39,922 nucleotides of DNA. It comes from an uncultured Desulfosporosinus sp. GTDB taxonomy: Bacteria > Bacillota > Desulfitobacteriia > Desulfitobacteriales > Desulfitobacteriaceae. The notes under the pieces were generated by a model. That model was not told the DNA's origin. It saw only the letters and a program-made list of their open reading frames with translations, and ran no database searches. The position numbers were made by a program, and so were the translations under genes. The stretch is from positions 1 through 39,922 of the forward strand of contig CAKMJS010000142.1 in the NCBI GenBank assembly GCA_927405585.1, given 5' to 3'. Numbering within the stretch: the stretch's first letter is position 1; each line of letters opens with the position of its first letter. This document shows positions 1-39,922 of the stretch, one piece after another.

Positions 1-1324
1 CATTTCCCGGCCAGGGGTAATTGAGCATGGAGGGCATCACTTCCGGAGAAATCTGAACAAGATCACGCCCCTGTTGTAAACAAAATTCACGAATAAAAAG
101 ATAAATTAGATCCAAAATATCCTCTTTGCGCTGGCGCAGCGGAGGAATATCTATGCCAACAACGTTTATTCGGTAATAGAGGTCTTTTCGGAAAGAACCT
201 TCGCTAATCATTTGTTCTAAGTCTCGATGTGTGGCAGCAATGACCCGCACATCCACTTCCACAAGGTCATTGCCCCCGACCCTATAAAAGCACTTATTTT
301 GGAGGACCCGGAGAAGCTTTACCTGCATTTCTAGCGGCATTTCCCCGATCTCATCGAGAAAAATTGTTCCCCTGTGAGCAGCTTCAAATTTGCCCTGTCG
401 TCCTTGGCGATCAGCCCCAGTAAAGGAGCCAGGCTGGTAACCAAATAACTCACTTTCAAAAAGAGCAGCGGGAATAGCTCCACAGTTAATAACCACAAAG
501 GGGTTGTTGTGCCTTGAACTTTCCTCATGAATTGCCTCTGCGAAAAGCTCTTTTCCCGTGCCACTCTCTCCACGAATCATCACCGCCGCGTTGGTGTTAG
601 CCACCCGTCGCGCTAGATTGACGGTTTTCTGAAGTCCTTTGCTATGCCCTGCAATTTTGCAAAAGGCGGTGTCTGGGCGGTGTATCTTGGTGATCTCCTT
701 CTTAAGCTGCCGCACCTCTGAACTAGCCTTGGACAGTTCATTATGCAAGAGAACAATTTCCGTTATGTCTCTCTCCGCGCAGACGCTGCCTATCACTTCA
801 TCTCCACAGGTGATTGAAGAGGCATTGATCAAGACATGAGTTCCTGGAAGAGGTTGATGATAATTATCCCGGATGATTTTCTTTTTAGGCAAATCCGTAT
901 TAATAACATGGGTAACAACTAGACTGGAAAAAAAGTTCTGAATGTCTTCTCCGACAATGGTTTTTCCAGCAATCCCATAGAGATCTTCTGCTTTTTTATT
1001 CCAACCAATGACAGTGTTGTTTTGATCGATGACCGTGACCGCATCATTGACTGTATCCATGAGATTCGACATGGAACTACTTAAACGACCGATTTCTTCC
1101 CACATTAGAGAGTTCAACATCGATGGACTAATATGTCCCAGGGGTGTTTTATTCTGGTCCACTAGGACCGCTGTTTCTTCTGGATGCAGTTTGATCGCGT
1201 CAATCAATTCCTGGAACGTTCCGGAAAGAGGGAACGAAAACCCTATAAGAGGCTGTTCTTGACCCGCCTTTATGGGAGTCATAATATTTTCAAGTTTCCA
1301 AACCTCACTGAAAGCCCTAAACAA
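1..1324 (-). CDS. sigma-54-dependent transcriptional activator (C-terminal end missing)
   Basis: The gene runs leftwards off the window; about 441 codons are present. In order there is a CBS-like segment (LENIMTP, then ETAVLVDQNKTPLGHIS), a PAS domain (DTVNDAVTVIDQNNTVIGW), a short linker and the AAA+ sigma-54 interaction domain. The latter shows Walker A (GESGTGKELF), a GSFTGA sigma-54 contact loop (usually GAFTGA), Walker B (GTIFLDEIGEMP) and an arginine-rich RKDLYYRINV stretch. The DNA-binding HTH must lie beyond base 1. A TTG start at 1324 is preferred because GGGGGTGA precedes it; GTG at 1327 or 1369 are alternatives. As an enhancer-binding activator it would switch on a sigma-54 promoter in response to a small ligand sensed by PAS and/or CBS. 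The target is not visible here. Confidence 0.9.
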   Translation of the reverse strand, partial: MFRAFSEVWKLENIMTPIKAGQEQPLIGFSFPLSGTFQELIDAIKLHPEETAVLVDQNKTPLGHISPSMLNSLMWEEIGRLSSSMSNLMDTVNDAVTVIDQNNTVIGWNKKAEDLYGIAGKTIVGEDIQNFFSSLVVTHVINTDLPKKKIIRDNYHQPLPGTHVLINASSITCGDEVIGSVCAERDITEIVLLHNELSKASSEVRQLKKEITKIHRPDTAFCKIAGHSKGLQKTVNLARRVANTNAAVMIRGESGTGKELFAEAIHEESSRHNNPFVVINCGAIPAALFESELFGYQPGSFTGADRQGRQGKFEAAHRGTIFLDEIGEMPLEMQVKLLRVLQNKCFYRVGGNDLVEVDVRVIAATHRDLEQMISEGSFRKDLYYRINVVGIDIPPLRQRKEDILDLIYLFIREFCLQQGRDLVQISPEVMPSMLNYPWPGN

Positions 1325-1453
1325 CACTTCACCCCCAATCAAACCGTTCAAGTTCTTACTGCCAAACACAAAAGTGCCATTAAACTTATCTGGTTTAACC
1401 GCACTTAATTATAGCATTATTATTAATTAATTCTATACTGTATTTTAATCGTC

Positions 1454-2206
1454 TCATCGACATGTTGTGCAATTTGTCCGAGTTGCTATCTCTACTTTTC
1501 TAAATTCCATATCCAAAGCGCAAAATATTAACAATTTTCCAGTTAAGAGTTCTCCGATACCGAGAAGGAATTTGATCGCCTCAGTAGCCTGAATTGTTCC
1601 CACAACACCGGGTATAACACCCAATACCCCTTTCTCTGAGCCATCAGGATTCTCTTTAACCGGTGGAGGATTTTGAAAGACGCACCGATAACAAGGGCCT
1701 TTGCCAGGCACATACGTCATCGTCTGCCCATAAAGCTGACTGATTCCGGCATGAGAAAAGGGCTTACGCAAAAGCACGCAGACATCATTAATCAGAAATT
1801 TGGTTGGGAAATTATCCGTCGCGTCAATCATAAAATCATAGTCTCGGTCGTTAATAATGTCCGTTATATTAGCCGAACTCAGCGCTTCCTGATAAGTGAC
1901 AACCTCGACATCAGGATTTAAATTATTAATGGTTTCTATTCCCGATAAAACTTTAGGTCTGCCAAGATCCTTAGTAGAATGGATAATCTGTCGTTGTAGA
2001 TTGGATAGCTCGACCACATCAGGATCCACGAGTCCGAGCGTTCCGATGCCCGCAGCCGCTAGATACAAGGCTACTGGTGAACCTAGCCCTCCTGTACCTA
2101 TAATGAGAACTTTAGACTTCAGAAGTTTAATTTGTCCTTGAATGCCTACTTCTTTTAAGATAAGGTGTCTTGAATACCTTTCGCGTTGCTCGTTCGTCAA
2201 TGTCAT
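1454..2206 (-). CDS. HesA/MoeB/ThiF family E1-like adenylyltransferase
   Basis: A 250-aa enzyme of the family that adenylates the C-terminal glycine of a sulfur-carrier protein (ThiS or MoaD type) for thiamine, molybdopterin or cysteine synthesis. Visible motifs are the nucleotide-binding GTGGLGSP (about residues 37-44), LSNLQRQ, DATDNFPTK, and two zinc-binding pairs, CYRC (about 172-175) and a C-terminal CTTC. The length is typical of MoeB/ThiF. No carrier protein, thiazole or molybdopterin gene is adjacent, so the partner cannot be named. It sits alone between the sigma-54 activator and the flotillin operon. I am confident of the family, not of the pathway. Confidence 0.88.
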   Translation of the reverse strand: MTLTNEQRERYSRHLILKEVGIQGQIKLLKSKVLIIGTGGLGSPVALYLAAAGIGTLGLVDPDVVELSNLQRQIIHSTKDLGRPKVLSGIETINNLNPDVEVVTYQEALSSANITDIINDRDYDFMIDATDNFPTKFLINDVCVLLRKPFSHAGISQLYGQTMTYVPGKGPCYRCVFQNPPPVKENPDGSEKGVLGVIPGVVGTIQATEAIKFLLGIGELLTGKLLIFCALDMEFRKVEIATRTNCTTCR

Positions 2207-2371
2207 GCTTGTGAATCCTCCTCCTTCTACGATTAATTCTAATATTAATTCTAATATTATTTCCTAAAATTCACAAGTAATTGACGTTAGGTAATTTACT
2301 ATTGCCATCCTACAACTTTAGAGCATCCATATCTTCTCAGTGTATAACTGATGCTTGTATACAGATGTCAT

Positions 2372-2409
2372 AAAAGTAGTGCGCCTATTCCCTAGTCGCA
2401 CTACTTTTT
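2372..2409 (-). terminator. rho-independent terminator of the NfeD-flotillin operon
   Basis: The arms AAAAGTAGTGCG and CGCACTACTTTT pair across a 13-base loop. The structure lies 11 bases past the flotillin stop and has a run of A/T on both sides, so it could stop transcription in either direction. The remaining bases 2207-2371 hold no gene I can support. Confidence 0.75.
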
Positions 2410-2419
2410 AACATGTTTG

Positions 2420-4027
2420 TTAAGCTTGGGGGTTTTTCTTTGTTTCGTCGAATACTTTATCGACTACAGCACTTATAGTCGCGTTGCTTAATCCTTGACC
2501 CTCTGGCAGACCCTTTACGTCAATGTTGATGTTCTTGGTGGTCTTAGCGTCGAAGGTGTTTGCCTGCATCACCTCCATAAGGTCAAACCCAATCGTTTCC
2601 TTTAGCGCCTCCGTTACAGCCTTAAGTGCTCCGACTGTGTATCTCGCTACTTCAGATGTTCCGTCTCCTCCGTTACCGCCTCCACCAATGATAGTGATTT
2701 TATCAATTCTGGATAGTGGCTCAGCAACGGCTCGAGCAATTTCAGGAAGTTTCTCAATAACCATCTGGAGTTTACCAGCTTCGTTCATTTTTGCAAGTGC
2801 TTCCGCTTTCTTCGCCAGTGCATCAGCTTCAGCTAACCCCTTCGCCCTGATGGCGCCAGCTTCCGCATCACCTACAGCCGAAATGACACTAGCCTGAGCC
2901 TCACCCTCTAAGCGCAGTTTTTCGGACTCGGCTTCAGCTGCTTTAACTTGTTCAAACTTTCTTCCTTCAGCCTCTAATTGTTGTTTTTGTCGAGCTGCTT
3001 CAGCAGGCTTAACAACTGTCTCTAAAAGCTCGGCTTCTTTTCTCTCAGCCTTTCGCTTGGCAAGCTCAATGTTCTTTTCTTCTGTGATAATTAGCACCTG
3101 CACTTGGGCTTCCGCTACTTCCTTATCACGTTGTTTTTCAAGTACAAGTGCATCCATTTCCGTATTCTTAACTTCTTTAAAAGTAATGTTTTTCTGAATT
3201 TGATAGGCCGCATCCGCTACGGCTTTTTGTGTTTCTTGGTCTTTCTTGTATCCGAGTATTTTTAACTCTTTATCTTTTTCTGCTTCAGCAATTTGAGCCT
3301 CTGCCCCCAGCTCTGCCTGTTTACCTAGTTTACGAGCCTCAGCTGTTTTGATTTGCTGCTCTCTGAGAGCCTCTGCCGTACGAATCTCACGTTCTTTAGC
3401 CGCTTCAGCTTCCGCAATAGCCGCTGATGATTTAACCTTTGCGATTTGTTCTTTACCTAGAGCCTCAATGTACCCTTCATCATCCGTTATGTCATTAATC
3501 GTAAATGATTTGAGCTCAAGACCCATTTCACCCAGTTCGGTCCCCGCTACTTGCTGTACTTTAGCTGAGAAACTTTCCCGATCATTGTAGATATCCTCGA
3601 CACTCATGGATGATACAATTTCACGAAGCTTACCTTTACATATTTCAGATGCCTGGGTTCTGATTGTCGATAATGTTTGCTCTTCTTTTGCAGAATTAAA
3701 CTGTTGCACAGCTGCTAAAATACTATTTTGATCATTTTTAACCTTAATTACAACAATGCCCTCTGCATTAAGTGGTACCCCTAATGCCGTCTTTGTTTGT
3801 CTGATTTCTACAGGAAACATAATGTTTTCTAGTGTAATTACATCCATTCTCTGTATAATTGGGATTACCATAGTACCGCCACCAGTGACTACCTTAGGCT
3901 TGCCTAACCCTACAATTACAGCCGCTTTGTCTGACGGTATCTTTTTCCAAGTACTTAATACCGCCACAATGATTAATATAAGACCTAGCAAGATGATTCC
4001 TACAACCCCAAAGACCGAACTAAACAT
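2420..4027 (-). CDS. floT: flotillin-like SPFH-domain membrane scaffold protein
   Basis: A 535-aa flotillin homologue (B. subtilis YuaG/FloT type). It has an N-terminal membrane-inserting hydrophobic segment (about residues 4-26), an SPFH/band-7 domain (about 30-190), and a long Ala/Glu/Lys-rich coiled coil (about 195-420) with repeated EA-x-A heptads. A Gly-rich hinge (IGGGGNGGDG) is followed by a C-terminal oligomerisation region. Flotillins organise ordered membrane microdomains. The ATG follows GGAGGTAGATTGA, and the gene begins 23 bases after the upstream NfeD-like gene ends, the usual YuaF-YuaG arrangement, so the two are almost certainly co-transcribed. Confidence 0.93.
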   Translation of the reverse strand: MFSSVFGVVGIILLGLILIIVAVLSTWKKIPSDKAAVIVGLGKPKVVTGGGTMVIPIIQRMDVITLENIMFPVEIRQTKTALGVPLNAEGIVVIKVKNDQNSILAAVQQFNSAKEEQTLSTIRTQASEICKGKLREIVSSMSVEDIYNDRESFSAKVQQVAGTELGEMGLELKSFTINDITDDEGYIEALGKEQIAKVKSSAAIAEAEAAKEREIRTAEALREQQIKTAEARKLGKQAELGAEAQIAEAEKDKELKILGYKKDQETQKAVADAAYQIQKNITFKEVKNTEMDALVLEKQRDKEVAEAQVQVLIITEEKNIELAKRKAERKEAELLETVVKPAEAARQKQQLEAEGRKFEQVKAAEAESEKLRLEGEAQASVISAVGDAEAGAIRAKGLAEADALAKKAEALAKMNEAGKLQMVIEKLPEIARAVAEPLSRIDKITIIGGGGNGGDGTSEVARYTVGALKAVTEALKETIGFDLMEVMQANTFDAKTTKNINIDVKGLPEGQGLSNATISAVVDKVFDETKKNPQA

Positions 4028-4050
4028 TCAATCTACCTCCACTTCATTTA

Positions 4051-4629
4051 TTAATTGTATAACGGGTGCACATAATATATATTTGCATCTTTGTCTACCC
4101 CTGTAATTACAACTTCTGTCCCTTGGTCTATCCTACCAGTAGCATCAAGTTTATAAAAGTCACATACCCTAGCCCTATAGGATATGGCTGCCCCTGTACT
4201 ATCTAAAACCGACACAACACCATCACTATCCTGTGTCACCCTCAACGTTAATTTCCCTACCGATCCGATTATCTCAGTACTTGTAATTGCTAATGGATTA
4301 TTACGTTTCAACTTAACTATCACATATTTATATAGCACCAAATAAGCTGCAAAGGACACTAGTCCTGACGACACAATTATTCCTACGGTGAATAGCGTAT
4401 TCACCATATATGGCACAAACAATCTTCCGAGTGACCCAAATACAATTAATGCAAAACAAGTACTCATCAAATTAAAGGGTACCAGTCCATCGAAATCATG
4501 GTTTGTATCTAAGTCAAAATTCAAATCGGAAATTGACCCGAATACACCTGCTACCAGACTTAGTATTGGTACAGCAAACCCCGTAAGTAAGCATACATTG
4601 AATAGGCTCGTCATGGTATCAATACTCAA
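4051..4629 (-). CDS. NfeD/YuaF-like membrane protein, flotillin partner
   Basis: A 192-aa protein with about four predicted transmembrane segments in the first 110 residues and a C-terminal OB-fold-like domain (about 125-190; GSVGKLTLRV ... GTEVVITGV), the arrangement of short NfeD1b/YuaF proteins. These are encoded next to flotillins and are thought to act with them in membrane organisation. The start is TTG at 4629, preceded by AGAGGTGAT. It is the first gene of a two-gene operon with the flotillin. No clear sigma-W promoter was found upstream. Confidence 0.85.
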   Translation of the reverse strand: MSIDTMTSLFNVCLLTGFAVPILSLVAGVFGSISDLNFDLDTNHDFDGLVPFNLMSTCFALIVFGSLGRLFVPYMVNTLFTVGIIVSSGLVSFAAYLVLYKYVIVKLKRNNPLAITSTEIIGSVGKLTLRVTQDSDGVVSVLDSTGAAISYRARVCDFYKLDATGRIDQGTEVVITGVDKDANIYYVHPLYN

Positions 4630-4824
4630 GGTATCACCTCTTCCCTTGTTAAGGTTTCGTTTCTTAAGACTCTTCGTAAATCAAAGTCCAGACCTCCCAT
4701 TCTCATGTTCTAACTTCTTATTCAAGTTGACGGACTCCAATTACTTTTAGAATACTAATTCATACTTATTACTTTCCACATATTTCCTCAATTCCCTCCT
4801 AAGATCGTATAAATAACCCTAGAT

Positions 4825-4860
4825 TAAAAAAATTGCCAGACCAAAGATTGATCTGGCAAT
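4825..4860 (-). terminator. rho-independent terminator after the alpha/beta hydrolase
   Basis: Read on the minus strand, ATTGCCAGA and TCTGGCAAT pair around a short loop and are followed by a run of T. It lies 40 bases past the hydrolase stop. The rest of the 4630-4899 gap (promoter region of the NfeD-flotillin operon) shows no gene. Confidence 0.85.
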
Positions 4861-4899
4861 ACAAATGAAAATATATCCCTCAAACCATGACACGATTCC

Positions 4900-6063
4900 T
4901 TAATTTAAACCGTTTATTTTTGTGTCGGTAAGGTTGTTCCCTCCTAGCAGTACGTCCTCCTGCAAAATATGTTGCATTTTTTCAGGTTCTTCAAACAAGG
5001 GACTGTGAGCAGATTGCTCAAAAGTGTAAAATCCTTTCATAGGCGCCTGTAACTTATCATAATAATCCTTTGCCAAAGTGTAGGATACCGTGTAATCATA
5101 TATGCCATGGATAAAATAGACAGGAATATCCAACCTCTGTACTTTCTTAGTCAAATCCGTTGCAACGAGCTTGTTCCAGAGGTCGGCGGTTTTTGTAGTA
5201 AAGAATTTACCACGCCATATATTTATCTTTTCGCTGAAGGTATACTCATTGTGTAGCATTATTGGCAAAAAGACACCACTGATTACAGATTTCATATTAT
5301 GCGTTGTGCCAATCCCAAGCTTGTGCATCGGTGCGTCACGCATGGAATAATATGAAGGCATGTTTATCTCTGTGATAGAATATTCCTCAAACTTTTGCAA
5401 CATTCTTTTGTCCCCAAGCCTCGTAAACTGTTCAATCATATATTTGTATGCCAATTTTTCTGATTCGAGCTGATTTGAGATCTGAGCAACGGCAATGTAG
5501 GCGTTGTACAGCTCCGGTGCCCGTGCCGCCGCTTGGATGCCAATAAAGGTTCCCCCCGAATGCCCCATGAGGTAAATCTTTTCCTGTCCAAAGTGCTTGC
5601 GAAGGTAATTTGTTACTTCCAGCGTGTCGGATATCAATTGCTCGAATGTCATGGTCTCGGGCGGAATGTCAGAGCTGTAGGAAAGTCCAGCGCCGCGCTG
5701 CTCCCACCAGCAGACAGTAAAATAGTTCTCAAGAACTAAAGGATATCTCCTGCTAATCGCATACTCGGGCATACCAGGACCCCCGTGCAAGAAAAGTAAC
5801 ACCGGCTTTGTTTTATCCTTACCTTTGATGAACATCCCTTGCTCTACTCCATTAATATTGACATTGATTTTTTCTGAAATACTGCCTGCCATCGGCCTCC
5901 CGTTTTCATCTACGAAAGGTTCAGGTTTTCCAGGACTGCGTGCAAACAGTACGCCGGCAAGAATAAATATACAAATAAGTAAAACAGCAGGCATAATCAG
6001 CATAAAACGTACCACCTTTTTCACAAATGATTTATTCGAAAGTTTATTATGTTTATATGTCAT
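4900..6063 (-). CDS. membrane-anchored alpha/beta hydrolase (proline iminopeptidase-like)
   Basis: A 387-aa alpha/beta-hydrolase-fold enzyme. A basic N-terminus is followed by one transmembrane helix (about residues 19-41), so the catalytic domain probably lies outside the membrane. The oxyanion-hole motif HGGPG is at 93-97 and the nucleophile elbow GHSGG puts the serine at 169. The likely acid is Asp323 (HGIYD) and the histidine His353 (SAHSPL). HGGPG with GHSGG is typical of the peptidase S33/proline iminopeptidase group, but the substrate cannot be read from sequence. It has its own terminator and no operon partner. Confidence 0.85.
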   Translation of the reverse strand: MTYKHNKLSNKSFVKKVVRFMLIMPAVLLICIFILAGVLFARSPGKPEPFVDENGRPMAGSISEKINVNINGVEQGMFIKGKDKTKPVLLFLHGGPGMPEYAISRRYPLVLENYFTVCWWEQRGAGLSYSSDIPPETMTFEQLISDTLEVTNYLRKHFGQEKIYLMGHSGGTFIGIQAAARAPELYNAYIAVAQISNQLESEKLAYKYMIEQFTRLGDKRMLQKFEEYSITEINMPSYYSMRDAPMHKLGIGTTHNMKSVISGVFLPIMLHNEYTFSEKINIWRGKFFTTKTADLWNKLVATDLTKKVQRLDIPVYFIHGIYDYTVSYTLAKDYYDKLQAPMKGFYTFEQSAHSPLFEEPEKMQHILQEDVLLGGNNLTDTKINGLN

Positions 6064-6358
6064 CTTTGCTCCTCTTCTCTACATATATAGCCAAAACAGC
6101 TAATCCCAGTATTTACTATAATATTTTTACCCTTAGTTTAGTTTCGCACGCCCTGTCATAATGAATAAATCCATTGTTGCCACGACCACGTACGGTTGCT
6201 CACAAGATATTACTGTATCTTGCATTTTTAAAACTAACCCATATTATTCACGTTAACATTTCAATATTTCCCCCTCATATCCTCCCACCATAGCAAAAAT
6301 ATACCAAGAAAACACAAATAAAAGCTGACCGTTTCATTGCTACCATACTTCGCCATTC

Positions 6359-6387
6359 AAAAAAACAGGACAGCCAAAGCCGTCCTG
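6359..6387 (-). terminator. rho-independent terminator of the 48-aa gene
   Basis: CAGGAC..GCC and GGC..GTCCTG pair with a three-base loop; on the minus strand seven T follow. It lies 16 bases past the small gene's stop. I saw nothing supportable in 6064-6358, apart from the hydrolase promoter that must lie there. Confidence 0.85.
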
Positions 6388-6402
6388 AACGAAATTGATT
6401 AA

Positions 6403-6549
6403 TCAATTATGATTAGGATCTGTATTTTCATTAGTTGAGATATCCGTCTTTTCGGCTATTACTTTTGACTTGGGTGTTATTATTCCTGGCTTAGGAGTAT
6501 TTCCTAGTGGTAAGAAATTCGTATTGTTACTTTTACCTAATGTTCCCAT
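6403..6549 (-). CDS. 48-aa hypothetical protein
   Basis: A short gene with a GGAGA ribosome site directly upstream of its ATG and a strong terminator just past its stop, so it is probably real. The product begins MGTLGKSNNTNF and is hydrophilic, Asn/Thr/Pro-rich, with no membrane segment or recognised motif. I do not recognise the family. Its size and composition resemble many uncharacterised small proteins of spore formers, but this is only a suggestion. Confidence 0.6.
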   Translation of the reverse strand: MGTLGKSNNTNFLPLGNTPKPGIITPKSKVIAEKTDISTNENTDPNHN

Positions 6550-6749
6550 TTTTCATTCTCCTTTACACTAATCTATATTTAGTTTCTTCAAAATGGGAAA
6601 TTCTAAAACGTTAATTAATAACATTAATCTTGAGGACTTTTTATTTCTGTCCAACTACCTTCTGACTTTTGTCGTTCCCAACAATCCGTGTTAATAGAGG
6701 AAATATACAGTATTATGTAGAAGGCTATATGCAAGATAGGGGGAAGATT

Positions 6750-6974
6750 ATGTTTCATAGATGGTGGACAAGGACTATTATCTTATTACTAAGTTTATTT
6801 CTATTTGTTCTTGGTTTTTATATTATTGCTGTTCGGGTTGGAAACAATGGGATTGGGTTTGTGAGCATTTTATTTGGCTTTGTTTTGTTCCGAGTTTATA
6901 CATTTGCAGTTAAGAAAGCTAAAATAAGCAAAGACGAGCTATTTATAGAAAAGGCTCGACGTGGACAGCGTTAA
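6750..6974 (+). CDS. 74-aa membrane protein, function unknown
   Basis: The ATG at 6750 is preferred because AGGGGG lies 6 bases upstream; an in-frame TTG at 6669 has no such site. The product starts MFHRWWTRT and has two hydrophobic stretches (about residues 9-27 and 34-52). A basic tail follows (KKAKISKDE ... EKARRGQR), probably cytoplasmic. It stands alone between two minus-strand genes. Family not recognised. Confidence 0.6.
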   Translation: MFHRWWTRTIILLLSLFLFVLGFYIIAVRVGNNGIGFVSILFGFVLFRVYTFAVKKAKISKDELFIEKARRGQR

Positions 6975-7148
6975 TAAACAGTATATTAATATTTTTTAAT
7001 ATTTCTTCCATAGATTCAAAAATCTCTACTGAGTTTAAACTTACACTTTATTCAGCGTCACTTCTTCGAACAACAGAAAAAAAGTCCCCTCAAGAACATA
7101 CGTCTTAGGGAACATAAAACGACTATTAAATTAAATTAACCTAAAACC

Positions 7149-7192
7149 CTAAAACCTTTGTTATCAATGATATATTAATATTAAGGTTTTAG
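7149..7192. repeat. 10-bp inverted repeat in AT-rich spacer
   Basis: CTAAAACCTT and AAGGTTTTAG are perfectly complementary, 24 bases apart, in the 6975-7280 spacer downstream of proB. With the minus strand carrying proB transcripts, this could act as a weak terminator. No other feature was seen in that spacer. Confidence 0.4.
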
Positions 7193-7280
7193 AGAAGTTC
7201 AGAGCATTAATTCCCTTCTACATATTAATTATCCAACCGAAAAATATACCTATTGTCAATGAATTAAGGGTTTGCCAGAA

Positions 7281-8402
7281 TCATGAGTCCACCATAAGCG
7301 TCATATTATCGCGATGAACTACTTCTTCTCCTTCAAAATTGGGAATGAGTTTGTGTATTATTTCAGAATGCAATCCTTTAACCTTTTGCACCTCATCACT
7401 GCTCAGCTCTGCTTCCCCTCTAGCAATTTCTTCCCCCAGTAGGTTGACAATGCGAACGATCTCTTTACGCTCCCAGGTCCCCTCAGTCGTAAGAATGCCT
7501 TTAGCCAGTAAACTCTTACCATCTTCCACAAGCGCCTTAGCAGCCCCTTGATCGACTTGGATACTTCCTTCAGAAAAACCTGCATAGGCAATCCAACGTT
7601 TCCTACCCGCAATTCGATGCTTTGCTGGCTCAAAATAAGTTCCCCCAACCTCCTGACTAACTGTCAGGTTCAGGATTTCTCTAATCCTCGTAAAATTCAA
7701 GAGGAGCATACCGATTCCAAAACGGGTGGCAATCTTTGCTGCCCTTAGTTTTGTGACCATTCCACCGGTACCCATAGTCGTTCCAGCCCCGCTCGCCATA
7801 CACTCAACGGCGGATACTTCAGAAACTACTTTAATTAGTTGAGCCGACTGATCCTTTTTAGGGTTGCAGGTATACAGACCATCCACATCTGTCAGAAGGA
7901 CTAATAAGTCCGCGCGCACTAGCCCAGCAACCAAGGCTGAAAGGGTATCATTATCCCCAAAACAGAGTTCATCCACAGCAACGGTGTCGTTTTCATTGAT
8001 AATAGGAATGACGTTCAAGCGCAATAATTTTTCTAATGTATTTTGCGCATTTCGATAGCGGGACGCTTCTGCCAAATCGATACGCGACAGTAAAATTTGA
8101 GCGCCTACTAAAGCATGTTTCTCTAGGTTACGGGCATACCTCTCAATAAGCACCCCCTGTCCAACCGCAGAAACTGCTTGTTTTCCCGGCAAATCACGGG
8201 GGCGTACATGTAATCCGAGTTGACCCATACCAGCCGCAACCGCTCCTGAGGAAACTAAAATACACTCAATTCCCTTTTGCTTCAAGGTGGAAATAACATC
8301 CACAATTTCTGCAATGGCTTGATCATCTAAACCCCCTTGTGCATGGTGCAAACTGCTACTTCCAACTTTTATAACAACTCTCCGAATCTCAAGTGCTTTC
8401 AA
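7281..8402 (-). CDS. proB: glutamate 5-kinase
   Basis: Phosphorylates glutamate to gamma-glutamyl phosphate, the first step of proline synthesis. The kinase domain begins RRVVIKVGSSSLHH and contains GAVAAGMGQLG, IINENDTVAVDE and GTGGMVTKLRAA; a C-terminal PUA domain follows (about residues 275-360). The start chosen is TTG at 8402, because GGAGAG lies 8 bases upstream and it overlaps the proC stop (ATTGA), the classic coupled arrangement; this gives 373 aa, the normal length. A longer reading to 8444 has no ribosome site. proA is not in the window. Confidence 0.95.
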   Translation of the reverse strand: MKALEIRRVVIKVGSSSLHHAQGGLDDQAIAEIVDVISTLKQKGIECILVSSGAVAAGMGQLGLHVRPRDLPGKQAVSAVGQGVLIERYARNLEKHALVGAQILLSRIDLAEASRYRNAQNTLEKLLRLNVIPIINENDTVAVDELCFGDNDTLSALVAGLVRADLLVLLTDVDGLYTCNPKKDQSAQLIKVVSEVSAVECMASGAGTTMGTGGMVTKLRAAKIATRFGIGMLLLNFTRIREILNLTVSQEVGGTYFEPAKHRIAGRKRWIAYAGFSEGSIQVDQGAAKALVEDGKSLLAKGILTTEGTWERKEIVRIVNLLGEEIARGEAELSSDEVQKVKGLHSEIIHKLIPNFEGEEVVHRDNMTLMVDS

Positions 8403-9208
8403 TCCGAATTCTCTCCTTCCAGGTCTTCTGCGCGCTGAGCGCATGCTTGAGTTGCCTTCAGTACGGTTAGGGCTAATTGATCGTCTGTAAACACATTCAA
8501 CGCTGCATAGGTGGTCCCATTGGGAGAGGTTACTTCTTCTCGCAACCTCCCCGGTGATTTATCGCTCTCAGCAATCATTTTTCCTGCACCGACTAGGGTT
8601 TCGAGCACTAATACTTCTGCTTCTGCTTCGCTAAGCCCTAAGTGAACCCCTGCTTTGATTAAGCTCTCGGCAAAAAGATAAAAATATGCCGGCCCGCTTC
8701 CACTAATTGAGATAAGTGCATTCATCTTTTCCTCCGGAATCCACATGATGTGCCCGGTGGCCGAAAAGATTTCTTCCGCCATTTTAACCTGTTCGTCTGT
8801 AACATTATCTCCTCGTACCAGTCCCGTCATGGAGTGAAGAACCGCTGTTGAAGTGTTTGGCATGGCCCGGATCACTGCTACATCGGGAAGATGCTTGTAA
8901 AATACCTTTAAGGCGACACCCGCTGCTACGCTGATAATTAATTTGTCGCTTAACTTATAGTTCTTTAGCTGTTTGACCACTCCCAGGACATCCTTTGGCT
9001 TCACAGCAATGATTATGACACGTGAGTTTTCCACAATATCGTCAAGGTTACTTGCTGAAATCGCATACGTATCAACTAAGTTTTGAAGCCGTTCCAGATT
9101 CGAACGATTACTCACTCGAATCTGAAAATGTGTATCGGCTTTCTTCAGTCCGCCGATTATTGCCTCTGCTATATTTCCTCCACCGATAAAACCAATTGAC
9201 TGGATCAT
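8399..9208 (-). CDS. proC: pyrroline-5-carboxylate reductase
   Basis: Last step of proline synthesis: reduces pyrroline-5-carboxylate with NAD(P)H. The N-terminal Rossmann motif GFIGGGNIAEAIIGG and the family signature near residues 220-245 (LREEVTSPNGTTYAAL) are intact. The ATG at 9208 gives 269 aa and has AAGG about 9 bases upstream. A GTG three codons earlier is too close to the ribosome site. It is translationally coupled to proB and preceded by a T-box leader. Confidence 0.95.
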   Translation of the reverse strand: MIQSIGFIGGGNIAEAIIGGLKKADTHFQIRVSNRSNLERLQNLVDTYAISASNLDDIVENSRVIIIAVKPKDVLGVVKQLKNYKLSDKLIISVAAGVALKVFYKHLPDVAVIRAMPNTSTAVLHSMTGLVRGDNVTDEQVKMAEEIFSATGHIMWIPEEKMNALISISGSGPAYFYLFAESLIKAGVHLGLSEAEAEVLVLETLVGAGKMIAESDKSPGRLREEVTSPNGTTYAALNVFTDDQLALTVLKATQACAQRAEDLEGENSD

Positions 9209-9312
9209 TTTCCACACCCTTTCCTAACCATTAAACCTATTAATCTATACAAAATCTTTAGTAGCATTCCACGTCAACTAAATTCAAACTCAATCTAATT
9301 GTTCAATTACTT

Positions 9313-9360
9313 AAAAAAAGGCTCCTCTCATCCCTATGTTAAGGGACGAAAGAAGCCTTC
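9313..9360 (-). terminator. T-box-controlled terminator before proC
   Basis: On the minus strand AAGGCTTCTTTC.. pairs with ..GAGAGGAGCCTT and is followed by seven T. Its 5' arm overlaps the end of the T-box sequence, so formation of the T-box antiterminator would exclude it. This is the standard T-box attenuator layout. Confidence 0.85.
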
Positions 9361-9575
9361 CGCGGTACCACCTTTATTGCTTACGCCAACTTGATGTTAC
9401 AGATTCATTCCGCAACATTCCGCATAACGGTGGAAACCGTCTGATTCATCATCAGAGCATCACGACTGGGTTTCTGATATCGGGTGAGGAAAAACTCTCA
9501 GCATTTGCTTCTCTCTCTGAACACCACCGTATACCATACTAGGTCGATCATATGCAATAGTCCATATCCAGTTGA
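9313..9575 (-). promoter_or_regulatory. T-box leader, probably proline-responsive, controlling proC-proB
   Basis: Read on the minus strand the region holds the T-box core AAGGTGGTACCGCGG (complement of 9361-9375), just before an intrinsic terminator. Upstream are stem-I features: AGTA, an AGAGAG bulge sequence and an apical TGCTGAGAG. Uncharged tRNA binding would stabilise the antiterminator and allow proC-proB expression. A GAA-ACCC-AG stretch about 9463-9473 could present CCC (proline) as the specifier, which fits the downstream genes, but I could not fold stem I fully. TATACT near 9560 is a possible -10 box; the leader begins within the leuB-proC gap. Confidence 0.85.
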
Positions 9576-9617
9576 GTATACCCTAACTCACTCATCTAAC
9601 CTTTTCAAGGGCCTTCT

Positions 9618-10685
9618 CTAAATCTTACTAAGCTTCTCAACAATAGCATTTCCCATTTCCCGAGTACCTAATACTATATCGCCTGGTTTTGCTAAATCTG
9701 GAGTCCGGTAGCCATCTGCTAAGACGGCTTCAACCGCACGTTCAATCATTTGCGCTTCTTCCTCTAATTCAAACGAATACCGCAACATTAAAGCTCCTGA
9801 GAGGACTGTTGCTAAAGGATTCGCAATATTTTGCCCAGCAATATCGGGTGCCGAGCCATGAGACGGCTCATAGAGTCCTTTTTTGCCATTTAAGCTGGCC
9901 GAAGGTACCATGCCAATAGACCCACCTAGCATTGAAGCCAAGTCCGTCAGAATATCTCCGAACATATTCTCCGTTACAATAACATCAAATTGATTCGGGC
10001 GAAGGACTAATTGCATCGCTGCATTGTCTACATACAAATGGGTTAACTCAACGTTTGGAAAGTCTTTAGCAATTTCAACGGTAATCTCACGCCAGAAACG
10101 GGATGATTCTAGCACATTCGCTTTATCAACCGAACAAAGTTTCCCACGACGCTTCTCAGCCATTTGGAAGCCTAGCTCTACAATGCGACGGATCTCTTCT
10201 TCAGAATAAATCAAAATGTCATAAGCGCTTAATGGGTTGGTCTTTCTGCCCTTCTCTCCGAAATAAAGTCCACCAGTCAGCTCTCGCAAAACGACTAGAT
10301 CAACATCCTTGACTACCTCAGGTCGCAGGGTAGAAGCATTGATCAACATAGGGCTCACTTTCACCGGTCGGATATTCGCGTAAAGGCCTAATGCCTTTCT
10401 AATCTTGAGAAGGCCTCCCAATTCTGGGCGTTCTTGCGCTGGAAGGGTATCCCATTTAGGACCACCTACGGAACCCATGAGAATCGCATCTGCTGCCTGA
10501 GCCGCTGCTAGCGTTTCATCGGGTAACGCCTTGCCCACTCCATCAATCCCAGCACCGCCGATTAAGCCGTACTCAAAATTCAGGTTAGTTGATCGTCCTT
10601 TTAACACTGCTTCTAAAACTTGAACCGCTACTGGCGTAATCTCTGTTCCAATGCCGTCACCCGGGAGAACCAAAACATTAGGCAT
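9618..10685 (-). CDS. leuB: 3-isopropylmalate dehydrogenase
   Basis: Oxidative decarboxylation of 3-isopropylmalate in leucine synthesis. The N-terminus [16 protein letters not shown], the GSVGGPKWD segment, the [18 protein letters not shown] signature and the [13 protein letters not shown] motif are all present. The ATG at 10685 gives 355 aa and is preceded by GGGAG at 9 bases; an in-frame ATG six codons earlier lies inside leuD without a better site. It overlaps the end of leuD by 8 bases and is the last gene of the ilv-leu operon. Confidence 0.97.
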
Positions 10686-11166
10686 TCTTATTTCTCCCTT
10701 CAATATACGGAATTAGCCCACCCGCACGAATCAAGTCCTGCATAAAGGGAGGGAAGGAATTCGCCTGATACTTCATATTCGTTGTCCTATTTTGAATAAT
10801 TCCTGTTGCCAAGTCGACTTCTACCTCATCACCTTGAGATATTCCCGCCACAGCCTCTGCGCATTCCAAGATTGGTAAACCAATATTTAACGAATTGCGA
10901 TAAAAAATCCGGGCAAAGGATTCTGCAATCACTACTTTTATACCACAGGCCTTAATGGCGATAGGAGCATGCTCACGCGAGGAACCGCAACCAAAGTTTT
11001 TGCCGCCAACCATAACGTCCTCAGCCTTAACGTCCTGAGCAAACAAAGTACCTGCATCTTCCATGCAATGTGCCGCCAGATGTTCAGGCGTTGATTTATT
11101 TAAATATCGAGCTGGCAAAATGATATCCGTGTCGATGTCATGTCCAAATTTCCACGCTTTCCCCAA
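10678..11166 (-). CDS. leuD: 3-isopropylmalate dehydratase small subunit
   Basis: Small subunit of the aconitase-like isomerase that converts 2- to 3-isopropylmalate. At 162 aa it belongs to the short LeuD group and carries the swivel-domain signature [15 protein letters not shown]. It starts with TTG at 11166, nine bases after GGAGG, one base after the leuC stop, so it is coupled to leuC. The C-terminus overlaps leuB. Confidence 0.95.
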
Positions 11167-11167
11167 T

Positions 11168-12433
11168 CTAAGACACCTCCTCTGGATGAGCTATTTGTCC
11201 CTTGATAGCGGATGCCGCGGCGACCGCTGGACCTGCTAAGTAGACTTCACTTTCTACATGCCCCATACGTCCTACGAAATTCCGATTCGTGGTCGATACG
11301 GCGCGCTCCCCTTTGGCCAAAATCCCCATGTGACCACCCAGACAAGGACCACAGGTCGGTGTACTGACAGCAACTCCTGCCTCAATCAAGGTGTCGATAA
11401 TTCCTTCACGCATCGCGTCTCTCATAATGGTTTGTGTTCCTGGGAAAACCAAACAGCGGATTTCCGGATGAACTTTCTTACCACGCAGAAGGTCCGCCGC
11501 GATCCGTAGATCTTCCAGTCGACCATTCGTGCAGGACCCGATCACGACTTGATCAATCTTAATCCCACTCGCTTCTTGGACTGATTTAGCGTTTTCCGGA
11601 GAATGGGGGGCGGACACTTGCAGCGGGATCTCCGAGACGTCAAATTCTTGGATTTCCAGGTAATGAGCGTCTAAATCACTATAATGGAGAGGATACGAGC
11701 GACGTGCTCGTCCTTCAAGATAAGCAAACGTCTTGTCATCCGGCGCGATAATTCCATTTTTCGCACCAGCTTCAATCGCCATATTGCAGATTGTAAACCG
11801 ATTATCCATGGATAAGGCTGCTATTCCTTCTCCAGCAAATTCCATAGCTCGGTAGCGGGCCCCATCGACACCCAATTTTCCAATCAGATAGAGGATGAGA
11901 TCTTTTCCACCGACCCACTTTTGGAACCGGGTCCCATGGAAGATAAATTTCATAGATTCCGGAACACGAAACCAAGCTTCCCCCGTCGCTAACCCAGCTG
12001 CGAAATCGGTGCTCCCAACCCCAGTGGCAAATGCGCCAACCGCGCCATAAGTGCAAGTATGGGAATCAGCGCCAATAATGAGGTCTCCTGGTAACGTGAG
12101 TCCTTGTTCGGGCAGCAGACAATGTTCAATACCCATCTGTCCTACTTCAAAATAGTGTTCAATCTGCTGTTCACGAGCAAAGTCTCGCATAAATTTGCAT
12201 TGCTCGGCCGATAAAAGATCTTTATTAGGCGCAAAATGATCTGGAACAAGGGCGACCTTTTTACGATCGAATACCTTTTTCGCTCCAAACTTAGCAAACT
12301 CTTTTATTCCCACAGGAGCTGTAATATCATTGCCTAAGACAAGATCCAACTTTGCGGTAATCAGTTGCCCCGGAACGACTGAATCCAGTCCAGCATGTTG
12401 CGCCAGAATCTTTTCTGAGATGGTCATCGACAT
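11168..12433 (-). CDS. leuC: 3-isopropylmalate dehydratase large subunit
   Basis: 421-aa large subunit holding the 4Fe-4S cluster. Cluster-ligand motifs are GSCTNGR and [20 protein letters not shown] near the middle is the other aconitase signature. The length matches the shorter LeuC type that pairs with a separate ~160-aa LeuD. The ATG at 12433 follows GGGAG at about 8 bases. It lies 17 bases after leuA. Confidence 0.96.
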
Positions 12434-12450
12434 AGTTCTTACTCCCTCCC

Positions 12451-13983
12451 TTAGCTCGCATTTCCCTCTCGAATCTTAATCCAGCCTCGTCCGTATGCGC
12501 GGTTGACGGCTTGGAGATAACCTAACACGCTGGCTTCGATAATGTCTGTGCTCACTCCACGGCCACCCACCATATTGTCTCCAAACTTAACGGTCACCGT
12601 TACCTCTCCTTGAGCATCTTCTCCTCCATCAATGGCCTGCAGCGAGTAGTGAATCAATTTACCTTCAGTTCCTAGAACTTTATCGATAGCCTTAAAGGCC
12701 GCATCAACCGGTCCATCGCCACAGGTTGCGTCTTTTAAACGCTCTCCGTTAACCATGAGCCCGACCGTTGCGGTAGGAATAAGATGTGTTCCGCTCGAGA
12801 CTTGGAAATAATCTAAGCGAATCTGATCTTCTTTCTCTGCTTTCAAATCCACCAAGGAGAACAAATCGGCAGTTGTTACTTCGCGCTTCCGATCGGCCAG
12901 TGCTTTAAATCGAGTAAAAACCTCTTCGAATTGGCTTTCCTCTAACTCTATCCCGAGATCCGTAAAGCGCTGATGAACCGCATGTCGCCCAGAGTGTTTA
13001 CCTAAAACAATCGATTCTGCATCAATTCCTATATCGCGCGGTGACATAATTTCATAAGTGGACCGATCTTTAAGCATACCATCTTGGTGAATGCCCGATT
13101 CATGGGCAAACGCGTTTTTACCCACAATAGCCTTGTTATGCTGAATCACCATACCGGTTAATCGGCTGACTAATTGACTCGTTCTGGCAATCTCCGTCAT
13201 CACAATCGATGTATCCGCATCAAATTGGTCCCTGCGAGTGTGCAGAGCCATGACCAGTTCCTCTAGAGCAGCATTTCCGGCTCGTTCTCCGATTCCATTG
13301 ACTGTACACTCCAGTTGATGAACCCCCACTCCAACAGCAGCCAAGGAATTGGCAACCGCCAGACCCAAATCATTGTGGCAGTGTACACTTACTTTAACAT
13401 TCTCGATCCCAGTCGTACGCTCCATCACCGCTCGCAAAAAGGCAGCATACTCTTCGGGTGTCGCATAGCCTACAGTATCGGGTATATTGAGTACCGTAGC
13501 GCCTGCTTTGATAACCCCCGAAAAAACTCTTGCCAAAAAGTCCACATCACTGCGAGAAGCATCCTCTGCACTGAATTCCACATTACTAACTTTTGATTTA
13601 GCTAATCGTACTGCTTGGATGGCTTGTTCCAATACTTCTTCTGGCGATTTATTCAGTTTATAAAGCATATGAATCGGTGATGTCGCAATAAAGGTATGAA
13701 TACGTGGGAACTCTCCACCCGAGAGAGCTTCCCAAGCACATTCAATATCTTTGGCGTTAGCCCGTGCTAAGCCAGCCACACTCACATTTCTTACTTCTTT
13801 CGCAATACGGCGCACTCCCTCAAAATCACCCAGGGAGGAAATCGGAAATCCTGCTTCGAGAACGTTAACGCCCAGCTTCGCTAATTGACGAGCAATTTGC
13901 AATTTCTCATCTGAATTCAGTGCAACTCCTGGCGATTGTTCGCCATCTCTCAGAGTAGTATCAAAGATCTCGATCCGACGCAT
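12451..13983 (-). CDS. leuA: 2-isopropylmalate synthase
   Basis: Condenses acetyl-CoA with 2-oxoisovalerate, the committed step of leucine synthesis. The N-terminal DRE-TIM barrel begins [12 protein letters not shown] (residues 8-19), with metal-binding [19 protein letters not shown] and [13 protein letters not shown]-terminal LeuA regulatory domain (about 390-505), the site of leucine feedback, is complete; at 510 aa the protein is full length. The ATG follows GGAGG at 7 bases. A 56-base gap separates it from ilvC. Confidence 0.96.
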
Positions 13984-14039
13984 TCGCCATCCTCCAATTC
14001 TAACCTACCCCACTTCTATAAGGCGGGGGTTCTTCTTAA

Positions 14040-15038
14040 CTACTCGTGCTTCTTAAGCCAGTACATCATTCCTCTTAATTGTTCCCCGACTTTTTCAATG
14101 AGATGATTTTCGCCGTTGCGAGTCATTGCGTTAAAGGCTGGTCGATTTGCTTGGTTTTCAAGTAACCACGCTTTTGCAAACGTTCCATCTTGGATTTCTT
14201 CTAGCACTTTTTTCATTTCTTTGCGTGTTTCTTGATTAATAATCCGTTTACCTACGGTCATATCCCCATACTGAGCGGTATCGGAAACTGAATAGCGCAT
14301 CCAACCAATGCCGCCTTCATACATCAAGTCAACAATCAGTTTAAGTTCATGTAGGCATTCAAAGTAAGCTATTTCCGGCTGATAGCCTGCTTCTACCAAC
14401 GTGTCAAAGCCAGCTTTAACCAGTTCTGTGGCTCCTCCACAAAGAACTGCTTGCTCTCCGAACAAGTCCGTAACCGTTTCTTCGCCAAAGGTTGTTTCCA
14501 GAACGCCAGCCTTTGTAGAACCAATTCCCTTTGCATAGGCTAGGGCGAATTCTTTGGCTTTGCCAGTGGCATCTTGGTGGACCGCAATCAAGGCTGGTAC
14601 CCCCGCACCTTCGGTATAGGTACGACGAACCAAGTGCCCGGGGCTTTTAGGCGCGACCATAAAGACATCGACATCGTCGGGAGGAACAATCTGACCAAAG
14701 TGAATATTAAAGCCGTGAGAAAAGACGAGCGCTTTTCCGGCGGTAAGATGCTCTTTAATTTCGCCATAATAAACCTTACTTTGGGTCTCATCGGGAAGCA
14801 AAATTTGGATTACATCCGCTTTCGCAGCGGCCTCTGAAACGGTCATGACTTCGAATCCTGCATCTTCTGCACGCTTCCAGCGCGCACTACCTGGACGAAG
14901 TCCGATCAGAACTTTTAGTCCAGAATCCTTGAGGTTTTGGGCTTGTGAATGCCCTTGGCTCCCATATCCCATCACTGCAATGACTTTCCCTTTTAATAAC
15001 TCTAAATTTGCATCGTCCTCATAATACATCTTTGCCAT
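14040..15038 (-). CDS. ilvC: ketol-acid reductoisomerase
   Basis: Class I (332 aa) NADPH-dependent isomeroreductase of valine, leucine and isoleucine synthesis. The Rossmann motif [12 protein letters not shown] (about residues 24-35) and the metal-binding knotted C-terminal domain ([15 protein letters not shown], then [18 protein letters not shown]) are intact. The ATG follows AAAGGATG with normal spacing. It is the fourth gene of the operon; ilvD, needed for the next step, is absent from the window. Confidence 0.97.
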
Positions 15039-15113
15039 TTTTTATAACATCCTTTCAACTATGAGCCTTTCACTAACTTGGCCATATATACTATAACACG
15101 CCACGTTAAATTC

Positions 15114-15593
15114 TTAAACTTCAGAACGTAAAATGGCAATTTTCCCAGTCCGCACCAACTCTAATAGACCATAGGGGCGAATCGCATTCACAAAGGCATC
15201 GATTTTAGCAATGTCCCCTGTTAACTCAACGGTAATATTGCTTCTACCCATATCCACGACTCGACCCCGGAATACTTCGACCGTCTGGAGAACCACTGAT
15301 CGGGTTTCCGCGCTCACTTCAATACGTATTAGGGCAAGCTCGCGATCAACAACACTTTCTCCGGTCAAATCCGTGACAGAGTGCACAACCACCAGTTTAC
15401 TGAGTTGATTTCTCACTTGCTCAATAACTTGGTCATCTCCGTTGACAACAATCGTCATCCTCGAAACCTCAGGATCTTCCGTCTGACAAACTGTAAGGCT
15501 ATCAATGTTATACCCCCTGCGAGCGAACAATCCCGCTACCCGGATTAGAACTCCAGGGTGGTTCTCCACTAGAACTGCAAGTGTATGCAACAT
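15114..15593 (-). CDS. ilvN: acetolactate synthase small (regulatory) subunit
   Basis: 159 aa with an N-terminal ACT domain (LAVLVENHPGVLIRVAGLF) that binds the branched-chain feedback inhibitor, followed by the ALS small-subunit C-terminal domain (LVRTGKIAILR at the end). The ATG begins two bases after tandem TAA codons at the end of ilvB, and GAGG inside ilvB serves as its ribosome site. It is translationally linked to the catalytic subunit. The alternative symbol ilvH is equally usable. Confidence 0.95.
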   Translation of the reverse strand: MLHTLAVLVENHPGVLIRVAGLFARRGYNIDSLTVCQTEDPEVSRMTIVVNGDDQVIEQVRNQLSKLVVVHSVTDLTGESVVDRELALIRIEVSAETRSVVLQTVEVFRGRVVDMGRSNITVELTGDIAKIDAFVNAIRPYGLLELVRTGKIAILRSEV

Positions 15594-15597
15594 GTTA

Positions 15598-17286
15598 TTA
15601 CCTCACTATCATTTCAGTAATTTCTTTACCCGGTGGAACGAGGGGCAAAACTGCTTCATCGGGAGAGATCGTAAAGTTTACCAACACAGGTCCGGGATGG
15701 TTGATCGCCTGTGAAATTGCAGTTCTAACCTGATCAGGGGAATCAACATTGATGCCCAGCATTCCATAGGCCTCCGCCACTTTGACAAAATCCGGATTTC
15801 CCTCGAGCTGTATTGAACTGAGACGTCCCTCATAAAACGTTTTCTGCCATTGACGAACCATACCCAAGACGCCATTGTTTAGTAAGATAATTTTAATAGG
15901 AAGTTTATTCTGAGCGATGGTCCCTAACTCCTGGATCGACATCTGTAAGGACCCGTCTCCGGTGATCAAAACCACTAAATCGTCTGGACGAGCAAATTGT
16001 GCACCGACAGCGGCTGGAAGTCCATAACCCATAGCGCCTAGCCCACAACTGGTCGCATAATTGCGTGGATGTGTTGTTGGATAATACTGAGCTGCCCACA
16101 TTTGATGCTGTCCAACATCGGTAGTGATGATCGTATTCTCACTAGCCAGCTCTCCCAGACATTCGATCACCATTTGAGGTGTCAGTCTGTTCAAGTCATA
16201 ACTCAACGCATGATCTTTCTTCCAAACCCGTAATCGAGTCCACCATTCTGTAACTTGAGGAACCGTTGAGTCCGGTAAAGACTCGAGCACTTCTTCCAGC
16301 ACCTTACGTGCATCCCCAACGATCTGTATATTTGTTTTGACCACTTTACTAATTTCCACGGGATCAATATCGATATGAATGACTTTTGCTTTAGTGGCAA
16401 AACGATGACCCAACCCGCTGGTCACTCGGTCATCAAAGCGAACCCCCACTGCAATCAACAAATCACAATCATCTACAGCATAGTTCGCTGTCACGGTACC
16501 GTGCATCCCAACCATACCTAATAAATTAGGATGTCCGAAAGGTAGGCTACCTACGCCCATTAACGTTGTGACCACAGGTAAATCAGCTTTTTCTGCTAAC
16601 TGTCTGATAGCCCCTTCTGCACCTGCGGTGACGACACCGCCCCCAGCATAAAGAACCGGCTTCTTGCAATCTGAGAGGGCCTTTACCACTTCTTCAATCT
16701 TACTATTATTATCCCTACCAAACACTTTGTACCCCTTCAATTTCATATCCGAAGGAAAGGGTTCAACATTTTCCTTGGCTAAGACGTCCTTCGGAAGATC
16801 GATCAGCACAGGTCCTGGTCGTCCTGTTCGGGCAATATAAAAAGCTTCCTTGACAATCCTCGGCAGGTCCCTTGGATCCTTAACTAAATAAGAATGCTTG
16901 GTTATGGGCATCGTAATCCCGATAATATCAACTTCTTGAAAAGAGTCCGATCCGAGCGAGCTCGTAGAAACCTGCCCTGTCAAAACAACTAAGGGTATAG
17001 AGTCCGAATAGGCATTAGCAATACCCGTTACGACATTTGTTGCTCCCGGTCCAGAGGTTGCTAAACATACTCCTACTTTTCCACTGACTCGAGAGTAACC
17101 ATCAGCGGCATAGACTACACCTTGCTCATGACGAGCTAACACATGTCGAATTGGACTATCAAGAAGGGCATCGTATAATGGAAGTAACACTCCACCTGGA
17201 TAACCGAAAATCACGTCAACACCTTCCTGATGCAAGGCATTTAATAAGATAGTAGCCCCTTTTAAGCCTTTCTTTTCTTCACTCAT
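15598..17286 (-). CDS. ilvB: acetolactate synthase large (catalytic) subunit
   Basis: Thiamine-diphosphate enzyme making acetolactate or acetohydroxybutyrate. The catalytic glutamate lies in RHEQG near the N-terminus, the FAD-binding middle domain is present, and the C-terminal TPP motif reads TGDGSLQMSIQEL ... ILLNN. The full domain set gives about 562 aa. GGAGG lies 9 bases before ATG 17286 but only 3 before the in-frame ATG at 17292, so the shorter start is preferred. It is followed immediately by ilvN. Confidence 0.96.
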   Translation of the reverse strand: MSEEKKGLKGATILLNALHQEGVDVIFGYPGGVLLPLYDALLDSPIRHVLARHEQGVVYAADGYSRVSGKVGVCLATSGPGATNVVTGIANAYSDSIPLVVLTGQVSTSSLGSDSFQEVDIIGITMPITKHSYLVKDPRDLPRIVKEAFYIARTGRPGPVLIDLPKDVLAKENVEPFPSDMKLKGYKVFGRDNNSKIEEVVKALSDCKKPVLYAGGGVVTAGAEGAIRQLAEKADLPVVTTLMGVGSLPFGHPNLLGMVGMHGTVTANYAVDDCDLLIAVGVRFDDRVTSGLGHRFATKAKVIHIDIDPVEISKVVKTNIQIVGDARKVLEEVLESLPDSTVPQVTEWWTRLRVWKKDHALSYDLNRLTPQMVIECLGELASENTIITTDVGQHQMWAAQYYPTTHPRNYATSCGLGAMGYGLPAAVGAQFARPDDLVVLITGDGSLQMSIQELGTIAQNKLPIKIILLNNGVLGMVRQWQKTFYEGRLSSIQLEGNPDFVKVAEAYGMLGINVDSPDQVRTAISQAINHPGPVLVNFTISPDEAVLPLVPPGKEITEMIVR

Positions 17287-17345
17287 ACTCATAACCCTCC
17301 CAACTTTAAATTATCCATTTTAACTCTTCAAGGCCTCTAAACCTT

Positions 17346-18218
17346 TTAAATTTCGGGGCCATTGACACGGGTAAGCTCCCGAAAGGCAACGAGAAGTTGT
17401 TTATATACGTTCCCCGGAAGACCAGCTCCGATTTCCCGCCCATCGACCTTAATCACTGGAATTAATTCTGCTGCTGTACCCGTTAGAAAGCACTCATCTG
17501 AAGTATAGAGGTCATGCCGAGTAAATAACTCTTCCTTCGCTTTTATTCCAAGTAGACTTGCGAGTTGTAGCACAGAATCGCGAGTGATGCCTTCAAGTAT
17601 CCCTGCCGAAAGGGGTGGAGTTATTAAGACTCCCTCGCGTACTATAAAAATATTATCGGACGTACCTTCAGCGACATAACCTTCTTGATTAAGCATAATT
17701 CCTTCAACTACACCGGCTTGATTGGCCTCGAGTTTGGCAAGAATATTATTCAGATAATTGAGGGATTTAATCCTAGGGCTCAGTGAATCTGGATTATTGC
17801 GGCGGATGGCCACTGTTTTTACTTCTAAGCCCTGCTCATACATGCTTGGTTCAAAGATTTTAATTTGAGCCGCAATACAAAAGATTGCAGCCTTTGGACA
17901 CTTAACAGGGTCCAGACCCAAATCCCCTTTGCCACGTGAAACCACCAAGCGAATATAGGCATCCTTTAAGTTGTTCTTGCGCAGCGTTTCTAAGACAACC
18001 TCTTGCATTTCATCCTTAGAAATGCCGATGTTCAATTGAATCGATTTCGCTGATTCATAGAGGCGTTTCAGATGTTCGTCTAATTTAAATACTCGACCAT
18101 GATAGGCACGAATCCCTTCGAAAATACCATCTCCATACAAAAAGCCATGGTCGAATACCGATACTTTAGCCTCCTCCTCTGGAACGAACGCTCCATTACA
18201 GTATATAACTAATCCCAT
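17346..18218 (-). CDS. ilvE: branched-chain amino acid aminotransferase
   Basis: Fold-type IV PLP aminotransferase for the last step of Val/Leu/Ile synthesis. The N-terminus (MGLVIYCNGAFVPEEEA), the lysine region (IKSLNYLNNILAKLEANQ) and EGTSDNIFIV are typical. The ATG at 18218 gives 290 aa and lies 8 bases after GGGG; an in-frame ATG at 18236 falls at the foot of the leader terminator without a ribosome site. It heads the ilv-leu operon, behind a ykkC-type riboswitch. A D-amino-acid aminotransferase of the same fold is less likely given the operon. Confidence 0.93.
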   Translation of the reverse strand: MGLVIYCNGAFVPEEEAKVSVFDHGFLYGDGIFEGIRAYHGRVFKLDEHLKRLYESAKSIQLNIGISKDEMQEVVLETLRKNNLKDAYIRLVVSRGKGDLGLDPVKCPKAAIFCIAAQIKIFEPSMYEQGLEVKTVAIRRNNPDSLSPRIKSLNYLNNILAKLEANQAGVVEGIMLNQEGYVAEGTSDNIFIVREGVLITPPLSAGILEGITRDSVLQLASLLGIKAKEELFTRHDLYTSDECFLTGTAAELIPVIKVDGREIGAGLPGNVYKQLLVAFRELTRVNGPEI

Positions 18219-18242
18219 TTCAGCAACCCCTTTCATTTAGTC

Positions 18243-18300
18243 TCAAAAAATTAAATAGCCCAAGCGTAGTCCCTAAATTTCGTGGAACTTTCCGCTTGAG
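18243..18300 (-). terminator. attenuator terminator in the ilvE leader
   Basis: On the minus strand CAAGCG..AGTTCC pairs with GGGACT..CGCTTG around a loop of about ten bases, followed by TTTAATTTTTT. It lies between the ykkC-type aptamer and the ilvE start, so ligand binding upstream could decide whether it forms. Confidence 0.8.
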
Positions 18301-18302
18301 TT

Positions 18303-18395
18303 TTTTCTACTCACGGTGTAAATCCAATCTGGATTCTGTACCGCTCGGACCAGACGGGCTATCCCCGGAACCCTAGGTACACTTCCCTTACTGTT
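18303..18395 (-). promoter_or_regulatory. ykkC-type aptamer, probable ppGpp riboswitch (subtype 2a)
   Basis: Minus-strand bases match the ykkC consensus: ACCTAGGGTTCCGG, then CTGGTCCGAGCGGTACAGA, then ACACCGTGAG. GTGTA before the first block pairs with TACAC at the end, closing P1. ykkC subtypes sense guanidine, ppGpp, PRPP or (d)ADP; the ppGpp class is known in front of branched-chain amino-acid genes in Firmicutes. No guanidine, purine or efflux gene is near, so ppGpp is the best guess from context. It precedes an intrinsic terminator, so high ppGpp would be expected to raise ilv-leu expression. Confidence 0.85.
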
Positions 18396-18426
18396 ATATT
18401 ACATTTATATTACGAACGTTGTGTAT

Positions 18427-18455
18427 ATGATACAGAATCCACTCCCTAGTGTCAA
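18427..18455 (-). promoter_or_regulatory. sigma-A promoter of the ilv-leu operon
   Basis: On the minus strand TTGACA (complement of 18450-18455) and TATCAT (complement of 18427-18432) are separated by 17 bases. Transcription would start near 18420, about 25 bases before the riboswitch. Confidence 0.85.
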
Positions 18456-18496
18456 CCCTTTTTTACTAGGGTATGTTAATAATGCTCAAGATTTTC

Positions 18497-18526
18497 TTGT
18501 CAAAGCCCGACAGCACGAGGTATAAT
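18497..18526 (+). promoter_or_regulatory. sigma-A promoter of hom-thrB
   Basis: TTGTCA (18497-18502) and TATAAT (18521-18526) with an 18-base spacer, about 40 bases upstream of the hom start and divergent from the ilv promoter. Confidence 0.75.
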
Positions 18527-18573
18527 GTCCACTATACAAATACATTTGTTTTTCTAGAAGGAGTTGACTTACT

Positions 18574-19878
18574 TTGACTATTCAAATTGGGATTTTAGGA
18601 TTAGGTACTGTGGGTTCAGGAGTAGTGCAGGTATTACAGCAAAATGCTGAAGATATTCAAACACGCACCCACTGCGCAATTCACATTAAGGCAATACTCG
18701 ATAAAGATCTTCATCGAGAACGTGACATTCGCGGAGACTTTCTACTCACAGATCAACCAGATGACGTACTAAAAGATCCTGAAATCGTTATTATAGTAGA
18801 AGTGATGGGTGGAATCGAACCCGCTCGCACCTTTATATTAGAAGCATTACGACAGGGTAAACACGTCGTTACCGCCAATAAAGACTTAATTGCCCTTCAT
18901 GGTCATGAGCTTCTCGATGCCGCCAATCAGGCTGGCAGGGACCTCTACTTTGAAGCAAGCGTTGGCGGTGGAATTCCGATCATTGCTGCTTTGAAAGAGT
19001 CCCTAGCCGCCAATCGTATCTCCACAGTACTAGGAATCATCAATGGCACGACTAACTATATACTTACTGCCATGGCTGAGCAGGGGCGTGAGTATTCGGA
19101 AGTCCTTGCTGAGGCACAACAGTTAGGGTATGCCGAAGCCGATCCTTCAGCCGATGTCGATGGCTTAGATGCTGCACGAAAGCTTGCCATACTTGCCTCA
19201 ATCGCCTTTAATTCACGGGTCGCTCTCAAAGATGTCTTTGTAGAAGGCATCTCGAAAATTACGCGTGAAGATTTAGCCTATGCAGCAGAGCTTGGCTGTA
19301 CCATCAAATTATTGGCCATTGCTAAGCATCAAGAGGAAGGCATTGAAGTTCGCGTTCATCCAGCCATACTACCCCTTACTCATCCGCTGGCCGCAGTGAG
19401 TGGGGTGTTTAATGCCATTTATGTGGTGGGGGATGCCGTTGGGGAAACCATGTTCTATGGCAGGGGTGCTGGCTCTCTCCCTACAGGAAGTGCCATTATA
19501 TCCGATATTATGCGCATCGTTCGAAATATTCATTCGCACTCAACGTCGGGGCTAAATTGTACTTGTTACCTGGATCTACCTCTTAAGGCTGTCTCAGATT
19601 TCCACACCGCCTTCTATATTCGCCTACTTGTCAAAGATGAGCCCCGGGTGCTCGCCACTCTTGCCTTACTCTTTGCCGAGGCAAATATTAGCTTCGCTTC
19701 CATCATTCAAAAACCACGGGGCGAACATCAAGCAGAGATTGTCCTTGTGACTCATCCCTGTCGAGAAGGGGCACTGCAAGAAGCCTTAGATTCTGTCAGA
19801 GCGTATAGCAAGGTTCTAAATATTCACAATGTGATTCGCTTTGAAAGCGGTCAGGATGGAACCAATGATACTAATTAA
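18574..19878 (+). CDS. hom: homoserine dehydrogenase with C-terminal ACT domain
   Basis: Reduces aspartate semialdehyde to homoserine for threonine and methionine. The N-terminal Rossmann domain begins IGILGLGTVGSGVVQVL, the substrate/catalytic region includes GIINGTTNYIL and GYAEADPSADVDG, and a C-terminal ACT domain (about residues 350-425) probably senses threonine. At 434 aa it is normal length. It starts with TTG, ten bases after AGAAGGAG. It overlaps thrB and shares its transcript; thrC is not present. Confidence 0.96.
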   Translation: MTIQIGILGLGTVGSGVVQVLQQNAEDIQTRTHCAIHIKAILDKDLHRERDIRGDFLLTDQPDDVLKDPEIVIIVEVMGGIEPARTFILEALRQGKHVVTANKDLIALHGHELLDAANQAGRDLYFEASVGGGIPIIAALKESLAANRISTVLGIINGTTNYILTAMAEQGREYSEVLAEAQQLGYAEADPSADVDGLDAARKLAILASIAFNSRVALKDVFVEGISKITREDLAYAAELGCTIKLLAIAKHQEEGIEVRVHPAILPLTHPLAAVSGVFNAIYVVGDAVGETMFYGRGAGSLPTGSAIISDIMRIVRNIHSHSTSGLNCTCYLDLPLKAVSDFHTAFYIRLLVKDEPRVLATLALLFAEANISFASIIQKPRGEHQAEIVLVTHPCREGALQEALDSVRAYSKVLNIHNVIRFESGQDGTNDTN

Positions 19879-20758
19879 GATACCAGCTACCTCCGCCAAT
19901 TTAGGACCTGGATTTGACTGTCTAGGGCTGGCGCTTCAACTGTATAACACGATAACGGTTGAACCCGATCAACCGTTCCAAATATCCTTGACTGGGTCAT
20001 ACACGGACGGGCTTCCTGCTGATGAAAGCAACCTCGTATGGCGAACAATGTGCCACCTCTGGGAATTACTTCATTTTCCTACTCCCTCAGTCTCTCTAAC
20101 ACTTGAAAATTATATTCCCCCAGCTCGTGGTTTGGGGAGCAGTTCTGCGGCTATTGTGGGAGGTCTCGTTGCCGCCAATACCTTAGCCGGATCACCTTAT
20201 ACAAAATATGAGTTACTCCAAGTAGCTAACACTTTAGAGGGGCATCCCGATAATGTTACACCTGCTTTATATGGTGGAGTTACTCTGTCCATACCGACAA
20301 CAGAAGGTATTCTTCCTCGTGTATTAACGCAATCGCCTAATTTCAAAGCTGTAGTTGTTATTCCTAACACCCACTTAAATACCGAAAAAGCTCGAGGTGT
20401 TTTACCTCCACAGGTTTCTCGAAAGGATGCTGTCTTCAATATTTCTCATGTTGGCTTACTCGTTGAAGCCTTTATACGAGAAGACTTTTCCCTTCTCAAG
20501 GAAGGGATGCGTGATGTGCTTCACCAAAACCAACGCGCAATCCTCCTTCCCGGCCTGCTCGAAACGATAGAAGCTGCTCTCCAAGCGGGAGCCTATGGTG
20601 CTGCTCTCAGTGGTTCTGGACCCACATTGATCGCCCTCCTTTCGGAAAACTCTCAACAAGCAGTCAGCCAAAGCATGCTAACCACGTTGAAGCAGTATGG
20701 GGTAAACGCTCAGCCTATTGTGCTAGACATTGATACTTGCGGAGCTACTTGCGGCTAA
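19865..20758 (+). CDS. thrB: homoserine kinase
   Basis: GHMP kinase phosphorylating homoserine. It starts MILIKIPATSANLGPGFDCLG, has the ATP loop PARGLGSSSAAIVGG and the C-terminal GAALSGSGPTLIAL motif. The ATG at 19865 gives 297 aa, with CAGGATGG as ribosome site inside the hom end; earlier in-frame TTG and ATG codons are less well placed. It overlaps hom by 14 bases. Confidence 0.95.
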   Translation: MILIKIPATSANLGPGFDCLGLALQLYNTITVEPDQPFQISLTGSYTDGLPADESNLVWRTMCHLWELLHFPTPSVSLTLENYIPPARGLGSSSAAIVGGLVAANTLAGSPYTKYELLQVANTLEGHPDNVTPALYGGVTLSIPTTEGILPRVLTQSPNFKAVVVIPNTHLNTEKARGVLPPQVSRKDAVFNISHVGLLVEAFIREDFSLLKEGMRDVLHQNQRAILLPGLLETIEAALQAGAYGAALSGSGPTLIALLSENSQQAVSQSMLTTLKQYGVNAQPIVLDIDTCGATCG

Positions 20759-20854
20759 GCTTATTAACCGTTGTAACAGCCTGTACTCTCCCTACATATG
20801 CTGTATTAGGACTTGCTTTAGTGCAGGAACAATACAAGTATAGGGGGACACACA

Positions 20855-21049
20855 ATGTCAGATTTAGTCGTCTCAGATAATGATGGGGCTTCGGTTCAGT
20901 CCTTTCCAGATAATGTTATTGGCATGTTGTTAGGTGCTTTCATAGCGGGAGTCGGCCTCTTCCTCATTGGTTCCCCGACTTCTGGTTCCGTTACTCGGAT
21001 TGTTGGCTTTATCCTTTTCCTGCTTGGTGTTATAGTATTCGCCCTGTAA
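20855..21049 (+). CDS. 64-aa membrane protein, function unknown
   Basis: TAGGGGG lies about eight bases before the ATG and a perfect terminator follows the stop. The product has a polar N-terminus (MSDLVVSDNDGASVQSF) and two hydrophobic segments (about residues 22-40 and 46-63) joined by a short GSPTSGS turn, ending at the membrane. A weak AC-N17-CATATG element upstream (about 20775-20797) hints at sporulation control. Family not recognised. Confidence 0.7.
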   Translation: MSDLVVSDNDGASVQSFPDNVIGMLLGAFIAGVGLFLIGSPTSGSVTRIVGFILFLLGVIVFAL

Positions 21050-21090
21050 TAAATGCGTTGAAACGTTAAGGGTCAGTCAAGCTTTTACTG

Positions 21091-21125
21091 AAATCGCCTA
21101 AAACCATTGGTTTTAGGCGATTTTT
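21091..21125 (+). terminator. rho-independent terminator
   Basis: AATCGCCTAAAACC and GGTTTTAGGCGATT are perfectly paired with a short loop and followed by TTTTT. It ends the 64-aa gene and may also slow transcription arriving from the convergent peptidase gene. Confidence 0.92.
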
Positions 21126-21144
21126 CCAGTCTATTTCTCTATTC

Positions 21145-22056
21145 TTAAAACTTTACATTTAGCAGATCTAATACCTTTTGAATGGGATTAATGAGTGTAC
21201 CTTGATTAGATCCAGCAAATAGCAGGCCCACTGCATTATTTGCATTATCAACGACTAAGGATCCACTATCTCCTCCTGCAGACATATTAGACGTCAAGAC
21301 CTGATTTTCAAAACGCAGGGTCCTTCCCCGTCCATAGTTTACGTTCAAAGTTACCTTAACAGCTCTGATCTGGCCGGTCGTTAACCCTGTAGTACGTCCT
21401 GATTTCTTAACCTCCATGCCCAACTGCGGGGACACAACCCCAAGAATTTTTCCAATCCCAATCACTTCGGAAACAATCAGGTCATTGCTTAAGGGGTGTG
21501 CCAAAGCACAATCGACCGTATTTTTGTTTGGATATTCTTTTAAAGCGACATACTTTTTCAGTCTTGCAAGGATATTTTGCGAAGTAAGTCCTCCATCTAT
21601 TGACCCTGGTTGAAGGATCGGATCTCCAATTTTAGCCCTCAAATCTCTTCCATTTGATGAGTTGGCTAGGATGTGGTTATTCGACAGAATAAGCGCTTGT
21701 CCACTGCTTTTATCATAAACAACCGCTCCAAATGTTCCTGCGGTAGTACGATAGTGACCTATACTGACGCCAGGAGCCGCTGGTCTTACTCGAGAAGTGG
21801 TACTCTGGAGAGTAACTGCTGGATTTACCCCTGAATAAGCCTCCATTTCGCCCACTTCAATCACATCCGTTACAACCCCCTTGATCATTTTTGGAATTAA
21901 TTGTTGCTTCAGTAGTTGTGCCGCAGGCAACTTCTTTTTTACCAATATCATAATAGCTTCTTGCCCGGTCTTGATTCCGCCAACTTCTTTGAAACCTTGT
22001 CCTACACCAATCACTTGGGGAAGAGCCAATAAAAATTCTTGGCTTTTTTTATCCAT
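21145..22056 (-). CDS. chymotrypsin-fold serine peptidase, cytoplasmic-type
   Basis: A 303-aa trypsin-like protein with a full triad: His128 (SNNHIL), Asp172 (NTVDCALAH) and Ser254 (GGDSGSLV). There is no signal peptide or membrane segment. The first ~95 residues form a separate N-terminal region (QVIGVGQGFKEVGG ...) of the kind found in Firmicute proteins that resemble processed proteases. A stretch of Pro/Arg (SRVRPAAPG) marks the junction at about 88-96 and might be a processing site. Substrate unknown. The ATG follows GGAGGGG. The leader carries an 11-bp inverted repeat. Confidence 0.82.
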   Translation of the reverse strand: MDKKSQEFLLALPQVIGVGQGFKEVGGIKTGQEAIMILVKKKLPAAQLLKQQLIPKMIKGVVTDVIEVGEMEAYSGVNPAVTLQSTTSRVRPAAPGVSIGHYRTTAGTFGAVVYDKSSGQALILSNNHILANSSNGRDLRAKIGDPILQPGSIDGGLTSQNILARLKKYVALKEYPNKNTVDCALAHPLSNDLIVSEVIGIGKILGVVSPQLGMEVKKSGRTTGLTTGQIRAVKVTLNVNYGRGRTLRFENQVLTSNMSAGGDSGSLVVDNANNAVGLLFAGSNQGTLINPIQKVLDLLNVKF

Positions 22057-22070
22057 GCTTGATATCCCCT

Positions 22071-22114
22071 CCGTTTGTCCATTTTCTACATCCTATGAAA
22101 TAGTGGACAAACGG
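22071..22114. repeat. 11-bp perfect inverted repeat in the peptidase leader
   Basis: CCGTTTGTCCA (22071-22081) and TGGACAAACGG (22104-22114) are 22 bases apart, so the half-sites are about 33 bases (three helical turns) centre to centre. The peptidase ribosome site GGAGGGG begins at the edge of one arm, so it may be an operator or an RNA hairpin affecting translation. Confidence 0.65.
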
Positions 22115-22160
22115 TGATGAATAGGGGAACTATGTGGTATAGACTTTCCAATATTTTGTA

Positions 22161-22187
22161 ACATTTTTCATACTTGTACATAATCTA
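22161..22187 (+). promoter_or_regulatory. sigma-K-like promoter of small gene at 22276
   Basis: AC (22161-22162), 16 bases, then CATAATCTA (22179-22187), fitting the AC-N16/17-CATANNNTA pattern of mother-cell sigma-K. Inference from pattern only. Confidence 0.5.
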
Positions 22188-22227
22188 TATTACAAATAAT
22201 CATCACCATGATATCCCAAATTTCTAT

Positions 22228-22253
22228 ATCTTATATCGCCCGATTGTGGCAGA
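22228..22253 (+). promoter_or_regulatory. conserved leader hairpin, copy A
   Basis: ATCTTATATCGCCCGATTGTGGC is nearly identical to copies at 22738 and 30648. GCC and GGC pair around the CGATTGT centre. It lies about 25 bases before the ATG. Confidence 0.65.
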
Positions 22254-22275
22254 TGAATAAAAGGGGATCAATCAT

Positions 22276-22569
22276 ATGATGTTATTTTACCCTTATCCGA
22301 TTGGATCATTTTTGGTAGTCGGTGTCGATTCGAGTTTTTGGATTGGTCGTTTTGCTGGAATTCTAAATGGAGTTGCTATATTGACCAACGCTCAACTGTT
22401 TGCCAACATGGGAAAACCAATTGATGGAATCCGACCGGTAGTCCGAATCCCAATTAGAATGGTTACGTTTGTGGCGCTCAAAGATGGTAAAGACGGTAAG
22501 AATGACAATGACAAAAAGGATGAAAAGGACAACAAGGGCGATAAGGACAAGAACGCTAAACAATGCTAG
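22276..22569 (+). CDS. 97-aa small protein, paralogue of the gene at 30697
   Basis: The core is very similar to the 30697 product: VGVDSSFWIGRFAG, GVAILTNAQLFANMGKP and IDGIRPVVRIPI. A tail of about 28 residues follows, almost all Asp, Lys and Asn, ending in Cys. No signal or membrane helix is clear, although the core is hydrophobic. GGGG lies 8 bases before the start; the following ATG is an alternative. Promoter type, private leader and terminator suggest a spore-associated product, but the family is not recognised. Confidence 0.75.
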   Translation: MMLFYPYPIGSFLVVGVDSSFWIGRFAGILNGVAILTNAQLFANMGKPIDGIRPVVRIPIRMVTFVALKDGKDGKNDNDKKDEKDNKGDKDKNAKQC

Positions 22570-22591
22570 CGTTGGATGATGTACTATTGAG

Positions 22592-22626
22592 CAAGGGGTA
22601 GGATTTATTCCTACCCCTCGCCTTTA
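22592..22626 (+). terminator. terminator of gene 22276
   Basis: AGGGGTAGGA and TCCTACCCCT pair around a short AT loop, with a modest T-rich tail. The same stem is found after the paralogue at 30697. Confidence 0.75.
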
Positions 22627-22667
22627 TCAAAAGACTGCTAAAGATACTGCCATTCACGAAACTTGGA

Positions 22668-22695
22668 ACACTTTAAGAAACTTGTACATATCTTA
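22668..22695 (+). promoter_or_regulatory. sigma-K-like promoter of small gene at 22787
   Basis: AC, 17 bases, CATATCTTA. The preceding ACACTTTAAGAAAC is nearly repeated before the gene at 30697 (ACACTTTAAAAAAC). Confidence 0.5.
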
Positions 22696-22737
22696 TATAA
22701 ATAATAATCATCAGCGCCTTTTCCGTAACTTCTTCTT

Positions 22738-22766
22738 ATCTTATATCGCCACGATTGTGGTAGAAA
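22738..22766 (+). promoter_or_regulatory. conserved leader hairpin, copy B
   Basis: ATCTTATATCGCCACGATTGTGG is the same element as at 22228 and 30648; here CCAC and GTGG pair around GATT. It lies 25 bases before the ATG. Confidence 0.65.
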
Positions 22767-22786
22767 AATAAAAGGAGATCAGCCCT

Positions 22787-22999
22787 ATGATATCATTTGG
22801 AATAAATACCGGAAATCTCAGCCAGTATGTATCGGAAATTGAGTTGGGGATTATTATTATCTTATTTTCAGTGTTACTCGTTAATAATCTTAGTGATAGT
22901 AATAACAGTAATCCGAATACCAATACGAATTCTAATACTATTACTATTTCTACTAATGATGACAATGGCGATAACCAGAAGAAGTCAGCAACATGGTAA
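22787..22999 (+). CDS. 70-aa single-pass membrane protein with Asn-rich tail
   Basis: AAAGGAGAT precedes the ATG. The product has one hydrophobic helix (ELGIIIILFSVLLV, about residues 19-32) preceded by a short polar head. A 38-residue tail rich in Asn, Ser and Thr (NSNPNTNTNSNTITIS) follows. The helix resembles that of the 56-aa protein at 31353 (ETQLTIIIVLLSAFLF). Low-complexity Asn-rich tails are common in spore-coat/exosporium-type small proteins; function not known. Confidence 0.7.
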   Translation: MISFGINTGNLSQYVSEIELGIIIILFSVLLVNNLSDSNNSNPNTNTNSNTITISTNDDNGDNQKKSATW

Positions 23000-23010
23000 C
23001 GGCATCATAA

Positions 23011-23050
23011 GAAGGTTGGCCTAGGTATTTACGCCTAGGCCTTCTTCTTG
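23011..23050 (+). terminator. terminator, convergent
   Basis: AAGGTTGGCCTAGG and CCTAGGCCTTCTT pair around TATTTACG. It ends the 22787 gene and lies 30 bases past the stop of the convergent 55-aa gene, so it probably serves both. Confidence 0.8.
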
Positions 23051-23079
23051 GAGAAGATAAATGCACTATTGAAAAAGAG

Positions 23080-23247
23080 TTAAGGTATAGCGGGCTGCGT
23101 AATTATGCATCCAGCTAGGGCCTCACTGTTTTGAGATGGTACCCTAGTAAATGCCATTTCCTTTTGTAAGATAGAATTACTAAACGGAGGTTTTAATAGC
23201 CAATATAAGAAGCCAGCGCTGATGAATATAAAAGAGCCTACGAACAT
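23080..23247 (-). CDS. 55-aa small membrane protein (copy 1)
   Basis: GGAGGGAGG lies just before the ATG. The product begins MFVGSFIFISAGFLYWLLKP, one hydrophobic segment ended by a Lys-Pro, followed by a polar tail. It is a paralogue of the 35-aa protein at 23474 (shared G-S, I-S, LYWL, KP and NSI). A sigma-K-like promoter lies about 110 bases upstream. Function unknown; a single-pass spore or membrane peptide is the simplest reading. Confidence 0.7.
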   Translation of the reverse strand: MFVGSFIFISAGFLYWLLKPPFSNSILQKEMAFTRVPSQNSEALAGCIITQPAIP

Positions 23248-23355
23248 TTTTCCTCCCTCCTTTCATAAGAGTACAGGGAAACACAATTTAGTTCCATTAA
23301 CACCACCTAACTGTCACAATAATTCCATCTGCAAAATGAGTTGTAGTTTCTACTC

Positions 23356-23383
23356 TATAGTATGTATTTTGGGACAACTCGGT
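23356..23383 (-). promoter_or_regulatory. sigma-K-like promoter P1
   Basis: On the minus strand AC, 17 bases, CATACTATA. The whole block from TGCAC to the -10 (GAGTTGTC ... ATACATACTATA) recurs at 23616 and partly at 25822. Confidence 0.6.
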
Positions 23384-23432
23384 GCACTTCGAATAAGATG
23401 CTAATTGGCTCGTGAATTTTACTTGTTGCAAA

Positions 23433-23466
23433 ATAATATCCTCCCGCCTGAGCAGGAGGATATTAT
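23433..23466 (-). terminator. terminator of 35-aa gene
   Basis: ATAATATCCTCC and GGAGGATATTAT pair perfectly (12 bp) with a 10-base loop; TTTTG follows on the minus strand. It lies 8 bases past the 35-aa stop. Confidence 0.85.
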
Positions 23467-23473
23467 AAGTGTT

Positions 23474-23581
23474 TCAGGGAAATCTCGAATGACGATAGTC
23501 TATTGAATTATAGGGAACTTGAGGCTTCATCAACCAGTATAATAAGCAACCGCTAATGATTATTATAGAGCCAGCGACCAT
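23474..23581 (-). CDS. 35-aa small membrane protein (copy 2)
   Basis: GGGGGGGTG lies a few bases before the ATG, and a 12-bp stem terminator follows the stop, so this very short gene is supported at both ends. The peptide begins MVAGSIIIISGCLLYWLMKP and keeps the helix and KP boundary of its 55-aa neighbour but loses most of the tail. It lies between copy 1 and speD, each with its own promoter. Confidence 0.7.
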   Translation of the reverse strand: MVAGSIIIISGCLLYWLMKPQVPYNSIDYRHSRFP

Positions 23582-23615
23582 GTTTCACCCCCCCTTTCAC
23601 CACCCGATCTCAATT

Positions 23616-23643
23616 TATAGTATGTATTTTGAGACAACTCTGT
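23616..23643 (-). promoter_or_regulatory. sigma-K-like promoter P2
   Basis: AC, 17 bases, CATACTATA on the minus strand, in the same conserved block as P1; 35 bases upstream of the 35-aa gene. Confidence 0.6.
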
Positions 23644-23672
23644 GCATCACTTACTTTCAACCAACAGTTTAG

Positions 23673-23696
23673 ACATCTTCTTTCACAAGAAGATGT
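23673..23696 (-). terminator. hairpin at the end of speD
   Basis: ACATCTTCTT and AAGAAGATGT pair perfectly (10 bp, 4-base loop) and touch the speD stop. There is no clear T run on the minus strand, so termination is likely but weak. Confidence 0.55.
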
Positions 23697-24067
23697 TATT
23701 CCAAAATTTTAATATCACCTAAACCACGCAAGAGTTTTTTTACGTAGCATTGATCTGGTTTTAGTATGGCAAGGAATTTTGTAACAACATCACTGGGATC
23801 AACTTCTTCTCCACAAGTATAACAGTCAATTGCAACAAATCCTTTTTCGGGGTAAGTGTGGATTGAAAAGTGGCTTTCAGCTAACATCATAAGAATTGTT
23901 ACACCCTGTGGTTCAAATTTATAAGCTTTCACTGAAAGTATTGTCAGACAACACATTTTAGCGATTGCAACCATCCACTTTTGTAACAATTCTGCATCAT
24001 TAATAAGTTCGAAATTCATCCCCCAAATATCTGCAACTACATGTCTGCCATACGTTGAGAAATCCAA
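23696..24067 (-). CDS. speD: S-adenosylmethionine decarboxylase proenzyme
   Basis: Pyruvoyl enzyme that decarboxylates AdoMet to the aminopropyl donor of polyamine synthesis. At 123 aa it is the short bacterial/archaeal class 1b type. The self-cleavage site is Glu64-Ser65 in LAESHFSIHTYPE; His70 and Cys85 (DCYTCGE) are the processing and catalytic residues. It starts with TTG, eight bases after GGAGG. It is separated by terminators from both neighbours. A spermidine-synthase-like and a homospermidine-synthase-like gene lie within 6 kb, so the three may form one pathway. Confidence 0.95.
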   Translation of the reverse strand: MDFSTYGRHVVADIWGMNFELINDAELLQKWMVAIAKMCCLTILSVKAYKFEPQGVTILMMLAESHFSIHTYPEKGFVAIDCYTCGEEVDPSDVVTKFLAILKPDQCYVKKLLRGLGDIKILE

Positions 24068-24129
24068 TAAAAAAACCTCCTCAGCAATAGCTTCCCTCTA
24101 CCTTCTTACCACAAATTCAATAATTTCGT

Positions 24130-24161
24130 GAAAAACCTAGTCGAAATCGTCTAGGTTTTTC
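24130..24161 (-). terminator. terminator of the ArsB-like gene
   Basis: GAAAAACCTAG and CTAGGTTTTTC pair (11 bp) around a 10-base loop; on the minus strand the 3' arm ends in five T. It lies 11 bases past the transporter stop and upstream of speD. Confidence 0.85.
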
Positions 24162-24171
24162 ATGGACATGG

Positions 24172-25665
24172 TTAGAAAAATAGCCATTCTACCCAAAAAT
24201 AAAGGCTAAGCAAACTAATCAACAGACCTATGGGAATTACCATGAGAGTAACTTTCATGATTTCTGCCCATTGAACCCGAATCCCGTTTTTCCTGAGCAA
24301 AAATATCCAAATAAGGGTAGCTAAGGTCCCCATCGGAGTAATCAACGAACCAATATCGGCACCCATGATACTGGCCATATACGCTACTTGTAACGTGGCG
24401 GAATCTAACCCCATTTCCACCAAGGTAAAGGTCCCGATCATGACTGAGGGAAGATTATTAAATAAATTCGACATGACGGTAAGCAAACTGCCGCTAATTA
24501 GACAAGCACTCAAGTGACTGACTGATATGGGGTCTCGGAGTAGTTCAACTATCATTCCGGTTAGGCCAATATTATGAAGCCCGTATACAACAACATAAAT
24601 GCTAAAGGCAAACAGTATGATATGCCAAGGAGTTTTCTTAATAATATCGACGACTCCGACTCCCATTCTTCGCCACCGATACCCAATGAGCAGCAATGCC
24701 CCGAGGATACCAATTAGCTCAATAGGGATGTTCAGACTAGCTCCAATAAACAACCCCGCTCTAATCAGAGCGACAATAGCGATACAAACCTTAAACATGG
24801 ACTTTTCAATCACAGGTGTAGGAAGAGTAGGCTCCGTTCTTAAATGAGGAGTATTAACGTGCCGTAGATGTGGATGTGGGTGGTGATCTGGATGCAGATG
24901 TTGGTGTATAGGATGGTGTTGGTGATGAAGCGGGTGTCGGGGCAGAGGTGGGTGTGGATGATCATTCTTTGATACAGGGTCACTTATGAAAGACAAGGAT
25001 TGCTCAGAAATTTCTGAGTTAGGAAAAATTGCGATTCTTTTCGGGATTTCTTTGCGAAAGTAATAAAACAGTAGTAAGGAAATAGTTATAATTCCCACCA
25101 TCGAGGGAACAAACATCATGGACACATACGAATTTAAATCTAATCCCACAATTTTTAATGCAATTAGGTTTGCTAGGTTACTGACGGCGATCGGTGCACT
25201 TGAGGCGGTAGCGATCAAGGCTCCAGAAAGAAGATAAGGGAATTGTTGATGTGTTTTTAACTTTAAAAGCATGACAATATTAATAATAATGGGGGTAGTG
25301 ATTAGGATACTTCCGTCGTTGTTAAAAAAAATGGTCATTAGGAAGCAAAGCAACAAGATATACCAATAAAGCAAAACCCCAGAACCTTTAGCACGGTTCA
25401 CTAAGTTTTGGGCTGCCCAACGAAAAAAACCGATACTGTCAAGGACAATGGACATCACGATTGTTGATAAAATTGTAAGGGAAGCCCCGCTGACAATTCC
25501 TAGTATTTTAAACAAATCGCTCAAAGGAACGATTCCTGCGAGGAAAATGAAGACTGCACTAATAGTGGGAGGAATGGACTCGTTAATACCATGAGGTCTC
25601 CAAAGGAGAAAAAGCACCATTAATGAAAAAATGGTTAACGTAAAGAGGGTATTGAAATCAAACAT
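24172..25665 (-). CDS. ArsB/CitM-superfamily transporter with His-rich cytoplasmic loop
   Basis: A 497-aa protein with about 11-12 predicted membrane helices. Motifs of the arsenite/anion permease family are FFNNDGSILITTP (about residues 113-125), NLFNNLPS and GADIGSLITPMGTLATL. Between the two halves a loop (about 236-275) holds 16 histidines in about 40 residues, alternating with Pro, Leu and Asp; typical ArsB loops are not like this. The loop may bind Zn, Ni or Co, so the substrate may not be arsenite. The ATG follows GAGGGCGTGGCGGC. No arsR or arsA is near. A decayed copy lies upstream. Confidence 0.82.
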   Translation of the reverse strand: MFDFNTLFTLTIFSLMVLFLLWRPHGINESIPPTISAVFIFLAGIVPLSDLFKILGIVSGASLTILSTIVMSIVLDSIGFFRWAAQNLVNRAKGSGVLLYWYILLLCFLMTIFFNNDGSILITTPIIINIVMLLKLKTHQQFPYLLSGALIATASSAPIAVSNLANLIALKIVGLDLNSYVSMMFVPSMVGIITISLLLFYYFRKEIPKRIAIFPNSEISEQSLSFISDPVSKNDHPHPPLPRHPLHHQHHPIHQHLHPDHHPHPHLRHVNTPHLRTEPTLPTPVIEKSMFKVCIAIVALIRAGLFIGASLNIPIELIGILGALLLIGYRWRRMGVGVVDIIKKTPWHIILFAFSIYVVVYGLHNIGLTGMIVELLRDPISVSHLSACLISGSLLTVMSNLFNNLPSVMIGTFTLVEMGLDSATLQVAYMASIMGADIGSLITPMGTLATLIWIFLLRKNGIRVQWAEIMKVTLMVIPIGLLISLLSLYFWVEWLFF

Positions 25666-25684
25666 GCCGCCACGCCCTCGCTCT

Positions 25685-25729
25685 TTAATGAAGGTTCTCT
25701 TGAAATTTAAATTGTTCTTGAAATCCCAT
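25685..25729 (-). CDS. possible 14-aa leader peptide
   Basis: AAAGGAGG is followed 11 bases later by ATG and a short frame (MGFQEQFKFQENLH), ending 19 bases before the transporter start. It is enclosed by an inverted repeat. It may be a leader peptide that affects transporter translation, or chance. Confidence 0.35.
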   Translation of the reverse strand: MGFQEQFKFQENLH

Positions 25730-25761
25730 GAACTCTTTATCCTCCTTTACAGAAGAGAACC
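25693..25761 (-). repeat. inverted repeat enclosing the leader ribosome site
   Basis: GGTTCTCTT (25693-25701) and AAGAGAACC (25753-25761) are perfectly complementary, so a long loop would hold AAAGGAGG and most of the 14-aa frame. Confidence 0.4.
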
Positions 25762-25821
25762 GATAAGTCTAAAATCTGATCTTTTATGCTTATATTCATC
25801 TTAATTAGGTTTTACATAATT

Positions 25822-25849
25822 TATAGTATGTACGCAAGGACAACTCTGT
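25822..25849 (-). promoter_or_regulatory. sigma-K-like promoter P3
   Basis: AC, 17 bases, CATACTATA on the minus strand. TGCACAGAGTTGTC matches P2 exactly. It is about 157 bases upstream of the ArsB-like gene and would give it a long leader. Confidence 0.55.
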
Positions 25850-25887
25850 GCATTAAGGTAGCCACGGTTTGAGACATCTAAAAAGAA

Positions 25888-25915
25888 AAGCCTAGGCTAA
25901 ATTTAGCCTAAGCTT
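25888..25915 (-). terminator. hairpin after the transporter remnant
   Basis: AAGCCTAGGCTAAA and TTTAGCCTAAGCTT form a nearly perfect palindrome, at the same place relative to the remnant as the 24130 terminator is to the intact gene. Confidence 0.5.
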
Positions 25916-25923
25916 CACAAAAA

Positions 25924-26062
25924 TAGAGTTAGAAAAATAGCCACCCTACTCTAAAATATGGACTAAATAAACTGACGAGAAGCCCAATGGGAATTAATAT
26001 CCAGTCCCATTCCTCTCAGAGTTAAAGTTCCAATCATTACCGAGGGAAGATTATTAACCTCT
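25924..26062 (-). pseudogene. decayed fragment of the ArsB-like transporter gene
   Basis: Two blocks match the neighbouring transporter. About 25925-26005 resembles its last codons (GTTAGAAAAATAGCCA is shared), and about 26015-26057 resembles an internal stretch near 24420-24465 (GAGGGAAGATTATTAA is shared). Roughly 150 bases between the blocks are missing, and both blocks carry substitutions. This looks like a remnant of a tandem duplication. The rest of 25666-26172 holds promoter P3, the leader, and no other gene. Confidence 0.65.
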
Positions 26063-26172
26063 CGTCGGAATCCCAATTTCTAGGTGCGCAATTCTGCGAT
26101 TTTTATCATATACTTTTCTAAGAATTCAATCTCTATTGAGTGTGAAAATTAAAGCAAAGGACTGTTTGAATC

Positions 26173-26829
26173 TTGAGCAACCTTACATCTATAGTAATTA
26201 TTAACGTAACCGATGTATCCTCTAATGACTTTAAAGCCGTTATGGAAATGTATAAAAAGGAATTTCCCATTGAAGAACAAAAATCCTTTGAACAAATTGA
26301 AACCTTGCTATTGCGAAAAATCTATTCACTGTTTGTGGCAAGGCATAAGTATTTCGACCCGATAATTGGCTTTGCGTTTGTCATGTTTAATAGTGATCCG
26401 AAATTTATCTATTTGGACTATTTGGCAATTGATCCAATATTTCAGAGATGTGGGTTTGGTACCATAGTTTTTAATAGTATAGTTGAGATGCTAAAACCAA
26501 ACTCCATTGGTATCATGTTGGACTTTGAAATATCTGAGCTGGCCGAAAATGAACAAGAAAAATTAATAAGAGAAAAACGAAAACAATTCTATCTTCGCTT
26601 AGGTTGTCATGTGCTAAAAGATATTGATTATCGGCTACCTATTACTGATGGGAAATCCGTTCCTATGGTTTTAGCATTTAAACCAGGAGGGTCAATTCGG
26701 GTCCTTCCATCGGAAGTAGTTAAACAACTTATTGTTATCGCCTATGACAAAATTCACTCTGACGTCCTTGATAGGCATGAAGTATTTAAAAGTTATATGT
26801 CTAGCATCAACGATCAATATTTTCGCTAA
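26173..26829 (+). CDS. GNAT-family N-acetyltransferase
   Basis: A 218-aa protein with the acetyl-CoA-binding motif A of GNAT enzymes (YLAIDPIFQRCGFGTIVF, about residues 82-99) and supporting beta strands before and after; the C-terminal ~45 residues are extra to the fold. It starts with TTG at 26173, with AAAGGA about 12 bases upstream, so the start is uncertain. It is transcribed away from the ArsB-like gene and towards the homospermidine-synthase-like gene. Polyamine acetylation is possible from context, but nothing in the sequence proves the substrate. Confidence 0.8.
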   Translation: MSNLTSIVIINVTDVSSNDFKAVMEMYKKEFPIEEQKSFEQIETLLLRKIYSLFVARHKYFDPIIGFAFVMFNSDPKFIYLDYLAIDPIFQRCGFGTIVFNSIVEMLKPNSIGIMLDFEISELAENEQEKLIREKRKQFYLRLGCHVLKDIDYRLPITDGKSVPMVLAFKPGGSIRVLPSEVVKQLIVIAYDKIHSDVLDRHEVFKSYMSSINDQYFR

Positions 26830-26956
26830 GTATCTAAATAGTGTGGAATTTTCAAGATGAAAAGCCTTTTTTATTAAAATTACATAGAATGGCTTTTCGA
26901 TGACCAATATAAGATACTAATTTAGCAATATAATCTTCATTTGAACAAAATTAGTT

Positions 26957-26983
26957 TGACCCGACACGCTATGTATCGGGTCA
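26957..26983. terminator. convergent hairpin
   Basis: TGACCCGA and TCGGGTCA pair (8 bp) around 11 bases, 14 bases past the stop of the minus-strand gene at 26998. There is no good T run on either side. A longer-range pair GAAAAGCC/GGCTTTTC lies nearer the GNAT stop (about 26866-26900). Confidence 0.5.
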
Positions 26984-26997
26984 TTCCTAACTCTTAA

Positions 26998-28266
26998 TTA
27001 AGCTCCATATTGACATACCCTTTGAAGCAGACTTCCCTGCGAAGTATTATTTTCTCCTACCGAAAAATCTGTCAAATAATAACTCAGATATTCCCCATAG
27101 TTTGTGTGTGTTTTTAACAATAGTTCGTCTACATAATAAATCCCTTGGGGAAGATTATCTAACATAAGGGTTGAAATTGCAGCATATATTCCACATGCCA
27201 CTTGGAAATAAGTGGCATTGACCTTGTATTTGTTATAAACATCCATATTCTTTAAAACATTATACATGAACTTTTCTTTATCCTCATAGACAAGAAGTAC
27301 CCCTACTAAATCCTCACCTTCAAGTTCTTCAAGTGCAGGGTCAAGTACCTTCATATCCCACTGCCACAAATCATCAACATGGTCGAGATTTGATCGTATC
27401 AATTCTGTAGTATGGTCGTTTATTTTATAAATAAATCCAGTTTCCATATCAAATATTTTTCCAAGTGTGATTGCTTCTTCGTGCGCCATCAAGCAACCAG
27501 TAAAACTTATTTCTCCCAATGATACTTTAAATTTAATGTCAAATACTTTTTCGTATAGAAAAAGCGGCATTCGATGTTTTAGGAACATAGGATAGCCTGA
27601 TATTGCTTCATCTAGAAAACATTCCGGCGACCAGGTGGTATAAATGGTTTGTTTATCAGCTAATGAGTTGTCAGCGTAAAAGGAATTATCATGTTCAACT
27701 ATATAACACCCAATTGGATTTTCATCAGGATTTTGTTTAATCAGTTCTAATGCCATCCACTGAACAACGCCCGGATTCATTCCTGAGCAAATTATTGCTG
27801 TTGATCTTTTGAAATTATGCTTATGCTTCTCAAATACATTATACCTTTCGATTAAACCAAAGCCCTCAAATGATTCATCTTCATCGATCATGGTGTTTTC
27901 AAAGGCGGTATTAATATAATTAACGTTTAATTCATCGCAAATCCTTAATGTTGCGACAGTATCTGCGAATGAGCAATCAATTACAAGAGTTGTTTTAGTG
28001 TGTTTAAGATGTTCCTTAAACATTGCGGTGTTATTAATATCAAAACTATAAGTGTATAAGTTGTTTTGTAAATTAGGAAATAAATTCTTATAATAACCAA
28101 TTTCCCTTTGTTTTGAATCTATTAAGTGAAATTTCGAGTTAACAATACAGTCATGAATGGGATCTGTTTTATCTTGAGCAGATTTATTTAAGATAGATAA
28201 TATCGCCTTCGCCACCCCGCCAGCACTTCCAAGTACTGAAAAATTGATAAAGTGTTCATTGGCCAC
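26998..28266 (-). CDS. homospermidine synthase-like saccharopine dehydrogenase family protein
   Basis: A 422-aa NAD(P)-dependent enzyme. The N-terminal Rossmann segment is FSVLGSAGGVAKAIL (about residues 9-23). Family features are GMNPGVVQW (152-160), TTWSPECFLDEA (200-211) and AHEEAITLGK (251-260), similar in type to homospermidine synthase. Carboxy(nor)spermidine dehydrogenase belongs to the same superfamily and cannot be excluded. GTG at 28266 is chosen because GGAG lies 8 bases upstream; an ATG three codons earlier is too close. It shares a promoter cassette with the spermidine-synthase-like gene at 29343, which supports a polyamine role. Confidence 0.75.
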   Translation of the reverse strand: MANEHFINFSVLGSAGGVAKAILSILNKSAQDKTDPIHDCIVNSKFHLIDSKQREIGYYKNLFPNLQNNLYTYSFDINNTAMFKEHLKHTKTTLVIDCSFADTVATLRICDELNVNYINTAFENTMIDEDESFEGFGLIERYNVFEKHKHNFKRSTAIICSGMNPGVVQWMALELIKQNPDENPIGCYIVEHDNSFYADNSLADKQTIYTTWSPECFLDEAISGYPMFLKHRMPLFLYEKVFDIKFKVSLGEISFTGCLMAHEEAITLGKIFDMETGFIYKINDHTTELIRSNLDHVDDLWQWDMKVLDPALEELEGEDLVGVLLVYEDKEKFMYNVLKNMDVYNKYKVNATYFQVACGIYAAISTLMLDNLPQGIYYVDELLLKTHTNYGEYLSYYLTDFSVGENNTSQGSLLQRVCQYGA

Positions 28267-28268
28267 TT

Positions 28269-28304
28269 TCATCACTCCAATTATAGTTTGTACTATAACC
28301 TATG
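28269..28304 (-). repeat. 36-bp promoter/leader cassette, copy 1
   Basis: This block differs by one base from 30486-30521. On the minus strand it runs from CATAGG through the palindrome TTATAGTACAAACTATAA to GGAGTGATGA, so it carries a -10, a possible hairpin and the ribosome site of the 26998 gene. Confidence 0.85.
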
Positions 28305-28323
28305 TACAAGGCGCTTCAACTGT
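28296..28323 (-). promoter_or_regulatory. sigma-K-like promoter of the homospermidine-synthase-like gene
   Basis: AC, 17 bases, CATAGGTTA on the minus strand, about 30 bases before the start codon. Confidence 0.55.
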
Positions 28324-28542
28324 GAGGATAAGCCTATATTTAATCTACTCTTGCTCGACAGCTTACTTGGAGCGTATATGGGGGTTACCTCAGGATTAGC
28401 CATACCAAATTATGTTGTCAACATCCATCCACGAAATAGGATATGGGATGATCATTTAAATACAATTGCATGAGTTCTAGATTTCTCAAATATGTCAAAG
28501 GAGCAGGATTGATACCCATAAATATCATGTCAGTATATTGAT

Positions 28543-28610
28543 TAGGAAACCACATTGTTAATCTTATAAGGGAAAATATAAATAATTCAAATAGACTTGA
28601 TGGTTTCCTA
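28543..28610. repeat. 10-bp inverted repeat in a 540-base gap
   Basis: TAGGAAACCA and TGGTTTCCTA (perfect) lie 48 bases apart. Directly after, about 28632-28672, ATCGCAAAACTA and TAGTTTACGAT form another imperfect stem followed by CCTATTTT. The gap 28324-28864 has no gene I can support. A small RNA with a terminator is conceivable. Confidence 0.4.
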
Positions 28611-28798
28611 TAGATATAGTAGTAAAAAAGAGATATCGCAAAACTATCTATTGAAGTAGTTTACGATACCTATTTTGTGATTTATTAGGGAGTTCATACA
28701 TCTCTTAAGTGTGTGGATAAGCTGACTTATTGCATAAAAAAATCAACCCTTTAATTCCCATTGGTGCGTTGTTATATTTTGAAAATAATTAATAAACC

Positions 28799-28851
28799 CT
28801 GCGTCTGTACAATTCCATTCGGGCTTTGCCTCTTTCCGGTTTTAGACGCAG
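28799..28851. repeat. structured element downstream of the 46-aa gene
   Basis: CTGCGTCT and AGACGCAG close a 37-base interior that itself contains CGGGC..GCC and CCGG pairs. It lies 14 bases past the 46-aa stop on the minus strand. There is no clear T run, so it may be more than a terminator. It does not match a riboswitch class I recognise. Confidence 0.4.
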
Positions 28852-28864
28852 AATCTGAGCAGAA

Positions 28865-29005
28865 TTATTCCTTTATCAAGCCTCTGTTAACCAAAAACTC
28901 AACAACAAAAGGAAGCATAACTGCAATGAAGCTAGTAGTTGCCGAAATCAATTCCAGTTTTGAAACAACAGAATCAATTCCAGTTAATTCGTTGTCGTCT
29001 GACAT
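28865..29005 (-). CDS. 46-aa small protein, function unknown
   Basis: TAAGGAG lies about nine bases before the ATG. The product has an acidic head (MSDDNELTGIDS) and a moderately hydrophobic centre (about residues 22-40; ATTSFIAVMLPFVVEFLV) ending in a basic tail. Upstream (about 29050-29076) AC-N17-CATATTTTG fits the sigma-K pattern. Not recognised; a small membrane-associated sporulation product is a guess. Confidence 0.6.
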   Translation of the reverse strand: MSDDNELTGIDSVVSKLELISATTSFIAVMLPFVVEFLVNRGLIKE

Positions 29006-29183
29006 TTTTGCACACTCCTTATTTAATCTCCAAGGCTGGTACATTCATTGTTCTTTCTAATGTCAAAATATGTTAGACAAGGAACATTTGTCCATAAATT
29101 AGATAATTATTCGCAATGACCTTTAATGAGAAAAATTGTCTTAATTTTTGTAACTTTATTATTTGTTTAGCATATAATTTATA

Positions 29184-29250
29184 GAACCCGCCTTCATAAC
29201 GTATGTTCCAACTGATTCACATCATTGGTATACGCTATTGAGGCGGGTTC
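29184..29250. repeat. large GC-capped hairpin
   Basis: GAACCCGCC and GGCGGGTTC enclose further pairs (CGTAT/ATACG, CCAA/TTGG), giving a stem over 67 bases with TTTGTG on the plus side. It lies between the spermidine-synthase-like gene and the 46-aa gene, and may end transcription there or be a small RNA. Confidence 0.55.
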
Positions 29251-29278
29251 TTTGTGTAAAAGGTTTAGACATTATTTT

Positions 29279-29297
29279 GCCCCGCGTATTGCGGGGC
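29279..29297 (-). terminator. short GC hairpin after the spermidine-synthase-like gene
   Basis: GCCCCGC and GCGGGGC pair (7 bp, 5-base loop) about 45 bases past the stop. There is no clean T run. Confidence 0.45.
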
Positions 29298-29342
29298 TAG
29301 AATGGATTATTATCCTTTTCTTTATTTGCCAAATAAGATAAA

Positions 29343-30335
29343 TTAGCGTTCCCAGGATTCTTCTACAACATCTACCAGAAGGCTATTATAGTCTGTTTGT
29401 ACTTTTTTACTGTCCCATTCGCCTAATAAATAATAGGGGATACGCAACATATCCTGTAATCGCTCCTCATTCAAGTAACGGGTTGAAACCATAATTTTTA
29501 CATCGCTTGTGCAAATAGGCTTCTTTGCTGCCACACAGAATCCCCAGTCTTGTCCCCATTCGACGATAAAGTCAAAATGATAGGGCAAAGTATAAAAACT
29601 GGCTGCCTTGATCGTAGCCTGAACAGCCCAATAGTATGAAGGCATTTCAGAGGAAACAGAGCAGGCAACAGTTAGAATACCTCCTGGCTCCAAATGTTCA
29701 TTTAACAGGTTATAAAACTCTACACTGAAAAGACGAGCAAGTTCCGGGCACGTACCGGTTGGTTCCGGAAGATCAATAATGATGACATCCCACTTTTCTA
29801 ACGAGTTTTCCAAGAATATTCGCCCGTCCTCGATTATCGCACGAACTCTGGGATTATTCAGAGACCCCTTATTGAACGTTACAAAGGGTACGAAATTCTT
29901 GCCTAAGTCCATAATGGTGGAGTCAATATCGACTGCTGTAATCTCATTTACGTCCGGATAACGGAGAACTTCACGAGTTGAACCACCGCCACCCGAACCA
30001 ATAATAAGGACACGCTCCCGCTTTTGGGCAACGGCCATCGGCAGATGGATTAGTGCCTCTGCGTATTTGTCTTCACCTTCTGAAGTATTGAACATCTCGC
30101 TGCCATTTGCAAAAAGGGAGAATATTCCATCGCACTCTACCAAGGCTATCTTCTGCACGGAGTTTTTCATTTTTTTTATAACACGATATTCCCCATCCGG
30201 TTCCTCATCTTCCAAGATAAAATCATGAAGTGAACCTGCTCCCCAATATCGCCAGTACAACCAAATCAGGCTCTCAACAACTAATGCCGAACCTATTCCT
30301 AATCCAAATAATACGAATTTGTTCTGGTTAACCAT
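29343..30335 (-). CDS. spermidine synthase-like aminopropyltransferase with N-terminal membrane helix
   Basis: A 330-aa protein with one membrane helix (about residues 7-28) followed by a SpeE-type domain. Recognisable parts are GSEMFNTSEGEDKYAEALIH, the AdoMet loop LIIGSGGGGSTREVL (113-118; usual GGGDGG), AVDID at 134-138, EDGR at 159-162 and IIDLPEP at 186-192 (usual DSTDP; membrane forms often DLPDP). It therefore lacks the Asp of the glycine loop and has Glu191 for the second Asp, so activity or substrate may differ. The ATG follows GAGAGAGG. Most membrane aminopropyltransferases have several helices; this has one. Confidence 0.82.
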   Translation of the reverse strand: MVNQNKFVLFGLGIGSALVVESLIWLYWRYWGAGSLHDFILEDEEPDGEYRVIKKMKNSVQKIALVECDGIFSLFANGSEMFNTSEGEDKYAEALIHLPMAVAQKRERVLIIGSGGGGSTREVLRYPDVNEITAVDIDSTIMDLGKNFVPFVTFNKGSLNNPRVRAIIEDGRIFLENSLEKWDVIIIDLPEPTGTCPELARLFSVEFYNLLNEHLEPGGILTVACSVSSEMPSYYWAVQATIKAASFYTLPYHFDFIVEWGQDWGFCVAAKKPICTSDVKIMVSTRYLNEERLQDMLRIPYYLLGEWDSKKVQTDYNSLLVDVVEESWER

Positions 30336-30485
30336 GTTAATTTACCTCTCTCAATCAGTTTACTATTTTTTATGTTATGCAAATGTATGGTTTCGCGTGA
30401 TAATTATGAAACAACTGTAATTTATGTAAAATAATTTGGCAATTCTTCGTTCATTAAATCTTTTAAGAGCTTTGACTATGCACCC

Positions 30486-30521
30486 TCATCACTCCGATTA
30501 TAGTTTGTACTATAACCTATG
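30486..30521 (-). repeat. 36-bp promoter/leader cassette, copy 2
   Basis: One mismatch to 28269-28304, including the palindrome and GGAGTGATGA. Here the frame after the ribosome site stops after a few codons (about 30466-30490), so the start looks like a degenerate copy of the 26998 gene's beginning. Bases 30336-30485 to the next start hold nothing else clear. Confidence 0.8.
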
Positions 30522-30539
30522 AAAAAGGCCCTTAATCGT
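30513..30539 (-). promoter_or_regulatory. sigma-K-like promoter upstream of the spermidine-synthase-like gene
   Basis: AC, 16 bases, CATAGGTTA on the minus strand. The leader to 30335 would be about 170 bases. Confidence 0.5.
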
Positions 30540-30580
30540 GAGCCTTACATACATATTTAAAACAAGCTACCCAACTTGTC

Positions 30581-30607
30581 ACACTTTAAAAAACCGTACA
30601 TAACATG
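30581..30607 (+). promoter_or_regulatory. sigma-K-like promoter of gene 30697
   Basis: AC, 16 bases, CATAACATG; weaker -10 than the others but in the same ACACTTTAA context as the promoter at 22668. Confidence 0.4.
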
Positions 30608-30647
30608 AATTAGGTACAATCCCCCTTAGAGAATCTCGAATCTTCTC

Positions 30648-30674
30648 ATCTTATGTCGCCACGATTGTGGCAAA
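30648..30674 (+). promoter_or_regulatory. conserved leader hairpin, copy C
   Basis: ATCTTATGTCGCCACGATTG followed by TGGC, the same element as at 22228 and 22738. GCCAC pairs with GTGGC around GATT. It lies about 25 bases before the ATG. Confidence 0.65.
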
Positions 30675-30696
30675 TCAAAAAAGGGGGTCCAATCCT

Positions 30697-30930
30697 ATGT
30701 TATTTAGAAATTTAGGTTTCATCGGAGCATTATTTGACAGGTATCCAGTAGGAACGCGTTTAGGAATTGGGGTTGATGCAAGCTTCTGGGTGGGTCGTTT
30801 TGAGGGATTGCAGGATGGCGTTGCAATTCTAAGTAAGGCTCAATTATTTGCCAACATGGGTAAGCCCGTCGACGGAATTCGGCCGCTCGTTCGTATCCCA
30901 ATCTGCAAAATTACGTTTGTTTCAGAGTAA
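30697..30930 (+). CDS. 77-aa small protein, paralogue of the gene at 22276
   Basis: The ATG at 30697 follows GGGGG; an in-frame upstream start at 30667 lies inside the conserved leader hairpin and is rejected. The product shares GVDASFWVGRF, GVAILSKAQLFANMGKP and VDGIRPLVRIPI with the 97-aa protein but lacks its charged tail, ending CKITFVSE. The high identity of core, leader and terminator shows recent duplication. Function unknown; the family is not one I can name. Confidence 0.75.
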   Translation: MLFRNLGFIGALFDRYPVGTRLGIGVDASFWVGRFEGLQDGVAILSKAQLFANMGKPVDGIRPLVRIPICKITFVSE

Positions 30931-30939
30931 CAGCTGAAC

Positions 30940-30970
30940 AAGGGGTAGGATTTTTCCTACCCCTTGCTTT
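30940..30970 (+). terminator. terminator of gene 30697
   Basis: AAGGGGTAGGA and TCCTACCCCTT pair around three bases, then GCTTT. It is the same stem as after 22276. Confidence 0.8.
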
Positions 30971-30976
30971 CTGTCC

Positions 30977-31273
30977 AGAGACATATATCCCGGTGAAGAA
31001 ATAACCTGTGATTATGGAGTGATGGGTGATGATGAAGAGTTCGAATGTCTTCTAGAAGGAACCGCTCGAAGGAGTGTGAAAGCTGATGATTATTTGAATT
31101 GCTATCTTGAGTGGGATGAAATGGCCGAGGAGGCATTCAAAAGTTTCAATAGTGTTAACCAACCGCTTAAACATTTAATTAACAAAGAATTCGTCGACAA
31201 AGTAAGTGCAGTCGCGTGTGGATATGAGCCATTAGATTCTATTCTCACTACGTTTATATATGAGTCCGAATGA
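30977..31273 (+). pseudogene. 5'-truncated SET-domain protein fragment
   Basis: The frame from 30977 reads RDIYPGEEITCDYGV, the C-terminal motif of SET-domain proteins (normally followed by F.C.CG), then FECLLEGTARRSV and about 65 more residues to a stop. Everything 5' of this is missing: the frame closes at a stop inside the 30940 terminator. A GTG at 31019 could start an 84-aa product, but no ribosome site supports it. It looks like a remnant left by recombination at the terminator. Confidence 0.6.
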
Positions 31274-31352
31274 ACATCCACTGATCATTAGTAATAAGAT
31301 ATAGCAGTAAACCCATTATTTCCCATTATTCTAATAAAGGAGGCAAATATCC

Positions 31353-31523
31353 ATGAGTGAAGACCGGAAATGTTGTTGCGCCCCACTTGGATTAATCGAA
31401 ACTCAGTTAACGATTATTATTGTATTATTGTCTGCGTTTCTCTTCTGTTATTGTGTAAATGATGATGATGATGATGATGAACACTGTAAGAAAGATAAGA
31501 GAGATAAGAAAAAAAAATGTTAA
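31353..31523 (+). CDS. 56-aa single-pass membrane protein, Cys-rich head and charged tail
   Basis: AAAGGAGG lies 8-9 bases before the ATG. The product has a Cys-rich head (MSEDRKCCCAPLG), one helix (ETQLTIIIVLLSAFLFCYC, about residues 16-34), six consecutive Asp and a Lys-rich tail ending in Cys. The helix resembles that of the 22787 protein; the charged tail with terminal Cys recalls the 22276 protein. Function unknown; a cross-linkable or metal-binding spore-surface protein is a guess. Confidence 0.7.
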   Translation: MSEDRKCCCAPLGLIETQLTIIIVLLSAFLFCYCVNDDDDDDEHCKKDKRDKKKKC

Positions 31524-31542
31524 AAACATCGAGGAATTATAC

Positions 31543-31575
31543 TTGGCCTAGGTAATTTATTCCTAGGCCTTTTTT
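31543..31575 (+). terminator. terminator of gene 31353
   Basis: GGCCTAGG and CCTAGGCC pair around a 9-base AT loop and are followed by six T. The same GGCCTAGG stem ends the gene at 22787. Confidence 0.9.
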
Positions 31576-31616
31576 CAAAGCTCATCTTCACAACAAACAG
31601 GCCACTGTTTTATAAG

Positions 31617-31643
31617 ACAATTGTCATCGTCCATCATATCTTA
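31617..31643 (+). promoter_or_regulatory. sigma-K-like promoter of gene 31693
   Basis: AC, 16 bases, CATATCTTA; same -10 as the promoter at 22687. Confidence 0.5.
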
Positions 31644-31692
31644 ATAGTAGATTAAATATGTATTTTCATCAAAATAAGGAGGAGGAAATCCT

Positions 31693-31935
31693 ATGGAAAA
31701 GGAATATGAGACTGCCCGGCTCTTTAAGAATCGTAGGGCTGCAGATGGAATGAACACTGAAGAACAACAAGACTCGAATCAACAACAAAGCTCAGAATCC
31801 CAAAATAATTCACAGCAAGCTAGTCAAACAGACGAATCGGATGAATATCAGAATGAATCTTTCTTACCAAGAAGAGTTCAAAGAGCAGTACAAAGAGCTT
31901 CGGAGCTCCTCGGTCTTGACCGCAAAGAAGATTAG
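31693..31935 (+). CDS. 80-aa Gln/Ser-rich hydrophilic protein
   Basis: AAGGAGGAGG lies before the ATG. The product is MEKEYETARLFKNRRAAD, a low-complexity centre rich in Gln, Ser, Asn and Glu (about residues 22-55), then a basic, probably helical end (RRVQRAVQRASELLGLDRKED). No membrane helix. Size and composition resemble small sporulation proteins, but no family is recognised. A strong terminator follows. Confidence 0.7.
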   Translation: MEKEYETARLFKNRRAADGMNTEEQQDSNQQQSSESQNNSQQASQTDESDEYQNESFLPRRVQRAVQRASELLGLDRKED

Positions 31936-31980
31936 TCTTTTCTGATCGTATTAGTGCAAAAACTATTGCACTCAACGACA

Positions 31981-32023
31981 AAACCCGCTGTTTGCAGATC
32001 CAGGGCAAACGAGCGGGTTTTTT
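31981..32023 (+). terminator. terminator of gene 31693
   Basis: AAACCCGCTgTTTGC and GCAAACgAGCGGGTTT pair, then TTT. It lies between convergent genes and may serve both. Confidence 0.9.
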
Positions 32024-32031
32024 AAGGCACC

Positions 32032-32913
32032 TCACTTTAAACTATCTAAATATTTTACGGCCTGTAATGCCGCTGTTCCCCCTTCTCCTGCAGCTTTAAT
32101 TAATTGGAAGGGTTGTCCTGTGCAATCTCCAGCTGCAAATAAACCTGGCATACTGGTTTCAAGTTTATGATTGACCTTGATTGCACCGTCCTCCATCTCC
32201 AAGCCAGATATCAGCTGCTCTGCAGGTAAAGTATCTCGAATGATAAATACGCCGTCCACTGGCAATTGCTCTTCTCCTATGTCGAGTTGCTGAACCTTTT
32301 CGGTTCCAATAATGCCTTTAACGGTTCCTTTTTTAACCTCGATTCGTGGATCAAGCCTCGACAAGTCGCTATCATAATTGGAAACGTAATAGACTTTGGC
32401 ACAGAAGTCAGCCATATAATTAGCCTCATCTTCCCCTTCCTGATTGTAAGAAACGATCGCCACCTTTTTATTTTTATATAACGGACCGTCACACGTTGCA
32501 CAATATCCGACCCCACGACCCAGTAACTCTGTTTCCCCAGGAAATAACTTATTCACGGATACCCCAGTGGCAATAACAATGGCATCCGCTTCAAAAGATT
32601 GATCCTTGCTTACCAGAGTATACGGAGGCCCTGGATATATATTTGTCACTTTAAATGGGACGATTGGAATTCCCCTGCTTTTAACATGATCTAAGAACCG
32701 TTGACGTAATTCTTTCCCGCTTATTTCCGGAAACCCAAGCCAATTATCAATCTGTGGAGCCTTCGAGAGTTTTGGACTACAAAATTCAGAGCCCAGAAAA
32801 ATGAAATCTCGGTTCCTAATTTTGGCATTGAGCGCCGCTGACATTCCCGCCGGCCCACATCCTATGATCGCCAGTTCATAATGATTATTTATCGTTTGGA
32901 GACTTTCTGACAT
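32032..32913 (-). CDS. thioredoxin reductase-like flavoprotein lacking the NADPH motif
   Basis: A 293-aa FAD disulfide reductase of TrxB type. The FAD-binding GCGPAG (18-23), the redox-active CATC (138-141) and the C-terminal AGDCTGQPFQ (261-270) are present. Where NADPH-dependent enzymes have GxGxxA followed by a basic HRR patch, this has VAIVSYNQEGEDEA (151-164), with no such patch. That resembles ferredoxin-dependent or NADPH-independent members of the family known in clostridia. The ATG follows GGAGGG. A 38-aa membrane peptide lies 15 bases upstream in the same direction. Confidence 0.85.
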   Translation of the reverse strand: MSESLQTINNHYELAIIGCGPAGMSAALNAKIRNRDFIFLGSEFCSPKLSKAPQIDNWLGFPEISGKELRQRFLDHVKSRGIPIVPFKVTNIYPGPPYTLVSKDQSFEADAIVIATGVSVNKLFPGETELLGRGVGYCATCDGPLYKNKKVAIVSYNQEGEDEANYMADFCAKVYYVSNYDSDLSRLDPRIEVKKGTVKGIIGTEKVQQLDIGEEQLPVDGVFIIRDTLPAEQLISGLEMEDGAIKVNHKLETSMPGLFAAGDCTGQPFQLIKAAGEGGTAALQAVKYLDSLK

Positions 32914-32928
32914 TTCTTGACCCTCCTA

Positions 32929-33045
32929 TCATATATATTTCCATCTTAAAGTGTTCCCCAAATTGAGCGAATACATAGCGACAAAGAAAACTAAAATAGC
33001 AATCGCAATAATAACTACACCGGCTCCTTCAAAAGCAGGAGCCAT
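32929..33045 (-). CDS. 38-aa membrane peptide upstream of the TrxB-like gene
   Basis: TTGGAGGG lies 5-6 bases before the ATG. The peptide is MAPAFEGAGVV followed by one helix (about residues 9-27; VVIIAIAILVFFVAMYS) and a short basic end. The stop is 15 bases from the TrxB-like start, so they are probably co-transcribed. No family recognised. Confidence 0.65.
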   Translation of the reverse strand: MAPAFEGAGVVIIAIAILVFFVAMYSLNLGNTLRWKYI

Positions 33046-33102
33046 TAAAGCCCTCCAATGTTCTATCACCTGATGATAATAGATACCTAGCAGAGCTTCG
33101 TC

Positions 33103-33720
33103 TTAGCGTAAGACCTGCCGTTGCAATTTCCTAGCAAGATACATACCCAAACCAATTACACTCTCAATGTGCAGCATATGTTCAATAGAAGGCTCGAAAA
33201 GCAGGGTGGCATTGGCCCGAACTTCTTCGTCCCCTTCCCAAATAATCACACACAATGGTATCTCGGGAAAGGCTTGAAAAGTAGCGGATGCATCGCCAAA
33301 TGATGCCGGCTGACCACCTAAAGTAGCGGCTCTCTCCAATAATTGTTGGGGCTGATGTCCATAAGTTTCGATAAGACCAATAATTGAACTTTTGTGAAAC
33401 GCTGGATAGAATAACATCCCTCCGTTAGGTATCTCCTTGAGACTCACCCATTTTTTCGCCGTTTTCAGAGGCACTTGCGAGTAGACTAGGTAATTTAGCA
33501 TGATTATGGATGCCATAATTTCAGGAACGCGTCCGTCTGATTTCCTGTAAATCCTTTCGTTATCACACTCTAAAATGTACTCTGTGTTAAAGAACGTCAC
33601 AATGAATTGACGGGTGTCACGATCGTAGGTCACAGCAAGTTGGGTAGCAATCTCTTCAGGAACCTTACGTTTCAAATCCTGCCAATACTTATCATAGGCA
33701 ATACGGTAATTTGTTTCCAT
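33103..33720 (-). CDS. DUF3786 protein
   Basis: A 205-aa protein with the features of DUF3786: LNYLVYSQ in the middle, then ASFGDASATFQAFPEIPLC and IIWEGDEEVRANATLLFEPS near the C-terminus. In other anaerobes such proteins occur near corrinoid or Fe-S systems; no such link is visible here. The ATG at 33720 lies 8 bases after GAGG; a GTG three codons earlier touches the ribosome site. Confidence 0.75.
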   Translation of the reverse strand: METNYRIAYDKYWQDLKRKVPEEIATQLAVTYDRDTRQFIVTFFNTEYILECDNERIYRKSDGRVPEIMASIIMLNYLVYSQVPLKTAKKWVSLKEIPNGGMLFYPAFHKSSIIGLIETYGHQPQQLLERAATLGGQPASFGDASATFQAFPEIPLCVIIWEGDEEVRANATLLFEPSIEHMLHIESVIGLGMYLARKLQRQVLR

Positions 33721-33792
33721 CTCACACACCTCAAGCTTTCTCTGCGCAATTAACCCTGCTTAACATTTTTTGGTCAAGTCCCTAGTTTCACA

Positions 33793-33826
33793 CTCATCTC
33801 ATCTCATCTCTCTCATCTCATCTCAT
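33793..33826. repeat. CTCAT microsatellite
   Basis: Six copies of CTCAT, in two runs split by an extra TCTC, in the gap between the DUF3786 and D-aminoacylase-like genes. It may be variable in length; no gene overlaps it. Confidence 0.85.
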
Positions 33827-33871
33827 ATATTTCTTTCGAGTCTAATCCCATGTATCAGTGATTGTTGCTTT

Positions 33872-35482
33872 TTATAATTGCCTACCATTGTTTGATAATA
33901 ATTGACCTGCCTTGACTTCGTTGAGCTTACCATCTTCCAGCGCTACTTTGCCATTTACAATCGTATACTTAACCCCTTTTGCCATTGTCAATGGGTTTTT
34001 GGGATCGATTTCCTCGTTTGAGGGATAACAATAATTATCTATATCTAGGATTATTATATCTGCTGCTTTCCCCTTAGCAAGTACACCTCTATCACTCAAT
34101 CTAAACTGACTTGCTGGTAATGAGGTTATCCTTCTGATAATCTCTTCTAATTTTAGACCGTGTTGCTTGCATAAATCAAAAAATATGGGAAATGCACCTT
34201 TTCTAAATAATTCATACCAAGCATAAGGGTCGTCTAGTTCTCCAAATACCTTATCCGATCCAACCATAACGAGTGGATTATTTGCTACATTATGTGCATA
34301 TGGGATTCCAGGGAAATCCTGTCTGTTGAGTCCACCCTGGCAAAAGGTCAGTTTATTTCTGTCATATTCTAAGAGCTTACGGAGCAGATCATCAACCTCG
34401 ACCTTGCTCTCTGAAGCAATCTCTTTTAAAGTCCGGTTTTCCATTTGCGGATCGGTTGTATTAATTACCAAAAGTTGATCTATATAACGCAGTTTTTTAA
34501 TGATCTTCTCTCTTCCCTCAGGCGTCCTGAAAACCTCTGGAGAGCCATTTATGTCTAACTCAAAGAGCTTAGAGGATGAAGAGACAATAAATTGAAGCAC
34601 CCTGTCCCATCTCTTGAAGTGTCCGCTGCTCTTGGGGATCGTATCGACTGCAATCTCCACCCCCCTTTCTCTCGCAAGCAGTATTTCATCAAATGCCTCC
34701 GGACAAGTTGGGGTCAGATGGGACACCTGAACTCTTATGTCCGTTGCTTCACCGATTCTTATGGCTTCCTTTACAGCCTCTAGAACACCACTATAGTTTC
34801 TAATATGAGATGTGTATATTCCATCATATTTATTAACTAGCTTAGATAGTCTAATCAGTTCTTCGGTATCAGCATATTTGCTTGGACTGTAGGTTAGCCC
34901 TGTTGACATCCCTAGGGCCCCCTGATCTAAACCCTCTTCAATTCGCTTGCAAATTCTCTGTTCCTCTTTAACGGTAAGTATTCTATTTTTCGAGCCGCCC
35001 ATAACGCTCCATCGTAACGTGCCATGTCCTAAGAGGAAGCCCATGTTTAAGTTAGTCCCAATATTTTTAATTACATCTATATAACCTGTGAAATCCGTCC
35101 AAGCAAGAATATGGCGTTTATTTCTTTCTTTCGTTTCACAGGAAATAAGTCCTTTTTCAGCCATATACTCATAGATACTATCCGAAGAATTGGGGGTTAT
35201 GGAATGTCCACAGTTACCATTGATAGTCGTGGTAACCCCCTGACGTAGAAATTCCTCAAACTTATCACCCTCTAATACTGTAAGCTCAGCATGAACATGG
35301 GGGTCAATAAAACCAGGACAGACCGTTAGTCCTGAAGCATCGATAACTCTCTCTGCTTCGCACTCAAAATGGGTGGTGATTTCTAGGATCTTCCCTTCAG
35401 CTACAGCCAAATCACCATAAAACCCAGGCCTGCCTGAACCGTCTATGATGAAGCCCTTCTTGATCAGAAGATCACATCTCAT
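33872..35482 (-). CDS. N-acyl-D-amino acid deacylase-like amidohydrolase
   Basis: A 536-aa metal-dependent amidohydrolase with the features of D-aminoacylase: VCPGFIDPHVHAELT, INGNCGHSITP (the Cys ligand), MSTGLTYSPSKYADTEEL, TSHIRNYS, VSHLTPT and MVGSDKVFGELDDPYAWYE. It would hydrolyse N-acyl-D-amino acids or related amides in the cytoplasm. The chosen ATG at 35482 is preceded by GAGGTGG; an in-frame ATG seven codons earlier lies upstream of this site. D-glutamate or D-hydantoin relatives cannot be excluded. It is a single-gene unit. Confidence 0.88.
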   Translation of the reverse strand: MRCDLLIKKGFIIDGSGRPGFYGDLAVAEGKILEITTHFECEAERVIDASGLTVCPGFIDPHVHAELTVLEGDKFEEFLRQGVTTTINGNCGHSITPNSSDSIYEYMAEKGLISCETKERNKRHILAWTDFTGYIDVIKNIGTNLNMGFLLGHGTLRWSVMGGSKNRILTVKEEQRICKRIEEGLDQGALGMSTGLTYSPSKYADTEELIRLSKLVNKYDGIYTSHIRNYSGVLEAVKEAIRIGEATDIRVQVSHLTPTCPEAFDEILLARERGVEIAVDTIPKSSGHFKRWDRVLQFIVSSSSKLFELDINGSPEVFRTPEGREKIIKKLRYIDQLLVINTTDPQMENRTLKEIASESKVEVDDLLRKLLEYDRNKLTFCQGGLNRQDFPGIPYAHNVANNPLVMVGSDKVFGELDDPYAWYELFRKGAFPIFFDLCKQHGLKLEEIIRRITSLPASQFRLSDRGVLAKGKAADIIILDIDNYCYPSNEEIDPKNPLTMAKGVKYTIVNGKVALEDGKLNEVKAGQLLSNNGRQL

Positions 35483-35506
35483 AAATTTCACCACCTCTAT
35501 CATAAT

Positions 35507-35538
35507 ACAAAAATCCAGAACGTAAAAATACGTTCTGG
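35507..35538 (-). terminator. rho-independent terminator of rubrerythrin
   Basis: CCAGAACGTA and TACGTTCTGG pair perfectly with a 4-base loop; on the minus strand ATTTTTG follows. About 44 bases past the rubrerythrin stop. Confidence 0.9.
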
Positions 35539-35581
35539 TAAGAGATCAAAAAACTACACCTATTGCATAATCAACCGTTTC

Positions 35582-36076
35582 TTAATATTTCACAAATTTC
35601 GTTCCAAAAGTACCGCAGATAAAACACCTTTCAGGCACTACTTTCTCAATGTTTCCACAGACAGGGCAAAGATAGTAAAATACTTCTTCCTCCTGATCCA
35701 GGTCACTTAGTGCTTCTTCATAGAGTCTCGCATGGACTTCTTCTGCCTTAAGAGCATATGTAAAGGTTCTCACTGCAGCTTGATTTCCTTCTTCTTCAGC
35801 TACTTTCAAAAACTCCGGATACATGCTTTGATATTCATGATTCTCTCCAGACACCGCATCGTTAAGGTTTTCAATAGTTGACTTAACCTTACCTGCAACC
35901 TCAAAATGCTTTTGAGCGTGAATGGTTTCAGCATCTGAAGCTGCTTTGAAAAGCTTAGCAGCATTCTTTTTGCCATCCAACTCAGCTTTTTTTGAATAAG
36001 CAAGATACTTCCGATTAGCTTGTGATTCTCCAGCAAAAGCTTCCATTAAATTATCAAGTGTTTTTTGGTCATTCAT
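35582..36076 (-). CDS. rubrerythrin
   Basis: A 164-aa non-haem iron peroxidase that reduces hydrogen peroxide in anaerobes. The ferritin-like four-helix domain carries di-iron ligands Glu17, Glu50 with His53, Glu78/Glu81 and Glu112/Glu113 with His115. A C-terminal rubredoxin-like domain has CPVC (137-140) and CFIC (151-154). The ATG follows AAGGAGG. No partner gene is adjacent; a PerR-type control element was not identified. Confidence 0.95.
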   Translation of the reverse strand: MNDQKTLDNLMEAFAGESQANRKYLAYSKKAELDGKKNAAKLFKAASDAETIHAQKHFEVAGKVKSTIENLNDAVSGENHEYQSMYPEFLKVAEEEGNQAAVRTFTYALKAEEVHARLYEEALSDLDQEEEVFYYLCPVCGNIEKVVPERCFICGTFGTKFVKY

Positions 36077-36204
36077 AAAGTTTCCTCCTTGTATTTCCCA
36101 ATCAGAAAATAAAGCGAACTCGTTAACTAAAGTTACACAGTTTTGCTCCCACTAGTAGAAGGGAGAGTTTCATGATTGGATTAATTATCCTTAATTAATA
36201 TACC

Positions 36205-36240
36205 ATAAAAAAGGCCTTTAGTGAAACCTCACGCCTTCTC
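36205..36240 (-). terminator. terminator overlapping the GyrI-like gene end
   Basis: On the minus strand AAGGC..GTGA and TCAC..GGCCTT pair and are followed by TTTTTT; the 5' arm includes the last codons and stop of the 36229 gene. Confidence 0.7.
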
Positions 36241-36852
36241 AACTTGGAACCGCAATACGGTTTTAAGCTTCTCAGGCTGAGTTTTTCGGGCATCGGAAAG
36301 ATAAATCTCTCTGTGCACCATTGTTCTCCGCCTCAGATTATTCTGAGCACAATAATCTTCCATGAGCGAAAAACTCTTTGGCTCATCCTCATACGGACCC
36401 AAATGTAACATTTGAACACAAAGTCCCTCTTCTAAGGCATTAAAGCTTACTTTATCCAGCAAGGGGTGCGGTTTTTTTATTTTTACACTATTAATGACTT
36501 CCTGAGCTAACTTATCCGTTACAAAGTCCGGCTGTCTGATCATGATGCTGTAAATCAAACTGTTTAAATCTAGTTCTTCTAAACCTCTTGCTTCTTCCGC
36601 TAAATCCCAAATCCCTTCCAGTGGGAATACTGTGTATTCAAAATATCCCTCTGGAATAATATTTTTCTTAGGCAACATTTTAATAGCGTAAGCTGAAGAA
36701 TACAGTACTCCAATAGCCTCAGAAAACTCTTCCGAATTAGGATTACCCTTTCCATCAATCATAAAAAATTTGAAATCAGGTACCGTCAGGAGTTCAGGCT
36801 TATTTTTAGGCAAATACAGCTCCTTGGCATGTTTTTTCCACTCATATTTCAT
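36229..36852 (-). CDS. GyrI-like small-molecule-binding domain protein
   Basis: A 207-aa protein of the stand-alone GyrI-like type (SHS2 pair). FFMIDGKGNPNSEEF near residues 29-43 and LCVQMLHLGPYEDEP near 145-159 are typical motifs. Such proteins bind or degrade small toxic ligands. No HTH is present, so it is not an AraC regulator. It is last of three closely spaced genes (22 bases after the GNAT gene). It begins MKYEW, as does the first gene of the operon. Confidence 0.8.
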   Translation of the reverse strand: MKYEWKKHAKELYLPKNKPELLTVPDFKFFMIDGKGNPNSEEFSEAIGVLYSSAYAIKMLPKKNIIPEGYFEYTVFPLEGIWDLAEEARGLEELDLNSLIYSIMIRQPDFVTDKLAQEVINSVKIKKPHPLLDKVSFNALEEGLCVQMLHLGPYEDEPKSFSLMEDYCAQNNLRRRTMVHREIYLSDARKTQPEKLKTVLRFQVEKA

Positions 36853-36874
36853 TAGTAGTTCCTCCTATGCCTTA

Positions 36875-37309
36875 TCACTTAAGTTTCTTTTTGTATCCCT
36901 TATGGGTTTCTGGATTGTAGCCTGCTGATTCATATAACTTGCACGCACTAATCCTATTCGTTTCTGTGACCAGGATTATTTGAGTGCAGTTTTTTTCAGA
37001 AGCTTTCTTTTCAAGTTCAAATATTAGTGCTTTGCCCACGCCTAGGCTTCTGAATTCTTTATCAACAATCATATTTTCCAATACCATAAAAGGTTTGCAA
37101 TCGCCATACAGTTCCCCGCAGATGATTCCCATGACAGAACCTATGAGCCGCTTATCTTCTAAAGCGCTAAGTAATATGTATGAACTGCTATCATGAAGCC
37201 TGTTAAATGTTTTTTTCATTGTTTCAAGACAAGATTCTTCATCCCAAAATTGCTTATATAGCTGGGCTAATTGAGAAATATCGTCTGCAATCATTTCACG
37301 TATTATCAT
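36875..37309 (-). CDS. GNAT-family N-acetyltransferase
   Basis: A 144-aa GNAT protein: MIIREMIADDISQLAQLY at the start, the acetyl-CoA motif VDKEFRSLGVGKALIFEL (about residues 84-101) and ETNRISACKLYESAGY near the end. The substrate cannot be predicted. It is 18 bases after YjbR and 22 before the GyrI-like gene; all three are probably one transcript. Confidence 0.88.
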   Translation of the reverse strand: MIIREMIADDISQLAQLYKQFWDEESCLETMKKTFNRLHDSSSYILLSALEDKRLIGSVMGIICGELYGDCKPFMVLENMIVDKEFRSLGVGKALIFELEKKASEKNCTQIILVTETNRISACKLYESAGYNPETHKGYKKKLK

Positions 37310-37327
37310 TCTTCACACCCTCCTGCC

Positions 37328-37696
37328 TTACTTACTATCTCCTTCAATGATTTCTTTTAGCATTTTTTTACTCAATTTCCCTAATACCAAGTCATATGAC
37401 ATATCGATCATTTGTTTTAAGACATCATCAGGTACATCTCCCTCTAAATATAAAGAATTCCAGTGTTCCTTATTCATATAATAGCCAGCAACTATATGTT
37501 GATATTGCTCTCGCAAGGATTTAGTAAACAATGGATCGCATTTCAAGGTAATAATCGCTTTTTTCTCTTTATCTCCACCTTGCATGGCGAACATTTTTCC
37601 ACCGATGAGATATCTTGTTGCGTCCCATTCTACCTTAAAATCTTTTTGAGTTCCCTTCTTAGAAAGACAGTAATCGTCAAGCCATTCATATTTCAT
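37328..37696 (-). CDS. MmcQ/YjbR family protein
   Basis: A 122-aa protein of the YjbR fold: VEWDATRYLIGGKMFAM, ITLKCDPLFTKSLREQY and YMNKEHWNSLYLEGD are the typical segments. These proteins have a double-wing DNA-binding-like fold but unknown biochemistry. It heads the three-gene operon. An inverted repeat lies about 75 bases upstream. Confidence 0.85.
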   Translation of the reverse strand: MKYEWLDDYCLSKKGTQKDFKVEWDATRYLIGGKMFAMQGGDKEKKAIITLKCDPLFTKSLREQYQHIVAGYYMNKEHWNSLYLEGDVPDDVLKQMIDMSYDLVLGKLSKKMLKEIIEGDSK

Positions 37697-37772
37697 TAGA
37701 AATCCTCCTTCCTAGGGCATTCGCCACATCAATCTTGATTCTACTCAAAATTCTTGACCCGATCCTCCGACA

Positions 37773-37804
37773 CAAAAGACTGATCAAAAATTTATAGTCT
37801 TTTG
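37773..37804. repeat. 9-bp inverted repeat upstream of the YjbR operon
   Basis: CAAAAGACT and AGTCTTTTG pair with a 14-base AT-rich centre. Possible operator or weak terminator in the 37697-37951 gap. Confidence 0.45.
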
Positions 37805-37887
37805 GTGACGAATCTGAACGATCCTTTTCAAATTCGACATTCAACTTACATATCCTTCATTATTTTAAAGGGACTTTAACTGGGACA

Positions 37888-37915
37888 CAAAAGAGCCCCC
37901 AATACTGGAGGCTCT
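37888..37915 (-). terminator. rho-independent terminator of the CoA-disulfide reductase gene
   Basis: AGAGCCcCCA and TGGaGGCTCT pair around a 4-base loop; on the minus strand TTTTGTG follows. About 37 bases past the stop. Confidence 0.85.
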
Positions 37916-37951
37916 AAAAGCTTGAGCAAGTGGTTTAACTTAGAGAACCAA

Positions 37952-39733
37952 TCATTCCGAACATTTCCCACAATCACTATGACTTTTCTGATAGTCGCTA
38001 GTTTCTTCACCCCCATTAGTCTTCACGACTTGGGTATCAGGATCCACTATATACTTTTCTGTCGTCTCCACTGGAGCAACACAAGCAGGGTTCAGAGGCG
38101 ACATTAGAAAAGATTTATAACCTCCAGTTAGGTTTTTAACCTGATATCCATTTTGGGTTAAGAACCTTGAGCCAACATACCCCCTTAGTCCAATTTGGCA
38201 GTATTCCAAGATCTCTTTGGTCTTGTCGAGTTCCCCCAATCTTTCTCTCAGGCTATCGACAGGGATGTTGAGAGCTCCTTCAAGATGGCCGCCGTTATAT
38301 TCCTTTTCTGTGCGGACATCTAATAAGATTTTGTCTTCACGATCATACTTCATAAACTGCTCGACCGGTAAGTTACTTACTCTATCTGTTAGGACATTCT
38401 CTGCTACATAACCTGCCATATTGACAGGATCTTTAGCCGATGAATATGGTGGTGCGTAGCAAAGTTCTAGTTCTGTTAAATCTGTGACGGTTCCACCTAG
38501 TCTTATGACTGTCGCAATGACGTCAATTCTCTTGTCCACGCCATCACTGCCTACGCCTTGAGCTCCTAAGATTTTACCTTCCTCATTGAAGATCAGTTTT
38601 AAGGTCATCATGAAGCCTCCCGGATAATACGAGGCATGCGACGCTGGATGGATGGTGATGGTCTTGTACGGGATATTTAGGCGGTTTAAAGTCCGCTCAT
38701 TATTTCCGGTACTGGCCGCCGTTAGCCCGAAGACTTTGAGTATTGATGTGCCTTGGGTCCCCTTATAAGTAGTCTTCAGACCAGCAATATTATCCGCTGC
38801 TATACGAGCTTGTTTATTAGCTGGCCCTGCGAGAGGAATGGTGGTCGCTTGTTTATTGACAAAATCGACGACCTCGATCGCATCACCCACGGCATAGACA
38901 TTTTCTGCATTGGTAGTCAAGAATTCATCGACGAGGATATGCCCTTTGGTCCCTAGTTGAATACCACTATTTTTTAGAAAGCCGGTATCCGGGATAACTC
39001 CTATGGCTAAGATCACAAGATCAGCAGTCAACGCTTTGCCACTATTGAGGTTTATTTCGACACTGTCTTCTAGCTCTTTAAAGGACTTAACCCCATCATT
39101 TAAGATGAGTTTTACCCCACGGTCCGTTAGTTCCTTCTCTACGGCTCCGACGATATCCGTATCAAAGGGTGCCAAGACATGCGGTGCTGCTTCGACTATC
39201 GTAACCTCAAGTCCACGATGTTTGAGGTTTTCGGCCATTTCCACGCCGACAAAGCCTCCGCCGATAACCACAGCACTCTTTGTTTTCTCATTATCTACAT
39301 AAGCTTTGATTTGATCCGTGTCAGGAATATTTCGCAAGGTTAAAATTCTTTGACTATTAATACCCTCGATCGGCGGTTTCATCGCTTTTGCTCCAGGAGC
39401 TAATACGACATAATCATACGGTTCTTCATAGATACTGTTATCCTTCTTCTTCACCGTCGCGACTTTTTTAGCAGTATCAAGACCGATAACCTCACTATTA
39501 ATCCTTACATCTATATTGAACCGACTTTTCATACTTTCTGGAGTCTGAACGATCAGTTTCTCTCGTTCTTTAATGGTCTCCCCGATGTAGTATGGCAAAC
39601 CGCAATTGGCGAAGGAAATGTACTCGTCTCGTTCAAACATAATAATCTCAACTGATTCATCCAGTCTTCTAAGTCTTGCAGCCGCAGATGCACCACCTGC
39701 CACCCCGCCAACTATTAAAACTTTCTTATTCAT
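37952..39733 (-). CDS. CoA-disulfide reductase fused to a rhodanese domain
   Basis: A 593-aa FAD/NAD(P)H oxidoreductase. It begins VLIVGGVAGGASAAARLRRL (FAD), has the redox Cys44 in SFANCGLPYYIG, the second nucleotide motif AVVIGGGFVGVEMAEN, and the CoADR-type YAPPYSSAKDPVNMAGYVA. A rhodanese domain (about 465-545) follows with active-site Cys512 in YCQIGLRG. Such fusions reduce CoA disulfide or per/polysulfide. The last residues add a CxxC (HSDCGKCSE), which is unusual. The ATG at 39733 follows AGGAGGG; an earlier in-frame start has no such site. Confidence 0.93.
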   Translation of the reverse strand: MNKKVLIVGGVAGGASAAARLRRLDESVEIIMFERDEYISFANCGLPYYIGETIKEREKLIVQTPESMKSRFNIDVRINSEVIGLDTAKKVATVKKKDNSIYEEPYDYVVLAPGAKAMKPPIEGINSQRILTLRNIPDTDQIKAYVDNEKTKSAVVIGGGFVGVEMAENLKHRGLEVTIVEAAPHVLAPFDTDIVGAVEKELTDRGVKLILNDGVKSFKELEDSVEINLNSGKALTADLVILAIGVIPDTGFLKNSGIQLGTKGHILVDEFLTTNAENVYAVGDAIEVVDFVNKQATTIPLAGPANKQARIAADNIAGLKTTYKGTQGTSILKVFGLTAASTGNNERTLNRLNIPYKTITIHPASHASYYPGGFMMTLKLIFNEEGKILGAQGVGSDGVDKRIDVIATVIRLGGTVTDLTELELCYAPPYSSAKDPVNMAGYVAENVLTDRVSNLPVEQFMKYDREDKILLDVRTEKEYNGGHLEGALNIPVDSLRERLGELDKTKEILEYCQIGLRGYVGSRFLTQNGYQVKNLTGGYKSFLMSPLNPACVAPVETTEKYIVDPDTQVVKTNGGEETSDYQKSHSDCGKCSE

Positions 39734-39784
39734 AAGTAGCCCTCCTCTAGTTTGCACCATATTTTACTAATCACATCATAACAT

Positions 39785-39820
39785 AAAGGCATCCCATCAC
39801 ATAAAGTACAGGATGCCTTT
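39785..39820. terminator. rho-independent terminator
   Basis: AAAGGCATCC and GGATGCCTTT pair around 16 bases. It lies between the partial gene at the right edge and the CoA-disulfide reductase, so it probably ends the former on the minus strand. Confidence 0.7.
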
Positions 39821-39879
39821 TCAATAATTTCAGAACGGGTACCCTCTCCAAAACTCATAATTCTGTTTAAGTTGAACTG

Positions 39880-39922
39880 TTACTTACCCTTGAGCATGTG
39901 CAAGATGCGATCTCTCTCTTCT
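39880..39922 (-). CDS. possible C-terminal end of a minus-strand gene
   Basis: One minus-strand frame reads EERDRILHMLKGK to a stop at 39880, followed 60 bases later by a terminator. Only 13 codons are visible, so no family can be named and even the frame is uncertain. Confidence 0.35.
   Translation of the reverse strand, partial: EERDRILHMLKGK

Follow-up and report, generated by a model that had tools for sequence, protein, structure and literature searches.

A rare, mobile-looking polyamine gene cluster around a divergent homospermidine synthase-like gene, apparently expressed at a late stage of sporulation

Introduction

Which polyamine, if any, would a bacterium make with a SpeD homologue, a homospermidine synthase (HSS)-like protein and a SpeE-like protein encoded close together, and at which stage of its life? 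This question is raised by a stretch of 39,922 nucleotides from an uncultured Desulfosporosinus sp. (contig CAKMJS010000142.1, hereafter the window). A first-pass annotation had proposed here a sporulation-linked module of four clustered genes (speD, an HSS-like gene, a one-helix SpeE-like gene and a GNAT), two of them with sigma-K-like promoters, that could make and modify an unusual polyamine without a local ornithine or arginine decarboxylase (ODC or ADC).

Gene content of the locus

The four genes are all present where they had been placed, with matching domains or profiles (Table 1). The sigma-K-like sites upstream of the HSS-like and SpeE-like genes were also borne out, and none of the eight open reading frames scanned at 22276-31273 encodes an ODC or ADC, as had been claimed.

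Table 1. Features of the polyamine locus, in window positions
Feature	Position	Strand	Remarks
speD	23696-24067	minus	123 aa; Pfam AdoMet_dc E 1.2e-32
ArsB/CitM-type transporter with His/Pro-rich loop	24172-25665	minus	not in the first-pass list
Sigma-K-like site 5' of ArsB-like gene	25822-25849	minus	pattern scan
GNAT-fold acetyltransferase	26173-26829	plus	convergent with HSS-like gene; 26.1 bits, cut-off 20.7
HSS-like gene, module core	26998-28275	minus	425 aa; seven catalytic residues
Sigma-K-like site of HSS-like gene	28296-28323	minus	CACA-N16-CATAGGTTA
Aminopropyltransferase-like (SpeE-like) gene	29343-30335	minus	330 aa; Spermine_synth E 8e-32
Proximal sigma-K-like site, SpeE-like gene	30371-30398	minus	pattern scan
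Distal sigma-K-like site, SpeE-like gene	30513-30539	minus	pattern scan
Truncated SET-domain gene, C-terminal remnant	30974-31273	plus	not in the first-pass list

Homologues of the ArsB-like protein (68-72% identity) are linked to the HSS-like gene in Paradesulfitobacterium (locus L007) and in a Peptococcaceae metagenome-assembled genome (MAG; L008). The SET remnant shares 79% identity over 100 residues with the Paradesulfitobacterium copy. An intact SET homologue is divergent to speD and the HSS-like gene in Paradesulfitobacterium, and to the HSS-like gene on a Niallia megaplasmid (L011); the flanks of L008 and L009 gave no SET match. In the window, speD lies 3' of a terminator-like hairpin (judged by eye), 2.9 kb from the HSS-like gene. 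The G+C content of the SpeE-like (0.43) and ArsB-like (0.41) genes is not low. Coat-like small proteins are interspersed among the genes in the window, in L007 and in L008, and some small proteins of the island carry Lys-rich tails.

The HSS-like enzyme

With the HSS-like protein, Pfam returns only sub-threshold saccharopine-dehydrogenase matches, and the single-sequence match to HSS is weak (phmmer E 0.016). Five reference proteins, comprising two annotated HSS and three saccharopine dehydrogenase C-terminal domain proteins, were retrieved with a fragment of the B. viridis HSS; profile-profile alignment (hhalign) of eight family members with these gives a probability of 99.4 and an E-value of 5.5e-21 over 355 columns. 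In two PDB searches, the best 13 and best 14 rows are homospermidine synthases, the lower rows being at chance level, and no carboxyspermidine dehydrogenase (CASDH) is among the matches listed.

The seven catalytic residues of Blastochloris viridis HSS (BvHSS), whose roles are described in PMC8489232, are conserved in all eight members found, including the window protein (MAFFT alignment). They are E126, N167, E194, W215, E223, H265 and E267 in the window protein, and E117, N162, E210, W229, E237, H296 and E298 in BvHSS numbering, for which the spacings of N162, E210, W229 and E237 were determined manually in the Microvirga HSS. Trp215 and Glu194, the counterparts of amine-holding residues in HSS, are invariant. 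At the N162 position, within the GxNPG motif, all eight members have Asn; none has the Asp found in BfCASDH (Asp140, within Phe139-Asp140-Pro141), a residue taken from PMC10413350 and not from an aligned CASDH sequence. The window protein also has a His-Glu-Glu run (H265-E266-E267) corresponding to CASDH 228-230, which the same source names as central to CASDH.

Bacterial HSS (B. viridis 4PLP/4TVB, P. aeruginosa 6Y87, Legionella 2PH5) share with this protein the order of the Rossmann and HSS domains, the GxNPG motif, the cation-pi Trp, the Glu-His-Glu triad, the inner-site Glu and the NATxxQV motif. The window protein differs from them in its identity of only 20%, its length of about 425 against about 478 residues (some 50 fewer), its longer N-terminal Rossmann part, its sigma-K-like promoter and the presence of SpeD as partner or fusion. 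Its sequence marks it as a divergent enzyme within the bacterial HSS family. Translation may in fact begin a few codons further downstream, at a GTG (judged by eye). An AlphaFold model of the protein with four homologues (pLDDT 43.8) was too poor to be used.

Distribution and neighbourhoods

The HSS-like gene is rare, being present in 2 of 45 genomes of the host's family and 4 of 225 in the order that includes Clostridium ganghwense; the eight members found are those of the window and seven other loci. Pattern scans of viral contigs yielded no relative, and phages gave a single chance-level match (12% coverage, E 0.3). SpeD adjoins the HSS-like gene in Paradesulfitobacterium, where an N-terminal SpeE remnant lies at the end of speD and within the gap that precedes the HSS-like gene. 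In the Peptococcaceae MAG, a SpeE gene and a second SpeE remnant adjoin it. The Niallia plasmid, the part of that genome searched, carries no SpeD gene. Gene order and content differ at every locus, several genes are remnants, and none of the seven further loci has the exact four-gene set of the window. The polyamine gene cluster is rare and mobile-looking.

No clear homologue of the window GNAT was found beside other members. Of the seven other loci, three have different GNATs flanking the HSS-like gene, and GNATs account for 4 of the 16 directly adjacent genes (P 4e-4 to 3e-3 for three or more among 15, assuming a GNAT frequency of 1-2%). A 625-aa open frame in another genome (G437) was considered as a further SpeD-HSS fusion and rejected, due to a stop codon just before the HSS-like gene.

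SpeD in the window genome

The window SpeD scores 123.2 bits against NCBIfam TIGR03330 (cut-off 75.65) and has the pyruvoyl Ser, His68 and Cys83 intact (T. maritima numbering). It keeps the Pro of HT[WY]PE, where an ADC-like pelagiphage homologue has Asp; this Pro is presumably the diagnostic one marked in PMC10407285, and the pelagiphage protein presumably an ADC. The window SpeD looks like a class-1b AdoMet decarboxylase. In the hss clusters of Li et al. 2023 (PMC10407285), a SpeD homologue likewise stands beside HSS. That homologue is a pyruvoyl ODC (SpeDC) with four diagnostic residues (Gln, Thr, Phe, Tyr), whereas the window SpeD resembles AdoMet decarboxylase and, in the C. ganghwense order, SpeD is part of a fusion protein and no longer has the pyruvoyl serine.

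The window genome encodes three SpeD homologues. A tree that included phage SpeDs left most branches unresolved and was set aside. No clear ODC was found with PF02784 or an ADC-like query: the only PF02784 match, on another contig, scores as LysA, and the relatives' arginine-decarboxylase-like query matches other contigs only, with 33% identity at best. The genome has an agmatinase and an arginase, and putrescine could be supplied by the agmatinase.

SpeD-HSS fusions in the order of Clostridium ganghwense

In this order, the HSS-like gene is fused to SpeD in all four genomes that carry it. None of the four fused SpeD domains has the pyruvoyl Ser (replaced by A, C, C and G); the residues are H, N, N and K at the His68 position, and C, I, I and L at the Cys83 position. 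In C. ganghwense, the fused domain is 58.6% identical to the species' own SpeD, versus 27% to the window SpeD. A first SpeD tree groups the fused domains with clostridial SpeD and weakly rejects a single clade of all HSS-linked SpeDs (p-AU 0.036, with long branches). Since the fused domain is closer to its own clostridial SpeD, for which the identity is firmer evidence than the tree, SpeD was probably recruited twice to the HSS-like gene. The lack of catalytic residues suggests a structural or regulatory role for the fused domain.

The trypanosome AdoMet decarboxylase (AdoMetDC) prozyme (PMC5201418, PMC6221367) is, similarly, a catalytically dead homologue under selection, but it activates AdoMetDC, whereas the fused SpeD sits on a different enzyme, HSS. 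SpeD is also joined to a polyamine enzyme in the SpeD-SpeE fusions of Pelagibacter (PMC11107197) and in SpeD-SpeDC fusions (PMC10407285), although in these SpeD is functional and the partner is not HSS. No fusion of HSS with a dead SpeD was among the literature matches listed.

The SpeE-like protein

The SpeE-like protein has one apparent N-terminal helix (read by eye), and its nearest NCBIfam model is the C-terminal part of PRK03612 (203.5 bits, cut-off 472). The conserved Asp of GxGDGG is Gly in the window protein and Asn in the SpeE of the Peptococcaceae MAG, and the later catalytic Asp (IDLPEP) is kept in the window protein. The Desulfosporosinus orientis spermidine and spermine synthases (PMC11107197) belong to the same superfamily and probably the same genus, but the window protein forms a separate lineage, nearest to PRK03612 and with an altered GxGDGG. 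Table 5 of the same paper indicates that Bacillota spermine synthases can aminopropylate homospermidine.

A PF01564 match stronger than 1e-50 occurs in 40 of 45 genomes of the host's family; in the window genome, the window protein alone matches (6.8e-32). In all four relatives' loci viewed, SpeE is directly next to an ADC-like gene, and in three of them one and the same 292-aa gene is also nearby; all three genes are absent from the window genome assembly (one search without a positive control). Because these neighbours are missing together, an assembly gap is as likely as a swap of the normal spermidine synthase for the window protein, and the swap was not retained.

Sigma-K-like promoters

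Sigma-K recognizes a -35 AC and a -10 CATANNNTA spaced by 15-18 nucleotides, and the scan pattern was AC-N15-18-CATANNNTA. The window has 12 sites versus 5.0 expected (maximum of 10 in 100 shuffles); nine are upstream of island genes and three elsewhere. Of the 12 island genes, 8 have a site upstream, among them three of the five main genes (HSS-like, SpeE-like and ArsB-like), versus 0 of 25 other window genes. This comparison is biased in that some island genes were picked once their sites were known and many of the controls are internal to operons. From its -10 on, the distal SpeE-like site shares 35 of 36 bases with the promoter and start region of the HSS-like gene. Sites recur 5' of the HSS-like gene in the Peptococcaceae MAG and on the Niallia megaplasmid. 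The pattern scan found none upstream of the window speD or GNAT, the Paradesulfitobacterium speD or any of the four fusion genes. The cluster is apparently turned on at a late stage of sporulation.

Proposed function and alternatives

The reading preferred here, which has about an even chance of being right, is an accessory polyamine locus that spread horizontally and is expressed under sigma-K in the late mother cell, with an HSS-type enzyme at its core making homospermidine or a relative. This enzyme would bind NAD(H), oxidise the terminal amine of putrescine or a similar diamine, pass the aminobutyl group to a second amine and reduce the Schiff base. An ancestral locus of the Desulfitobacteriaceae type would have held SpeD, at least one aminopropyltransferase gene, the ArsB-like transporter and the SET protein around the HSS-like gene, and each genome would then have pared it down in its own way. 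Where SpeD and the aminopropyltransferase still work, a likely extra product would be aminopropylated, such as N1-aminopropylhomospermidine; in the C. ganghwense order, SpeD would have become a non-catalytic domain. The aminopropylation step is weaker than the HSS step, as both local SpeE proteins inspected lack the conserved Asp. The missing Ser in the fusions and the absence of SpeD from the Niallia plasmid suggest that dcAdoMet is locally dispensable for some members.

Several parts of the first-pass annotation have to be narrowed on this basis. An unusual polyamine, both made and modified, gains from the linkage of SpeD, aminopropyltransferase and HSS-like genes in L007, L008 and the four fusions, and loses from the residues missing in the fused SpeD and in the SpeE of the window and L008. 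Clustering is conserved for these same pairings and fusions, not for the exact set, in which the part of the GNAT is unproven: other GNATs, and no clear homologue of this one, accompany further members. The sporulation link stands at the level of sequence (island versus other genes, and its recurrence in two loci), from which we infer the use of sigma-K itself.

Alternatively, the polyamine genes may form no pathway and merely share place and sigma-K control in an island of the late-sporulation stage, where coat-like proteins and small membrane peptides are encoded next to a mixture of acquired genes. The shuffled, remnant-rich loci, the interspersed coat-like proteins of the window, L007 and L008, the isolated GNAT and the Asp lost from local SpeE proteins would all fit. 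This is nevertheless unlikely, because repeated pairing is unexpected for hitchhikers: in L007 and L008, the HSS-like gene has SpeD, SpeE or remnants of these next to it, and four genomes of another order carry a SpeD-HSS fusion, which probably arose independently. A rather improbable alternative makes the window SpeD a neofunctionalised pyruvoyl ODC or ADC feeding putrescine or agmatine to the HSS-like enzyme. Such activity is described for SpeD homologues of hss clusters and of genomes with two SpeDs and no canonical ODC/ADC (PMC10407285), and the window genome has three homologues and no clear ODC in the families searched, but the retained HT[WY]PE Pro (inferred to be diagnostic) and the TIGR03330 score argue for AdoMet decarboxylase.

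The core enzyme could also be a CASDH-type or other reductive aminase joining an aldehyde, for example aspartate semialdehyde, to a diamine. CASDH and HSS share their fold, and the His-Glu-Glu run is present (PMC10413350); the Asn of GxNPG, the invariant Trp215 and Glu194, the HSS listed among PDB matches, and the absence of a CASDC-type gene beside the HSS-like gene (the sole PF02784 match being LysA-like) make this decidedly improbable. Most improbable is transfer of the aminobutyl group to a lysine of a spore protein, as in deoxyhypusine formation, with the SET protein modifying lysines of the same target. It would account for the SET neighbours in L007 and L011, the SET remnant of the window and the Lys-rich tails, but there is no known target, and SET matches are lacking in the flanks of L008 and L009. 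We know of no HSS of the bacterial fold that acts on proteins.

A further, tentative and rather doubtful reading is a new developmental HSS class with a non-catalytic SpeD-fold partner, fused and dead in the C. ganghwense order, separate and apparently intact in the window family. This partner would act as a sensor of polyamine or AdoMet, or bring about assembly of the enzyme, and would limit a homospermidine-type amine to the late mother cell, for the spore. To our knowledge, no HSS has been tied to endospore formation, although a literature search on both subjects, limited to 10 of 984 papers, may have missed one. A sigma-K-linked HSS, if real, would offer a testable route to a spore-stage polyamine, and the SpeD-HSS fusion would add a second, independent example of a dead AdoMetDC that selection has kept, here attached to another enzyme. 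TIGR03330 matches the C. ganghwense fusion as adenosylmethionine decarboxylase with 102.9 bits (cut-off 75.65), so annotation pipelines may misname it.

The HSS-like protein

Against Pfam, the homospermidine synthase (HSS)-like protein gives only weak saccharopine-dehydrogenase signals. PDB searches place it more precisely: with the single sequence, the best 13 matches are all homospermidine synthases (E 0.016), as are the best 14 with a four-member profile (Legionella 2PH5, E 0.00023), the lower matches being due to chance in both cases. A profile of the eight-member family aligns with five reference proteins at a probability of 99.4 (E 5.5e-21, 355 columns, 20% identity); these references, all retrieved with a B. 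viridis HSS fragment, comprise two annotated HSS and three proteins annotated as saccharopine dehydrogenase C-terminal domain. The catalytic residues described for B. viridis HSS (E117, N162, E210, W229, E237, H296, and E298; accessible part of PMC8489232) correspond, in order, to E126, N167, E194, W215, E223, H265, and E267 of the window protein, and all seven are kept in 8/8 members, the window counted.

Carboxyspermidine dehydrogenase (CASDH) constitutes an alternative assignment, and the His-Glu-Glu run of the family is also present in that enzyme. In HSS, the amine is held by Glu210 and Trp229, and B. fragilis CASDH has Asp140 at the position of HSS Asn162 (accessible part of PMC10413350). 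The family carries Asn there, the CASDH residue being taken from the published description rather than from an alignment. Because of this difference and of the seven conserved residues, the protein is, judging from its sequence, a divergent member of the HSS family whose active site is intact, and it is better placed there than with CASDH.

Distribution

Eight distinct members were collected, from the window, a Paradesulfitobacterium (L007), a Peptococcaceae MAG (L008), a Niallia taxi megaplasmid (L011), and four other HSS-like loci (L009, L057, L058, and L059). The gene occurs in 2 of 45 family genomes, the window's own and the Paradesulfitobacterium G041; the remaining 28 members of the window's genus among these 45 gave no match. 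It was found in 1/398 genomes drawn from the phylum (the own genome only), in 4/225 from the order of Clostridium ganghwense, and in 2/81 from the class of the Peptococcaceae MAG, a set that appears to overlap the family genomes and does not include the own genome. A scan of genome contigs, reaching close relatives only, returned three HSS-like loci. One plasmid out of 72,556 records, the N. taxi megaplasmid, carries the gene (53% identity), and none was found in the viral contigs scanned. On this megaplasmid, the HSS-like and SET-domain genes form a divergent pair, and a 431-aa ORF just downstream, transposase-like by eye, is a possible vehicle of transfer.

Gene content and composition of the window module

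The own genome is a 4.48 Mb draft, of which the window is contig C142. The gene set named in the first-pass annotation was confirmed, all of its genes being found where it had placed them. The HSS-like, GNAT, and speD genes have a G+C content of 34-36%, versus 41.7% for the window; since the ArsB-like (41%) and SpeE-like (43%) genes show no such drop, composition favours recent acquisition of only a part of the module.

Coordinates of the features of the window and related loci
Locus	Feature	Position	Strand	Remark
Window	Small flanking protein	22276-22569
Window	Small membrane peptide	23080-23247	minus
Window	Small membrane peptide	23474-23581	minus
Window	speD	23696-24067	minus
Window	ArsB-like transporter	24172-25665	minus
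Window	ArsB-like remnant	25999-26055		beside GNAT
Window	GNAT	26173-26829	plus	convergent with HSS-like gene
Window	HSS-like gene	26998-28275	minus
Window	Inverted repeat	28282-28297
Window	SpeE-like gene	29343-30335	minus
Window	Inverted repeat	30499-30514
Window	Small flanking protein	30667-30930
Window	Match to SET-domain gene	30974-31273
L007	ArsB-like transporter	6159-7637
L008	ArsB-like transporter	11845-13323
L011	SET and HSS-like genes	9120-12852		divergent pair

Sigma-K-like promoters

Promoters were scanned with the pattern AC-N15-18-CATANNNTA, which follows the sigma-K consensus. The window holds 12 sites versus 5.0 expected (maximum of 10 in 100 shuffles), L007 seven versus 1.3 (shuffle maximum 6), and L008 13 versus 2.2 (shuffle maximum 9). 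A site lies within 300 bases upstream of 8/12 island genes versus 0/25 other window genes, a comparison that is biased, as the sites were already known when some of the island genes were recognised, and many of the controls are internal to operons. Among the five main genes, the HSS-like, SpeE-like, and ArsB-like genes are preceded by a site, and none lies within 300 bases upstream of window speD or GNAT.

Elsewhere, sites precede the HSS-like gene in L008 and L011, as in the window, the SET and ArsB-like genes in L007, and the SpeE remnant in L008, where the ArsB-like gene has one about 420 bases upstream. No site was found before L007 speD or L011 SET, nor before the SpeD-HSS fusions (0/4). 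In the distal promoter of the SpeE-like gene, 35/36 bases from the -10 onwards are identical to the promoter and start region of the HSS-like gene, as though this segment had been copied from there. At the sequence level, the sporulation link of the island is good.

Related neighbourhoods

In L007, speD precedes the HSS-like gene in the same orientation, with 103 bases between the two; a SpeE N-terminal remnant of 31 residues (58% identity with L008 SpeE) overlaps the speD end and extends into the gap. In L008, a full SpeE is followed by the remnant of a window-type SpeE 3' end (72% identity, 119 residues) directly upstream of HSS, with an ArsB-like gene after it; SpeD is absent near HSS, and two are present elsewhere in that genome. 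The ArsB-like genes of the window, L007, and L008 are 68-72% identical and encode a variable His/Pro-rich loop, which divides the ArsB profile match in two. A SET-domain gene is divergent in L007 and L011, and a stretch of the window matches its last ~100 residues (79% identity). Because of these shared SpeD, SpeE, ArsB-like, and SET genes and remnants, the window, L007, and L008 look like one locus eroded in different ways. A Pfam-recognised GNAT directly adjoins the HSS-like gene in four of the eight loci (window, L009, L058, and L059), only the L058 and L059 copies being clear homologues (57%).

SpeE-like and stand-alone SpeD proteins

The window SpeE-like protein passes Pfam Spermine_synth and lies below every NCBIfam cut-off, the nearest being the C-terminal part of PRK03612. 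The Asp of its GxGDGG motif is replaced by Gly, and the later Asp (IDLPEP) is kept; in the local SpeE of L008, the GxGDGG Asp is replaced by Asn, yet this protein passes TIGR00417, the SpeE model. A PF01564 match stronger than 1e-50 occurs in 40 of the 45 family genomes, and only the window protein matches in the own genome. Its assembly also contains neither the ADC-like (arginine decarboxylase-like) gene nor the nearby 292-aa gene, which are seen together with SpeE in relatives, so that the three may be missing through either an assembly gap or a deletion.

For the window SpeD, ornithine decarboxylase is the alternative to an AdoMet decarboxylase. The window and L007 proteins retain, in an alignment, the Ser, His, and Cys, and the Pro of HT[WY]PE, as does phage S-PM2 SpeD, which restores spermidine in E. 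coli (accessible part of PMC9992855); the window protein is read as a predicted AdoMet decarboxylase. Two further SpeD homologues are present in the own genome. The SpeD of Bacillus phage vB_BcoS-136, 45% identical to that of the window, lies inside a 1074-base annotated CDS and may also be fused to another protein.

SpeD-HSS fusions

The surprise lies in the recurrent association of SpeD with the HSS-like enzyme, which ends in fusions with a dead SpeD part. In the order of C. ganghwense, each of the four members found is encoded by one uninterrupted frame (553-560 residues) that places a SpeD domain (Pfam AdoMet_dc, E 3e-29, 1.6e-16, 1.2e-17, and 1.9e-9) before the HSS-like domain. The pyruvoyl-forming serine is replaced in all of them (A, C, C, and G), and His68 and Cys83 are each gone in three; judged by these residues, decarboxylase activity of the SpeD parts is very unlikely, and the frame stays open despite the loss. 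As the C. ganghwense fused domain is nearer to its own-species SpeD (58.6% identity) than to that of the window (~27%), the pairing of SpeD with the HSS-like gene probably arose twice, a reading to which a tree test gave weak support (p-AU 0.036). No description of such a fusion was found among the literature matches listed, nor in the accessible part of PMC10407285.

Proposed pathway

The HSS-like enzyme would most likely act in the late mother cell and convert putrescine into homospermidine or a closely related triamine. This putrescine could come from agmatine via agmatinase, a gene for which was found on contig C115 of the own genome. Since Bacillota spermine synthases can aminopropylate homospermidine (accessible part of PMC11107197), SpeD and an aminopropyltransferase could add N1-aminopropylhomospermidine as a further product. 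Two features speak against this as a general step, namely the changed motif in the local SpeE proteins and, in the fusions, the apparently dead SpeD. The earlier interpretation, a sporulation-linked module that could make and modify an unusual polyamine, is partly supported and has been refined, its core being assigned by sequence to the HSS family. Polyamines matter to sporulation, as entry into it is delayed in a B. subtilis speE mutant (accessible part of PMC4703394), an early effect, unlike the late mother-cell stage proposed here.

Other elements of the island

Paralogous small proteins, 'coat-like' as a guess from context, flank the module in the window and, in several copies, in L007 and L008. 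Upstream of ArsB in these two loci, and in the window with sigma-K-like sites ahead of them, lie small membrane peptides that share the motif IS...LY.L.KP and recall KdpF-type peptides. The 19-residue ArsB-like remnant (84% identical) is a sign of duplication and decay. A perfect inverted repeat, TATAGT-ACAA-ACTATA, possibly an operator or an RNA hairpin, sits in identical form immediately after the predicted -10 of both the HSS-like and SpeE-like genes.
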